Shown here: positions 1 through 64,000 of the stretch, piece by piece
How the letters are laid out: every line of letters begins with the position of its first letter
Position numbering within the stretch: the first letter of the stretch is position 1
NCBI GenBank assembly: GCA_963971535.1
Contig: OZ020588.1
Coordinates: forward strand, 122,534,887-122,598,886
DNA: 64,000 nucleotides
From: Notolepis coatsorum
Taxonomy: Eukaryota; Chordata; Actinopteri; Aulopiformes; Paralepididae
Reading direction: 5' to 3'
Position numbers and translations under genes: made by a program
Notes under the pieces: generated by a model
What the model was told of the DNA's origin: nothing
The model's database searches: none
The model's input: only the letters and a program-made list of their open reading frames with translations

Positions 1-2230
1 GTGCAGCTGATTAATGCAATATCAAACAAGGCGTGCTGCTGAGTTGAGGGGGATAAACAAGTTGTCTCCCAATTCCCCAACCATTTTGTGCAATAATAGA
101 CTACTGTTAGAATGAATTAGACACATGCATTTGAAAGGAATGGGCAAACGTGGAGGCAAGGAGACAGAGAGAGGAAGAAGCAGACAAAGAGAGACAGACA
201 TATAGGCAGTGAAACATACTGAGAGAAACACCACACAAGTTGGGATGAATGCATCTGGGATGAATGCCACGGTGGCAGATACAGGCGGAGCGATTGCCTC
301 CCTGACATTTCTCTCTGACATCTCTCGCTGACCACGGTGGCTTGTTAGGCCAGGGCGGGGCACATGCATTCAGGCTGACGATAACGTTGACGTGTTTCAT
401 TTTAAAACGCTCACCTGACCCGCAGCCTAAGACGTCGTCATGCCAGTGGGGAGCGAGACACATTATTGGCAGCCTTGTCTGACAGCAGATCAGAGGCAGA
501 CAGAGGAGCAAAAGGCTGCATAGAACAGATAAGGAAGGGGGCGGGGGGGAGACAGAGGACTCTTGCCCCCTCTTCATTTAGTCTCTGACGAATATTCTTG
601 AACAAAGACAATGGGTTCTACTTGTCTCCCTGTTTCTTATTTCTAGTGTTGCTGCTCGTCTCTGATCTTCTGCTCCACTCCGTTCTCGTCTCTCAGTTTA
701 ACTCAACCGGGTTCACGTTTAACAGCACCAGCCGTGGCTCTCTGACACGACTCTCTCTGTCCCCGTCTCTCTCTTTCCCCAATAATGAAATGTTAATGAC
801 ACTTTGGGAAGGAACATGTTTCTTTCAGTAGAAGGGAACATTTTAATTGTATTGAATTATTGTAAGCAAGAACTAGCACATGTTTTTAAACTAGAAACAC
901 CTGGGTTTCCCTTTTCCCGTTGCTTCTTTTCTATCCCACACCGTTGATTACAACTATTTCCACTGCTGCACTGCTACAAAATGTATGGTTATCCAGTATC
1001 TTTTGACGGCGGAGATTTATGTCAGTTTAATGATCAGATGGCAAAAATGCTCAACTGGATGAACCAAGCTGCAACGTTCCTCATTCTGGGTTTGTTTTCT
1101 TTGCGGCTGGGTCCTAGAATGTCAGGAATGTAAAAGAGACCTGTCCGGTTACAGAGGACAGCTGGTGTTGCAGATGTCAGAATTGTGTGGCGCACAGCAT
1201 TCCAAAAATGTCAGTTACACTACAGTTCATGTTTTTTTTTATGATTGTAGGCACACATTAACTTAATCTCAAAATCTGCTGTAAATAAAGTGCTGCGTTT
1301 GATACATTACAATACATACATTATATGTAACTACACTGTAGGTTACGTTTCAAGGCCCTGCAAATATGTGGTATTTGTAGTAAACATAAGTCCTTTACAT
1401 TATTTTACTACCGATGACGCAACAAGGGGTGTCCCATTTCCTAGGTAAAGATTGCAACCCCTTCCCCTTGTACTGTAGCTCCGTTCTGAAGTGCCACTAC
1501 CCAGTCTAGGGCACTCACAGAGCTATGGGTAGGGGCCAAGCAAAGGGAATTGGGATTGGGCCTAGGTCATTGATGTGTATGGTTGCATGTATGTGATCCA
1601 GCTCTCCAGGCCCTGTCCCATTTCTCTTCTACTCACTTCTCCCTTTTATATCATCTCCCTCACAAAGTGTGGAGGCCAGGCGCAGGCCAGTGGGTTCAGG
1701 GCCCTGTGGCTGAATGGCTAAAGCAGACACTCTTCTGCCGGAAGGAACTGGAAAAAGGGAAACATTTTGTAGGGAGTATATTCATAAATGTAAGGCCAGG
1801 GAGACTTCTACAAGCTGTGTGACATCTCTTCAAAGACCAGCTGAATTATTGAACACGCCGCAGTAGCTGCCAGCCCTGCCCAACCGCAACAAATGAAGGA
1901 CGGTGTTTCCATTTATATGATTGACCCACCATTGCTTCTAGCGGTTTGAGTCCCGTTTTGAATCCCCATTATGAGTCCCTGCTGTATTTAGTGACAGCGT
2001 TGAGTAATTTCCTGACAAAGTGCTGCGGTATGCGACTCTCACCACTCATCAATTATGTGTAGTAAAGCTTGATTCTCTTACATAACAAGTCCAATTTGAA
2101 TACATTTCTTATGCTAAATGGGGAAGCATATTCACCTGCACATGAGAGGGATTTGTGTCTGCTGGTCATGTAATTGTGATGGTCTATGTGCTGCAGTGCT
2201 CTGCATACAGTAATAAGCTCAGCTTTAGGT
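1..2230. other. Non-coding stretch, nothing recognised
   Basis: I see no conserved protein, RNA or mobile-element signature here. Open frames are short and of skewed composition (Ser/Leu-rich frames at the left end) and look like chance frames. By position it is probably intron or intergenic sequence upstream of the receptor exon at 19.6 kb. Confidence 0.5.
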
Positions 2231-2232
2231 GG

Positions 2233-2520
2233 ATAGAGACTGGGATGGATGGGTGGATGGATGGGTGAATAGATGGGTGAATAGATGGGTGTACATATGA
2301 ATGGATGTGGATGTATGTTTAGATGGATGGATGGATGGATGGATGGGTGAATGGATGGATGGATGTACATGCAGGATGGATGGATGGATGGATGGATGAA
2401 TGGATGGATGTATGTACATGTGGATGTACATTTGGATGGGTCGATGGATGGGTGGGTACATGGATGGATGGATATACTGTACATACGCATGGATGGATGG
2501 ATGGAAGGATGGAAGTGGAA
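2233..2520. repeat. Degenerate (TGGA)n array
   Basis: About 290 bp of imperfect tetranucleotide repeat, mostly TGGA/TGGG with interspersed TGTA. Frames through it translate to Met-Asp-Gly-Trp or His-Pro-Ser-Ile repeats on opposite strands, which is a by-product of the repeat. The interruptions suggest an older array than the pure GATA tract at 4.6 kb. Confidence 0.9.
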
Positions 2521-3154
2521 CCAGATAATAAAGAAGGAGAAAGTTGTGGCAGAGAGGATGATATGCAGAAGATCTGTGGGAAGGAGAAAATAACTTGCTG
2601 TCTATTTTTTCTCTTTCCTTCTGTGTTGGCCCGGTGCCTTTGTGAGGTTGGGAGATTAGTGGGTTGCTTTGAGTTTGTCTTTTGTTGTGGTTCTGGAATC
2701 CAATCTTTAGCCAAACACAAGCTTTGGGCTGACTTGCTTGGTCGCCTTCATGTGGCTTTTGATCCCTGACAATCATAGGTATCAACGTTACTTTTTTGAT
2801 GGTGTACAGATAGGCAGAGGAGAACTTTGGATGATACTGAGAGTTGATAACATGCACTACAACTGTTGGTTTCCAAAGCATTGTTAATGGTTTCCAAGGC
2901 CAGTAGCCGATCCAAATTGGTGTTTTGTAGTGTATCTATTGAAGGCCGTGCCATTCATCAGTTCTGGGTCACATACAGTACTAATAAAATTACATATTTT
3001 TTAAGTTAATGTCCTTTAGCACAGAATAAAGGAAACACAATTAGAACTGAGGTGAAAGGTGAAATCCTTTCTCATGTAATATTATTCTATGGGTCGTTTG
3101 CAGGGCTGTCTTTTATTTTTATTTTATATCGAACTATCAATCGAACTTGGCAGG

Positions 3155-3664
3155 ATGTTAAGTCAAAGTCAAAGTCAGCTTTGTTGTCACCTCTCGTAAT
3201 GTGCAAGACATACAGCGACATGAAATTGCGTTTCCCCCTTCCCAGGGTGTATATAAAAAACAAGATCTAATATAAACATAACGTAACATAGTACACTATA
3301 AACATAAAGTAACATATGGACAGTATACAGGACTATATACAATGTAGACAGTAGCTAAAAAAGTTAATGTATGAGTGAAATGTAAATATAGAAGTAAACG
3401 AGAACTTAGTGCAAAACCTTTAGCAGCAGTGGTACATAGTAAGTATGAATAATAAATAATGGCAGTAAAATACAATAATACAATAATGGCAGTAAAGTGG
3501 CAGTGAGATGATGGATATGGCAGTAAACTAATATGATGTAAGCTAAATAAATAAAACTAAATACTGGCAGTAAGTAAAGTGGCAGTGAGTTTGTAAAGTG
3601 GCAGTGTGTGTCTGTGTGTGTGTCAGTGGGGGACGGGGGGGGGGGGGGTTAGAGGGGGGGGGAG

Positions 3665-3705
<41 letters not shown>

Positions 3706-3945
3706 AGTGGGGGGGGGGGGGGTTCTTAGTCCAGGTTCTGTGGTGGCAGGGTAAGAGAGGAGGGAGAGCTGGGAGAGAGTTCAGCTTCCTGACAGCATGG
3801 TGTATGAAGCTGTCTTTCAGCCTGCTGGTCCTGGCTCGGAGGCTCCTCATTCTCCTCCCGGAGGGCAGGAGAGTGAAAAAACGTTGTGAGGGGCGGGTGA
3901 TGTGGAGGGAGGTGAGGGGGGCACCAACCAGTTAACCAGTTGACC
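3155..3945 (-). mobile_element. 5'-truncated LINE, 3' end, minus strand
   Basis: Read on the minus strand, about 3935-3720 encodes the last part of a non-LTR retrotransposon reverse-transcriptase ORF: a segment like LPSGRR-R-LRARTSRLKDSF followed by an A/V-R-LN motif. The AT-rich 3' region continues left to a short (AAAGTC)n tail near 3160, which resembles the tail of the L2-type copy at 51.6 kb. A GT tract and G-runs (about 3605-3722) lie inside it. Only the C-terminus survives, so it is a dead 5'-truncated copy. The clade (L2/Rex-like) is inferred from the motif. Confidence 0.7.
3605..3722. repeat. (GT)n with G homopolymers
   Basis: A TG tract (about 3665-3705) flanked by G-runs of 8-12 bases inside the LINE fragment. 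The G-runs are prone to length error in assemblies. Confidence 0.9.
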
Positions 3946-4179
3946 AGTTAACTGATCAAACTGTAACGAGTTATATTAATTGATTAACATTCAGGTGCCT
4001 TGCTCTCTCCATTTCTCCTCTCTGCCTGAGGCTGCGTGAGTTCATCCAGACTGATCAAATCATATGGGCACAAAACTCACTACAGGAGCTATATCCACCA
4101 TTACCATTAAATGGATGTCTGTCATCCTCTCAATTGTGACGTTCTTCTGCCAGAAATTAGTGTGTTCCATAGACTGTAA

Positions 4180-4328
<149 letters not shown>

Positions 4329-4581
4329 CCCTCTCATCTTTAGTTCTATCAGGTGCCTTTCTGGAGGCAATACGCAATTAAAACTACAGTATCCAACTGA
4401 TGATAATAACTATTTTTGGTATTGCTTGTGATTTTGAAAAGGCACAGGGCTTGGGGGGAGGGGGGGTTAAATAATAGAGAATTCTGATTACATAAAGGTA
4501 TGAATTACTTGGTACAAATTATCTTTTGCTTTGAAATTGTTCTAACCTGATTTTGGTAAAAGGTGACAGTCCCACTACTGT

Positions 4582-5356
<775 letters not shown>

Positions 5357-6293
5357 CAGTGGCGGCTCTGCCACTAGGGGCGCACGGGCGCCGCCCCACC
5401 TGCTGTTAAATCAGAGAAGAAGAAAATAAAACTTTTTAGTTTTTTGTTTTATAGCCCTATAAATAATATAAACATGTTTAAAATTAATAATATTTACTCA
5501 TTTTAAGTATGTTTGTATTTCCAATGCACAATATAACGTTATTATCTAAAATAAAAAACACTCGTTTTCCTGAGCAGGAGGTGACTCACGTTTTTTTTTT
5601 TTTTTTTTTTTTTTTCGTATTTCTCGGCCCGGGCTAGACGCGACAGCGCTCTGACAGTTTGATCGCTGTATCCGTCACAGCCAATCAGTGCATAACGCGT
5701 TGTGTGTTGAAATATGACTATTATGTTGGAATCCGGGCGAGATTTGAAGCGGTCTAGCCAGTAGCGTCAAGAATTTCTGTAGCCGCATTTCGCGGAGACG
5801 CTCTCTGATTGGCCGACGCCAGTATTTTTTTCCGTAGCAGAATTTCACAGAGACGATCTCTGATTGGCCGAATCCAATTTCTAATGTTCCAATTCTAGCT
5901 TATTCCTAGGTTGGTCTGTTGGTGGTAGAGATAGTTGTGTTGTTGTGAGATGCAGGCAGCTGTTTGTCTTAGAGCGTGCCGTGACTGCAAGTTCTTTAGA
6001 CTGTTAAGCTTAGGCACTCTTTCAAAGTTGGTTAAGGTTAGAGTTTGTCTTAGAGCATGGCGATAGAACGCCAGGTAGTTTGCAGTCTGTTCGAGCGGAA
6101 ATGGACAAAGGAATGAAGTACTTGTGTTGTGTGGTGCTGCTAACTGCTAACAAGCTAACACTTGGCTAACAAGCTATATGGCGGATGCAGTCTGGACACA
6201 GTGGACAGTGGTCTGGAATACATCAACAGTGGATTATACACTACTTTATCAAGGCAAGCCCTCCTGCCCTGGACGTGTCAACTAAACAGTGAG

Positions 6294-6324
<31 letters not shown>

Positions 6325-6957
6325 TTTGGATTGAAAATACGTGGATTATGGCTTGTTCAATATCGTCTATGTTTGAATGAATGAATGAATGAGAACTTTA
6401 TTAACAGATTGCAGAATGGGTACAATACAGTACGGCTCAATACACACAATTGTTAAGGGGATGCAGACCAGAGAAAGACGTTTGTCTTGTTTACATCAGG
6501 GTCCCAGATTTTCGATTCATATCGATAGTTTAATAGCTAGCCTTGGCTCGTTTAACAATATGCAAAATATGTGTACAGCCCTGTACTCATACTGAAGTTA
6601 TTCTTGGTATATAATAGGTCTGATTGTGTAACGAATCGATTCCACGTCGCGCTGTGTGTGAGAGAGAGAAGGAGAGAGGGAGAGATCTGCGTGTGTTTGG
6701 AGACGGAGCGAGTTTTGTTTCTAACTTTTCTATTTATATATTGTGTTTCAAGTTGTGAATTAGACTATACTTTATTTGACTGGTTGTGTGTTGTTGTAGT
6801 AACAGCTGAGCGACTCGTTCATAAGAGCCGATTCATTGCCGTGAGCGTGAGTCGAATCGCTCACGTCTTGCCATGAGTCGGTTGCGTGGTACTGTACATG
6901 TTTGCAAAATGTTTGGTATAGCGCCCCTAGTGGCGAAGCATCCACGAGCCGCTACTG
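5357..6957. mobile_element. Non-autonomous hAT-like transposon inserted in GATA array
   Basis: 1601 bp. The left end reads CAGTGGCGGCTC followed closely by GCCACTAGGGGCGC. The right end, reverse-complemented, reads CAGTAGCGGCTC and then GCCACTAGGGGCGC, so the ends are inverted repeats. Both sides are flanked by GATAGATA (5349-5356 and 6958-6965), the 8-bp duplication expected of hAT elements, though inside a GATA array this is only supportive. No transposase frame is present. The left third holds two related blocks containing TCTCTGATTGGCCGA (about 5796 and 5856), which look like paired CCAAT-type promoter elements. An inverted LINE tail lies at about 6378. Confidence 0.8.
6376..6480 (-). mobile_element. 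LINE 3' tail with (AATG)n, minus strand
   Basis: The block with GAACTTTATTAACAGATTGC and CACAATTGTTAAGGGG matches the reverse complement of 9365-9455, the end of a plus-strand LINE. A third copy lies at 50640-50735. The (AATG)n run on its left is the usual 3' simple tail. It sits within the hAT-like element. Confidence 0.65.
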
Positions 6958-7252
<295 letters not shown>

Positions 7253-7336
7253 GCCCTCAGCTCTGAACTCGGCAGAATCTGCACCTGGCTCGCTGATAAC
7301 AAACTAGCATTACACCTGGGTAAAACAGAGTCCATT
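7253..7336 (+). mobile_element. LINE reverse-transcriptase fragment
   Basis: This 84-bp piece keeps one open plus-strand frame. It encodes the motif WLADNKLALHLGKTES, the strongly conserved segment after the catalytic motif in many non-LTR reverse transcriptases. It is cut on the left by the GAAA tract and on the right by a repeat with an AATCA tail. A tiny dead remnant. Confidence 0.75.
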
Positions 7337-8384
7337 AAATCAAATCAAATCAAATTTATTTGTAAGGCCCGACAACACACGTTAATGTCCCCATGGGCCG
7401 GACACATCTTCTTTAAACAAGTCAAGAAGAAACATCACAATAAGTCAAGAAACAAAACAAGAACGCCAATTTAAAATAAATGAAAAATAAATGAATGCAA
7501 TGCGAACACTCCCAGACATACCCCACGCGAAGGTAAGGAAAAACTCACTAAAACCTAGCAATAGGAAAAAATTCACCACAAGCAATGTGGAGGAGAGAAA
7601 CCTTAGAAAGGCCAATTCGAGGGGGGATCTCCCTTCTTAGATGTCGGTGATAGTAGTGTTGCAGACGGACAGTTGGTAAGCATGCACTCATGTGTGTAGT
7701 GAAACACAGATGAGTGCATGCAATAGCAACTGAACATTTAGAAACATTTAAGATAGAGCTGATAGCGATATCAACTGAACATTTTGAAAGATTAAAGATA
7801 GAGCTGATAGCGGATCTATTTGAGGCACAGAGGCGGCACAAATAACGGCGGTCATAACTCCGAGACAGCCGGAGACAGGGGGACAGGGGACAGCGCAGAG
7901 AGGGTCGCAACCTCCCCGTCATCATTGCGGGATGTCCAGCACTCCGGTCATCACTATGAGACAGCCGGAGACAGGGAGACAGGAGGGCACGCAGAGAGGG
8001 TCGCATCCTCCCGATCTTCATCACGGGACGTCCGACACTCCGGTCATTACTCCGGGACAGCAACTCACAGGGAGACAGGGAGACAGGGAGACGGGGCAGG
8101 CGTTAGACAGCTCGTGTGATTGTAATGGGCGGACATAGCAATAGATACAAGTGGTAAGCATATATGTGAATAGAATAGATATTTGAAGTAAGCATATTAA
8201 GTGAATAGAATAGAAGTACTTAACCCAGCAATGAAACCACGTTGACAGACCACAAACTACTATTATATCCGTTACAGTGGGTGACAATATTGTCACAAGG
8301 AAAGATGGGTTCCATCCATGCCATTCCTGTGACAAAATGGCTAACAATGTAATCAAAAAAGTCAACCAACAAAGAGGATTCTTT
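7337..8384. repeat. Dispersed teleost repeat with (AATCA)n tail and ~96-bp tandem repeats
   Basis: It starts with three AATCA units and TTTATTTG, a common 3'-tail arrangement of a fish interspersed repeat read on the minus strand. About 7843-8110 contains roughly 2.5 tandem units of about 96 bp, each with GAGACAGCCGGAGACAGG and a CACTCCGGTCAT block. I find no coding domain. Confidence 0.55.
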
Positions 8385-8690
8385 TTTTTATCCACTTTTT
8401 AACCTCTTTTTCAATTTTTTTCTCATCCCAATTTAGCCGTGCCAATTCTCCAGCGCGGACTCTCATTTGGCGAGGTGTAACGTGTGGGAGGCTCACACTA
8501 CCCCCGCCATTTTCCTGTCTCTGCTGTGCAGGCGTCCCCCAACCGACCTGTAGGAGTCACTGTCCACAACGTCCAGATTACCACCCATCGACTTCCACCC
8601 GCTAACTCTGCCAATTGAGTTAGTATGACGGCCGGCCCAAGCCGGAGTCGAACCCGGTGTCTCTTGCGTTGGTGACGAGCGCAATAATAA
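8385..8690 (-). mobile_element. tRNA-derived SINE, copy 1 (head-truncated)
   Basis: This shares long stretches with the complete SINE at 54676-55026: the TTTTTATCCACTTTTT tail side, the block with GTCCACAACGTCCAGATTAC, and TCGAACCCGGTGTCTC, the reverse complement of a tRNA-like B box. The tRNA-like 5' head is cut after the GACGAGCGCAAT segment. It is not a functional tRNA gene. Confidence 0.8.
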
Positions 8691-8984
8691 TAATTACGAA
8701 GAAGATTCTTGTACCGGATCTCCTCTCTGGTAAACAAGAATACCTTGAAGACTAACAGGAGCACTCATTCAAGGGTACTATGAGCCAAAGCACCACAAAG
8801 GCCCTAAAAGTATCTTTGCTTTTATACTCGCCACAAGGTGGTGTACCTGGGTGGCTCCGCCTAGAGCGCCCTCTAGTGGGAACAGATATATATGCAACTA
8901 GACAGTCACTGGTGGAAACAGTTATATATGCAGGTAAACAGTTACTAGTGTAAACAGCCATATGTACAGATCTCAACAAAACAC
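8691..8984. other. Unassigned spacer
   Basis: Non-coding. Two partly repeated segments around GTGGAAACAGTTATATATGC and GGGAACAGATATATATGC (about 8878-8950) suggest a short degenerate tandem repeat. Nothing else is recognised. Confidence 0.4.
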
Positions 8985-9445
8985 GTTTAGCAAATTATGC
9001 CACAACAATGTGGAACACCCTACCCACAGCCGTAAAATAATGTGAATCCCTACCCTCCTTTAAAACCGCTCGCAAAGAGCACCTATGGGTAGCTGCAATT
9101 AGAAACTGGCCCCGGTAAATGTCCAACACCCACCCCCCCGACCCACCAACCTAACCCCCTCCAATGTACAGTTTCTTCCCCTTCGAATGTATATATATAT
9201 TTTTTTATGATCTCTTTATCTTAAACAGTACTGTATATTTATATGTCTTGCATGTCATAAATGTCTTGATGAAACAGTACTGTATATCTGTATGTCATGT
9301 ATGTCATAAATGTCTTGATGAATTGAAAATCAGGGACGCTGAAGTAAACAAGATGAAAGTCTTTTTCTGGTCTGCATCCCCTTAACAATTGTTTGTATTG
9401 AGCCGTACTATATTGTACCTATTCTGCAATCTGTTAATAACGTTT

Positions 9446-9478
<33 letters not shown>
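8985..9478 (+). mobile_element. LINE 3' end with (ATCA)n tail
   Basis: The left part carries a decayed C-terminal frame of the WN-LP-A-K type (about 9000-9085), common at the end of LINE ORF2 proteins. A 3' UTR follows, then a run of AATC repeats at 9447-9478. The 3' part shares sequence with the inverted copies at 6376 and 50640. 5'-truncated and dead. Confidence 0.65.
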
Positions 9479-9480
<2 letters not shown>

Positions 9481-10048
9481 TAGATAGATACTTTATTCAT
9501 CCCCTTGGGGAAATTCAGGGTATCTCACATAGCTCACACAATAGACGTATAGAGTAGACGTTCATAGTTATGTCTGCATCATGAATTAAAAAGTAAGCAC
9601 ATGATAAAAATTCAAGTAAATCATATCTACCAATAATAATAAAAATGTGATAAGATAAGAGCAGGTGTATAAGACAGGTGTATAAAAACAGGTGTATAAA
9701 AACAGGTATATAAAAAACAGGTGTATAAAATATGTGTATAAAAACAGGTGTGGGGAACAGGGAACAGACAACAGGTCAAAGGTCAAGACGTCAAGGTCCC
9801 CCACACTAGATTGAGCTGTTGTACAGTCTGATGGATGTGGGGACAAAGGACCTCCTGTGCCACTCAGTCCGCGACTGCAGGGAGATGAGCCGTCCGCTGC
9901 GACTGCTGCTCTGCCCCACCAGGGTGTGGTGGAGAGGGTGGTTGACATTGTCCATGATGGCCAGCAGCTTGCTCTGCGTGCGGCTCTCCACCACGATCCC
10001 AAGTGGGTCCATAGAATGTCCAGCTGGGGGGGGGGGGGGGGGGGGGGG
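9479..10048 (-). mobile_element. 5'-truncated LINE of a second family, minus strand
   Basis: On the minus strand, 10012-9806 encodes a reverse-transcriptase C-terminus with HPLHHTL, a Ser-rich stretch, RTEWHRRSFVP and IRLYNSS. Its 3' end at the left reads TTTATTCATCCCCTTGGGG, a widespread fish LINE end, with a TAGATAGA tail. It abuts the tail of the preceding plus-strand LINE. The right edge is a G homopolymer (10025-10049). Dead copy. Confidence 0.7.
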
Positions 10049-10365
10049 GAATAGTAGCTAGCTATGGACCCCAGGGCGGTTCTGGGTGTTGGGGGTGAGG
10101 GGTGAGGGTGCTCCATAACATTTTATGATTATATTCCTCTTGAAATTTGAAGTAAGATTAATCATTAAGAACGATTAATAGAAAAGCCTAGGGAAAAAAA
10201 TTAAAGGTCTCTATGACTTTACTACTAGGTACAGTACATGCTTATCCTTAGATCCATCAAATATTCAGTGAGACAACATCAATCTAGCGTGACATATGCT
10301 ACTCTGTAATATAATAAACAATAATAAGGTATTAATACAGGCAGTGAGAGAGATGAAGCGGGAGA

Positions 10366-10562
10366 GATGGGGATGACAGTGGTTCAGGAGGTAGAGCGGT
10401 CACCTGGTAATCGGAAGGTTCACGGTTAAATTCCAGCTCGTCCCAGCAGCGTGTCAAAGTGTCCTTGAGCAAGACACTTAACCCCTAACTACCCCTGATT
10501 AGCAGGTTGGCACCTTGCATGGTTGCCTCTGCCATCTTTGTAGCCACAGTCACAGTCAGACA
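10366..10562 (+). mobile_element. tRNA-derived SINE (V-SINE-like)
   Basis: The tRNA-like head has AGGTAGAGCGGTCACCTGG and a decayed B box (GGTTAAATTCC). A core with GTGTCCTTGAGCAAGACAC follows, a segment widespread in fish SINEs, then ACCTTGCATGG. The promoter boxes are mutated. It ends just before the left LTR of the Copia element. Confidence 0.65.
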
Positions 10563-10698
10563 GTAGGTGTGCTTCCTGTTGAATATAGAGGGTGTAGCCT
10601 ATGTATGGTTGTAACTGACTGTAATTGCTCTCTACTGCCCTCATGACTGCATGTATATCTGTGTCCACTGGAGAGCGCTGTAGGCGGAGCGTCTACTC

Positions 10699-11848
10699 CA
10701 GGGCTATTCAACTGGCGGCCCGCGGGCCGGATCGATTCTCACCGGCCCGCCAAATATTACACGATATAAAAAAAAATAAAAAAATTACTTTGTTCTTTTC
10801 ATGTCAACGTTAACACGCACAATTGAGCCAAAAGTCACTCAATTAATGACGGATTTCATTGATAAATTGAGGGAAAACTTTGCAAGTCTATTTGATGAAT
10901 TTGACATGTCCAGAGAATTGATGCATTTTGTGAGCAACCCATTTGCCAATGTAGCTGCTATTTCCACAAAAGGACAAGAGTTCCTTGCATCACTTCACAT
11001 TGATGAAGGTCTCCTGCAACTTGAAATAATTGACATGCAAGCATCATCTGCTCTGAAGCAGGCACTTAAGAATGAATCCACCACAACATTTTGGATAAAG
11101 TGTATTCATGTCAAGACATTCCCCAAAATAAAAACGCTGGCAATATCTGTGCTAACAATGTTTGGCTCAACATACACCTGTGAATCCAGTTTATCTCACA
11201 TGAATGCCATTAAAACAAGCAACCGTGCCTCCTTGACAAATGAGCATTTGCATCACTGTTTGCGGGTAGCCCTCACTTCCTATGAACCCTCTTTCTCTGC
11301 CATTGCCCAGTCAAAGAAGTGCAATCGCTCTCATTAGATGTGTGTATGTAGGCTAGGCCCGTCTGCCCCCCACCCCCCTGATGTTTGAGAGTTAAGAGTG
11401 GACAATAAGTGCTAATAAGATGCTGTGATTTGCTGTTGTTGCACAGACATGAAGCACTTTTTCATAAGCTCAGCTGCACTATAAATGTGTTTTTTTGTTC
11501 AAGTGTTGATGTTAGAATGTTCAGATGCACATCATGCACTTGTTTGTTTTTTATTTTATTTGTATATTGAAATGTTGAAGAGGAGATGTTGCAGTTGTTG
11601 CACAGTCATAAATGAAGCACTTTTTGCAGGAGATGTTGCAGATGTGGCACATACTGTAAATGAAGCACTTTTTTTGAAAAGTATACTACTTTTGCAATGT
11701 AGTTAAATAAAAGTTGTGAAAATGTGGTTGCGTGTTGTGTCAAGTGTACATATATTCATAGCACGGGGAGACGCCGTGGCAGTCCGGCCCCTGGCCCCTT
11801 GGGTTTCTGACAATGTGGCCCCCTGAACAATTTAGTTGAATAGCCCTG
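10699..11848 (+). mobile_element. Internally deleted hAT (Charlie/GTF2IRD2-like) transposon
   Basis: 1150 bp with a perfect 15-bp terminal inverted repeat, CAGGGCTATTCAACT. The flanks GTCTACTC (10691-10698) and GTCTACTG (11849-11856) form an 8-bp hAT duplication with one mismatch. The uninterrupted 3' LTR shows the empty site as GTCTACTG once, which proves the insertion. It carries only the C-terminal part of a transposase. Confidence 0.92.
10801..11337 (+). pseudogene. hAT transposase, C-terminal fragment
   Basis: 178 open codons. The end carries the hAT C-terminal dimerisation signature: MFGSTYTCESSLSHMNAIK followed by SLTNEHLHHCLRVALT. This form is typical of the GTF2IRD2-like/Charlie branch. 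The N-terminal DNA-binding zinc finger and most of the catalytic core are missing, so it cannot move itself. The start codon is simply the first ATG after the deletion. Host proteins annotated GTF2IRD2-like share this domain, but the inverted ends and TSD make this a transposon remnant. Confidence 0.85.
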
Positions 11849-12064
11849 GTCTACTGTATACACCAGGTTGGGACTATATAAACCTTGGTTCCCTCCTACT
11901 GTTCCTTCTTCTCACTTCTGCCCCTCCAGGAGAGGAGATCATATGTGCTGCTGTATTATGAGACAACATGATAAATAAACCGCTGCCAGCAGAGCAAGGC
12001 CAAAGATAGAATACCATGCCTCTTTGTATACATTATTGTCGCCCCATTGCCAAATCTGTTAACA

Positions 12065-12084
12065 GGTTATGGTCTCAGATCTCG
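12065..12084 (+). promoter_or_regulatory. Copia primer-binding site (putative)
   Basis: Directly after the 5' LTR lies GGTTATGGTCTCAG. This resembles GGTTATGGGCCCAG, complementary to the anticodon half of initiator methionine tRNA, which copia-type elements use instead of a tRNA 3' end. Three or so mismatches leave some doubt. Confidence 0.5.
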
Positions 12085-12214
12085 CAGGGGCGAAATAATA
12101 AAGGTAGTTAGCTTAGCTGACGTGTAGGCCAGAGCAGCACCGGGAGTACCGCGTGGCTAGATACTAGGCCAACAGAGCTTAAGCTACACCAACCACCTAC
12201 CACCAAGGAAGAGG

Positions 12215-13861
12215 ATGGCGACCAAGGGAAGAAGCCAGTGGCGTCATTTCAGTAAAAGGGGGGGTTTCCCCTGGTGGATTTTTTTTGTCAAATCAGTTGC
12301 GCAATAGTCACTTTTGGTGAGTTGTTTTTATACAATTCACTTATATGACATTTAGGTATGACACAGGACTACACAAGCATTTTTAGTATAGAAATGTGTC
12401 AACAGACTAAAGCAGGGAACCACAATATTTTGCATACAATTTATGCAGAATGTAATATCATAACTGTCTATTATTTTTCTTGCAATTGAGCCAATTTTCC
12501 TTAGGTACGGTTTTGAGGTGTGTTCAACAGAATGTAGTATCAAAAACACGTTCACAAAAAGTATGGGTTACTGAATGCTGAACTGCACTGTTATAATCAC
12601 TAAGCCATTGTAAGACCTTACCTGTGTACCTGTATCACTTGTCTCTGCTGCCCTTTGATAAAAAAACTTCTGTATGTCCATTTTCCTTTATTTTTTTGGC
12701 ATATTTGAGTTAGTAGTAAAAGTCACCTAGTAAAAGTGAGATAATTGACAATATCAAAACATGCTAGGGCTGTACCGAATAGTTTGAAGCTTCGTTCATA
12801 ATGTTGACATTCAAATTTTAAATCAACATTAAAAAAATTGTAATTATAAAAAAAATATATATATTATTTTTAATTTGCCAAGGTATGGCGAGTGCCATAC
12901 CTTGCCATACCAAAATGACGCCCCTGGAAGAAGCAAGTGGCCCACATTTAACGGGAAAGCGGAAGGATATGAGCTCTGGGAAGAGCGCATGCTATGTTGC
13001 ATGCACGGCGCGGGACTCAAGGCGGAGGACCAAGCACAAGACGACAAACTAAACGCGGACGCATACTGTGAGTTGGCGCCGCTGCTCGACGATACGAGCT
13101 TGGGACTAATATTCCGCGGCACGAAGGACAAAGGCAGAGAAAGCCTGGGAGTGTTGAGGGAGCATTACATCAGACGGGGAAGGCCCCGAGTAGTGTCCCT
13201 CTACGTAATGTTAACGGCCCTGAAGAAGGGGCACACAGAGACGATGACAGAATACATCATCCGAGCCGAGCAGATCATGACGGCACTCAAGAGTGCAGGA
13301 GAGGCACCAGGAGAGGGGCTAATGATGGCAATGGTGATGAGAGGACTGCCGGAGTTATACAGGCCGTTCGCGCTACTGGTTACCCACGGTTCAACGGACA
13401 TGACATTGGGGCAGTTCAAAGCCAAGCTGCGGAACTTTGAGGCTTCAGAGGATATCCACCCAGACGTCGCGGAAGCGGGGGGGATAGCACTGAAAGCCCG
13501 AGCGACACAGAGGGAAAGGGCCAGGCCCACGATGGAGCTGACGTGTTGGCGATGCGGAGAGAACGGGCATCGGAGAGATAACTGCAACAAGACAGTCTGG
13601 TGCAACTTCTGCAGATCATCGGGGCACACAGACAAAGAGTGCCGAAAGAAACGAGACCAGAGCGCCCGATACGCACATGGGCAAGATGTCGGCCAGAGAC
13701 GAGGCGGCGCACATGGACAAGATGGCGGCGACGGACGAGACCGCGACTACAAACAAGATGGCGGCGATGGACGAGATTGCGGCCGCGGCCAAGATGGCGA
13801 CTGTGGACGAGATGGCAACTACAGACAAGATGGCAACAACAGAGATTGTGTGACGGGTTGA
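12215..13861 (+). pseudogene. Copia gag, split by a MITE
   Basis: The ATG at 12215 begins a frame of seven codons that is interrupted by a hAT MITE (12236-12926) and resumes in frame at 12935 once the MITE and one TSD are discounted. The body is a Copia-type capsid region (UBN2-like), then two CCHC zinc knuckles, CWRCGENGHRRDNC and CNFCRSSGHTDKEC, that bind RNA. The tail is unusual: a run of Gly-Gln-Asp/Gly-Arg-Asp repeats from a GC-rich degenerate repeat (13670-13850). It ends at a TGA (13859-13861), after which the same frame continues directly into protease, so the TGA looks like a mutation in a single gag-pol frame. Confidence 0.9.
12236..12926. mobile_element. hAT-type MITE inside Copia gag
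   Basis: 691 bp, no coding capacity. Ends are CAGTGGCGTCATTT and, inverted, CAGGGGCGTCATTTT. It is flanked by a perfect 8-bp duplication GAAGAAGC (12228-12235, 12927-12934). AT-rich interior. Confidence 0.93.
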
Positions 13862-14498
13862 GATGACGCACAAAGAGCGGCGGGACTAGAGGATTTCGTT
13901 TTCGGGGCGCGGACTACAGGCGTCACCCGGCCAACACAGCACCGGCAGCTCCCGAGGAGGGGGTTGATCGTAGAGACAGGTGCGTCGTCCCACATCATCA
14001 ACGACAGGAGCAGTTTCAAGAACTTCGATAAATCCTTCGAGCCGGAGGGACACAGCATGGAGCTGGCAGACGGGAAGCGCACCTACGGGTTGGCGCAAGG
14101 GAGAGGAGACACACAGGTACGCCTTATAGACAGTAAGGTACGCCGGTGTACAGTGACATTAAAGAATGCTTTATACATACCCTCGTTCCCACAAGAACTA
14201 TTCTCAGTCAAATCTGCTACTGCTAACAGCGCCGAAGTGTTCTTCAGTGAAGGTAAAGATGTTCTTGTAGAACGAGATGGTACGCGGTTTAATATCGACG
14301 TATATGGGATAATGTATTACTTATAAACGGAGTGCAATAATAATGACAAATGTAATGTGACTGTTAGCCATGACATCCAGACGTGGCATGAAATTATGGG
14401 TCATTGTAATCATGAGGATTTGCTAAAGCTACAAGCAGTGACAGACGGTATGCACATTAAAGGTGAGAGGCATAGACCTGACAAAGAATGTGAAGTTT
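13862..14498 (+). pseudogene. Copia protease and pre-integrase region
   Basis: Same frame as gag. The aspartic protease motif reads VETGASSHI where Copia proteases have an Asp before T/S-G-A. The codon is GAG, so the catalytic Asp is replaced by Glu. A TAA at 14324-14326 ends the segment, but the same frame continues with the HWH-type pre-integrase zinc domain: WHEIMGHCNHEDLLKL then CEVC. The region stops at the LINE insertion near 14499. The protein would have matured Gag-Pol inside the particle; this copy could not. Confidence 0.87.
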
Positions 14499-15187
14499 GC
14501 ATATTTTTTGTATTTGTATTTATTGGTTTAAAATACAGAGACAGTGCATATTAAGGAACATTTGACTGTAAATATGCCAGTTTAGCCAAGTTGGGTAATT
14601 TTCAACTGTAGTCTCTGGGGCAGGTGATATGAGCACAACAATAATTAAAACATAGTACAATAATTAAAACACAGTAGGAATCAGTATAGGTTACAATACA
14701 CTAAAATACATACAAATAAATACATTAAAATACAACCCCTCAGTTAAAAAACATAGTACAATAATTAAAACACAGTAGGAATCAGTATAGGTTACAATAC
14801 ACTAAAATACATACAAATAAATACATTAAAATACAACCCCTCAGTTAAAATGGTCGCACACTTGACCATCTCTCAACCATGATTTTAAGTTAGTTTTAAA
14901 TTAGATGTAACTTTGATACTCCCTGAGCCGTGTTGGCAGACTGTTCCAGGTGTGGGCTGCTCTCACGGAAAAGGCTGTCTGACTAAAAGCAGACCTCCTG
15001 TTTGGGACTACACAGTCCCCTCTGACTACAGACCTGGTATATCTATCAGCAGATGCTTTCTGTTTTATGAAAGTACAGAGGGGGGGAGGAGCCAAGCCAT
15101 GTAGGATTTTATAGGTAAGGCAGGCATCTTTGAATTTGACAAGATTGTCCCAGCTCAGTAGGTTCTGGTTTGCTATGCTATAACAAT
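14499..15187 (-). mobile_element. 5'-truncated LINE inserted in Copia pol
   Basis: On the minus strand, 15060-14910 encodes a reverse-transcriptase C-terminal motif, AFSVRAAHTWNSLPTRLRE. The AT-rich 3' part (left) contains a tandem duplication of about 105 bp (about 14640-14742 and 14745-14848), with T-rich sequence at the Copia junction. On the right the Copia frame resumes near GGGAAGTTTACTCAA, which occurs twice close together (15190-15225). The duplicated piece may be part of the target duplication. Confidence 0.75.
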
Positions 15188-15189
15188 GG

Positions 15190-15876
15190 TGGGAAGTTTA
15201 CTCAAGAGGGAAGTTTACTCAAACAAGGAACAGGGGCCCCACGGAGAAAGTAAAGAGACCGCTGGAGCTAGTTAACACCGACCTAGCCGGTCCAGTAAGG
15301 AACGAGTCCATAGGTGGCTTTAACTACGTACAGTCCTTTACAGATGTGGGTACAGGCGTAGTGTTCGTCTATTTCCTCAAAGCAAAGAGTGATGCGCTCC
15401 AAGCCACGGAAAAATTCCTTGCCGATGTAGCCCCCTATGGGGAAGTAAAATGTTTGAGATCAGATAACGGGACCGAGTTTACGAACAGAAAGTTCCAATC
15501 ACTGCTAAGAAAGAACAGGATCAGACACGAGACGTCATGTCCCTACTCCCCACATCAGAACGGGGTAGCAGAGAGGGAATGGCGCACCCTTTTTGAAATG
15601 GCCAGGTGTAAGCTAGACGATAGTAACATACCGAAGAGCCTGTGGCATTATGCGGTACAAGAAGCTGCTTACACCAGAAACAGGTGTTTTAATAAACACA
15701 CAGGCACCACCCCATATACAGCAATGACTGGGAAAATATGTAATCTAGCCAGAATGCACAAATTCGGATCAGTGTGCTATACTTACCAGCAGGACAGAGG
15801 CAAGCTTGAGTCCAGATGTGAAAAAGGGTTCTTTGTAGGACACGACAGAGGGAGCCCAGCACTCCTAGTCTACTAA
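15190..15876 (+). pseudogene. Copia integrase core
   Basis: The frame encodes a complete DDE integrase catalytic core: first Asp in LVNTDLAGP, second in LRSDNGTEF, Glu in PHQNGVAEREW, with the usual spacing. It would join the element's DNA ends to the host chromosome. The stop TAA near 15876 comes from a frameshift: the next frame continues the polyprotein (KGKVQKHRLVKF region) without loss of sequence. It is separated from its zinc-binding N-terminus by the LINE insertion. Confidence 0.92.
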
Positions 15877-17729
15877 AGGGAAGGTGCAAAAGCACAGACT
15901 AGTGAAATTTGTCACCAAGACAACGTACGAAATCGAGACACAGACAGAGGAGCCATGGCTGGACTCCGGGGTAAGGTATGGGGGGACAGAGACACCCCCG
16001 CCTAGCGTACTGAGCACAGGCGTGCAAGCAGACAGCCAGCCACCCCCAGAGGGCGATAACGAGGAGCACCCGAGGGTGACGTCAAGTGCCCCAAGCAGTG
16101 GGACGTATCCCTCAAGGGAACACAAACCCCCAAAATATCTGATAGATTATGCCCGGAGAGGGAGTGACGAGGATGACAGTACACTCGCCGATATTGACTA
16201 CTGCTACAGAGTGGTGTGTGGCGTGCCTCAGTCCTTTAAGGAAGCCATAGTGTCCCCAGAGTCGAGTAAGTGGGAGAGAGTGATGGACGAGGAGATGAGG
16301 TCCTTAGAGGACAACCACACTTTTACTCTCACACAATTGCCAGAGGGCAGACAGACAGTGGGAGGAAAATGGGTGTACTCAATCAAGGAAGGGATCGAAG
16401 GCCACAAAAAGTACAAAGCGAGATTTGTAGCTAAAGGTTTCAGCCAGAGGGAGGGGATAGACTATGGTGAAACATTTTCCCCCACCGCCAACCTGACCAG
16501 TGTAAGGGTAGTGGTTCAGAAAGCAGCTGAGGACAATCTGATTCTACATCAGATGGATGTGAAGACAGCCTATCTGCACGCACCCATAGATAGGGAGATA
16601 TATATGGAACAACCTGAAGCTAGTGTGCAGGCTAGAAAAATCCATTTACGGCCTGAAACAGTCTGGGCGAAATTGGAACGAGATGCTCCACACATGCCTC
16701 ATCAAGGATCACTTCCTACAGAATCCAGTAGACCCCTGTGTTTACTCAAGGGAGTCAAAAGAGTCAGGGAAAGTGATAATCGTCATTTGGGTGGATGATT
16801 TGATCATCGCAGCAGACAACACCAGAAACCTAGATCAGGTGAAAGGTATGCTCTCCACCAGATTCAAAATGAAAGACCTTGGCAGGTTAAAGCATTTCCT
16901 AGGTATGGACTTTGAGCAGTCGGAAAATTGTGTAACAGTATCCCAGAAGAGATATGTGGAAAAGATCCTGAAACGTTTTGACATGCATGAATGTAGAACA
17001 AGGGAAACACCATGTGATCAGAAACTTGATTACCAAGAGGATGCTCAGAAACTGACAGATGTAAAAATGTACAGGGAAGCCGTGGGTAGCCTCATCTACT
17101 TAACAACATGTACTGACCTGTGTTTTGTAGTGAGTAAGTTGTCACAGCATTTTGCTGATCCCACAGAGGAACACTGGATCACAGTAAAACATGTTTTTCG
17201 TTATCTGAAAGGTACAGGAGATAAACTACTTTGTTTCAGAAAGAGCAGCGAAGGCCTAGGGCTTAAAGCCTACAGTGATGCAGATTGGGCTGCTGACACC
17301 ACAGATAGAAGGAGTACAACTGGATACTGTGTTAGTTTAAACACAAACAGCTCACTGGTTTCATGGAAAACAAAGAAGCAGCCCACAGTAGCACTGTCAA
17401 CTTGTGAAGCCGAGTACATGGCTCTGGCCATGACGATACAGGAGTGCATTTACCTAGAACAACTGCTCGGAGGGATGGATAACTATGTATATAAGAAAAC
17501 TGTTGTTTATGAGGACAACCAAGGTACTATTGCCATTGCGAGAAACCCTGTGTGCCGACAGAGGGGTAAGCATATGGACATAAAGTACCATTTCATCAGA
17601 TCTGTCATCAGAGAAGAAAGAATGACACTGATTTATTGTCCAACAGATGACATGGTAGCAGACGCTATGACGGAACCCGCTTCCAAACTGAAATTGAAAA
17701 GATTTGCAGAGGTTATGGTTGGTGTGTAA
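15877..17729 (+). pseudogene. Copia reverse transcriptase-RNase H
   Basis: Two frames joined by a frameshift near 16615-16625 make one RVT_2-type polymerase. Landmarks in order: KWVYSIKEG and KARFVAKGFSQ, the first catalytic Asp in MDVKTAYLHAPID, KSIYGLKQS, the catalytic VDD of VIWVDDLIIA, LGMDF, then RNase H with Asp in AYSDADWA, Glu in CEAEYMAL and Asp in YEDNQG. The second frame (16623-17729) stays open to a natural end at VMVGV. A spacer rich in Pro/Glu (about 15950-16150) links integrase to polymerase, as is usual in Copia. Catalytic residues are preserved despite the frameshifts, which suggests recent decay. Confidence 0.93.
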
Positions 17730-17809
17730 ATATTGAATGCCATACTCTTTTTGATGTTCTAAGTGTGTTATTTCCTTTGTAAATTGTTTTGAAAAGTCCA
17801 TACAGAATG

Positions 17810-17830
17810 TTAAGCAACCATAAGTGGGAG
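17810..17830 (+). promoter_or_regulatory. Copia polypurine tract (putative)
   Basis: The sequence just before the 3' LTR ends AAGTGGGAG, a short purine run in the expected place for plus-strand priming. Confidence 0.6.
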
Positions 17831-18155
17831 TGTTGAATATAGAGGGTGTATGTATGGTTGTAACTGACTGTAATTGATCTCTACTGCCCTCATGACTGCA
17901 TGTATATCTGTGTCCACTGGAGAGCGCTGTAGGCGGAGCGTCTACTGTCTACACCAGGTTGGGACTATATAAACCTTGGTTCCCTCCTACTGTTCCTTAT
18001 TCTCACTTCTGCCCCTCCAGGAGAGGAGATCATATGTGCTGCTGTATTATGAGACAACGTGATAAATAAACCGCTGCCAGCAGAGCAAGGCCGAAGATAG
18101 AATACCATGCCTCTTTGTATACATTATTGTCGCCCCATTGCCAAATCTGTTAACA
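17831..18155 (+). repeat. Copia 3' LTR
   Basis: 325 bp, starts TGTTGAATATAGAGG, ends CAAATCTGTTAACA, followed by the TSD CTTCC. It preserves the uninterrupted target of the hAT element found in the 5' LTR. TATA-like GGACTATATAAACC and a GATAAATAAACC polyadenylation-like signal are present. Confidence 0.95.
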
Positions 18156-18160
18156 CTTCC

Positions 18161-19586
18161 CCACTTCCAAAAATAACACCACAACACTGGTTACAAATAA
18201 ATAGTTGTATTTCAAACCCTGTTATTGACGTCTTCCTATAGTGGTGTTATGACCCAAGCGGAATTAATCCTCATTGAAGTCTCTCTAATGGTGTATTCAT
18301 TAGCCTACTCATTAGCTGTGGTCCATCTGTCAAATCAATGAGACCTTTGGTGAAACACACAAACTACACTAGAGCCAAATCAAATGTTAGTTTACTATCG
18401 CTGTGTTACGCACTGAAAAGTCAGGTCCTGGAGTGAGCAAACATATTCATTAGTTACGCTGGTGTTCCTGCAGAGTGGAAATGTGTGTATGTTTAATTTT
18501 TTTTCTTGTACAGAGGGTTCTGGGTAGAACCATACATGGGGTTCTGCAAATACACTCTGTGGAAGGAATCTGCATCACTCCTCCTATAGAGGAACAATCT
18601 TATATTTCCAGCCCTGTGATTACCGTAATTTACATTTTTTTTATAATAATACAATAATTACAGTAAGTCGAGTAGAAGGCAGGCTCATCAATGCCGTTCT
18701 CTCAAGATAAGCCATTTGCTAGCTTTTAATGCTCAAAGCTTCAGCGCGCCTGTCACAGAACGTTACATTGAAAGATGGCATAGTGGAGTCAAGAAGAAGC
18801 AGGGTGATCTAACCCAAATGAAGGCAACTACAGTACACAGTCAATTTTGAAGCTTCAGAGCACATTCAGGCCAAGCTACCAATAACCGAACTTGTTAGCT
18901 AGACTTGCTAGCTAACACTAAGTTAACAGCTTACATTAGCATGGTCAGACTGTGCTCAGACATGAAGCTGCCTATAAGCCTCGGTTTGGGAAACATTGAC
19001 GAGCCTCTCCGCTATGATAAGTTCCGGTAGCTATCTTGTTTGTGTTAGTTACATTAGTCTATAAACCAGTAGTATAGGCCTATCCTTATGAAGGATGAAC
19101 GAGAAATGAAACATTACGGTACAAAATATTATATAATATGTAATATCATATCCAATATAAAATATACGTAACCTTCCTGTTTACCTCCACTTGAACTAAC
19201 CAATTGTTTTCTAACTCGAAACAGAATAACTGCAATATCACATTGCACATAATGTGATTTAATGTGGTTTACTATTTGCTCATTTTCACCTGATCTGACC
19301 ATCTACTGTTTGCCGTCCTTTCTGTCCAGATTGAGGAAATATTAGTGGTTTATTCCACAATGGAAAAACTTGTAACCACTTTATTTTTACCTTATCCTGA
19401 ACAAACCGATTATTATTTGCCATCCTATCCTTTGAAATAGAAAACATACAACTGGTCTACTAAAATACCAAATATAGATTGTGTAATTATGTGTTGTTGT
19501 TGTCCCCTCCCCCTCCCCTTTTCACTTAATCGAATGTAAGCTAATCTAAAAATCTAATCATTTCATGTTTTCCCTCATCTTTTCAG
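18161..19586. other. Probable intron upstream of the receptor exon
   Basis: No coding domain. Near 18510-18600 are paired GGTTCTG...AGAACC and GGGTTCTGC segments, reminiscent of a short fold-back repeat. The last 30 bp are T/C-rich and end TTTTCAG, the acceptor used by the next exon. Confidence 0.55.
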
Positions 19587-20522
19587 ATTGATGACATGCA
19601 GTGGCCCAGAGGGGAGCAATCGATCCCCAGTTCAGTGTGCAGTCTGCCCTGTAAGACAGGCGAGAGGAAGAAGGTGGTGAAAGGCATGCCGTGCTGCTGG
19701 CACTGTGAACCCTGTGATGGCTACCAGTACCGCTACGATGAGTTCTCCTGCAAGCTCTGCTCCTTCAACATGACGCCCAACCCCAACCGAACTGCCTGCC
19801 AGCCCATACCGATCGTCAAGCTGGAGTGGCACTCGCCCTGGGCGGTGATACCGGTGTTCCTGGCCATGCTCGGAATCATCGCAACTATCTTTGTCATGGC
19901 GACCTTCGTGCGCTACAACGACACACCGATCGTCAGGGCGTCGGGGAGGGAGCTTAGTTACATGCTTCTCACTGGGATCTTCCTGTGTTACATCATCACG
20001 TTCCTGATGATCGCCAAGCCGGATGTGGCCGTGTGCTCCTTCAGGAGGATCTTCCTGGGTCTGGGCATGTGCATCAGCTACGCCGCTCTCCTCACCAAAA
20101 CTAACCGCATCTACCGCATCTTCGAGCAGGGTAAGAAGTCGGTGACGGCCCCTAGACTGATCAGCCCCACCTCCCAGCTGGCAATCACCTCCAGCCTCAT
20201 CGCAGTCCAGCTGCTGGGGGTCTTCGTGTGGTTTGGCGTGGATCCACCCAATCCCTTCATAGACTATGATGAGCAGAGGACCATCAACCCACACTTGGCC
20301 CGGGGGGTGTTGAAATGCGACATCACAGATCTTCAGATCATCTGCTCATTGGGTTACAGTATCTTACTGATGGTGACATGTACTGTTTATGCTATAAAGA
20401 CCCGCAGGGTCCCGGAGAATTTTAACGAAGCCAAACCAATTGGGTTTACCATGTACACCACCTGCATCGTATGGCTGGCTTTCATACCCATCTTCTTTGG
20501 CACTGCACAGTCTGCAGAAAAG
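19587..20522 (+). CDS. grm7: Metabotropic glutamate receptor 7-like, large internal exon
   Basis: A 936-bp exon (312 codons, phase 0 at both ends) between acceptor TTTTCAG and donor AAAAG|GTAAGA. It encodes the end of the cysteine-rich NCD3G domain (about residues 14-75, nine Cys) and six of the seven helices of a family C GPCR. Group III receptors bind glutamate presynaptically and couple to Gi/o. Features favouring mGluR7 over 4, 6 and 8 include [49 protein letters not shown] and [13 protein letters not shown]. The exon stops after GTAQSAEK, just before helix 7, where this gene family has an intron. One odd residue: the KTRGVPE loop motif, constant in the group III sequences I know, reads KTRRVPE (AGG at 20406-20408). 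No flanking exon was found in the window, consistent with grm7's giant introns. Confidence 0.88.
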
Positions 20523-22118
20523 GTAAGAGATGCGCATGGGAGGGAGGGAGAGAAGGGGAGTGTCATGGATGGATAGATGGCTGGATAACTTAACCTGTGT
20601 CCCATGTAGAACCAAAATAGTTTGAAACCACCTACGGTAATGTAGAAACTTCACACCAGAAACCACTTTGAAAAGCTAACTTTAAACTCTTAAACAATTA
20701 TGAACTTTATCCTGTTTTATTTACTCTCTCTGAAATTAGACACAAGCTACTATCTCCCCATTAGAATTCATAGGCCATTAGTAATGTGGCTAGCGGCATC
20801 ATTAGCCTGATGGATTACAGACTATCCTCGGCTGCTATGAAAAATAATCGAATTTCCATGTATGTGATGAACAAAAGTGTTTTTCGATATGAAACACAGT
20901 TATCCCCATTTAACTATATGAAGATAAAATCTATTTACATTTTTTTTATATAATATTATATATAAAATGTATATAATTAAAATGGGGGCAATCTATAATG
21001 TTCTTGTTTTCTATGTCCAGGAAACCAGATGAAAGTTAATGCAGTAATCTCCATGAGATATTTCTTGAGAAGAATGATGTTGTTGTCGTCATACGTCTGT
21101 TCTGACTGCGGGCCTTGTTTGTTCTCATCACGTCGCTACTTGGTTCTGATGAAGCAATTACAGTGCAGGAAATTGAAGGTAGAAAAGAAAGCACAACAGC
21201 TGCTATCCCCAGGTGTTAAGCTGTCCTCCCATACTGTAGGTTGTCCGGCTCCTCGGAGACTGAACGTGATTGGGTTTTTTTTTTTTTACTACTGTTCTTT
21301 ATGGGGGTCGGTGGGTTATTACAGGTCTTTAGAGCCCTCTCAGTTTGATGTGATTGGCTTGTTTTCACCCTCAGTCAAAACCGGACATACATTTTGGGTT
21401 TTTTATAAGCACTTAAGGGATAAACAGTTTTTTTACGTTTACTCACCTTTCATTTAATTTGTATATGCATACTGTAGCCTACTGTAGCCAGACAGAGCCA
21501 TAGCCTGACGCCTTATGTAGTACATATCCAAATTTCATAAAGATCCATTCAGAAATGAGTGATTAGGAGTAATTTTGGTAAACTGTGTACAAAGAAAAAC
21601 TCAGTTTTTCTCTTCCTGTTAAAGACTTTAGTTTGTCACCTAGATCCATGTGGGGTATCATTGGAAGCCACACTCATTGGCTACAACGATTTACAATCAC
21701 TTTCGAGATCGGATCTAGATTGACGGAACTACTGCAGCCTGAGTCGGGAGTGGTATTTTGCGCAATACCGTGTACTTTGCACAAGCCTCAAATACCGGCA
21801 TGTGTCGGCAATACCGGCATGCCGCTCTGTGACATTGAGTAGGTTATTAAAATGGAATAAAAGCCAAAACAACCTAGCCACGGACATGTCCGTGGTTGGC
21901 CCTCTAGCGTTGGATCCGAAACACGGACATGTCCGTGGTTGGCCGGGAAACGGTTAAGAACAAAATTATAAGTAGACATTTAAGCCAGTATCACTATATC
22001 TGTGCACTTTACTGCTACTTACATTCTGGTACTTTTATGCAATGTTTAAATAAAAAAAGGATAAGAAAATATGTTTTAAGAACAACACAGGATGGAGAGA
22101 GAGACATAGAGATACAAT
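20523..22118. other. Probable intron downstream of the receptor exon
   Basis: No exon with the expected next segment (helix 7 and C-tail) was found here or further right. The region is AT-rich and ends in a zone with paired palindromes (21878-21939, listed separately) before the GAAA microsatellite. Confidence 0.6.
21878..21939. repeat. Duplicated 16-18 bp perfect palindrome
   Basis: CCACGGACATGTCCGTGG (21878-21895) is a perfect inverted repeat. The core CACGGACATGTCCGTG recurs at 21922-21937. Both copies are followed by GTTGGCC or the equivalent. The core GGACATGTCC fits the RRRCWWGYYY decamer. Just upstream, TACCGGCATG also occurs twice (about 21793-21822). It may be the end of an unknown repeat rather than a regulatory site. 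Confidence 0.6.
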
Positions 22119-22255
<137 letters not shown>

Positions 22256-22547
22256 GAGACAGGGGAGAGAAAAGTGATGTATGGCATGAGAGAAAGAAAG
22301 AGATGAGGGAGGGAGAGGATGAGAGAGAGCAGGACAGAGAGAGCTGTTTTGGATGGCTCTGCTGCTATTGCCTTCAGCCCTGTTGAGCTGAAGACTAAGG
22401 ATGATGTAGTAGGATGTGAGGTGGGCGAGCATGCATCATTAGTACAGGGGTCTCATCTGGAGAGAGATAGTGGTGGAGCGAGAAAGAGAAAAAAAAGAGG
22501 TTTGTGTGTGCGTGCACATGCATGTTCATATTTGTGTGTATGACTTC

Positions 22548-23038
<491 letters not shown>

Positions 23039-23164
23039 ATAGTCCTGTGTGTATGACGTCAGCAGGGAGCTGAGTGGAGCAGTGACACCTTGGCCTTTGC
23101 TGCTTGTCATTACTTACCTGGCCCACGGCCAGCAGAATACAAATGAGCACTGAACAGGGAGCCA

Positions 23165-24038
<874 letters not shown>

Positions 24039-24044
24039 CACGTA

Positions 24045-24212
24045 ACGTGTCATGTTTACTTCCTACTTCCTTAATACAAACTAATACGTCATCACGTCAA
24101 CCCGTGTGACTACATAACGTCAATGCCCTCTAACCACACCCTGTGCATAACATTGAACATGGAGGTGACAGAATATGAATGTGAATTCTATTGTCCATTA
24201 TTGTCCCCCACA
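24045..24212 (-). repeat. 3' LTR of the CsRn1-like element
   Basis: The minus strand starts TGTGGGGGACAATAATGG after a G-rich tract (CTGGGGGGGCGCA), which is the polypurine tract. About 130 bp (to about 24080) is repeated almost identically at 27646-27780. The remaining leftward 35 bp has no counterpart in the truncated 5' copy. Confidence 0.75.
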
Positions 24213-27208
24213 TGCGCCCCCCCAGAATTCACAAGAACTGGCAGCATGAGCCGCTGAGGACCCCGTAAAATCCTGCCGAAGCGGCTTCGGGTGTCCAGAG
24301 TCTGTGTAGCGACGGGACCAGTCACCACCAGAGGGTGGTCTGAGGACTTAACGGCCAGGGGGAAACCCTGCGTCATGGCGGAACCCGTAGACCCCGGAGG
24401 GCGGTCTGAGGTTTTGATGGCCGGAGGGCGGCCGCGCGGCGGCGGCTGAGCTACAGGCACCGGACGGTCCAGGTCCACATGAGCCGGTTTCAGACGGTCC
24501 ATTGAAATGTGGTCCGGTTTCCCTCCTATTTCGACTACAAATGACTTGTCCCCTGTCTCCAGAACACGAAAAGGCCCCTCATATGGTGGCCGTAGTGGCG
24601 ACCGATGGGCATCCTGGCGGACAAAGACGTACTTTGCTGTATGGAGATCCGGTGGAATATAAGCCTGGGGCACAATGTGCTGTGACGTAGGCACCGGCCT
24701 AAATACCTTGGCATTGTCCAGGAAAACAGACCGTTGCTGGCCAGCAGACCAAGGCGTTGTGGTGTTGGGCATGAAATCCCCGGGGACTCGCAATGGCTGC
24801 CCATAAACCAGTTCGGCTGAGGAGGACTGAAGATCTTCCTTAGGGGCTGATCGGAGGCCCAGCATGACCCACGGAAGTCTGTCAACCCACCCATTGTCCC
24901 GAAGACTGGCCCTGAATGCGGCCTTCATTGACCTATGAAACCTCTCGCACAGTCCATTGACTTGAGGGTGATAAGCCGTTGTACGGTGCAGCTTTACCCC
25001 GAGACCCTGGGCCACAGCATTCCAGAGCTCCGATGTAAACTGAGGCCCCCGGTCGGAGGTTATATCCGATGGAGCACCAAAACGGGCAACCCAGGTGCCG
25101 ATGAATGCTCGTGCAATGTCGGCAGATGTAGTTGAAGATAGTGGCACGGCCTCTGGCCAACGGGTTGTCCTGTCAATCATGGTAAGGAGGTGGGTGCAAC
25201 CGTGTGATGGTGGCAGTGGCCCAACCAAGTCTATGTGCACATGATCAAACCGCCTCTCAGGCACTTTGAAAGGGGTTAGTGGGGCCTTGGTGTGGCGGTG
25301 TACCTTGGCCCGTTGACACTCTAGACAAGAATTAGCCCAATCCCGAACATCCTTTTTAAGACCGTGCCAGACGAACTTGGCTGCCACCAACAGCTGAGAT
25401 GGTTTCCTGCCCGGGTGAGAAAGGCAGTGAAGGGCGTCGAAAACACGCCTCCTCCAAGCGGCAGGGACAACAGGGCGAGGCTGCCCAAGTGAGATGTCAC
25501 ACAGGAGCGTAGAACCAGTGTCATTAAAAGAGATGTCCACCAACTGAAGACCTGTATCGGTGGTCCTACATACCTGCTCTTTGTCGGAAAGCTGATCGGC
25601 TGCCATCTGTGCATAATCAATCCCGAGGTGGACCATACTGATGATAGCACAAGAGAGGCAGTCGGCGACAGGGTTGTCCTTCCCGGCCACATGTTGGATG
25701 TCTGTTGTAAACTCCGAGATGGAGGACAACTGGCGTTGCTGGCGAGCGGACCATGGCTCTGAGACCTTGGCCATAGCAAAGGTCAACGGTTTGTGATCGA
25801 CAAATGCTGTGAATGGTCGGCCCTCCAACAGGAAACGGAAATGCCGTACCGCCAGATAGAGGCTGAGGAGGTCCCGGTCAAAGGTGCTGTAATTGCGCTC
25901 ACTGGCTCTGAGCTGCCGACTAAAAAAGGCAAGGGGTTGCCAGTGACCATCGACTAGCTGCTCATACACTGCCCCAACAGCATAATCTGATGCGTCGGTT
26001 GTGAGAGCGATCTGCGCCTCAGGTAATGGGTGCGCCAACATGGCCGCTGTAGCCAGGGCTTGCTTAGTGTTTTTAAAAGCTCCCTCCATCTCCTCCGTCC
26101 AGGTGAGAGTGAGCTTAGCAGGTTTGCCCTTGAGTGCCTCGTAGAGGGGCTGCATGAGCTGGGCTGCGCCAGGCACAAAGCGATGATAAAAATTCACCAT
26201 ACCCAAAAATTCCTGTAGTGCCCGGACGGTGGAGGGCTGCGAAAACTCGCTCACAGCCTGCACTTTCGATGGCAGAGGCACTGCCCCATCCTTTGTGATG
26301 CGGTGCCCGAGGAAATCAATTATTCGCAGTCCAAACTGGCACTTGGCTGGGTTAAGAATCAAGCCATGCTGACTCAGGCGCTCAAAAAGTGTGCGGAGGT
26401 GAACCATGTGTTCAGCCCTGGAGGAGCTGGCGATGAGGATGTCATCTAAATAAATGAACACGAAAGGCAGGTCCCTTAACACACTGTCCATGAGGCGCTG
26501 AAATGCTTGGGCAGCGTTCTTGAGCCCAAAAGGCATGCGGAGGAACTCAAAAAGCCCAAAAGGGGTGATTACCGCGGTCTTGGGAATGTCCTGTGACTGC
26601 ACCGGCACCTGGTGATAACCACGAACCAGGTCCACTTTAGAAAATATGACCTTCCCCGCAAGGCGAGATGAAAAGTCCTGAATGTGTGGTATAGGATAGC
26701 GGTCAGGGGTCGTAGCATCATTCAGGCGGCGATAATCACCACACGGGCGCCAACCTCCGGCGGCCTTTGGCACCATATGGAGTGGCGAGGCCCAGGGGCT
26801 ATTGGACCGGCGCACTATGCCGAGGCACTCCATCGCCTCAAACTCCGCTTTAGCAATAGCCAGTTTACCTGGATCCAGGCGCCGTGCACGGGCATGTACT
26901 GGCGGGCCTGCCGTCGGTATATAATGTTCCACACCGTGCTTAGCTGTAGCTGCTGAAAAAGTTGGCATGGTAAGAACTGGGAACTCAGCCAACATACTCG
27001 AGAACTCATAGGCAGTAAGGGTACTGGACAGCCTTGAGGAGCTAGAACCACTGAGTTCACATGGGAATGAGCTAAAAGTCTCTGCGCTGACCAAGCGCCG
27101 GTTTTTAATGTCCACTAGCAGCCCATGGACACACAAAAAATCTGCACCTAACAATGGGTTAGACACCTCAGCGGTAACAAACGTCCATGAGAAACGCTGT
27201 CCCTCCAA
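24188..27208 (-). CDS. CsRn1-like Gypsy Pol (end of PR, RT, RNase H, IN)
   Basis: 1006 codons without interruption. The first 25 residues are the end of the protease (LLGADFL). Reverse transcriptase: [11 protein letters not shown] (about 153-163), Asp in [12 protein letters not shown] (about 193), [15 protein letters not shown], catalytic YLDD (253-256). RNase [12 protein letters not shown] (Asp about 405) and VDHKPL, but the position normally Glu in FDRELL reads Asp (FDRDLL). Integrase: HHCC zinc region with the second pair in SCLECQRAK, Asp about 659 (HIDLVGP), Asp about 719 (TSDRGPQF), Glu about 755 (NGLCERFH), the DD35E pattern. The C-terminal tail is Pro-rich without a clear chromodomain. 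It is the largest intact retroelement frame in the window, though its element lacks most of gag. Confidence 0.93.
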
Positions 27209-27399
27209 ACAGAACGTTCACCATAGGTCCGTATGTGACTGCCGTTGGCCGCCTCTAGTGGTGAACCCCGTACTCCGGCTTGTATATCCAAAACAGATGC
27301 GGGTAAAACGCTCACAGTGGCCCCAGTGTCGCACAAAAAACGCCGCCCAGAAAGTGTGTCTCTAATAAATAATAAACTGCCTTCATGGCCAACACTCAT
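27148..27399 (-). pseudogene. CsRn1-like aspartic protease
   Basis: The minus-strand frame contains LFIRDTLSGRRFLCDTGATV, a retropepsin flap region with the active site DTGA, then LPAS and [10 protein letters not shown]. It overlaps the start of the pol frame in another register, so a frameshift near 27200 separates protease from reverse transcriptase. Whether this is programmed or a mutation cannot be told from one copy. Confidence 0.85.
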
Positions 27400-27404
27400 G
27401 GCAG

Positions 27405-27647
27405 CTAGCGAGTGCTGGCCCTCTCGTTTCCCGACACCTTGGCATGGGGGTAGTTACATGGGGGTAGGCATTTTCTAGCCTTAGAGCCAAACTGTGCATG
27501 GTAGAAACACATACCTGTGGGCTTTTGTCTCTGGGCCGGGGCGGGGGCTCTGGACAAGGCAGCAACAACAGCAGGGGGTGGAGAGTCATCCACCTGGTAC
27601 ACAATATTGTTAGCCACCTGACACTGTTGTGTAGCAGAGAAAAACAA
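27405..27647 (-). pseudogene. CsRn1-like Gag, C-terminal fragment
   Basis: 80 codons ending the nucleocapsid. The zinc finger CFYHAQFGSKARKCLPPC has the C-H-C-C order of CsRn1-group elements instead of the usual CCHC. The N-terminal capsid domain is deleted; the fragment abuts LTR sequence. Confidence 0.85.
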
Positions 27648-27780
27648 ACGAATACGTCATCACGTCAACCCGTGTGACTACATAACGTCAATGCCCTCTA
27701 ACCACACCCTGTGCATAACATTGAACATGGAGGTGACAGAATATGAATGTGAATTCTATTGTCCATTATTGTCCCCCACA
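27646..27780 (-). repeat. 5' LTR of the CsRn1-like element, inner end lost
   Basis: Near-identical to about 24078-24212. The match ends at CAAACGAATACG, beyond which gag coding sequence begins at once, so a deletion removed the LTR end, leader and most of gag. Confidence 0.8.
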
Positions 27781-27786
27781 CACGTA

Positions 27787-28137
27787 TATTTGATTTTTAC
27801 ATTTTCTATTATTTCCCTGAGGCATAATACTCTATATATAATTGTTCTGAGGTCAAATAAAAGAGAAACAGTGATACATCTCAATACCTCCTAGTATCAA
27901 ATCACAACACATAACAGACCATCAAGAACGACAACAGTATTCCCTTGTGTGGCCTATGTATCATGCTGGTGTATCATTAGTAGCTCTCTGGTCATTCCCA
28001 CCCCTATTAGGCAGGCAGGGGAGGAGGGAGGATGGAGGGTATAGCAGCTGAATGGAATTTATTAAAGGGAAAAAAGTAAGAGGGATGGGAGGAGGGGATG
28101 GAAAAAAGTAAGAGGGATGGGAGGAGGGGATGGAAAG
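27787..28137. other. Non-coding spacer
   Basis: AT-rich, then purine-rich approaching the AAGG microsatellite, with a near-duplicate GGAAAAAAGTAAGAGGGATG segment (28067-28120). No gene seen. Confidence 0.45.
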
Positions 28138-28355
28138 GAGGAGGAAGGAAGGAAGGGAGGGGAAAGGGAGGGAGGGAAGGAGGAAGGAAGGAAGGAAGGG
28201 AGGGAGGAAGGAAGGAAGGAAGGAAGGAAGGAAGGAAGGAAGGAAGGAAGGAAGGAAGGAAGGAAGGAAGGAAGGAAGGAAGGAAGGAAGGAAGGAAGGA
28301 AGGAAGGAAGGAAGGAAGGAAGGAAGGAAGGAAGGAAGGAAGGAAGGAAGGAAGG
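28138..28355. repeat. (AAGG)n microsatellite
   Basis: About 150 bp of perfect AAGG (28205-28353) preceded by a degenerate GGAAGGGAGG stretch. All purine on the plus strand. Frames give Lys-Glu-Gly-Arg or Leu-Pro-Ser-Phe repeats. Confidence 0.97.
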
Positions 28356-29276
28356 GCAGACCGGCGGACAGACGTAAGAAAGAAAGGCAGGAAAGGAATT
28401 ATTGAGGTGGTTTGAGAGAAGGAGAAAGGGAAGGAAGAAGAAAAGATGAAGGGATGAAAAAGGGAGAGGTGATTTGAAAGACTGGCGCAGGTGGGCTGCA
28501 GTGCAATACAGGTGGCTGAGAACGAGGCACGAAGCAATGAATGAGTGTGCACGCACGTACACACACACACACACTCCATATTAGCACACGCGCAAATACA
28601 AATCCATCAAGCAGAAAACGGCAGTCAGTGGATATACGGCACTGTAATAATCACAGTGCGAGTCACGTATCAGCGTGTGCTTCCCAGCATGCATCTGTCT
28701 AGCTGAAGGCATTTCCTGCACCGGCACTAGAGTTAGTAAAGAAAAAGAGGACTAGACGACCATTTCATCACATGGCATGCAATCTATATGAAACAAACCA
28801 AACCAGGGATTACAGATTAAACTACAGATAAACTGTAACAGATTAAATGTAACATTCCTACCACATATTTTAGTGTAAAAACATAAATGTTCTAATTGCA
28901 ACAGCTGTCCTGTTGCAATTAGCATACGTATAGCTGGTTAAGGACTGGGCTGAGTTCTGGCCTTGAAGCATTTATAATTTAAAAGTGACTACAGTAGTGA
29001 CATCAAGGTGTGTGTTAGGAGCTGGAGACCATTGTAACTGTAATCCTTTGTCTGGTTTGTGAGGTGCTTGACTAGACTTGCTGATGAAGAAATGTGCATG
29101 CTCAGGCTCTACATGCAGAGGAAACGTTTTTATTCACCAACATTTCAGCCATCGCCTTCATTAGGGTCTCCCTTCACCCAAAATGTATAATTTGTATATC
29201 AATTACTCACCCCATGTTACCTTGTGTTCCTGAATAATGTTTTCCCACATGTCTCCACGGTAGCCATTCTTAAATT
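28356..29276. other. Non-coding spacer
   Basis: A short CA run at 28556-28573. Otherwise no coding motif, RNA or clear mobile-element end is seen. Confidence 0.45.
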
Positions 29277-29395
29277 TTTGTATCCACTTTTTCTCCTTAT
29301 TTTTCTATTTTTTCTCCCATCCCAATTTCGCCTCGCCAATTCTCCCTTCAATTCTCCCCTCCCCTGTCTTGAACGTTGCTAGACTATGCTGCCCT
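29277..29395 (-). mobile_element. tRNA-derived SINE, tail fragment
   Basis: It matches the tail-proximal part of the SINE at 54676-55026 (ATCCACTTTTTCTCC, CTCCCATCCCAATTTCGC, CCAATTCTCCC, CCCCTGTC). The tRNA-like head is missing. Confidence 0.75.
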
Positions 29396-29904
29396 GTCAA
29401 GGCAGACCACAGTAACTCAAAAAAAGTCAGAATTGAGTTATGAGTGAAATTGAACTTGTCAATAAATGTTTTATCTTGTGACCAAGTTTCAGATGTTATG
29501 GGGTTTTAAAAACTGCAGTAACTACAAAATCACACTCAAAAACCAGGCAGACCGCAGTCACTTCCAAACAGTGAAAAATGGCTTTAAAGTGTATTGACTT
29601 GCCATCCAAAATGTGTTATAGGTAGATAGATGATAGTACCCAGATTTAACATGTATTAATGAAGTAATCTTTAGGCATACAAAAATATGACATAATTATT
29701 TTAATTAACCCCCAAAAAGCAGATACTGCACTCTGCTGCACAGTTCCCTTAAATAATTATACAGGTAATGTACAGGCAAAGTGCAGTAACTTCAAATACA
29801 ATGTTGTTTTCCCTCCAGCTTTCATAACTTAACCTAGCCATTTTGAAAATGAAATTTAACACCTGAATATATTGGAATGATGATGATCCAAATAAAATGG
29901 CTAG
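29396..29904. other. Non-coding spacer with repeated GCAGACC segments
   Basis: The related segments AAGGCAGACCACAGTAACT (29399) and CAGGCAGACCGCAGTCACTT (29547), and an inverted-looking GCAAAGTGCAGTAACTTC (29777), suggest a degenerate unnamed repeat. AATAAAATGGCTAGGTTAAG occurs at about 29891 and its inverse AACTTAACCTAGCCATTTT at about 29826, forming a short inverted repeat just outside the DIRS element. Confidence 0.45.
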
Positions 29905-31175
29905 GTTAAGTTGACGAGTGGAGTGGAGTGCGCCCTGACGCCCCCAGGGGGATCCTGCCCAGCCAACGTGTAGCAGAGGGCAATGCCCTCGCACAACCAA
30001 TGGGACAGGCGCTGTTTTGACAGTGCCTTACCGGCACGAGAACCACTGTGACAGACAAAAAGCTGATCGGTAACCCTGAACTGAAGTCCTGAGTACGGCT
30101 GAGGTAAATTCCCAAAACACGGACAGGTGAAGGCCCGCATCTAACTCACTAGTGTGAGGAGGAGGACGAAACGCCTGAACCACAATATCCTGGGAGCGGA
30201 AGGAACTCCGGATATTCTTAGGCATGAAAGCAGGATTAGGTCGCAGAGTGGCACCGCAATCGACCCGAAAAGACAGGCACTCTGGACGTACCGAAAGAGC
30301 ACAGAGCTCACTCACGCGCTTAGCGGAGGTGACAGCCAGCAGGAACGCGGTCTTGAAAGACAGCTGTCCCAATGGCGCTTGCTCGAGCGGCTCAAACGGG
30401 GCCAAGGACAACCGACCGAGGACCAATTGAAGATCCCAAGTCGGAGCCAAAGAGCGTTGCACCGGCTTAACGTGTTGAGCGCCAAGCAGGAAACGCTTCA
30501 CAAGAGGGTGGCTGAACAAGACATTCCCCTCAAACCCCTCAGGATAGGAGGATATAGCCGCCGCATATACCCTCACCGTCGAAGCCGACAGTCTACCAAG
30601 GAGAGACTGGCGATAACCCAGGACAGCATCCAGGGGGCAGGAGACTGGGTCCCGGCCCCCCGCCTTACACCACTCTTGGAACATACGCCATCTGCCCGCG
30701 TAAAGCGCGACAGTGGAGGGAGCATGTGCATTCCGCATGGTATCAACCACAGAAGGGTCCATCCTCTCCAGACTTACCCTCCCACCAGCCACACCAACAG
30801 GCGTTGGCCCAACATCGGGTACTGGAACAGTGACCCTTTGTACTGCGAAAGGGCCGTCGCCGACCAAGGAATAACCCAAGGAGGAGCGACCAGAAGCTGG
30901 ATCAAGACCGGGAACCACACTGCCGTGCCCCGGTCCGGCGCGACCAGGATCACCGTCCTGCGCTCCCTCCGTATCCGCTCCAACAGCTGACCCAACAGCT
31001 GTACAGGAGGAAAGGCATACAGAAGACCGGGCGGCCATGGAAAGGTCGAGAAGGCATCCACCCCCAAGGGGGGATGATCTGCTCGACTGACTGAGAACCA
31101 CAAGGGGCACTTGTGAGAGCGTCGGCTCGCAAACAGATCTACCGAGGCCTCCCCGAACCGATCCCAGATCTGTCT
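29905..31175 (-). pseudogene. DIRS copy A: end of RNase H and tyrosine recombinase
   Basis: A minus-strand frame (31365-30028) starts with the end of RNase H: RTDSMTAAAYINRQGG, then LHIPGAENMGADMMSRGG. A recombinase follows: an N-terminal core-binding domain (VALYAGRWRMFQEWC, ASTVRVYAAAISSY) and the catalytic domain with its first Arg in LAVTSAKRVSELCALSV. After a frameshift near 30100 the next frame (30115-29906) gives the C-terminus (GKALSKQRLSHWLCEGIALCY), which should hold the later Arg and Tyr region. The enzyme would join a circular DNA form to the chromosome without a target duplication. Confidence 0.85.
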
Positions 31176-31177
31176 GA

Positions 31178-32467
31178 CTATGTCGAGGACCGCCCCGAGA
31201 CATCATATCCGCGCCCATATTCTCTGCACCAGGGATGTGGAGCGCCCTCAGACTGCAAGATGCCCATAGCCAAAGTTCGACCGCCGCCCGGAGCAGGCGG
31301 ATGGAACGAGTCCCACCCTGCCTGTTGATATACGCCGCTGCCGTCATACTGTCTGTCCTGACCAAAAACGTGCTCGCCTACCACCAGGTGGTTGAACCGT
31401 TTGAGGACCAGGAGGACCGCCTTCAATTCCAACACATTGATGTGCGGGGTAGACGGGCCAGCATGAACCTCCGTCCAGCTGCCCCCCACTGCGTGGGTCC
31501 GACACGTCCCTCCCCAACCCGTGAGAGAGGCGTCGGTGAAGACCGTGACGTGTGAGCGCCTGCTGCCCATGGGGACCCCAAGGGTGAGGATACCCAGCCT
31601 CTTCCAATGGGCGAGATCTCCCCATATGGACAAAGGAACCGTCAACCGTTTTCATTTGTCCCTCACCGGATCTATTCCCATAGAGAAAAACCACCTCTGT
31701 ATCCTCCTCATGAAGAGGAGGCCAAGAGGAACCACCGTGTGAGATGCCATCATACCGAGCAGACGCATCACTTGCAGCGCCCGGACCGTCCCTCCCAGAC
31801 GGAAACCCCAGAGCGTGCGAATGATAGACACCCGGCGCTGCTCCGAGAGGGTTACAATCATGGGCCTCGACCTCAACATCAAGCCCAAGTACTCCACCTG
31901 TTGACTGGGAAGAGGTGTACTCTTCTTCCAATTCACAGCAAAACCCAGCCTGGTGAGGAATTCCTGGCAACCTCCTCCGAACGACTGAGGAGTAGAATGT
32001 CGTAGAGATAGAATAGAACCCGTATCCCCCGACGACGTAGAGGCTCCAGCGCAGTCGCCACGCACTTGGTGAATGTGTGGGGAGCCAGAGAATAGCCGAA
32101 CGGCAGCCTCTGGTACTCGTACGCTACGCCCTGAAAAAGGAACCGTAGGAACTTCCTGTGAGGAGGGAAAATCGGAATGTGAAAATACGCATCCTTCAGG
32201 TCTATGGAGGTGAACCAGTCTCCCCTTCTGACAGCAAGCAGAAGGAGTTTGACGGTCGACATCCTGAACGGTCTCACTACAATCAACCGATTGAACGCGG
32301 ACAGATCCAGTATAGGTCTGACCCCCCTGTTTTCTTGGGTACCAGAAAATAACAGGAGTAGACGCCTGACAGCGCGTCCTCTCTCGGAACCACGACGACG
32401 GCCTGCTTCGCCAACAGAGATTGGATATCGTCGGCCAGGGCTGTCACTGCTTCTGACCCTGACAATA
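31178..32467 (-). pseudogene. DIRS copy A: reverse transcriptase and RNase H
   Basis: Several minus-strand frames follow each other with small shifts. RT begins LSGSEAVTALADDIQSLLAK and FLVPKKTGG (32467-32290), then DWFTSIDLKDAYFHIPIFPP with the first catalytic Asp, and LPFGYSLAPHTFTKCV (about 32200-32030). The active-site box reads FYLYDIL where DIRS elements have YLDD, so one catalytic Asp is now Tyr. Later, FLTRLGFAVNWKKS and VEYLGL (about 31960-31880), and RNase H with TDASLTGWGG and HINVLELKAV (31550-31400). Multiple frameshifts make it inactive. Confidence 0.85.
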
Positions 32468-32710
32468 CCCAGATAGCAAAAAATCGTTGAATCAACATTG
32501 TGTTTTTGTCAGGCTGATGATTGGAATCAACATTGATATCAGACATAGAAAATGGCATTGAAAGTGCTCGCTATGATCAACATGGAAAGAACATTGGATT
32601 TTCAACCAAAATTTAGAAATTTCAATTTGAAAGCCGACAATGAATCAACGTTGATTCAACTATGATATGAGGAACATTGAAATAATGTAGCATTGCATCA
32701 ACATTGATTC
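32468..32710. repeat. Left terminal and subterminal repeats of the giant transposon
   Basis: A 14-bp TIR followed by repeated GAATCAACATTG (32489, 32523), ATCAACATGG, GAATCAACGTTGATTCAAC (32642, palindromic) and GCATCAACATTGATTCAAC (32696). Both orientations occur. The right end (45140-45324) has TTTCAACATTG and the complementary AATGTTGAAATGG. Confidence 0.8.
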
Positions 32711-32754
32711 AACTATATATATATATATTGCATTATACATTGAAATAATGATAT

Positions 32755-33066
32755 TATTGAATGACCATTTCAGCACTTTTTCAACCTTCCTCTGTATGCT
32801 TTTAATATGCCTCATTAATAAAGAAAAATAATCACTTTACATCTAAATTATATTATTAGTTGTAGTTCCACCGGGAGCATGCTAAAAGGTGTCTACTAGT
32901 GACATTACTGCCATATGCCTGAATGGCAGTGATGTCACTGATAGACAGGCTTGGAGCAACCCCTGCAGAACTTTAAAACACCAAATAGAGCAAAGTGATT
33001 ATTTTTGGCTTAAATGAGACATATTAAAAACATACAGAGGAAGGTTGAAACATGCTGAAATGGTCC
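32755..33066. mobile_element. Fold-back MITE
   Basis: The left arm (32763-32840, with TTTCAACCTTCCTCTGTATG and ATAATCACTTT) is repeated inverted at 33062-32985. The centre is itself palindromic (GTGACATTACTGCCAT against ATGGCAGTGATGTCAC, 32900-32940). About 310 bp, no coding sequence. Confidence 0.75.
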
Positions 33067-33079
33067 ATATGCTTTACTG

Positions 33080-33251
33080 CAGTGGTTCTCAACCTTTTTA
33101 TACAAAGACCTCACAGGAAAAATATTTGGGGACTCCAAACTTGATTATAATTATGCCATTCTAGGTGAATATTCGAAAATATGTTGCAAGCTTGTAGATC
33201 GGCTATTTCGAATTTTTTTCTTCTTCAAGAAACCAAGGTTGAGAACAGCTG
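33080..33251. mobile_element. Small hAT (Charlie-like) MITE
   Basis: 172 bp. Ends are CAGTGGTTCTCAACC and, inverted, CAGCTGTTCTCAACC, the classic Charlie-type terminus. Flanks CTTTACTG and CTTTACGA match in six of eight bases, a decayed TSD. Confidence 0.75.
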
Positions 33252-33309
33252 CTTTACGACATGCTCTATGAACAAAGAAACAGACAATTTATTGCTTTAA
33301 CCATTTATT

Positions 33310-34060
33310 AAAGCCAATTAATTCGCATACATATTCTTTGAAATGCCTCTCTTTCTATTAGACTTCGATGCCAACTATGCACGTGGCTCCAGATCAGCTG
33401 ACATTCAGCTGACTCTCCCATACAAAAATGACAGAATAATAAGTTATTGAAAATATTCATACAGAACTCTGAACCTTCGCACATACATATTCTCTTTGAA
33501 ATGCCTGAGTTCAATTTGGATTTAGTATCACCAGGCGTGCATGAGAACAGATAATGAAATCTACTGTAATGTACAGTAGCTTTTTTATTTGATCAGGGTG
33601 GCACCATTGAAACTATTTAATGATGCGTGTCCCTTCTCTTTCTATTAGACTTCGATGCCAACTACGCACGTGGCTCCAGATCAGCTGACATTCAGCTGAC
33701 TCTCCCATACAAAAATGACCGAATAATAACAGTTATTGAAAATATTCATACAGAACTCTGAACCTTCGCACATACATATTCTCTTTGAAATGCCTGAGTT
33801 CAATTTGGATTTAGTATCACCAGGCGTGCATGAGAACAGATAATGAAATCTACTGTAATGTACAGTAGCTTTTTTATTTTATCAGGGTGGCACCATTGAA
33901 ACTATTTAATGATGCGTGTCCCTTCTCTTTCTATTAGACTTCGATGCCAACTACGCACGTGGCTCCAGATCAGCTGACATTCAGCTGACTCTCCCATACA
34001 AAAATGACCGAATAATAACAGTTATTGAAAATATTCATACAGAACTCTGAACCTTGAACC
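33310..34060. repeat. ~288-bp tandem array containing an exon-derived block
   Basis: About 2.5 units (CTCTTTCTATTAG starts at 33349, 33636 and 33925). Each unit holds CTATTAG followed by ACTTCGATGCCAACTACGC and GTGGCTCCAGATCAGCTGAC. In inverted orientation this matches the acceptor and first 40 bp of exon 9 of the DUF4806-like gene (38345-38286). The rest of the unit (GAGTTCAATTTGGATTTAG, GTACAGTAGCTTTTTTATTT) recurs once at 43788-43888 near the other end of the transposon. Confidence 0.85.
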
Positions 34061-34320
34061 CCTATAGAATCTTCCAGGAAGTGTTGTTTTCCAAAATTCC
34101 AACGCAGAATCAAATCTAAAAGTTAAATCTATCTAAAAACACTTTTACCTATTGCTAAACTAAGTATAATACTTCAGAGTATTATAGAGACACATTAGAG
34201 ATGTACATCTATATAATATATTCACATCCACACTATAAATAGCATCCATTAATCCATCATTAATCATCACTCCATTCAGACTACCGACTACTGACAACCT
34301 TCTGAACTTGAATAAGCATG

Positions 34321-34740
34321 CAAAACCAACAATTAGCATTTCAGGTGGCAGACTGCCTCTCCCGGGCGCACGTCAGCCCTGTGCACCCGGGCATCGACTA
34401 TGCTGCCATGGCTGCTGACCAGCTCACCGACTCAGACCTTCAGGCGTTCAGGACGGCTGTGACAGGACTTCGACTTGAGGCTGTGGTGTTTCACGACAGC
34501 GGCGCCACGCTCCTCTGTGACGTCTCCACTGGCCAGCCCCGCCCCATGGTTCCAACTGACTGGCGCCGCCGGGTATTTGACACCATTCATGCCCTTTCAC
34601 ACCCTGGGGTAAAGGCGTCGGTCAAGTTGGTAGGGGCCAAGTTCGTCTGGCCGGGCCTTAGGAAGGACGTCAAAGTATGGGCGGCCTCCTGTGTGGCGTG
34701 CCAGCGTGCCAAGGTACATCGTCACACTAAGGTCTGGAGG
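34321..34740 (+). pseudogene. CsRn1-like Pol fragment (end of RNase H to integrase zinc domain)
   Basis: About 140 codons matching the element at 24.0-27.8 kb from VADCLS through HPGIDYAAMAADQL, DSGATLLCDVSTGQPRP, WRRRVFD and the HHCC zinc region (H-SHPG then [14 protein letters not shown]). Plus strand, opposite to the other copy. It ends abruptly in the G-rich minisatellite, so the catalytic core of integrase is lost. Confidence 0.88.
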
Positions 34741-35776
34741 GGGGCTGAGTCTAAACTAGGGGGTGGTCCTGAGGGGGGCTGAGTCTAAACTAGGGGGTGG
34801 TCCTGAGGGGGGCTGAGTCTCAACTAGGGGTGGTCTGGAGGGGGGCTGAGTCTAAACTAGGGGGTGGTCCTGAGGGGGGCTGAGTCTCAACTAGGGGTGG
34901 TCTGGAGGGGGGCTGAGTCTAAACTAGGGGGTGGTCCTGAGGGGGGCTGAGTCTAAACTAGGGGGTGGTCCTGAGGGGGGCTGAGTCTAAACTAGGGGGT
35001 GGTCCTGAGGGGGGCTGGGTCTCAACTAGGGGTGGTCTGGAGGGGGGCTGAGTCTAAACTAGGGGGTGGTCCTGAGGGGGGCTGAGTCTCAACTAGGGGT
35101 GGTCTGGAGGGGGGCTGAGTCTAAACTAGGGGGTGGTCCTGAGGGGGGCTGAGTCTCAACTAGGGGTGGTCTGGAGGGGGGCTGAGTCTAAACTAGGGGG
35201 TGGTCCTGAGGGGGGCTGAGTCTAAACTAGGGGGTGGTCCTGAGGGGGGCTGAGTCTAAACTAGGGGGTGGTCCTGAGGGGGGCTGAGTCTAAACTAGGG
35301 GGTGGTCCTGAGGGGGGCTGAGTCTCAACTAGGGGTGGTCTGGAGGGGGGCTGAGTCTAAACTAGGGGGTGGTCCTGAGGGGGGCTGAGTCTAAACTAGG
35401 GGGTGGTCCTGAGGGGGGCTGAGTCTAAACTAGGGGGTGGTCCTGAGGGGGGCTGAGTCTCAACTAGGGGTGGTCTGGAGGGGGGCTGAGTCTAAACTAG
35501 GGGGTGGTCCTGAGGGGGGCTGAGTCTAAACTAGGGGGTGGTCCTGAGGGGGGCTGAGTCTAAACTAGGGGGTGGTCCTGAGGGGGGCTGAGTCTAAACT
35601 AGGGGGTGGTCCTGAGGGGGGCTGAGTCTCAACTAGGGGTGGTCTGGAGGGGGGCTGAGTCTAAACTAGGGGGTGGTCCTGAGGGGGGCTGAGTCTAAAC
35701 TAGGGGGTGGTCCTGAGGGGGGCTGAGTCTCAACTAGGGGTGGTCTGGAGGGGGGCTGAGTCTAAACTAGGGGGCC
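34735..35776. repeat. G-rich 33/34-bp minisatellite, main block
   Basis: About 30 units of two interspersed types. The 34-bp type has CTAAACTAGGGGGTGGTCCTG then AGGGGGGCTGAG; the 33-bp type has CTCAACTAGGGGTGGTCTGG then the same end. Runs of one to four 34-mers are separated by single 33-mers, a higher-order pattern typical of unequal exchange. G-runs of 4-6 on one strand give quadruplex potential. Confidence 0.95.
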
Positions 35777-36094
35777 TCAGGCTCTCTGAGCGCCGACTCG
35801 ACTTGACTCCTCTCGGGGGTAAATCCAACACTCACAGGCGTCGGCGATTATCCGCTCCACAAATCACAGTACCAAAGCAAATATATATTCCAGCCGCACA
35901 GGGCTATGCAGTCGTCGGGTAGGTAATCCAGTGTACATGTCCATTCGGTCCTCGCCTAGATCTCCTCGGATGAAAGCGCCATGTGGTCGGCCCAGCCTGG
36001 ATAAGACTCTAGATAACACGAGGAAGCGTTGGAGATGCTGGTCACTTTAGAACTCTAACCGCACGATGCACCATACACAATAGACTATTATTAA
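35777..36094. other. Unidentified 318-bp insertion within the minisatellite
   Basis: Non-repetitive sequence between two minisatellite blocks, flanked on both sides by TAAACTAGGGGG. Contains CCTCAGGCTCTCTGAGCG at the left and ends near CACAATAGACTATTATTAAC. No coding domain. It could be a solo LTR or unique sequence that separated the two blocks; I cannot decide. Confidence 0.4.
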
Positions 36095-36390
36095 CTTAAA
36101 CTAGGGGGTGGTCCTGAGGGGGGCTGAGTCTCAACTAGGGGTGGTCTGGAGGGGGGCTGAGTCTAAACTAGGGGGTGGTCCTGAGGGGGGCTGAGTCTAA
36201 ACTAGGGGGTGGTCCTGAGGGGGGCTGAGTCTCAACTAGCGGTGGTCTGGAGGGGGGCTGAGTCTAAACTAGGGGGTGGTCCTGAGGGGGGCTGAGTCTA
36301 AACTAGGGGGTGGTCCTGAGTGGGGCTGAGTCTCAACTAGGGGGTGGTCCTGGAGGCTAAATTAGGGGGTGGTCCTGGAGGCTAAACTAG
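36095..36390. repeat. G-rich 33/34-bp minisatellite, second block
   Basis: About eight more units of the same minisatellite, the last ones degenerate and shortened (GGTGGTCCTGGAGGCTAAA, twice). Confidence 0.93.
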
Positions 36391-36523
36391 GGGCTAAACA
36401 TATGCACGCACGCATGCACGCGACAGCTGCAACCAGAGATGCTGGAGATAAATGTTGCCCCTGGATCAGCTTCCAATGATCCAACTCCCATGAAACCCAC
36501 TGTCCTCCAAACCATTTGTCCTT

Positions 36524-39500
36524 TTAAGTCTTTGTCTTTCTTCGTATCCCGCCATTCCTCTCAGGTGCATAACGCAGCCACTTCTGCAGTGCATCTCTGT
36601 ATATCAAGTCAGTCAACTTGCGGTCAAATTGACGAGCAGCCGCTGGGAAAAAAGAAAAAAAGAATACTTAAAGATAAACAAGAAAGCTGCAGTGGGCACG
36701 TTACATTCCAAAGTGAACAGTGTCCTTTTAGTGTACTAGATTTTCAGGTGGCCTTAGGTGCATTTTCAACCCCATAGTCATATAATTGATCCACATTAAT
36801 GCTCGTAAAAAATCTTATTGTGAGCATTACAGAGGACCACTTATATGACGTTAAGGTTGGAAATGGGTGAGGTGTTTCTTTAAGAGTGGTTGCATGTTCC
36901 ATCAGGCTCATTCCATGGTGATAAAAATGCATCCATTCGTATTTACTTGAGATAAAAGTGAAAATACTTAATTAAATGAAATATCCATCATCAAAATAGC
37001 TAAATCCACTGTAGTAAACCTAGTATTTTGAGGTGCAGATTGACTCACCAAACATGCAGTCCTGCATCAGTGTGTCCTTGAAGGCCCTCGTCGGTCCCTT
37101 TCCCGCCCAGTTGAAGATGCATGCTAGACAGTTTGTCATGGTAGCGGATAGCATTCGCCGGATCATATTTTCTGAGTTGGTCCCTCCGATTAATGCCAGG
37201 CGGGTTGTCTTAACAGATTGGAGAGGAAAAAAAGTGAGTGTGCTAAAGTGTACATTGTACTATGTCAAATGGACAGAATATGATGTTTTAAGTACACATT
37301 TTAAGACTTTTTTTTATTAACTCTAAAGAAAGACCATTACTGTGTCAAAACTCAACAAACAATACCATCAAACAAATTAGCTAAATGAATTGTCAAATAT
37401 TGACTAAGAAATAAATATCATCCCGCATATCATTGCAAGGCTATTTTCACAATATTTCTATGCCAAGCACACATCCAAGCAAAAAACTAAATAAATGCCT
37501 CCACTCCTACAATTCAGACATTATAAACACTTAGATTTCAAACAATAAATTTTTAACAAAATACAAAAATGTTAACCATCTTTCGACGGACTGTTTCGTC
37601 CTTCAGTGCAGCTTCAGCCTCATCAAACTGCTCCTCATTGGTGAGTGGCAGCACGATGGAGAAGTTCTCTTCTCTCTGTGATTCAGGTCCAGCTCCGTGA
37701 TCGTTAAAGGTGGATTTAGCCATTTCAGTCTTCAGAAACTGAACGTCATGTGAAATTTGCTTCACCTCCACGAGTAGCTCTGCAAGCATCCTGGTGTTTT
37801 TGTTGGCAGCAAGGTCTTGAAGAAAAACAATTGGTTTTACATTAAATTTCAAGGATAGATTCACCATTTCAATCATTTAGAATGACACTAAGCAATAAGG
37901 GCCTTCAGCACATTCAAATCACGTCTAATTAAAGGGATCATCACATGACAACAACGTTACTATTTACATTTAAATGTGACGCTTAAGTCTTTGCACCCCT
38001 AACTTATAGTAACCATTAAGTGCTTAAATATTAAGCCTATAAACACCATGACAAATTACATGAAAAAAAAAAGTGACAAAGACTGTAAAGTCACAAGGGA
38101 CATATGTTTCTCAATGCATCAGAAAATGATACTTGCCTTGTAACATTTGACTGGGCTCTCCATGGAATCTTCCCCACGGCGTTTCAGGAGCTGAAGCTGA
38201 AGAAATCAACATGGCATCAGCATTGCACATTAGGTAATTGTGTATGGGGGAGGCGGGGGGTAAAGTGGAATATAGGCATCTTTACCCAGGCGATGTGAGT
38301 TGAAGTCAGCTGATCTGGAGCCACGGCTATAGTTGGCATTGAAGTCTAATAGAAAGAGAATAAAGGACACACATCATTGTTTACATTGAACACGAATTAT
38401 GGAATTTTACCCAAAAAAACAACATTTAAGATGAGAAATGCATACCATTCCTTGCTCGCTCTGATGGCACAGTGTGGTAGGGGCTGGAGTTATACATTGG
38501 CTTTCCTAGAGAAAGAGCGACAGAATTAACAAAATAAGGTAAGCACCATCAAAGTATCAATGAGGACCATATACAGTAGCAAGCAAAAGACATACCATTC
38601 CTTACTTGTCCAGTGTGGTTCCCTCCTGAAATGGATTAAAATAACCGTAATTAGTCACTGTAAAATACAAGTTCTCATATAATATCATGCCAACATTAAC
38701 AGCTCATTGCAAAATAGTGAGACACTGAATAAGCTACTCATATATGCACTCAACTTTACATTTCCACCCATTTAACTAACATTTCCAGTCAGTAAGGTAT
38801 CCAGTAAGGCAGGACTAGTAATCCAACCGCCACCTATTGAAACAGACTGGAGACACAAGAGTGGCTGAGAGAATCACATAGCTATATCTAGTTTATTAAT
38901 CTACTTACCATCATTGCAGTGGTCCATTGACTCCAACTGTGCCAAGAAGCTTCCACCAAAGCCTAAAATGAGAGAACACAACAAAACATGAACAATGAAT
39001 GCTATCAAAAGCACATTTACAATCTGTCCACCGGCTCCACCCTGACTTAGTAGTGTGAAGTGATTCACTTACCATTATTAGGCTGGTTATTCTCCGAGCA
39101 GCTTCCTCCAGAGACCGAGCAGCTTCCTCCAGAGACTAAAAGAAGGGAACACAAGACATGAATAGTGGACACTGTAACTTTTGAACACATAACCTGACTG
39201 ATATGTTTGGATGTATTGACAGAGGAACTAAATGCTTGTAAAGCTCTCATGCAACTACATTTTGTTCTGCTATGTTAGTAAATAATGACATACCACTGCT
39301 TGCATTTGATGTTGGCACCGAGGGGTACTGGCTGGATTCTGGCTGCACTGTATTAATAAATAAATGGAATTATACATGGCAATACTTAAAGTAGGTGTAG
39401 CAGTTAGTGTCATAACTGACAAGTGTCACCACTATACCTGGGAAATGAACATCAGGTGGCTTGGCATATCGTCGCGTCACCCTGCTGTCTGGCTCTTCAT

Positions 39501-40073
39501 CTGACTCCACTGCGTGCATATGATTTGTCCTAAAAAAAAAACATTTAACATTCCCAGGCTCCCAGGATAATTCAATTAATTGAGCAATCCTTGAGACACT
39601 GTTCAGGAGCCAGCCCATGGCCCATTTCTGTTTAACCAAAAACTATCACGAGGAATTCAACTGTACCTTGCTCTTCTTTTCCGACGTACATCTGCTTCCT
39701 CTTCAGATTCCAAATCAGTGGTTAGACATCCAGTAGTCACGTACTTGTCTTCATGTTGCTTGGCCTTTAGAAATGAGTCTGTAAAAGAACAAGCAGAAAA
39801 TACAGCATGACATTAATAAGAAGTATGAGGAACAATTCACATCAGACAATAGCAGTGACTATACTTACCACAAGTAATTAAGAGCCGAATTTTGTCATAT
39901 GTGGTCCATCCTTCACAGGGCATCATGTTTTCTTTAAGGGCCTTTGAATAATTTGTGTTTTTTGGGGGCCATAATAATGTACCTTCCGTTGGATTGAACC
40001 AGCTGGAAAGAACTGTTGCAGTTCCGCCATTTGGAAACAGTACAACGCCCCAGAGCACCACCTCACTTTCCAT
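36524..40073 (-). CDS. DUF4806-like transposon accessory protein, 13 exons
   Basis: I assembled this gene by eye. Coding exons (minus strand): 40073-39869, 39778-39667, 39529-39438, 39347-39294, 39135-39073, 38962-38909, 38625-38596, 38505-38446, 38345-38286, 38196-38137, 37815-37577, 37208-37049, 36642-36524. All junctions have AG acceptors and GT donors, except a GC donor after exon 10. The joined frame is 1308 bp, 435 codons plus TAA, with no stop. The N-terminus (VLWGVVLFPNGGTATV, WPP, K-ALKE...GWTTYDKIRLL) resembles the N-terminal module of DUF4806 proteins. A basic patch (VRRKRRAR) ends exon 2. Exons 11-13 hold a helical stretch, then the DUF4806-like core LALIGGTNSENMIRRML and WLRYAPERNGG. 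Function unknown; a DNA-binding or regulatory partner of the transposase is my inference. Confidence 0.78.
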
Positions 40074-40092
40074 TCTGTGTACAATAAATTAA
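40074..40092 (-). promoter_or_regulatory. Splice acceptor immediately 5' of the DUF4806-like ATG
   Basis: The minus strand reads TTTATTGTACACAG|AATGG after a T-rich stretch (40095-40140). This allows an upstream exon, perhaps 5' of the transposase, to be joined to this gene with the transposase removed as an intron. Confidence 0.5.
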
Positions 40093-40148
40093 ATTAGAAT
40101 ATTAATGATAAAAAAATTATAATGACAAAAACATGAATCATAAGATGT

Positions 40149-42284
40149 CTACTGCAGATGAGCTATTGGAATAGCTATGAGGCTATTTCCCTCTGGATAC
40201 AGAACACATTTACGTTTAATAAAGCTAATTTTACCAACCCCGATCTCATCACACAACTCTCTAACCTTGTATGTACCTATGAGGGAGGACTCGCAGGGAT
40301 AAGTGTAATATAATTCTTGGTGTCTGAACTTTCTGTAGATCACATAGACCTCACCTTCTTCCTGGACTATATTCTGCACTACTGCAATTGTATCTCCCAT
40401 CTGAATACAATTATCCCCCTGCTTTGTAGACAAGGTAAAACGACAACTGGAGACCTTTGTGTACTGTAGAGCAACACTGAAATGTTGAGGAAGTGGACCA
40501 TCAGTATGAATGTGCTTTAAAACTGGTTGATCTGTTGCTAATGGAACCTCAACATGTGGCATTTCTGACAGCCTTTTGACTACCTGTTGTAGAGGTTGGT
40601 GTGGCTTGCGTAAAAGATCCTTTATTTGGCCAAGATAATTCTCAAAAGGGAACCCTGAAACATTATCTAAAGGTCCAAATTGTTTGTATTCATCTGCTAA
40701 ATGTATAAGCTGGTGGACACTGAACACAATCTCACCCGTATCATACAACTGTCCAAAGTGGCCCACAAAGGATATCATTAATCTATGTGCAAATTCAACC
40801 ATTTGGCCAGAAGTTCCAGGAGACAAAAACAAATACATGGCCACTGAAAACAACATGAAGTTGTCATAAAACTCACTGGGAAGGCAATCCTTCAGAACTA
40901 CAGGACCCCAGTATAACATGAAGGATCGGAGCTCAGTAGCTTTCCAACGATCAAGCTCATTCAAACCTCTTGGCTTGCGATTGAATTCAACAGGGGTGTG
41001 GGAATGTAACACCAGCAGTTTGCTTGATATACTGTTAACTGTTTGTGAAGGAAGCCTAGTGGCTAGATTGCCCTTTAACCACATATGCAACAGTTTTCTC
41101 ATCAACCCAAGACAACAGAGGTGCATATAATCTATTGGGAATGAAGAAACCATCTTTACTATCCCTGTTAAAGGACTGAGTTTCTGTTTCAAGTGGTGTT
41201 CCTCATCAATCATATCACAATAACTCGAATCCGTCCTGAGCCTGACATTTGTTTCTGGATACGTCATTTTGTTCCTCCACACACCCTCTTGGTCACACTT
41301 GTCACACCCTGAATAACCATTATGTGACTTAATATTCTTAACGTAGGCCCTAGCAGGAGCATCACACACAAATGAGGAAACCTGTACATTCAATTTCTTA
41401 CCATTATGAACAATGCCATTAGCCAGCACATTTTTAAGGTCGCTAACAGATTTCTGCAGATACTCAACAACACACTTTGGCTTGCTTAAACCACTAAATA
41501 TACCGACAATAAATGGGGACTTAGTGTAATCACAATTCAGGATTGCAAGTATAGGCCAGAATTGAAGTCTTGAACTCCTAAAGAGGGGGAGATCATCTAT
41601 ATTGAACTGTAAAGTAAGAGTTGTGAGGTTCACTGGTAAACTTAAACATTTTAATCGTGAAAGTATTCCTCGCACCAATCCAAAATGATAGTACTCGCCA
41701 CCTTGCATTTGAGTGGTTGCAACATGAGATTGTGTTCCAAGCAGAGTCCTTCCATCTTTAGGGAGCTTAGGGTGAAATAGCTTTAAGATGGACAGCAGAG
41801 CAGACAAAGCAACAAGACTAATGGAGTAGGATGTTGCCCAATATCTTAGGCTCCTTATAAGCAGATCCTGACTAGGCGGCTGCTCCTCATCGCTCTCATA
41901 GTGAGAATCTGATTCATCTTCATCATTGCCAGCTTCATCGTCTATATCATCATTTTCCATTTGCACATGATCAACTTCATTTCGAGCTACTGCACTACCA
42001 TCAGAATGATCATTTTTCATTTGCACATCGGACTCAACTTCATCATTGCCAGCTACACTGCCATCTATATGACCATTTTCTATGTCTACATGTGAAGCTG
42101 GTAGTGCATCTAGTTGGGAAAAGTGTGAGCTTGTGAAGGCAGGTTCCCTATTCACACAGGGGTAAATATTTTCTCTTTGATTATGCAGAGATTCCTCATA
42201 TTCCTTAAGGATATCTTTCTCTATGCCCCTTACAGTTCGAATGACTCTACGTCTTTTAGCCCAATACGATTCATAAGAAGCCAT
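40149..42284 (-). CDS. EnSpm/Tnp2-like DDE transposase
   Basis: 711 codons in one exon, uninterrupted. A short basic N-terminus (KRRRVIRTVRG) and an acidic region with three imperfect repeats (residues about 67-135, Asn-Asp/Glu-rich) are followed by a catalytic region whose landmarks parallel plant CACTA Tnp2 (Transposase_21). First Asp in NIDDLPLF (about 230), followed by FWPILA. Second Asp in CDAPARAYVK (about 308), followed by a C-x2-C knuckle (GCDKC, about 327-330). DYMHL (about 385) corresponds to LDxMH. Then HQLIHLADEYKQFGPL and the acidic residue of FPFENYLG (about 548). It would bind and cut the transposon ends. No domain is visibly broken, so it may be functional. Its stop lies 75 bp before the next gene's ATG. 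Confidence 0.85.
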   Translation of the reverse strand: MASYESYWAKRRRVIRTVRGIEKDILKEYEESLHNQRENIYPCVNREPAFTSSHFSQLDALPASHVDIENGHIDGSVAGNDEVESDVQMKNDHSDGSAVARNEVDHVQMENDDIDDEAGNDEDESDSHYESDEEQPPSQDLLIRSLRYWATSYSISLVALSALLSILKLFHPKLPKDGRTLLGTQSHVATTQMQGGEYYHFGLVRGILSRLKCLSLPVNLTTLTLQFNIDDLPLFRSSRLQFWPILAILNCDYTKSPFIVGIFSGLSKPKCVVEYLQKSVSDLKNVLANGIVHNGKKLNVQVSSFVCDAPARAYVKNIKSHNGYSGCDKCDQEGVWRNKMTYPETNVRLRTDSSYCDMIDEEHHLKQKLSPLTGIVKMVSSFPIDYMHLCCLGLMRKLLHMWLKGNLATRLPSQTVNSISSKLLVLHSHTPVEFNRKPRGLNELDRWKATELRSFMLYWGPVVLKDCLPSEFYDNFMLFSVAMYLFLSPGTSGQMVEFAHRLMISFVGHFGQLYDTGEIVFSVHQLIHLADEYKQFGPLDNVSGFPFENYLGQIKDLLRKPHQPLQQVVKRLSEMPHVEVPLATDQPVLKHIHTDGPLPQHFSVALQYTKVSSCRFTLSTKQGDNCIQMGDTIAVVQNIVQEEGEVYVIYRKFRHQELYYTYPCESSLIGTYKVRELCDEIGVGKISFIKRKCVLYPEGNSLIAIPIAHLQ

Positions 42285-42324
42285 CTTAACCCATTAACTC
42301 CCGGATTGAAAGGTATATAATAAC

Positions 42325-43066
<742 letters not shown>

Positions 43067-43306
43067 ATAATAACGTATAGGTTACAACAGGTCTAAATAG
43101 AAAAGAGGTGGTGCTGATTATAATTTTTTTGTTATTACTTGGCCTTTTTTTTGCAGTGAACCCTCCAGTCCTCTTCTCTTGTAGCACAACCCTGAAAATA
43201 GAGGGGAAAAAATTATTAAAATAATATATGCATAAAACAAATATATATATCTGCCAAATTATTAATTTATCAGGTCCTTCCAACATATTTTAAAATATTT
43301 AACCTC

Positions 43307-43495
43307 TTCCACCCGGAGCCTATTTTCTGAAAATCCGCCTAAAATATATACCTAGGTAAATGGAATATTGCTCCACTTCTACAAGGGCCATTTGCATATT
43401 CTTGTATAGCGTCATCTATCTATCTAATGTATATTCACAGTGTCAGAAATATTGTGTCTATTACTAGGCTTGCTTAAATTGTGATGAAACAAAGG
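43307..43495. repeat. Block shared with 56.15 kb and 63.95 kb
   Basis: CCACCCGGAGCCTATTTTCTG to GGGCCATTTGCATATTC matches 56153-56250, and CAGTGTCAGAAATATTG to TGATGAAACAAA matches 63944-64000. In the second location the two parts are separated by the hAT-like element at 56265-63939. Either a fragment of a sister copy of the giant transposon lies there, or this is an independent repeat. Confidence 0.8.
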
Positions 43496-44304
43496 AGAAT
43501 ATTAATTATGATTTTTCTTTGCATCTTTGACAGTGAATAACACCATGCTAATAATGACCAAACATTAAAAACTGCCACTGATCTTGTTCAATACCTTCTT
43601 GAGTGTAAAATAAATAAAGGGAAGATTATTAAACAGAAGGTTCTGTAGATACTGTACTGAATTCTCCCATCCGGACCAATGTAATTTGAAATATTATCAT
43701 AGAATATACAATAGCAGGCTCATAAATTACCTTATTATAGCCAATTCGCACATTTATATATATACATATATTATCTTTCAAATGCCCGAGTTCAATTTGG
43801 ATTTAGTATCACCAGCGTGCATGAGAACAGATAATGAAATCTACTGTAATGTACAGTAGCTTTTTTATTTTATCAAGGTGGCACCATTTTGAAACTTTTC
43901 AAATCTAATTGTTGCTGAATGCTAACAATAGGGAAGATAAACTAACTATGTTTCAATATTTGTCATAAACGTTACCTTTTGTGGTAGAATGATCTCGAAT
44001 AATAGCAGTTATTGGAATCATTCTCGAAGTCAACTTCCTTTCTGTTTAACTTTCTGTCTAAGTGCATGTCTATGGCTTGGGGGGGAAACATACACTTTAG
44101 AATCACCAGAAAGGCTTTCGAAATAGTGAAATGCCATGTTGGCCTCAATATTTTCAAAACTAATTATATGAAAAGGTTATGAAATCAACAAGAATGTGGT
44201 AAAATATGTAATAAAAACAGAGCTCAACGCAGACATTTGATCAGTAGAAATCCATTTGTTTCCCCCATACAAAGATGGCGCCGTTCTCGTGACGTCAGAG
44301 TGTA

Positions 44305-44812
44305 GCTGACGTTAGCTTGCTAAGCTATCAGATTCGCATGGTCTGTATAGCTGGCTAAAGCCAGCAGACTCGCATGGTCGAGCTGACGTTAGCTTGCTAA
44401 GCTATCAGATTTGCATGGTCTGTGTAGCTGGCTAAAGCTAGCAGACTCGCATGGTCGAGCTGACGTTAGCTTGCTAAGCTATCAGATTCGCATGGTCTGT
44501 GTAGCTGGTTAAAGCTAGCAGACTCACATGGTCGAGCTGACGTTAGCTTGCTAAGCTATCAGATTTGCATGGTCTGTGTAGCTGGCTAAAGCTAGCAGAC
44601 TCGCATGGTCGAGCTGACGTTAGCTTGCTAAGCTATCAGATTTGCATGGTCTGTGTAGGCTAAAGCTAGCAGACTCGCATGGTCGAGCTGACGTTAGCTT
44701 GCTAAGCTATCAGATTCGCATGGTCTGTGTAGGCTAAAGCTAGCAGACTCGCATGGTCGAGCTGACGTTAGCTGGCTAAGCTAGCAGACTCGCATGGTTG
44801 AGCTGACGTATA
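44305..44812. repeat. 72-77 bp tandem array near the right end of the giant transposon
   Basis: About 6.5 units of GCTGACGTTAGCTTGCTAAG...CGCATGGTCGA. Each unit is itself two related halves (GCTAAGCTATCAGATTCGC and GCTAAAGCTAGCAGACTCGC, each followed by ATGGTC). Some units lack a GCTGG step. The array lies in the probable promoter region of the minus-strand genes. Confidence 0.9.
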
Positions 44813-45315
44813 GCTGACGTACGTTAGCTCGCGCTGTTATAAGTTAACGCTACTTTCCAGGCCGGGGGTTTTGACATTTTCAAACCGTGAAACCGGTTAC
44901 CGGCACATGCCTAATGTGAATAGCATAATACATTATATTGTCAAGGACTTACCAAAGACGTGTGCGCACTTGACTAGTCACGCTGAATGAAGACACCATG
45001 GCGCCAAGTTTTTCTTTTAATGCCTCAAGTCCCGTGAGATCTTCTAGCTGGCCTCACGAGTTGCTTACGACCTACCCCCTCGAAGGGGAGGGGGGAGGGG
45101 AGGGGGGATTATCAGCACTACGTTGTAACCATGTAATTTCATTGTTGGGCATTTCAACATTGAAAAACAAGCATCTATACTAAATCGATTCAACAACAGT
45201 TTTTCAAATGTTGAAATGGTGTCTGTAATTTAGATATTGAATAAACATAGCTTTTTCAACCTCAACCAAAAATAACCAATCTGACCAAAATCCAACATTT
45301 AATTAATGTCTTTTG

Positions 45316-45537
45316 CTATCTGGGTAGGGTCGGCACCAAACCTGAGAACGGAGGGTGGGGTTGTGCGAACTGCAAAACAAGCCCCTCCATCAACGTTCTC
45401 TCTATCCACCCCTCCAAACGGCATTCTTGTCGCCATATGTGAAAATAATCCCACAGCGCACCTGCCGTCAACTGACGCTGGGCCGCAAGGAACAGTAGAT
45501 AGTTGGCCCGGTCCCTCCCGCTGTGCGACGCACCCAA
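45316..45537 (-). pseudogene. DIRS copy A: N-terminal pol segment, right of the insertion
   Basis: The minus-strand frame ends QFAQPHPPFSGLVPTL, the standard entry to DIRS reverse transcriptase, and is cut by the transposon at 45324. Its continuation LSGSEAVTAL lies at 32467. It overlaps the end of gag in another register, as is usual in DIRS elements. Confidence 0.88.
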
Positions 45538-47297
45538 GGGCGGACCCCGACAGAAAGGGCTGGTTTGATACGGGAGAAGCTGTCATCAAACTGGTTGACA
45601 CACCCCCCCGCCCCTGAACACCCCTCTAGCGCATGCTGAGGAGTTGTTCCGCAGCTAGACACGCAAGGCATGAGGACCCCTTGGGCTCCTACACGCCGAA
45701 GCCCTGCAGTGATATTGCTACCACCCAAATCACGCTCGCCTCTTCTTTGCAGACCACTGCCGCTCTCACGGGAGTGGGAGGCATCGGCGTGATACCCCGC
45801 CTGGCGAAGGTGAGGCCAGGGTAACCCTTGCTGTGCATTCAACAGAAGAGGCCTCGAGTCCCACTGCTGACCACTGTAGCTAGTGGCAGCTGTAACACCA
45901 GGCTCATCCATCACACAACGTGTGGTGCAGGAGCCACGCGACAGCACAACATTCTCACGGACAGACCCAGGCTCAGCCATCAACTGGGTGTCAGCCCCTG
46001 TCCCCATGAGAAGTGAAGAATGGGGCCGCATGCGCTTCAAAGAAGGTTCGCGGCCCGCAGCCAAAGGAAAACGATCAGAGCCCCGCTTCTGTGGGTACCA
46101 GAGAGAGGATTGAACAGGGAGCGGGCTGCTCGCGGCAAAGTGACAACGGCTTGTTTTATCCAAGCTGAATTCACCCAAAATGGCCAATCCCTCGGCCGCC
46201 AAGGCTGTCGGCCTTGTGGAACCCTGTTGACTCTCCGCCCAGGGCACCACTGGCGGGGGAAACATGGCCGCCTGTCGAGGGCCTCGCCACAGTCGTTGAT
46301 GAGACCGTGCTCCCACCTCTGGCTGCACAGCGTGAGGCAGTGTAGGACCCAGATCAACAACTGCCTGCGCCTCCACAAAACGACCAAAAAGTCTTTCCGT
46401 GGAAAAAGGAGTCGTGAGGAGAGAAAACCTATCCTCTTCCCCAAGAGGAGAGTGCTCCAACCAAACATGCCTAACAACAAACGTTGATAGCATCCTAATC
46501 CTCCCCGCAGTTATAGCTTGCGACTGAGTCAAGATCTCTATAACACCACAAACATGCAACATGTTTACAATGTCGGCTGGATCCATAGCCCTACTACCCG
46601 ACGCCAATGTGGATAGGAAACTAGCCAGCTGAGCCATAACACTGGCCGCCGCTACAAACCATCCTGCAGCAGTATACCACTCATCCGTCCATACTGCCAC
46701 CCTCAGAGCCGATTCGCTCTCAAGCATCGGCCGGGTGGGACATCGTTCATCCCCGCCGGGGCACAGGAACAAAGCTACCTGACTACGTAGCCACGGTACA
46801 CCCGGCCTGCACCCTGTTGTTAGCCCGTTTACCCATAAAAAAGGTAAATATGACTCAGCGAAACCCCCCACATTAGCAACCGACTGACCTTCATCAATGA
46901 AGCGGGCAAGAGGAGGGAAAAGCGGCAATGTCCCGCGGCGGGGATTATTAGAACAACAACCCATTTCAGCATCAACATTAGCATTAGCAGTAGCATTAGT
47001 AGCATTAGCGTTAGCGTGCTCCAGGATCGCCAGGAAATCGTCCACTGCAGTGGAACGTTCACCAAGCCACCCCGGCCCTGGCGCCGAAACATACTTCACA
47101 GCATTACCAATACCAACATTAATGCCTGATGACACAGGGCCTACCTTTGTACAAACCGGCTCGATAGCCAAACCTTGTACGCTGCCCCTTGGTCTGCTGC
47201 CGTCAGACGAGGAAACATCAACACAGGCCAGTACAGGTCGCTGAAACATGCCTCGAAGATGCCAGGGGTAAGCAAACCTCCGGTAAGCATTCAACAT
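45468..47297 (-). CDS. DIRS copy A Gag-like protein
   Basis: 609 codons with no interruption, starting MLNAYRRFAYPWHLRG. The middle (about residues 205-320) matches the pattern of fish DIRS Gag proteins: WFVAAASVMAQLASFLSTLA, DPADIVNMLHVCGVIEI, QAITAGR, HVWLEHSPLGEEDRFSLL. An Ala-Asn run (NANATNATANANV) comes from a GCTAAT microsatellite. No zinc knuckle is visible. The same region is deleted and decayed in copy B. It would form the particle that encloses the element's RNA. It is preserved even though its pol is broken. Confidence 0.82.
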   Translation of the reverse strand: MLNAYRRFAYPWHLRGMFQRPVLACVDVSSSDGSRPRGSVQGLAIEPVCTKVGPVSSGINVGIGNAVKYVSAPGPGWLGERSTAVDDFLAILEHANANATNATANANVDAEMGCCSNNPRRGTLPLFPPLARFIDEGQSVANVGGFAESYLPFLWVNGLTTGCRPGVPWLRSQVALFLCPGGDERCPTRPMLESESALRVAVWTDEWYTAAGWFVAAASVMAQLASFLSTLASGSRAMDPADIVNMLHVCGVIEILTQSQAITAGRIRMLSTFVVRHVWLEHSPLGEEDRFSLLTTPFSTERLFGRFVEAQAVVDLGPTLPHAVQPEVGARSHQRLWRGPRQAAMFPPPVVPWAESQQGSTRPTALAAEGLAILGEFSLDKTSRCHFAASSPLPVQSSLWYPQKRGSDRFPLAAGREPSLKRMRPHSSLLMGTGADTQLMAEPGSVRENVVLSRGSCTTRCVMDEPGVTAATSYSGQQWDSRPLLLNAQQGLPWPHLRQAGYHADASHSRESGSGLQRRGERDLGGSNITAGLRRVGAQGVLMPCVSSCGTTPQHALEGCSGAGGCVNQFDDSFSRIKPALSVGVRPWVRRTAGGTGPTIYCSLRPSVS

Positions 47298-47299
47298 TA

Positions 47300-47553
47300 C
47301 GCAATTTCTCTAATCTTTTCATAACAACTAGTTTACATTAAGGTGCACTGCGACCGTTATGATGGAAACGAAAATAGAGGAAGAGTGTTTGGTGACCATG
47401 CCTACTGTCTTATAGGCTACGCCTCCATAGGGGCGGGACCCGGCAGGTGTAGGTGTACTTGTTTTTCCGTTGATGGAGTACAATAGGTACATGAGATGAG
47501 GTATATCTCGATAGGCTTAAGAGCGGGACGCGATGGCCAAGTACGATAATATA
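47300..47553 (-). repeat. DIRS copy A terminal repeat
   Basis: Aligns with the right terminal region of copy B (51262-51515): TTTCATAACAACTAGTTTAC, GTGCACTGC, GAGGAAG, GATATATCTC-like, GACGCGATG and the outer end ATAATATAAC. The two are clearly diverged, so the copies inserted independently. Confidence 0.75.
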
Positions 47554-48020
47554 ACTTCCCTGTAATGAACTTTGAAAGCCAATCACCCAGAAACTACAAT
47601 CAGAATTGACCAATCATCTGTTTTGAGCCCGCCCTCTGCTGCTTACGGGCTCAAGGGTCAGATTCAAGCCTATACTGAGCAGGGCAGGAGTTTATCTTGA
47701 CGTTGGTACGAATATTTCCTAAAACTTTGATATTTTACAATTACAATTGTTTGTTTCAACAACACTAATTCATAAATTGTAATGATGCAGAGGGGCTGAA
47801 TTGCTGAAATTGCAAGGCCAGCCTCAACTGAAGGAGAACCATAGGTGGTGTGGTAGGACTCCACATATCTGGACCCCTCCCTTGGGTTATTATACACCCC
47901 ACACCATCTGGACCTCTCTTCATCCCCACCCAACACTATTTTAACCCCTCTTCAACCCCACCACACTCTATCTGAACCTCTCTTCATAACCACCCTACTC
48001 TATCTGAACCTCTCTTCATA
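47554..48020. other. Spacer with a 32-bp minisatellite
   Basis: 47940-48020 has units of CTCTATCTGAACCTCTCTTCATAAC-CACC type, which continue at 51516-51560 on the other side of DIRS copy B. That copy therefore inserted into this minisatellite. The rest is unassigned. Confidence 0.6.
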
Positions 48021-48316
48021 ACGAAAGGTTATCCTATAACCTAGTTATATGAATACTGGCAGAGCGTCTCGCTCTTTGCCATTATGAGATATCTCTTATC
48101 TCCTAGCACCTACTGTGCTCACGAACAAACAATTGCACTCACATGCACGTGGCCAGGCCACGCCCCCGGGTCCTACTATATGACACCGGACATGGTCACA
48201 CTCTACCTTCCTCAGAAAAAGTTTCCAACACTGAAAACCCAACCAAGGGACCTCAGGGCGCTAAGAGCGAGACGCTCTGCCAGTATTCATATAACTAGGT
48301 TATAGGATAACCTTTC
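48021..48316. repeat. Fold-back unit derived from a DIRS terminal repeat
   Basis: The ends are inverted copies of about 58 bp (AACGAAAGGTTATCCTATAA... and its complement ending at 48323). The interior (48050-48240) is the inverted match of the full right terminal repeat of copy B (51300-51495). It lies directly against the short left terminal repeat of copy B. Confidence 0.75.
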
Positions 48317-48379
48317 GTTATATTATCATACTGGTCATCGCGTCTCGCTCTTTGCCATTATGAGATATGGGACAGAGCA

Positions 48380-49470
48380 GACACGTGACCCGACAAGTGG
48401 CAGACGCGTGACCCGACAAGTGTACCCCCTGAGGGCCCGTAAGCCCCACTACCAGAGAGGAGGGGAGTCCCGTCCACCCGCCCGTCCTAACGAAGGGGGG
48501 GAGGCAGTCAACTCCACCAAAGTGCGAAAAAGGGGGAACCAGAGACCCCTGAAAAACGCACAGCACAGAACCACCTGGGAGACAGAACCCCCAGTCATGT
48601 CCATGAGGGAAAACTTAACAAAGGGACCCGGGGAGGACCAGGAGGCCGCAGCACAGATGTCCTCCACCGAGGCCCCCCCTAACAGGGCAGCAGCCAGAGG
48701 GGGGACCTGTCCAGCCAACGTGCAGCAAAAGGCAACGCCCCCGCAGAACCAATGTGACAGGTGCTGCTTGGACAGCGCCTCACCCGTGCAAGGGCCACGT
48801 AACAAACAAACAGTTGAACGGAAGCCCTGAGAGCCAGAGTCCTAGCGTGAGGAGGCGGACGAACGCCTGAACCACAATATCCCCGGAGCGAAAGAGCTCC
48901 GGATATTCTTTGGCACGAAGACTGGATTAGGCCTCAGAGTCGCACCGCTATCGGCCGAATAGACAGGCACTCAGGCTGCACCGAGAGAGCACCGAGAGAG
49001 CACACAGCTCACCCACGCGTTTAGCGGAGGTGATGGCCAAAAATACCGCTGTCTTTAAGACAGCAGATCCAAGAGGCTCAAACGGGGCCTCCGACAACCG
49101 GCCCAGGACCAGTTGGAGGTCCCACTCGGAGACAGAGAACGTTCCACAGGCTTGACACGGCGAGCGCCAAGCAGGAATGTTCCACGAGAGGGTGGCTGAA
49201 CAATGTTCTGCCCCCACACTCGACCATATGCCACTCCCCAGCGTAAGCCGCGGTAGAGGAGAGAGCGCGCGCGTACCGGCTAGCGTCAACCACAGAATAG
49301 TCAAGACGCATCCCCACCAGATTCACACTGTCAGCAGCCAAGCCTAGAGGCTGCCCCAGAACAGGAGGCAGAACAGAGTTCCGCATGCCTGAGAGAGAGC
49401 CCGCAATGACCACGGAACAGGCCACGGCAGGGCCACCAAGAGCTGAATCAGGGCCGGGGACCACACAGCT
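48380..49470 (-). pseudogene. DIRS copy B tyrosine recombinase remnant
   Basis: Successive minus-strand frames give WDLQLVLGRLSEAPFEPL and AVFLAITSAKRVGELCALSV (49130-48990), and GEALSKQHLSHWFCGGVAFCC with SVEDICAAASWSSPGPFVKF (48790-48590), parallel to copy A. Frameshifts and deletions break it. The Arg of the SAKRVGEL motif remains. Confidence 0.82.
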
Positions 49471-50012
49471 GAGCCCCGGCCCGGCGCGACCAGGACCAAG
49501 TCCCGCGCTCCCGACGTACCCGCCCCAACAGCTGAGCTATCAGGTGTAAGGGGGGGAATGCGTACAGAATCCCGGACGGCCACGGAATCGGTCCCAGACC
49601 TGCCCGACTATGTCTGGACGTAGTTCCCACTCGTCAGGGTGAGGACCGCCCCGCAACATCACACCTGCACCCACATTCTCCCTGCCGGGGATGTGGAGAG
49701 CCCTCAGGCAGAGCAGATGGAGAACTGACATGGGAACCTTCAGCCGCTTCCACATGTCTCACACCGGGTACATTTCCATACTGGAAAAAACCCACCTCTG
49801 TATCCTCCTCATGAAGAGGAGGCAAAGAGGGACCCCAGCAGCAGGCGCATCACGGACAGCGCCATAACCGTCCTAGGACGGAATCTCCCGAGCGTGCCGA
49901 GAACCCAACCACTCGCCGCCGCTCCGAGAGGGATGCCCATATAGACCTTGAGCTTAGAAAAAGCCCAAGTACTCCACCCGTTGACTGGGAAGAGGAGAAC
50001 TCTACTTCCAGT

Positions 50013-51260
50013 CTACAGCAAAACCCAGGCTGGTGAGACACCACCTGCCTGGTATGAGACCTGGCGATCTACCCTGACCGGCCAAAGGACCAGAATGTCT
50101 TCCAGGGCAGAATACAATTCGTAACCCCTGACGACGCAGAGGCCCCGGAGAGGGGAGCCCTGAGGAGGGAAAAAACGTCTCTCCTCCTCAAGGGGAGACT
50201 GATCCAACCAAAGATGTCTGTAAACAAGCGTTGACAGCATCCTAGCCCTCCCTGCGGTTATAGCTTGCGGCTAGGTCAAAAGCTAATAACCTCAAAACCT
50301 TGCGCGATGTTTTGACGTCGGCTGGCCCTAAGGCCCCACCACCGACACCATTTTTGACAGAAAAAACAGCAATTCGAACAATGTTGCTAGTCGCTGCTAA
50401 TTCTATACCGCGGCGGTATAGGCTTTAACAGCACACCAGCCACCTGCCGGGCCGACTCGCCTCATGGCGTCGGCCGGGCGGGACACCGTTCCACCATGTC
50501 AGAGGCAAAGGACTGATGCCACCTGCTTCACAAGCACGGAGCACCAGTGGTGGCTGCAGACAAAAGACTACTACTAGTGAAGCACTGCCTCACTTGTAGG
50601 AATGCAGAAACCTCCACTGTGGTGTGCACCCATGAAGGGGTAAATGAATAAATTAACGACACCTCTACTAACACACTGCAGAATGGGCTAGCCCATACAC
50701 ACAATTGTTAAGGGGATGCAGACCAGAGAAAAACACCAGTCCCGCACATAATTCATAGATTCACAAAAAGCACACCAGCCCTGGGCCTCAGCCCATCCAC
50801 CCATGAAAATGGTAAACAAGCCCCCGCTAAACCCCCAACATTAGACACCGATTGACCGTCAGCATGAATGGTTAAGAGGAGGGAAGACCTTTTAGTAAAG
50901 ACAGCCCTCGGCGGGGAACAAAGAATGGAGACCCAGCATTGTAGCATTAGCATTAGCCGCGTGCACTAGGATAGTTGGGAAAACACCCAAAACAGAGTCA
51001 TGACGACCATGTTTTCCCAAATATCCTGCCCCTCGCGCCAATACATCACACGGCTGTCTCACGGGACAACGAGCAGCATTACTCATGCTAGTATCAATGC
51101 CTGACAACGCAGGCCTACCTGTGTGCGATGTAGCTCGACTGCTAACTGTCGCGCTACGTCCCTCAGTCCGCTGTCACGAGATGAGGAAACCCAGGACAGG
51201 CCCGATGCGCTGGTACGATGTGCCGAGAAAATTCCAGGGGCTGGTGAACCTCCGGCGAAA
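50013..51260 (-). pseudogene. DIRS copy B gag remnant
   Basis: HLWLDQSPLEEERRFF (about 50205-50160) and LSTLVYR correspond to copy A's HVWLEHSPLGEEDRF and LSTFVVR. GQSVSNVGGLAGACLPFSWVDGL (50860-50790) corresponds to GQSVANVGGFAESYLPFLWVNGL. Frames are broken. A LINE tail lies inside (50640-50735). Confidence 0.8.
50640..50735 (-). mobile_element. LINE 3' tail, third copy
   Basis: ACACTGCAGAATGGGC and CACAATTGTTAAGGGGATGC, then CAGACCAGAGAAA, match the tails at 6376-6480 and (inverted) 9365-9455. The left end has an AATGAATAAATT simple tail. Confidence 0.7.
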
Positions 51261-51552
51261 ACCCAACATTGTGTAATTTCTTCCTGCGTTTCATAACAAC
51301 TAGTTCACGGAGTGCACTGCAGCGTCCGTGTTGGAAACAAAAAAGAGGAAGGTAGAGTGTGACCATGTCCGGTGTCATATAGTAGGACCCGGGGGCGTGG
51401 CCTGGTCACATGCATGTGAGTGCAATTGTTTGTTCGTGAGCACAGTAGGTGCTAGGAGATAAGATATATCTCATAATGGCAAAGAGCGAGACGCGATGAC
51501 CAGTATGATAATATAACCACCCCACTCTATCTGAACCTCTCTTCATAACCAC

Positions 51553-51603
51553 CCCACTCTATTTAATAATAATAATAGATTTCATTTTTATAGCACACTT
51601 TAA
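51553..51603. repeat. Left part of a fish repeat interrupted by the L2 LINE
   Basis: AATAATAATAATAGATTTC then TTTTATAGCACACTTTAAAC is the start of a common fish repeat tail. Its continuation, CTCAAGGTGCTTAACACAAT, appears at 54468-54487 on the far side of the LINE. A related copy starts at 61500. Confidence 0.6.
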
Positions 51604-51993
51604 ACTCAAGTCAAGTCAAGTCAAGAGTTTTATTTGTCACGGCATACAAGTATACAATGAAATGCGGGTGGTCTTGCCCGCAACAATGTGCAATACAGTG
51701 GTACAACATATAATAGAATCCAATAAAAACAACATTGTGCAATAAACAGGTAACAGGTAACATGGTGTGACATCTCGGTATCTGTACATAGTTATTTACA
51801 GAGCATATAGGACATGCTAGGTAGCTTTGGTAGTGCAATACACTGTTACTGTTGTTATACTAATTTAAAGTGGCCTTTCCTTTTGGCCATAAGTGGGTGT
51901 TTGCGGCATGAGTGTGTGCCCGCTCATGTTAAAGTGTTAAAGTGGCTGCTCGTGTGTGTGCTTGTGTGTGGATAGTTCAGTGTTCTGTGGCAC

Positions 51994-53382
51994 TCAATGT
52001 TCATTGTTCAAGGCTCTGATGGCCTGGGGGAAGAAGCTGAGCCTAAGCCTCTCTGTCCTAGTAGCTGGGGTTCTCAGGCGTCTGCCTGACCTCAGCAGCT
52101 GGAACAGGCTGTTATTGGGGTGGTGGGGGTCTTTCATTATTCTGCAGGCTCTGGATTTGCACCTCTTGTTGTATAGAACCTGCAGGGGAGGTAGTGCAAT
52201 ACCCGTGGTACGCTCGGCTGAGCGCACCACTCTCTGTAGGGCCTTCTTGTCCTGTGCCGTGCTGTTTCCATACCAGGCAGTGATGTTTCCGGTCAAGATG
52301 CTCTCTACAGCTCCTGAGTAGAAGGACTGGAGTATCTTCCCCGATACTCTGAACTTCCTTAACTGTCTCAGGTGGTAGAGGCGCTGCTTCGCCTTCTTTA
52401 CTACTGTGTCTATGTGTGTTGACCATGTCAGATCTTCTGAGATGTGGACCCCCAGGTACTTAAAGCTGCTCACCCTGTCCACGGTAGCCCCGTTAATCAT
52501 CAGTGGTGTGTGTGTCTCCTGCTGTCCTCTCCTATAATCCACGATCAGCTCCTTGGTTTTACCAATGTTCAGGAGCAGGCTGTTGTCCTGGCACCAGCGT
52601 TCCAGTACCTCAACCTCCTCCTGGTAGGCCTTCTCGTCGTTGTCCGAGATCCGCCCCACCACCACCGTGTCGTCTGCGAACTTCACTATGGAGTTGGAGC
52701 TGAACTTGGCCACACAGTCGTGTGTGTATAGTGAGTACAGCAGGGGGCTCAGAACACAGCCCTGGGGGGACCCGATGCTCAGGGTGATGGTGTTGGAGGT
52801 CTGACCCCCCACCCTGACCGCCTGGGGTCTTTCACTCAGAAAGTCCAGTACCCAGGCGCTCAGGGCGGAGCTCAGACCCAGCTCGATCAGCTTGTCCACC
52901 AGTCTGGTGGGGACTATGGTGTTGAACGCTGAGCTGTAGTCAATGAACAACAGTCTCACATAGCCCCCCTCCTGACGGTCCAGGTGAGAGAGGGTGCTGT
53001 GCAGTACTTGGGAGACCGCATCGTCAGTGGACCTGTTTGGCCTGTATGCAAATTGCATAGGGTCCATATCGCTGGGGAGGGAGGCACAAATGTGATCCTT
53101 GACCAGCCTCTCGAAACATTTCATGGCCACAGAGGTGAGTGCCACCGGTCTGTAGTCATTGAGACCTGCTGGGGAGGGTTTCTTTGGTACCGGGATAATG
53201 GTAGACATCTTGAAGCAGGCAGGGACCACTGACTCCTTCAGGGATCGATTAAATATGGTGGTGAACACAGGGGCTAGCTGGTTAGCACAGGACTTGAGTA
53301 TGCGTCCTGTTATTCCATCTGGGCCAGCCGCCTTCCTGGTGTTCACCTGCATAAATGCTCTTCTCACACTGTGTACCGTCAA
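51994..53382 (-). pseudogene. L2 LINE reverse transcriptase
   Basis: 462 open codons. RT motifs in order: KAAGPDGITG, IIPVPKKPSPAGLNDYRPVA, FAYRPNRSTDDA, first catalytic Asp in LLFIDYSSAFNTI (about 148), GSPQGCVLSPLL, active site FADDTVVV (235-238), YLGVHIS. The C-terminal domain holds AWYGNSTAQDKKALQRVVR and RTERLRLSFFPQAIRALN. All catalytic Asp are retained. It primes on nicked genomic DNA in the nucleus. The frame is out of register with the upstream endonuclease part, so this copy is probably inactive. Confidence 0.9.
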
Positions 53383-54455
53383 TGAGAGAGCGTCCCCGCC
53401 CCCCCGCGGATGCCCCCCCCCCCCTCCACAACAGCCGGCGCACCAGTGACGTCACTAGCCGTTGGGCTAGCAGTGCCACTGTTTGCACCAAACCGCACGT
53501 AGAAGGTGTTGAGCTGGTCCGCAAGGGAGGCGTCGTCGCTCCCCATTGAGGGGGCGCTGACTTTGTAGTCAGTTATAGCCCTCAGTCCTTGCCATAAGCC
53601 TCTTGTGTCATTCTGTGCCATTTGTGCCTCCATCTTGTCGGCATACGTCCTCTTAGCAAGTTTAACAGCCTTGCGCAGAGTGTAGACTGTTATCTTGTAC
53701 TCTTCCATGTTTCCTGACTCTCTGCCCAGGTTATAAGCAGTGGTGCGAGAGTTCAGGGCTGCTCTGATAGTACTGTCCACCCATGGTTTCTGGTTTGGGA
53801 ACACCCTCGCCTTTTTTGTGGCGACAATACTATCAGCCAGCGTTGTTATGAATGACACCACAGCGTCTGTGAACTCGCTGACGTCACTGGTGCTCCTCTC
53901 GAACATTCCCCAGTCGGCGACGTCTAGTGCGTCCTGAAGCGTGGCCTCTGATTGGTCGTCCCATTTTTTAACCTCACGTGACACGACGGCGTCACATGAT
54001 CTCTGTTTGTAAGCGAGGACCAGCAAGATGGCGGCATGATCCGACGTGTTCGTTGCTCCCGCTAATGGTGGGGCCGGTACAGCCTTGTATCCGGCTCTGA
54101 ACAGGGTGTAGCAGTGGTCGAGTGTATTTCCTCCCCTTGTGGAGCAGACGATGTGCTGAAAGAAAGACGGCATGACTTTTTTCAGATTCGCCTGATTGAA
54201 ATCCCCGTCTCCCGCTTCTTTGTCTCTTCTGATCTCCATTGGCCATTCTTGGCATGATAAAGTGTCTCTAAACTCCTCTTTGAGTCCGGAGTTTAGGTCA
54301 ATAAGTGACAAGCGGTCGTATGACGTCCCCGCCAGTGATGCTTTGATAAAAAAAGTAGTAAAAACAAACATAATAACTAAAAATGTGCACATTCGTTGCT
54401 GAGCAAAACCCACAGCGACTGACTCGGGTCGCGCCATGATCATTCTCATGATCAA
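53379..54455 (-). pseudogene. L2 LINE 5' ORF with partial endonuclease
   Basis: 358 codons. From residue 84, GDFNQANLK (metal-binding Asp-Asn region), TRGGNTLDHCY and TSDHAAIL (catalytic Asp-His pair) are the last third of an apurinic-type endonuclease. A linker to the RT follows. The first 80 residues start near the element's 5' edge and include a hydrophobic run (CTFLVIMFVFTTFFI) and YDRLSLIDLNSGLKEEFRD. The N-terminal endonuclease motifs are missing between these parts, so an internal deletion is likely. Confidence 0.8.
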
Positions 54456-54465
54456 CTCAGTGAGC

Positions 54466-54670
54466 TCTCAAGGTGCTTAACACAATTAAAAATAGAATAA
54501 AAAGGTTTAAAACAAGAAAACATTCAAATGAATAAAAATAAAAAGATAAGAATAAAAAAGTTGGTAACACTTTATTATAACACTCAGTTATAAGACCTTT
54601 ATAAGATATTTGTAGATAATGAACTAATCATGAACAAATCATTTATATACATTCGTAAATTATTATTAAA
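54466..54670. repeat. Right part of interrupted fish repeat, then GGTAACACTTTA-type repeat
   Basis: CTCAAGGTGCTTAACACAAT (54468-54487) continues the repeat broken at 51603. From 54561, TTGGTAACACTTTATTATAA starts another dispersed fish repeat that is later interrupted by a SINE and a MITE. Confidence 0.5.
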
Positions 54671-54675
54671 TAATT

Positions 54676-55026
54676 ATTTTTTATCCACTTTTTCTCCTCT
54701 TTTTCTATTTTTCTCCCATCCCAATTTCGCTGTGCCAATTCTCCCCTCCCCTGTCATGACCGTTGCTCGCATATGCCCCCCACTGGCCGGTTGTAGGGAG
54801 GATAGAAGCCTTGCATCACGTGTCCCCTCCGATACACGAGGAGACCTGTAGGAGTCGCTGTCCACAACGTCCAGATTACCACCCATCGACTTCCACCCGC
54901 TAACTCTGCCAATTGAGTTAGTCTAACGGCCGGCCCAAGCCGGAGGCAATGCCGACAGCCGGATTCGAACCCGGTGTCTCTTGCGTTGGTGACGAGCGCA
55001 ATGTCCGCTGCGCCACCCAGCCGCCC
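54676..55026 (-). mobile_element. Complete tRNA-derived SINE with 15-bp TSD
   Basis: The minus strand starts GGGCGGCTGGGTGGCGCAGC: A box TGGCGCAGCGG, and B box GGTTCGAATCC downstream. These are the RNA polymerase III promoter of a tRNA-like head. The body ends in a pyrimidine/T-rich tail. It is flanked by a perfect duplication TATTATTAAATAATT (54661-54675, 55027-55041), which fixes both ends at 351 bp. Promoter boxes are intact, so it may still be transcribed. Fragments of the same family lie at 8385 and 29277. Confidence 0.92.
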
Positions 55027-55092
55027 TATTATTAAATAATTTATAACTATATTTGTATAACATTAAAAAATTTGTTCTACATTATTTATAAC

Positions 55093-55440
55093 TAGGGGTG
55101 TCCGATATTATCGGCCTACCGATATTGGCATAAAAATGTGATATCGGAAAATATCGGTATCGGTTTTCAATTTTTTTTTTTTTTTTTTTTTTTTTTACCT
55201 TTATTTACCCAGGCAAGCAAGTAAGAACAAATTATAATTGTATTTATTGTCAAAGTATGCATAATGTTGTGTTAATTACACGACAAGAGATATGTAATGT
55301 TAATTACCTGAAATTATTCTGTTTTTTGGGGGGGGAAACCCTGCATAAATCGGTATCGGTTGATATCGGTATCGGAAATTAAGAGTTGGACAATATCGGT
55401 ATATCGGTATCGGTAAAAAAGACAATATCGAGCATCCCTA
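55093..55440. mobile_element. hAT-like MITE (TAGGGRTG family), short form
   Basis: 348 bp. Ends TAGGGGTGTCCGATA and, inverted, TAGGGATGCTCGATA. 8-bp duplication TTTATAAC (55085-55092, 55441-55448). The interior is rich in GATATCGGTATCGG repeats near both ends and holds a T-run with CCCAGGCAAGCAAGTAAG. The same family as the long element at 56265-63939. Confidence 0.9.
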
Positions 55441-56256
55441 TTTATAACTCATTATCAACATTGTTTGTACTTGATTTTGTTCATCATTAAATAATGTTGT
55501 TTAATGTGTAGTAACACATTTGTAGATGCTTTGAAAAATGGATATGAAAAAACGACTATACTGTACCTCCATTTATTTGTTCATGTTCAACAAATGATTT
55601 GTTAAGACATTCATAAAATATCTATAAATCATTTGCAGATGCTATTGTGTGCCCTAATCTAATGTGAAGCCTATTCATCATTAACAAATGTCTAATAGTT
55701 TGTTTATTTGTGGACTTTTATGAATACACACGAAGCAATTACCAGACTTGTCTTTTCATGTTTAACAAATGATTTGTTAAGACATTCATAAAACATCTAT
55801 AAATCATTTGCAGATGCTATTGTGTGCTCTAATCTGAAGTGAAACAAACACATAATTCAAATGTAACGTTAGCGCCCACCACATCAAGTACGTTTACACA
55901 ACATAATAAGAGTTGTAGGTCGGAAATGATGGAATAGATTTACCAACAAAAAAGATGTTTAGCCTGCTCATACCTTAAAGGCGTGGTGCAGCACGAATAA
56001 CTTGGCTCTGCTAATGTATCGTGCTTCCATTCAACAGACGGTAACACACTCGTGTGATACTTCCTCTACATACTCTGTCAATACCTGGCAAGGGTACTCC
56101 TCGGTCCTAGTGCCCCCACGTTACACTATATGTTATGCACCTGTATTTTATATTCCACCCGGAGCCTATTTTTTGAAAATCTGCCTAAAATACATACCTA
56201 AGTAAATGGAATATTGCTCCACTTCTACAAGGGCTATTTGCATATTCAGTGAATGT
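55441..56256. repeat. AT-rich repeat with ~175-bp duplication, then block shared with 43.3 kb
   Basis: AACAAATGATTTGTTAAGAC to GATGCTATTGTGTGC occurs at 55579-55655 and again at 55756-55832 in tandem. From about 56153 the sequence matches 43307-43424 of the giant transposon. No coding sequence. Confidence 0.7.
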
Positions 56257-56298
56257 ATTCCCAGTAGGGATGCTCGATATTGGCTTTTTTACCGATAC

Positions 56299-56902
56299 TG
56301 TAACTGAGGGGTACAATTCCCTGACTGTATTAATCAAGTATTAGTATCATTAAACTACTACCATGTATGTACATTACTGGCCTTACTGTACACAAGTATA
56401 TTAGATGACAACACTTCCACAATGAAACGGTTTCCACACAAATACTTGTTTAGAATATTTATTACATAAAGAATATTATATTACATTACTTTGGTGCGCT
56501 TATAAGGCAAAGAATGTACGTAAGTAAATCAATATGGAATGGATCTGGTATTCTGGGGAGGGGGGGTGTACTACCGGTTGTAAGCCAGCAGGGGGAGGCA
56601 ATGCTCTATGAAAGTCAATGGTCCACGGAGGCGATCTTACTCCCTGGAGCAGCGGGGAAAGGCAGCCTGGTCCCAGGGTGCGCGCCGCGTAGGTGAAAGC
56701 CGTGGAGCCTCTGGTACGACAGAGACGGGCTCGAGTGATGGTCTCACGGGCAGGTGTAGATCCCACAGTAGCAGTGGGGTAGGCGGTTCTCTGCTCCAGC
56801 AGCTTGGTCAAAGCAATGAAGAATAATAATCCTTGCCGGAAAGTGGCTCTGCTGGTCCGGTGTAGGTATCCTCCGGTGCGCGGTAGTGCACGGTTGAACT
56901 TG
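56299..56902 (-). repeat. BEL 3' LTR, 5' part deleted
   Basis: Nearly identical to 60189-60801 (one GGAATGGATCTGG/GGAATGTTAGGAATTAGATC indel and few substitutions), so insertion and deletion are recent. Confidence 0.93.
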
Positions 56903-59900
56903 TGCACGGTCCCGGCCGCCCCGTCAAGGAGTCGCTTGGGGTGCTGGGTTCGATGTCAGCTACGTCTGGAGCGCAGCTGAGGGGGGTGGGGTTCCGAACT
57001 CCCTCTGGTACCCACGGTTCTCTCACGGGCCTCTCGCTTAATGTCAATAGCCTCTGCTGTACGGGGGAGAGGCCGGTGTCGCTCGCCTCTGTGTGTAGGC
57101 AGCTTGTAGACGTGGGTTGACTGTCAAGTCCGTAGAGGGGGCCTTGGAGCGTCCATCCCAGTCGGGTCTGAACCGCGACCGGGCATCCTTTGGGTCCGAC
57201 GTGGGCCGCCTCAATTGGGAGAATGAGGTCCGCGTGGTCGGAGCCGATGAGCAGGGTCGGTGTGGCGCCGTCGATAAGCGGTATAGGTAGTTGACGTAGG
57301 TGCCCATACTTAGCCATCAGCTGTGGGATGGGGTAGGTGTACTGAGACAGGCCTATGTCGTGGCTGGTGAAGACGTTACTTATACTATACTGCTTCTCGG
57401 GCTTGTCCACCGCTGCTATCTCGAAGGAGACCTTTTCACCCTTTATGGTCTTCTGGTCCCTTCTGATGGTGCGTATGGTCATCGTATCTTTGACACCTCG
57501 CAGGCCCAACTGGGCTGCTGCGGAAGCGAGGAGGAGAGTCTTTTCGGACCCATTGTCCAGGACGGCGTAAGTGTCCAGGACCTTGTCCTCGTGGCTCAGG
57601 AGCACTCTGACCACTTTGAGGAGCACACGGGGGGTCCCGCTGTGCTGGTCAATGTGGAGCACTCCTGTGGGTGGTGACGTAGACTCTATATGGTACGAGT
57701 CGCACCTTGACTCCCAGTGTCTGCCGTAGCAGTCGGGACACCAGGGAGCGGTCTGGTGGAACTTTGGTTCTGGTGCCACCGCCTCGGCATGGTACATTAC
57801 CGCGACGGGCCCACTCGGTTGTCCTGGCTGACGCTTGTTGATGTCATGCAGGACCTCCAGGTGGGTGCCACCGCACCTGCTGCACTTCTTTTTCAAGCGG
57901 CACTCAGCTGCTAGGTGGCTGCGCGCGCAGCGGAAGCAGCGGCGGTGGTCCTTGACCCACTGGCTCACATCATCCGTGGTCAGCTTCTTGAAATCTTCGC
58001 ACTGATAGAGCCGATGTTCTCCCTCACAGTACTGGCACTCAATCTTCCACTGGTCCTCTTTCGTCGAGGGGGTGTTGTGGTTCTGGTGCTGCGGTACTGA
58101 TTCGGCTTGGTGCATAACAGTCACCGATCTTCGGCCATCGTTTACTCTCCTAGGTCCCTCTCTGGAGCTTGGTGTGCTCCGCACGAACGTATCCAATCGT
58201 AGGCTGCTGACTTCTCTCGCCAGGAAGTCGGCCAAGTCTAGGAGGGATGGTTCTGGACCGTTAGGATCACGGTGGTCTCTTTGCCGCCTGAAGCGCTCCT
58301 GTCTGGCGGGCGGCAGCTTCTCTAAAATCCTCTCGACGTTAGAGTTGGCGTATAGCTCGTGCATACCCTTTTCTCGTTGCGCTCCCAGCATCCCTACCAG
58401 GGACTGTACTTTTATAGACAGGTCGTCTAGTGAGCGATTGTCTGTTGCTGGGGGTAAGCGGTCAATATGCCTTATCTCTTCTATTACGTAATCCCATATA
58501 CGTCCATATCTCTCGTCCAGCGCTGCTAGAGCCGCGGTGTATGGGGTCGTAGAGGTGGCATAGGCTAGCGCTATATTGTGCGCCCGGGGCACTTTCAGGT
58601 GCTGCAGTAATATTGCATACTTGTGGCGTTCATCAGCGACATCCACCATCATTGTCTCTAAGCACATCCGGAGCTCCGTATACTGTGCTCGATTCTCATG
58701 GGTGAAGTCTGGAAACGTCGGTGTGCCAATGTATGATGCCATGGATGACTGGCACATCGGTGAGCGTTGGGGGAGAGGCCTCCTAGGCGAGTCTCCTCTT
58801 GCGTGTCGTCTTGGGCTGGTACTTGGTGGGTACCGAAGGTCGGGTACCCAGGTGCTGTTCCTCGGGGCTGACGGTGCGTCAAACTCACCCGTGAGTTGAG
58901 TCGGGGGTTTGTAGCGCAGGGCCTCGGGGCTGACTTCTGGGCTGTACTGGACCTCCTGGTCCTGAGTACGTTGCTGCTGGTCGGGGCTGTACTGGGCCTC
59001 CAGGGCCAGAGCACGTTGCTGCTGGTCGGCTTGACACTCCTCCTCCTCCTCCTCTCCCTCTGCTAGGACCTGGAGTCTTCTGTTCAGTCTCTCGGCGTGG
59101 TCCGGTTCTTCCCGGTTGCTAGGTCTCGTATGGACCGGCCGGGGAGGGGGTTCCGAGACGTGGACAGGATCCTCCTGTTGGCGGGGTCCCGGGTCGCTTC
59201 GTCGGGTAGGGGAATGTGTCCTAGACCCATGTCTTGACGATCTCTGAGAGCTCCGTGCGGAGTGAGGGGGTGTCGCCATGGCAACCAGTTTGTCCATCAG
59301 CTCCGCCTGCAGCCGGTCACGCTCTGCCTCGCGCCGGGCATGGGCTGCGTCGCGCGCGGCTTCGCGCTGGGCATTGGCGATGTCGCGCTGCGCATTGGCG
59401 CTGGCCTGGGCAGCGTCGCGCTGTGCGTTGGCGACGTCGCGCTGGGCATTGGCGCTGGCATGGGCGGCGTGGAGCTGTGCATTTGCGACGTCGGCGCGGC
59501 TTCTCTCGATGTTCTCTTCTGTCTGGAGGCGTCTGGTCTCCAGTCTTATTCGGTCGTCTTCACTCCTTTGTTGCGCCTGGAAGCGCTCTCGCTCGCCTGC
59601 AAAATGTTCGCGCTCGCACGTCTGTTGCGCTTGAAGTCGATCGCGTTCGGTGGAGGCTGCCAGGGTGGCGATGAGTGCCTGCGCCAGCATCTTGTCCGCC
59701 TCGCTGGGGGAAGACGCCATTCGGGGCGATCGGCTCCCGGCAGTACTTGTTGGAGATCCGTTCTCCTGTTGCGTACCGAGGAGATCCTTCTCCTGGGTGC
59801 GCGTCTCTTTAGGGTTGTCTTCCTCCCGGAGCTGATCGGGGACTATTTCTTCGGTATTGTCTGGGGGTAAAGTCGTGTCAGTTCCCTCCTGGTCCCCACC

Positions 59901-60128
59901 GTGAGCTTGGTCAGTTACATTAGAACCCACTAGGGCCTCTGTTGGCGGGGTAGCCTGGTTGTTAGGGTCGGACATAATTTTACTTTCTACTTTTTCCGCG
60001 TTTAACTTCCCTTTAAAGCTAGGTATTGGACTGACAGCGTATGCCTCTAGATAGGGAGGTGGCTGCCGTCTGCGCTGCGGGCGATCTAGCTTAGGAGAAC
60101 CGTTTGTGGAGTGTTCGTCATCGGCCAT
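56808..60128 (-). CDS. BEL/Pao Gag-protease protein
   Basis: 1106 open codons from MADDEHSTNG. An acidic, low-complexity N-terminus is followed by a long Ala-Gln-Arg-Asp coiled-coil-like repeat (about 195-275, units like ANAQRDVANAQRDAA), then a Ser/Arg/Pro-rich linker. The DUF1759-like capsid region spans about 470-640 (FPDFTHENRAQYTELR, ALAALDERYGR, KLPPARQERFRR). Zinc knuckles: CQYCEGEHRLYQC (about 698), CFRCARSHLAAEC (731), CSRCGGTHLEVLH (749). Aspartic protease (DUF1758-like): YAVLDNGSEKTLL (about 854-866) with DNG where DTG/DSG is usual. The last 30 residues are LTR sequence read in frame after the deletion. With an intact Gag it could still be packaged or act in trans. Confidence 0.88.
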   Translation of the reverse strand: MADDEHSTNGSPKLDRPQRRRQPPPYLEAYAVSPIPSFKGKLNAEKVESKIMSDPNNQATPPTEALVGSNVTDQAHGGDQEGTDTTLPPDNTEEIVPDQLREEDNPKETRTQEKDLLGTQQENGSPTSTAGSRSPRMASSPSEADKMLAQALIATLAASTERDRLQAQQTCEREHFAGERERFQAQQRSEDDRIRLETRRLQTEENIERSRADVANAQLHAAHASANAQRDVANAQRDAAQASANAQRDIANAQREAARDAAHARREAERDRLQAELMDKLVAMATPPHSARSSQRSSRHGSRTHSPTRRSDPGPRQQEDPVHVSEPPPRPVHTRPSNREEPDHAERLNRRLQVLAEGEEEEEECQADQQQRALALEAQYSPDQQQRTQDQEVQYSPEVSPEALRYKPPTQLTGEFDAPSAPRNSTWVPDLRYPPSTSPRRHARGDSPRRPLPQRSPMCQSSMASYIGTPTFPDFTHENRAQYTELRMCLETMMVDVADERHKYAILLQHLKVPRAHNIALAYATSTTPYTAALAALDERYGRIWDYVIEEIRHIDRLPPATDNRSLDDLSIKVQSLVGMLGAQREKGMHELYANSNVERILEKLPPARQERFRRQRDHRDPNGPEPSLLDLADFLAREVSSLRLDTFVRSTPSSREGPRRVNDGRRSVTVMHQAESVPQHQNHNTPSTKEDQWKIECQYCEGEHRLYQCEDFKKLTTDDVSQWVKDHRRCFRCARSHLAAECRLKKKCSRCGGTHLEVLHDINKRQPGQPSGPVAVMYHAEAVAPEPKFHQTAPWCPDCYGRHWESRCDSYHIESTSPPTGVLHIDQHSGTPRVLLKVVRVLLSHEDKVLDTYAVLDNGSEKTLLLASAAAQLGLRGVKDTMTIRTIRRDQKTIKGEKVSFEIAAVDKPEKQYSISNVFTSHDIGLSQYTYPIPQLMAKYGHLRQLPIPLIDGATPTLLIGSDHADLILPIEAAHVGPKGCPVAVQTRLGWTLQGPLYGLDSQPTSTSCLHTEASDTGLSPVQQRLLTLSERPVREPWVPEGVRNPTPLSCAPDVADIEPSTPSDSLTGRPGPCTSSTVHYRAPEDTYTGPAEPLSGKDYYSSLL

Positions 60129-60167
60129 GTCAATATTAATATTATATTAATATTACGCTAATTATTA

Positions 60168-60188
60168 TCCGGGGCTCGAAGGACCAAT
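60168..60188 (-). promoter_or_regulatory. BEL primer-binding site (tRNA-Tyr type)
   Basis: After the LTR the minus strand reads ATTGGTCCTTCGAGCCCCGG. TGGTCCTTCGAGCC is complementary to the 3' end of vertebrate tRNA-Tyr (GGCTCGAAGGA plus CCA). Confidence 0.75.
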
Positions 60189-61388
60189 TGTAACTGAGGG
60201 GTACAATTCCCTGACTGTATTAATCAAGTATTAGTATCATTAAACTACTACCGTGTATGTACATTACTGGCCTTACTGTACACAAGTATATTAGATGACA
60301 ACACTTCCACAATGAAACGGTTTCCACACAAATACTCGTTTAGAATATTTATTACATAAAGAATATTATATTACATTACTTTGGTGCGCTTATAAGGCAA
60401 AGAATGTACGTAAGTAAATCAATATGGAATGTTAGGAATTAGATCTGGTATTCTGGGGAGGGGGGGTGTACTACCGGTTGTAAGCCAGCAGGGGGAGGCA
60501 ATGCTCTATGAAAGTCAATGGTCCACGGAGGCGATCTTACTCCCTGGAGCAGCGGGGAAAGGCAGCCTGGTCCCAGGGTGCGCGCCGCGTAGGTGAAAGC
60601 CGTGGAGCCTCTGGTACGACAGAGACGGGCTCGAGTGATGGTCTCACGGGCAGGTGTAGATCCCACAGTAGCAGTGGGGTAGGCGGTTCTCTGCTCCAGC
60701 AGCTTGGTCAAAGCAATGAAGAATAATAATCCTTGCCGGAAAGTGGCTCTGCTGGTCCGGTGTAGGTATCCTCCGGTGCGCGGTAGTGCACGGTTGAACT
60801 TGACGTTACTATCCTATTAGTACGCGGCAATAAATGCTCTATGTAGACGCACAATTACCCACTTCACGTGGTCTTTGACTCGTAATGAAGGTTTACTAAT
60901 AAATAGCGAACGATACGTTAAACAAACGTATTAGGATAACACGAGACTCTATCTTGGGGCGATGCGAGCCCTACTCTGCCCACGTTGCGTAGTGGGGAGA
61001 GACGTCACTTGGATAACTGGAACTGAACGAGACTGAACGGGACAAGGGACTAAGAGGAGTTCTACATTTCTTGCGCCCTATTTATGTGCACGGTGAACAA
61101 ATAGTACCATTCGTATTTCGGTAGCCGTATTCCTACGCGGAACCGGGGCTAGTTGGGACATGTTCGTCGGCACCTTTCAAGTCGGGTCTAGGGGTGTAAG
61201 TCACTGGCGCCTAGGGGATCGCTTCCAATAGGAGAACGAATATTATGGTCTGTCCTGTACCAGGTAAAGGGATATTCCGTATATATGTACAAAGAATATA
61301 CAAGGGATATCAAACGATATACAAATATTATACATGGGATCTCAGGCAATAAATATATATATTCGGTTTAATCTGACCCTTTGTAACA
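60189..61388 (-). repeat. BEL 5' LTR
   Basis: 1200 bp with TG...CA-type ends (TGTTACAAAGGGTCAG at 61388 and CCCCTCAGTTACA at 60189). The inner half duplicates 56299-56902. The outer 590 bp are unique in the window because of the deletion in the other LTR. Open frames inside it (for example 60711-60439) are not genes. Confidence 0.92.
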
Positions 61389-61393
61389 GATAC

Positions 61394-62620
61394 CGATATA
61401 CCGATATTGTCCAACTCTTAATTTCCGATACCGATATCAACCGATACCGATATATGCAGGGTTTCCCCCCCCAAAAAATGGAATAATTTCAGGTAATAAT
61501 AATAATAATAATAATGGATTGGATTTATATAGCGCTCTTCATGTTCACGAGGACCACAGAGCGCGTACAGAGTCCATTATTCGTTCATACACAGTCATCC
61601 CGGTGGTGGTAAGCTACAATTGCAGCCAGATCTGCCCTGAGGCAGACTCACGGCAGACTTAACATTACATATCTCTTGTTCAAGTTTCAAGTTCAAGTTT
61701 CTTTATTAGTTGACATGCAAAGATACAGAATACCTTCACATGGAATGCTTTTTTCTGTTATGCTCCTATGAGGATCATAGGACGCTTGGATCATACACAT
61801 ACAGCTCATTACAGTAATATTCCACAATTATTACATTTTAGATAGTAATAATGGTACAGAGCCTTGAGACAAACATATGCATATTCACCACCGCAAACAG
61901 ACTGGCAGCCGTCATAGGCAGCGCCATTTACGGAAGGAGGGGGGAGTGGGTTGGGGTTGTTACAGGGCTGTAGGGGGGGGGGGGAGTGATCCCTCACACG
62001 AGGCAGCCGACAGTGCAGCGCCAATGCAGAGGAAGGGGGGGGGGGAGGTGGGGGGGAGTGCACAAGCCAAGTCTTATCTCCCAGAGGGCCTTCGACTCCA
62101 GCAGCTCCCTGTTTCGACCTTGGTCCAGGAATTTGTTTTGGCTGACTGACTGGCCCATTTATCCCAGCCACGTCACTTAAAATTTGATTTGAATAGAGTG
62201 AAATATAACTCTATTGATTTGAGTGGAGTGAGTTTTAACAACTCCGTCCAAATGACTGAATGCATTATTAGTCCAAGTGTCCAAGTGTCTTATCAGTTCA
62301 TTTTGGTAGATCCTGTGCGCGGTAAACAGATCCAAAATCTTCTTATTGCAGTCCAAAAGCTTCGATAATCCAAAAATGACCACGTCTTCAAGTTGGTAGC
62401 CTGATTATGATGTCCCAATAGGCAGAGAGGGTTAGCCTTATTCTGCTTCTTGAAGAAAATATGCAATCCACTGATTAGATCCATTTAGAGTTGATTTGAG
62501 TATAGTCCGGCCACCGGCACGAAGCAGAGCATAGCAGCGTCGGGCTCCAAGGAGCAGTAGAGGCGGCGGTAGGAACGGCCTTGAAGGCCTAGGGAGAGAG
62601 GAAAGAAATGCGACTTATCC
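61394..62620. other. Interior of long hAT-like element: repeat tails and LINE fragment
   Basis: 61394-61495 continues the hAT-like subterminal sequence. At 61500 an AATAAT tail and GGATTTATATAGCGCTCTTC start a dispersed fish repeat. At about 61680, TCAAGTTCAAGTTTCTTTATT starts a minus-strand LINE/SINE tail that runs to about 62600 with G-runs (61972-61983, 62035-62056). No coding domain recognised. Confidence 0.5.
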
Positions 62621-63030
62621 GATAACGATATTTTCCGATATCACATTTTAACCCTTTTCTCGCCAATGCCGTGTTACCACTTCATTCCTCGCCATGCGCA
62701 ATCTGCCAACAGTCATCCCGGTGGTGGTAAGCTACAATTGCAGCCAGAGCTGCCCTGAGGCAGACTCAAGGCAGACTTAACATTACATATCTCTTGTTGT
62801 GGAATTAACACAACATTATGCATACTTTTGACAATAAATAAAATCTGAATTTGTTCTTACTTGCTTGCCTGGGTAAATAAAGGTTATAGAAATGTAAAAA
62901 ATAATAATAATAGTTAATTTTTTTTTTAAACCGATACCGATATTTTCCGATATCACATTTTAACCCTTTTCTCACCAATGCCGTGTTACCACGTCATTCC
63001 TCGCCATGCGCAATCTGCCAATGACGTTTT
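62621..63030. repeat. Pair of interleaved direct duplications
   Basis: Block 1: TTTTCCGATATCACATTTTA to CGCAATCTGCCAA at 62630-62709 and again at 62944-63020. Block 2: AGTCATCCCGGTGGTGGTAAG to CATATCTCTTGT at 61587-61680 and again at 62711-62797. The order suggests a duplication that followed insertion of the LINE tail. Confidence 0.75.
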
Positions 63031-63939
63031 ACAGCGTCTTTGAGATCAATATTTCAAATTTCTGTCATGGTATTCATATTTCACCCACGGATCCTTGACG
63101 GGTGCTGTAGGACTCCGCTCAACTCTCCAACGCTTCAACACCGCCACCTGGTGGCCGATCGGCGAGTTGCAACCGGATGTCGATAATTGTGACGCCGGTA
63201 TGGCTCCCTATTCGGTCCATCTGGACACACTGGATAATCGATCCGTTGCCATAACTCGATAAACAACATTATTTGGACGTATATAGTATTATACAACCCG
63301 GAAATGGTTCGCCTAGATCAACATCTCATAATAGAGATCTTTTTGCTCCAGTATCATCCCCCATCGCTACGAGGAAGCTGCGGTGAGTTTCAGCGTTTTT
63401 GATTATTATTATCCATACAAACTGCTATGATCAATATATCATCCATACTACATGAAACATTTAACGTCGGTCATTGCATTATAAAGGACCCCCCCCCCCT
63501 CCGGTCACCAGCAGATGATGAGTCATGACGTTTAGGACCTTGTACAATTGAACATTTTAATCTGGCGTCAATCGCTATCAAACTGCATTTGATGATCTAA
63601 TATATGCATAAATGGCTATAACTCACGTTTTATGAAATACTGCAGAAAACAATAAAAACATATTTATACTCTAGACCGTATTTTCGTATGAATATATGAA
63701 TGAAAACGTTAAACGTTCCTACACCCTGAACGATAGCTAATCGATGTTGAATGGGCCATAGTAATGTCAATTTAGCAATACAATTTAAAAAGTTATAGCC
63801 CTGCAAAGTATGTGAACATCTCCATAGACAAATAGAGCTGGCAGACTGGCTACAAGGATGGATATAAGCGTGGCAGAGAAAGGGTTAATGTCGATATCGG
63901 CCGATAATATCGGTAGGCCGATAATATCGGACATCCCTA
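63031..63939. other. Right part of the long hAT-like element
   Basis: Unique-looking sequence up to the GATATCGGCCGATAATATCGG repeats of the right end. No transposase or other coding motif is seen. Confidence 0.5.
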
Positions 63940-64000
63940 ATTCCCAGTGTCAGAAATACTGAGTCTATTACTAGGCTTGCTTAAATTGTGATGAAACAAA

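Follow-up and report, generated by a model that had tools for sequence, protein, structure and literature searches.

A window of 64,000 nucleotides from Notolepis coatsorum, the whole 64-kb stretch of DNA that was analysed, includes a TA-flanked DNA transposon of 12,857 bp at positions 32468-45324. The terminal inverted repeats are perfect in 14 of 14 bases, with CCCAGATAGCAAAA at 32468-32481 (plus strand) and its complement at 45311-45324 (minus strand), and the likeness of the two ends fades past base 14. The element begins and ends as CCCAGATAGC...GCTATCTGGG, i.e., CCC..GGG, and this one insertion is bordered by the two copies of the TA target duplication at 32466-32467 and 45325-45326. The only exact matches to the 14-mer in the window are the element's own ends; four near matches, each with three mismatches, bring the total to six, which is at chance level (shuffle mean, 6.79). 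In all, 27 pairs of perfect 14-bp inverted repeats with flanking TA, spaced 1-20 kb apart, occur in the window, the element's pair included; 40 Markov shuffles averaged 0.025 such pairs, with a maximum of 1. Of the 20 pairs listed from these 27, one other (55264/62816) is isolated and a further 18 belong to three clusters of longer inverted repeats.

The ends of the element stand out among these inverted pairs because of the reading across the junction. When the unit plus one TA was excised in silico, a minus-strand frame was open through the junction (45402-45325, then 32468-32331). Ends that include the TA, with no duplication at all, were rejected because the open frame of the empty site requires that one TA stays. 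A piece of the flank was identified by Pfam as reverse transcriptase (RVT_1, E = 1.9e-14), and no Pfam match was obtained for the four longer flank ORFs (4/4) or for one further flank piece. The flanking retroelement, presumably DIRS according to the label of the original prediction, carries its own frameshifts farther out, so that the restored reading is local. The original prediction regarded the boundaries as being at the level of proof and a DIRS pol frame as restored. For the present insertion the ends, the TA and the open junction with RVT_1 nearby agree with this; as statements about the family, the ends, the TA rule and the activity rest on this single copy, and the restored frame is a local one in an element for which DIRS is a label. 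The length of 12.86 kb is swollen by nested repeats, which include a fragment resembling the window's own gypsy element, a minisatellite with a unit of 34 bp, a stretch of GT and others. Rfam gave no match at gathering score within 32400-45400.

The transposase

The transposase is encoded on the minus strand in a single exon at 40149-42284, with 711 stop-free codons from 42284 to 40152 followed by the stop at 40151-40149, and the original description of it as intact holds. Scoring of 7994 candidates yielded 933 relatives at E 0.001, of which 120 were listed. Among these listed matches the closest named ones are fishes (Gymnodraco, 82% identity; Mugilogobius, 73%; Coilia, 62%; Metynnis, 58%), and a Xenopus relative shares 39% identity. 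In an alignment of 57 sequences (56 of the listed relatives and the window copy), D230, D308, H524, H528 and E548 were kept in all 57, and C327 and C330 in 56, the remaining one having a gap. All seven catalytic and zinc-type positions are kept in the window copy, which also has D at position 231, beside the first catalytic residue, where the other 56 have G.

The only Pfam match of the window transposase was DUF4218 (E = 0.013), and tnp2 (PF02992) did not match it at E 1. At E 0.01, DUF4218 matched 41 of the 57 aligned transposases, Transposase_21 matched three, and DUF1258 touched one (E = 0.0099); one relative (P0075) reached 27.6 bits with tnp2 (PF02992) vs a cut-off of 28.6. Searches of viral and prokaryotic contig collections, which are little informative given the types of collection, found no transposase relative, and the viral fold library gave 0 matches at E 0.001.

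The predicted structure assigns residues 139-581 (40542-41870, minus strand), which include the seven positions listed above, to a catalytic core of the RAG1/Transib fold. It also points to a BAH-like domain at residues 585-704 (40173-40532, minus strand), named from the predicted fold alone. BAH-bearing chains made up 15 of the best 50 fold matches, all on residues 583-708, and RAG1/Transib was the sole other fold among those 50. The BAH match is weak (Foldseek E = 0.045), and the entries for DNMT1, MET1 and ZMET2 that lack BAH in the title were presumed to be BAH-bearing from the domain positions of these proteins. Neither Pfam and profile searches with the transposase alignment nor a search of solved chains detected BAH by sequence, and the tail is therefore called BAH-like only. 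Candidate positions of a methyl-lysine aromatic cage are Y650 (Y in 37/57) and F653 (F in 48/57), with R651 and K652 variable between them.

The partner gene and its linkage to the transposase

The second gene (gene 2) lies on the same strand and begins 75 bp downstream of the transposase stop. Its model is open over 435 codons, with 13 exons and 12 introns, 11 of them GT-AG and one GC-AG. Exon 1 (39869-40073), with the ATG at 40073 and an AG one base upstream, encodes an N-terminal WPP-containing domain. It is followed by exons 2 (39667-39778), 3 (39438-39529), 4 (39294-39347), 5 (39073-39135), 6 (38909-38962), 7 (38596-38625), 8 (38446-38505), 9 (38286-38345) and 10 (38137-38196), the last with the GC donor. 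Exon 11 (37577-37815) encodes a long helix, which was seen in the predicted model of a relative (P0121), and the start of the DUF4806 domain, exon 12 (37049-37208) the core of this DUF4806/BEN-like domain, and exon 13 (36524-36642) the end of the protein and the stop. The C-terminus matched DUF4806 (PF16064) at E = 5.4e-7 and 30.3 bits vs a cut-off of 25, in agreement with the 13-exon gene and DUF4806-like C-terminus that had been proposed.

The predicted structure of this C-terminal domain matches the BEN fold; the first 12 VIA rows were all BEN, with Bsg25A counted as a BEN protein, and the match is weak (Foldseek E = 0.44). Profile searches did not detect BEN in gene 2 by sequence. The domain is a predicted DNA-binding domain. 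According to PMC11075544, Pan et al. 2023 reported DUF4806 (PF16064) to be a subtype of BEN. The alignment used for the structure work on gene 2 (A3) kept partial or fused gene models, P0144, P0136, P0130 and P0139 among them. A match of the A3 profile to Raptor (best E = 6.6e-11) was attributed to the last part of P0144 and set aside; it was lost in a smaller set without P0144, and P0139, tested alone, had no Raptor match. The last part of P0144 looks like Raptor, which suggests that P0144 is a chimeric gene model. Relatives of gene 2 occur as several different copies in several fishes. None was found in the viral contig collection, a type of collection that makes this result little informative.

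Relatives of the two genes are joined in predicted proteins of other fishes. In Metynnis, one protein (P0017) consists of transposase, 58% identical, followed by DUF4806, and another (P0152), for which a longest contig of another length is given, of the transposase end followed by gene 2 from what seems to be its own Met, with 60% identity over 136 residues. In Brachyhypopomus, a transposase part with 43% identity is followed by the WPP domain (P0105). The gene order in all three is that of the window element. Metynnis is a characiform and Brachyhypopomus a gymnotiform, while the nearest relative, Gymnodraco, is a perciform in which both genes have an entry (P0001 for the transposase, P0133 for gene 2), the two giving an identical length for their longest contig (696,206). 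Of the transposase homologues listed (120), two also contain gene-2 sequence (E 1e-3). When the gene-2 part of P0017 served as query, P0152 was the one match besides P0017 itself in 1519 candidates. Such fusions probably depend on a gene predictor joining neighbours, so the absence of joined models is uninformative; the positive cases are nonetheless few. Judging from these joined models, the transposase and gene 2 seem to travel as a unit. The prediction of a DNA transposon with two genes is supported, and P0017, P0152 and P0105 favor the view that the DUF4806 gene is cargo or a partner of the transposon. The wider proposal that DUF4806 is a transposon rather than a host family is tentative, as linkage is seen at these few fish loci only.

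Position among known systems

The element fits the wider EnSpm/Mirage/Chapaev/Transib (RAG1-related) group. Its EnSpm kinship is shown by the DDE residues together with C(2)C and H(3)H, and by the predicted RAG1/Transib fold, and not by the Tnp2 Pfam model. Filing under Transib was rejected on the target duplication, TA here vs 5 bp in Transib, and Harbinger was not pursued further, given that RAG1/Transib gave the best fold matches. According to PMC12730594, the EnSpm/Mirage/Chapaev/Transib set has in common a DDE transposase that carries C(2)C and H(3-4)H, and the alignment of 57 transposases has the C(2)C and H(3)H pattern. The same paper gives the ends of this wider group as CA..TG in most cases and the duplication as 2-5 bp (PMC12730594). 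The TA of this one insertion lies within that range, and the CCC..GGG ends do not exclude the element from the group because CA..TG holds only in most cases. CACTA/EnSpm elements have CACTA...TAGTG ends, a 3-bp target duplication and a second ORF that, in specific families, aids both excision and transposition (PMC4158355). The present element shares with them a DDD/E transposase and a second ORF between the ends, but differs in its CCCAG ends, the TA duplication, the DUF4806/BEN-like second protein and the lack of a Pfam tnp2 match for the window copy. Strict CACTA was rejected on the ends (CCCAGATAGC...GCTATCTGGG vs CACTA...TAGTG) and on the duplication (TA vs 3 bp). The original assignment to the EnSpm/CACTA Tnp2 type thus stands for the EnSpm group and fails for strict CACTA. 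What sets the element apart in the RAG1-related EnSpm group is the TA duplication, the CCC..GGG ends, the BAH-like tail and the BEN-like spliced partner.

En/Spm likewise has repeats near its ends and a second gene that is heavily spliced. PIF/Harbinger elements combine a transposase with a separate DNA-binding partner, as predicted here, but their transposase and partner families differ from those of the present element. The Harbinger element Nuwa carries a Myb/SANT partner (PMC12730594). The predicted fold of the catalytic core is shared with Transib/RAG1 (ProtoRAG), from which the element differs in its 8-13% identity in the fold rows, the TA duplication, the BAH-like tail and a partner that is BEN-like and not RAG2-like. 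By description, a TA duplication is also a feature of ESTA, a set of EnSpm-like elements reported from fungi, some families of which carry TET/JBP genes (PMC12730594). ESTA shares the TA, the similarity to RAG1 and a transposase that is related to EnSpm and contains C(2)C and H(3-4)H, and differs in being reported from fungi and in its TET/JBP families. DUF4806 proteins share with gene 2 a PF16064 match above the cut-off and a BEN-like predicted fold, but here the gene lies inside a bounded transposon beside a transposase. For Hydra, PMC7642931 gives DUF4806 counts of 69 and 54. Among the literature matches listed, no title or abstract start linked an EnSpm-type transposase with either DUF4806 or BAH, although a named Repbase/Dfam family may exist, and a search with the first ten bases of the element end listed no transposon paper by title.

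Proposed mechanism and alternative readings

We consider it probable that the locus holds a DNA transposon of the cut-and-paste type with two genes and a complete structure, belonging to the RAG1-related EnSpm/Mirage/Chapaev/Transib group. The transposase would excise and insert the element through its RAG1/Transib-type DDE core, and its BAH-like tail may contact chromatin, biasing the insertion site. The partner, with its WPP domain, long helix and BEN-like domain, may be the counterpart of the second CACTA protein and would bind TCAACATT-type repeats near both ends, bringing the ends together. Such repeats are found at the left end as TCAACATT/TCAACGTT motifs (32492-32706; element positions 25, 60, 178 and 231) and at the right end as TCAACATT/CAATGTTGA motifs (45154-45214), and AATGTTGA is the 8-mer most common to both ends. 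The two 300-bp ends contain five TCAACATT/AATGTTGA motifs, a count equalled by 4 of at most 2000 random pairs, pairs less than 1 kb apart being skipped. By analogy to the second CACTA protein, which aids excision and transposition, these repeats would be natural sites for the BEN-like domain.

In maize En/Spm, two proteins arise from one leader through alternative splicing, and both proteins of the present element may be produced in the same way. The 75-bp spacing between the genes and the AG one base before the ATG suggest that gene 2 is spliced from a leader shared with the transposase, and the original view of gene 2 as independent is consequently doubtful. A candidate leader exon on the minus strand (44953-45005, where 45005 is a working bound for the 5' limit) would have its ATG at 44999 (GCCATGG) and a donor, TTG|GTAAGT, at 44953. 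With splice matrices trained on gene 2's own 11 GT donors and 12 acceptors, 716 GT sites of the minus strand were scored, and this donor, about 370 bp inside the right end, ranked highest once the modelled donors of gene 2 were set aside. The acceptor at 40074 ranked only 77 of 886, and one promoter with splicing choosing between transposase and partner is for this reason a guess with even chances.

A different interpretation, which we regard as unlikely, is that the element is an ordinary EnSpm/CACTA-like one and that the BAH-like and BEN-like matches reflect generic folds. The DUF4218 (41/57) and Transposase_21 (3/57) matches of the aligned transposases at E 0.01, the weak Foldseek values (BEN, 0.44; BAH, 0.045) and the fact that neither domain was found by sequence are in line with it. 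Generic folds do not fit well with BAH being the only fold besides RAG1/Transib in the best 50 rows (15 of them, all on 583-708) or with the top 12 VIA rows of gene 2 being all BEN, and the ends and duplication are unlike CACTA. Gene 2 could also be a passenger, a host DUF4806 (BEN-like) gene captured by the transposon and dispensable for movement. DUF4806 proteins are widespread, four of them in zebrafish, encoded on chromosome 4, the sex chromosome, are discussed as possible chromatin factors (PMC11075544), and gene 2 has 12 introns vs none in the transposase ORF. Nonetheless, capture appears improbable, as order and orientation are kept beside transposase relatives of 58% and 43% identity in Characiformes and Gymnotiformes, gene 2 is open across 13 exons and several different copies of it exist in several fishes. 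Fish Angel-type MITEs may have arms similar to the ends of the element. That the 14-bp ends come from such an unrelated element (e.g., MITE-type, with GTTGAATCAACATTG arms), the two-gene unit lying within a composite insertion, is very improbable: the copy is single, further repeats are nested in it and CCC..GGG is unusual for a group with CA..TG in most cases, but both ends have subterminal motifs in common, both genes are complete between them and TA fits the group's 2-5 bp range (PMC12730594).

Under the reading of a complete two-gene transposon, the element is a bounded, open vertebrate relative of the RAG1/Transib/EnSpm group whose partner function is directly testable. If the BAH-like and BEN-like readings are true, it would be a transposon that moves by cut-and-paste and brings its own readers of chromatin and DNA, which would bear on site choice by RAG-like recombinases. 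We tentatively propose, as a possibility that falls short of an even chance, that an animal lineage of RAG1-fold transposases has its own BAH chromatin reader and is mobilised with a DNA-binding partner of the BEN type, a pairing that would independently parallel RAG1 and the PHD-bearing RAG2, and that a sizeable part of the annotated fish DUF4806/BEN genes are transposon partners and not host chromatin genes. Fish DUF4806 genes may include transposon cargo and should be interpreted with caution.

Coding sequences of the transposase and gene 2

The transposase of the window copy has D rather than G at the position adjoining its first catalytic D (residues 230-231, 41592-41597), while G occupies that position in the other 56 of the 57 aligned transposase sequences. 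Within and at the edge of exon 5 of gene 2, the multi-exon partner gene, there is a perfect 21-bp direct repeat (39094-39136), the length of which is a multiple of three. Gene-2 sequence was also found fused with other proteins in two gene models from other fishes, P0144 (Ameca splendens) and P0136 (Boreogadus saida). Such fusions reflect either chimeric annotation or the splicing of transposon sequence into genes of the host.

Repeats and insertions inside the transposon

A 289-bp unit is present in 2.5 copies at 33348-34055 and includes, in inverted orientation, the greater part of exon 9 of gene 2 along with the acceptor of that exon, as well as sequence that recurs at 43768-43902. This repeat with its inverted exon 9 copy is an internal rearrangement of the transposon. 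The region at 34345-36393 contains a fragment sharing 66% identity with the gypsy polymerase at 25285-25669, followed by a 34-bp minisatellite.

Upstream of the transposase, the region at 42313-43075 consists of sequence judged by eye to be palindromic and MITE-like, and includes a 103-bp GT run just before the ATG; the MITE-like sequence or the GT run may disturb the candidate leader of the window copy. Short stretches at 43307-43493 probably belong to a dispersed repeat of the Notolepis coatsorum genome, since relatives with about 95% identity are located at 56153-56247 and 63940-64000. Closer to the right end, about 0.5-1 kb inward, a 77-bp unit is tandemly repeated 6.5 times (44304-44798).

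Host gene in the window

When eight window ORFs were run together against Pfam, the only clear host gene was a class C receptor exon at 19545-20576 (7tm_3 match, E = 2.8e-70).
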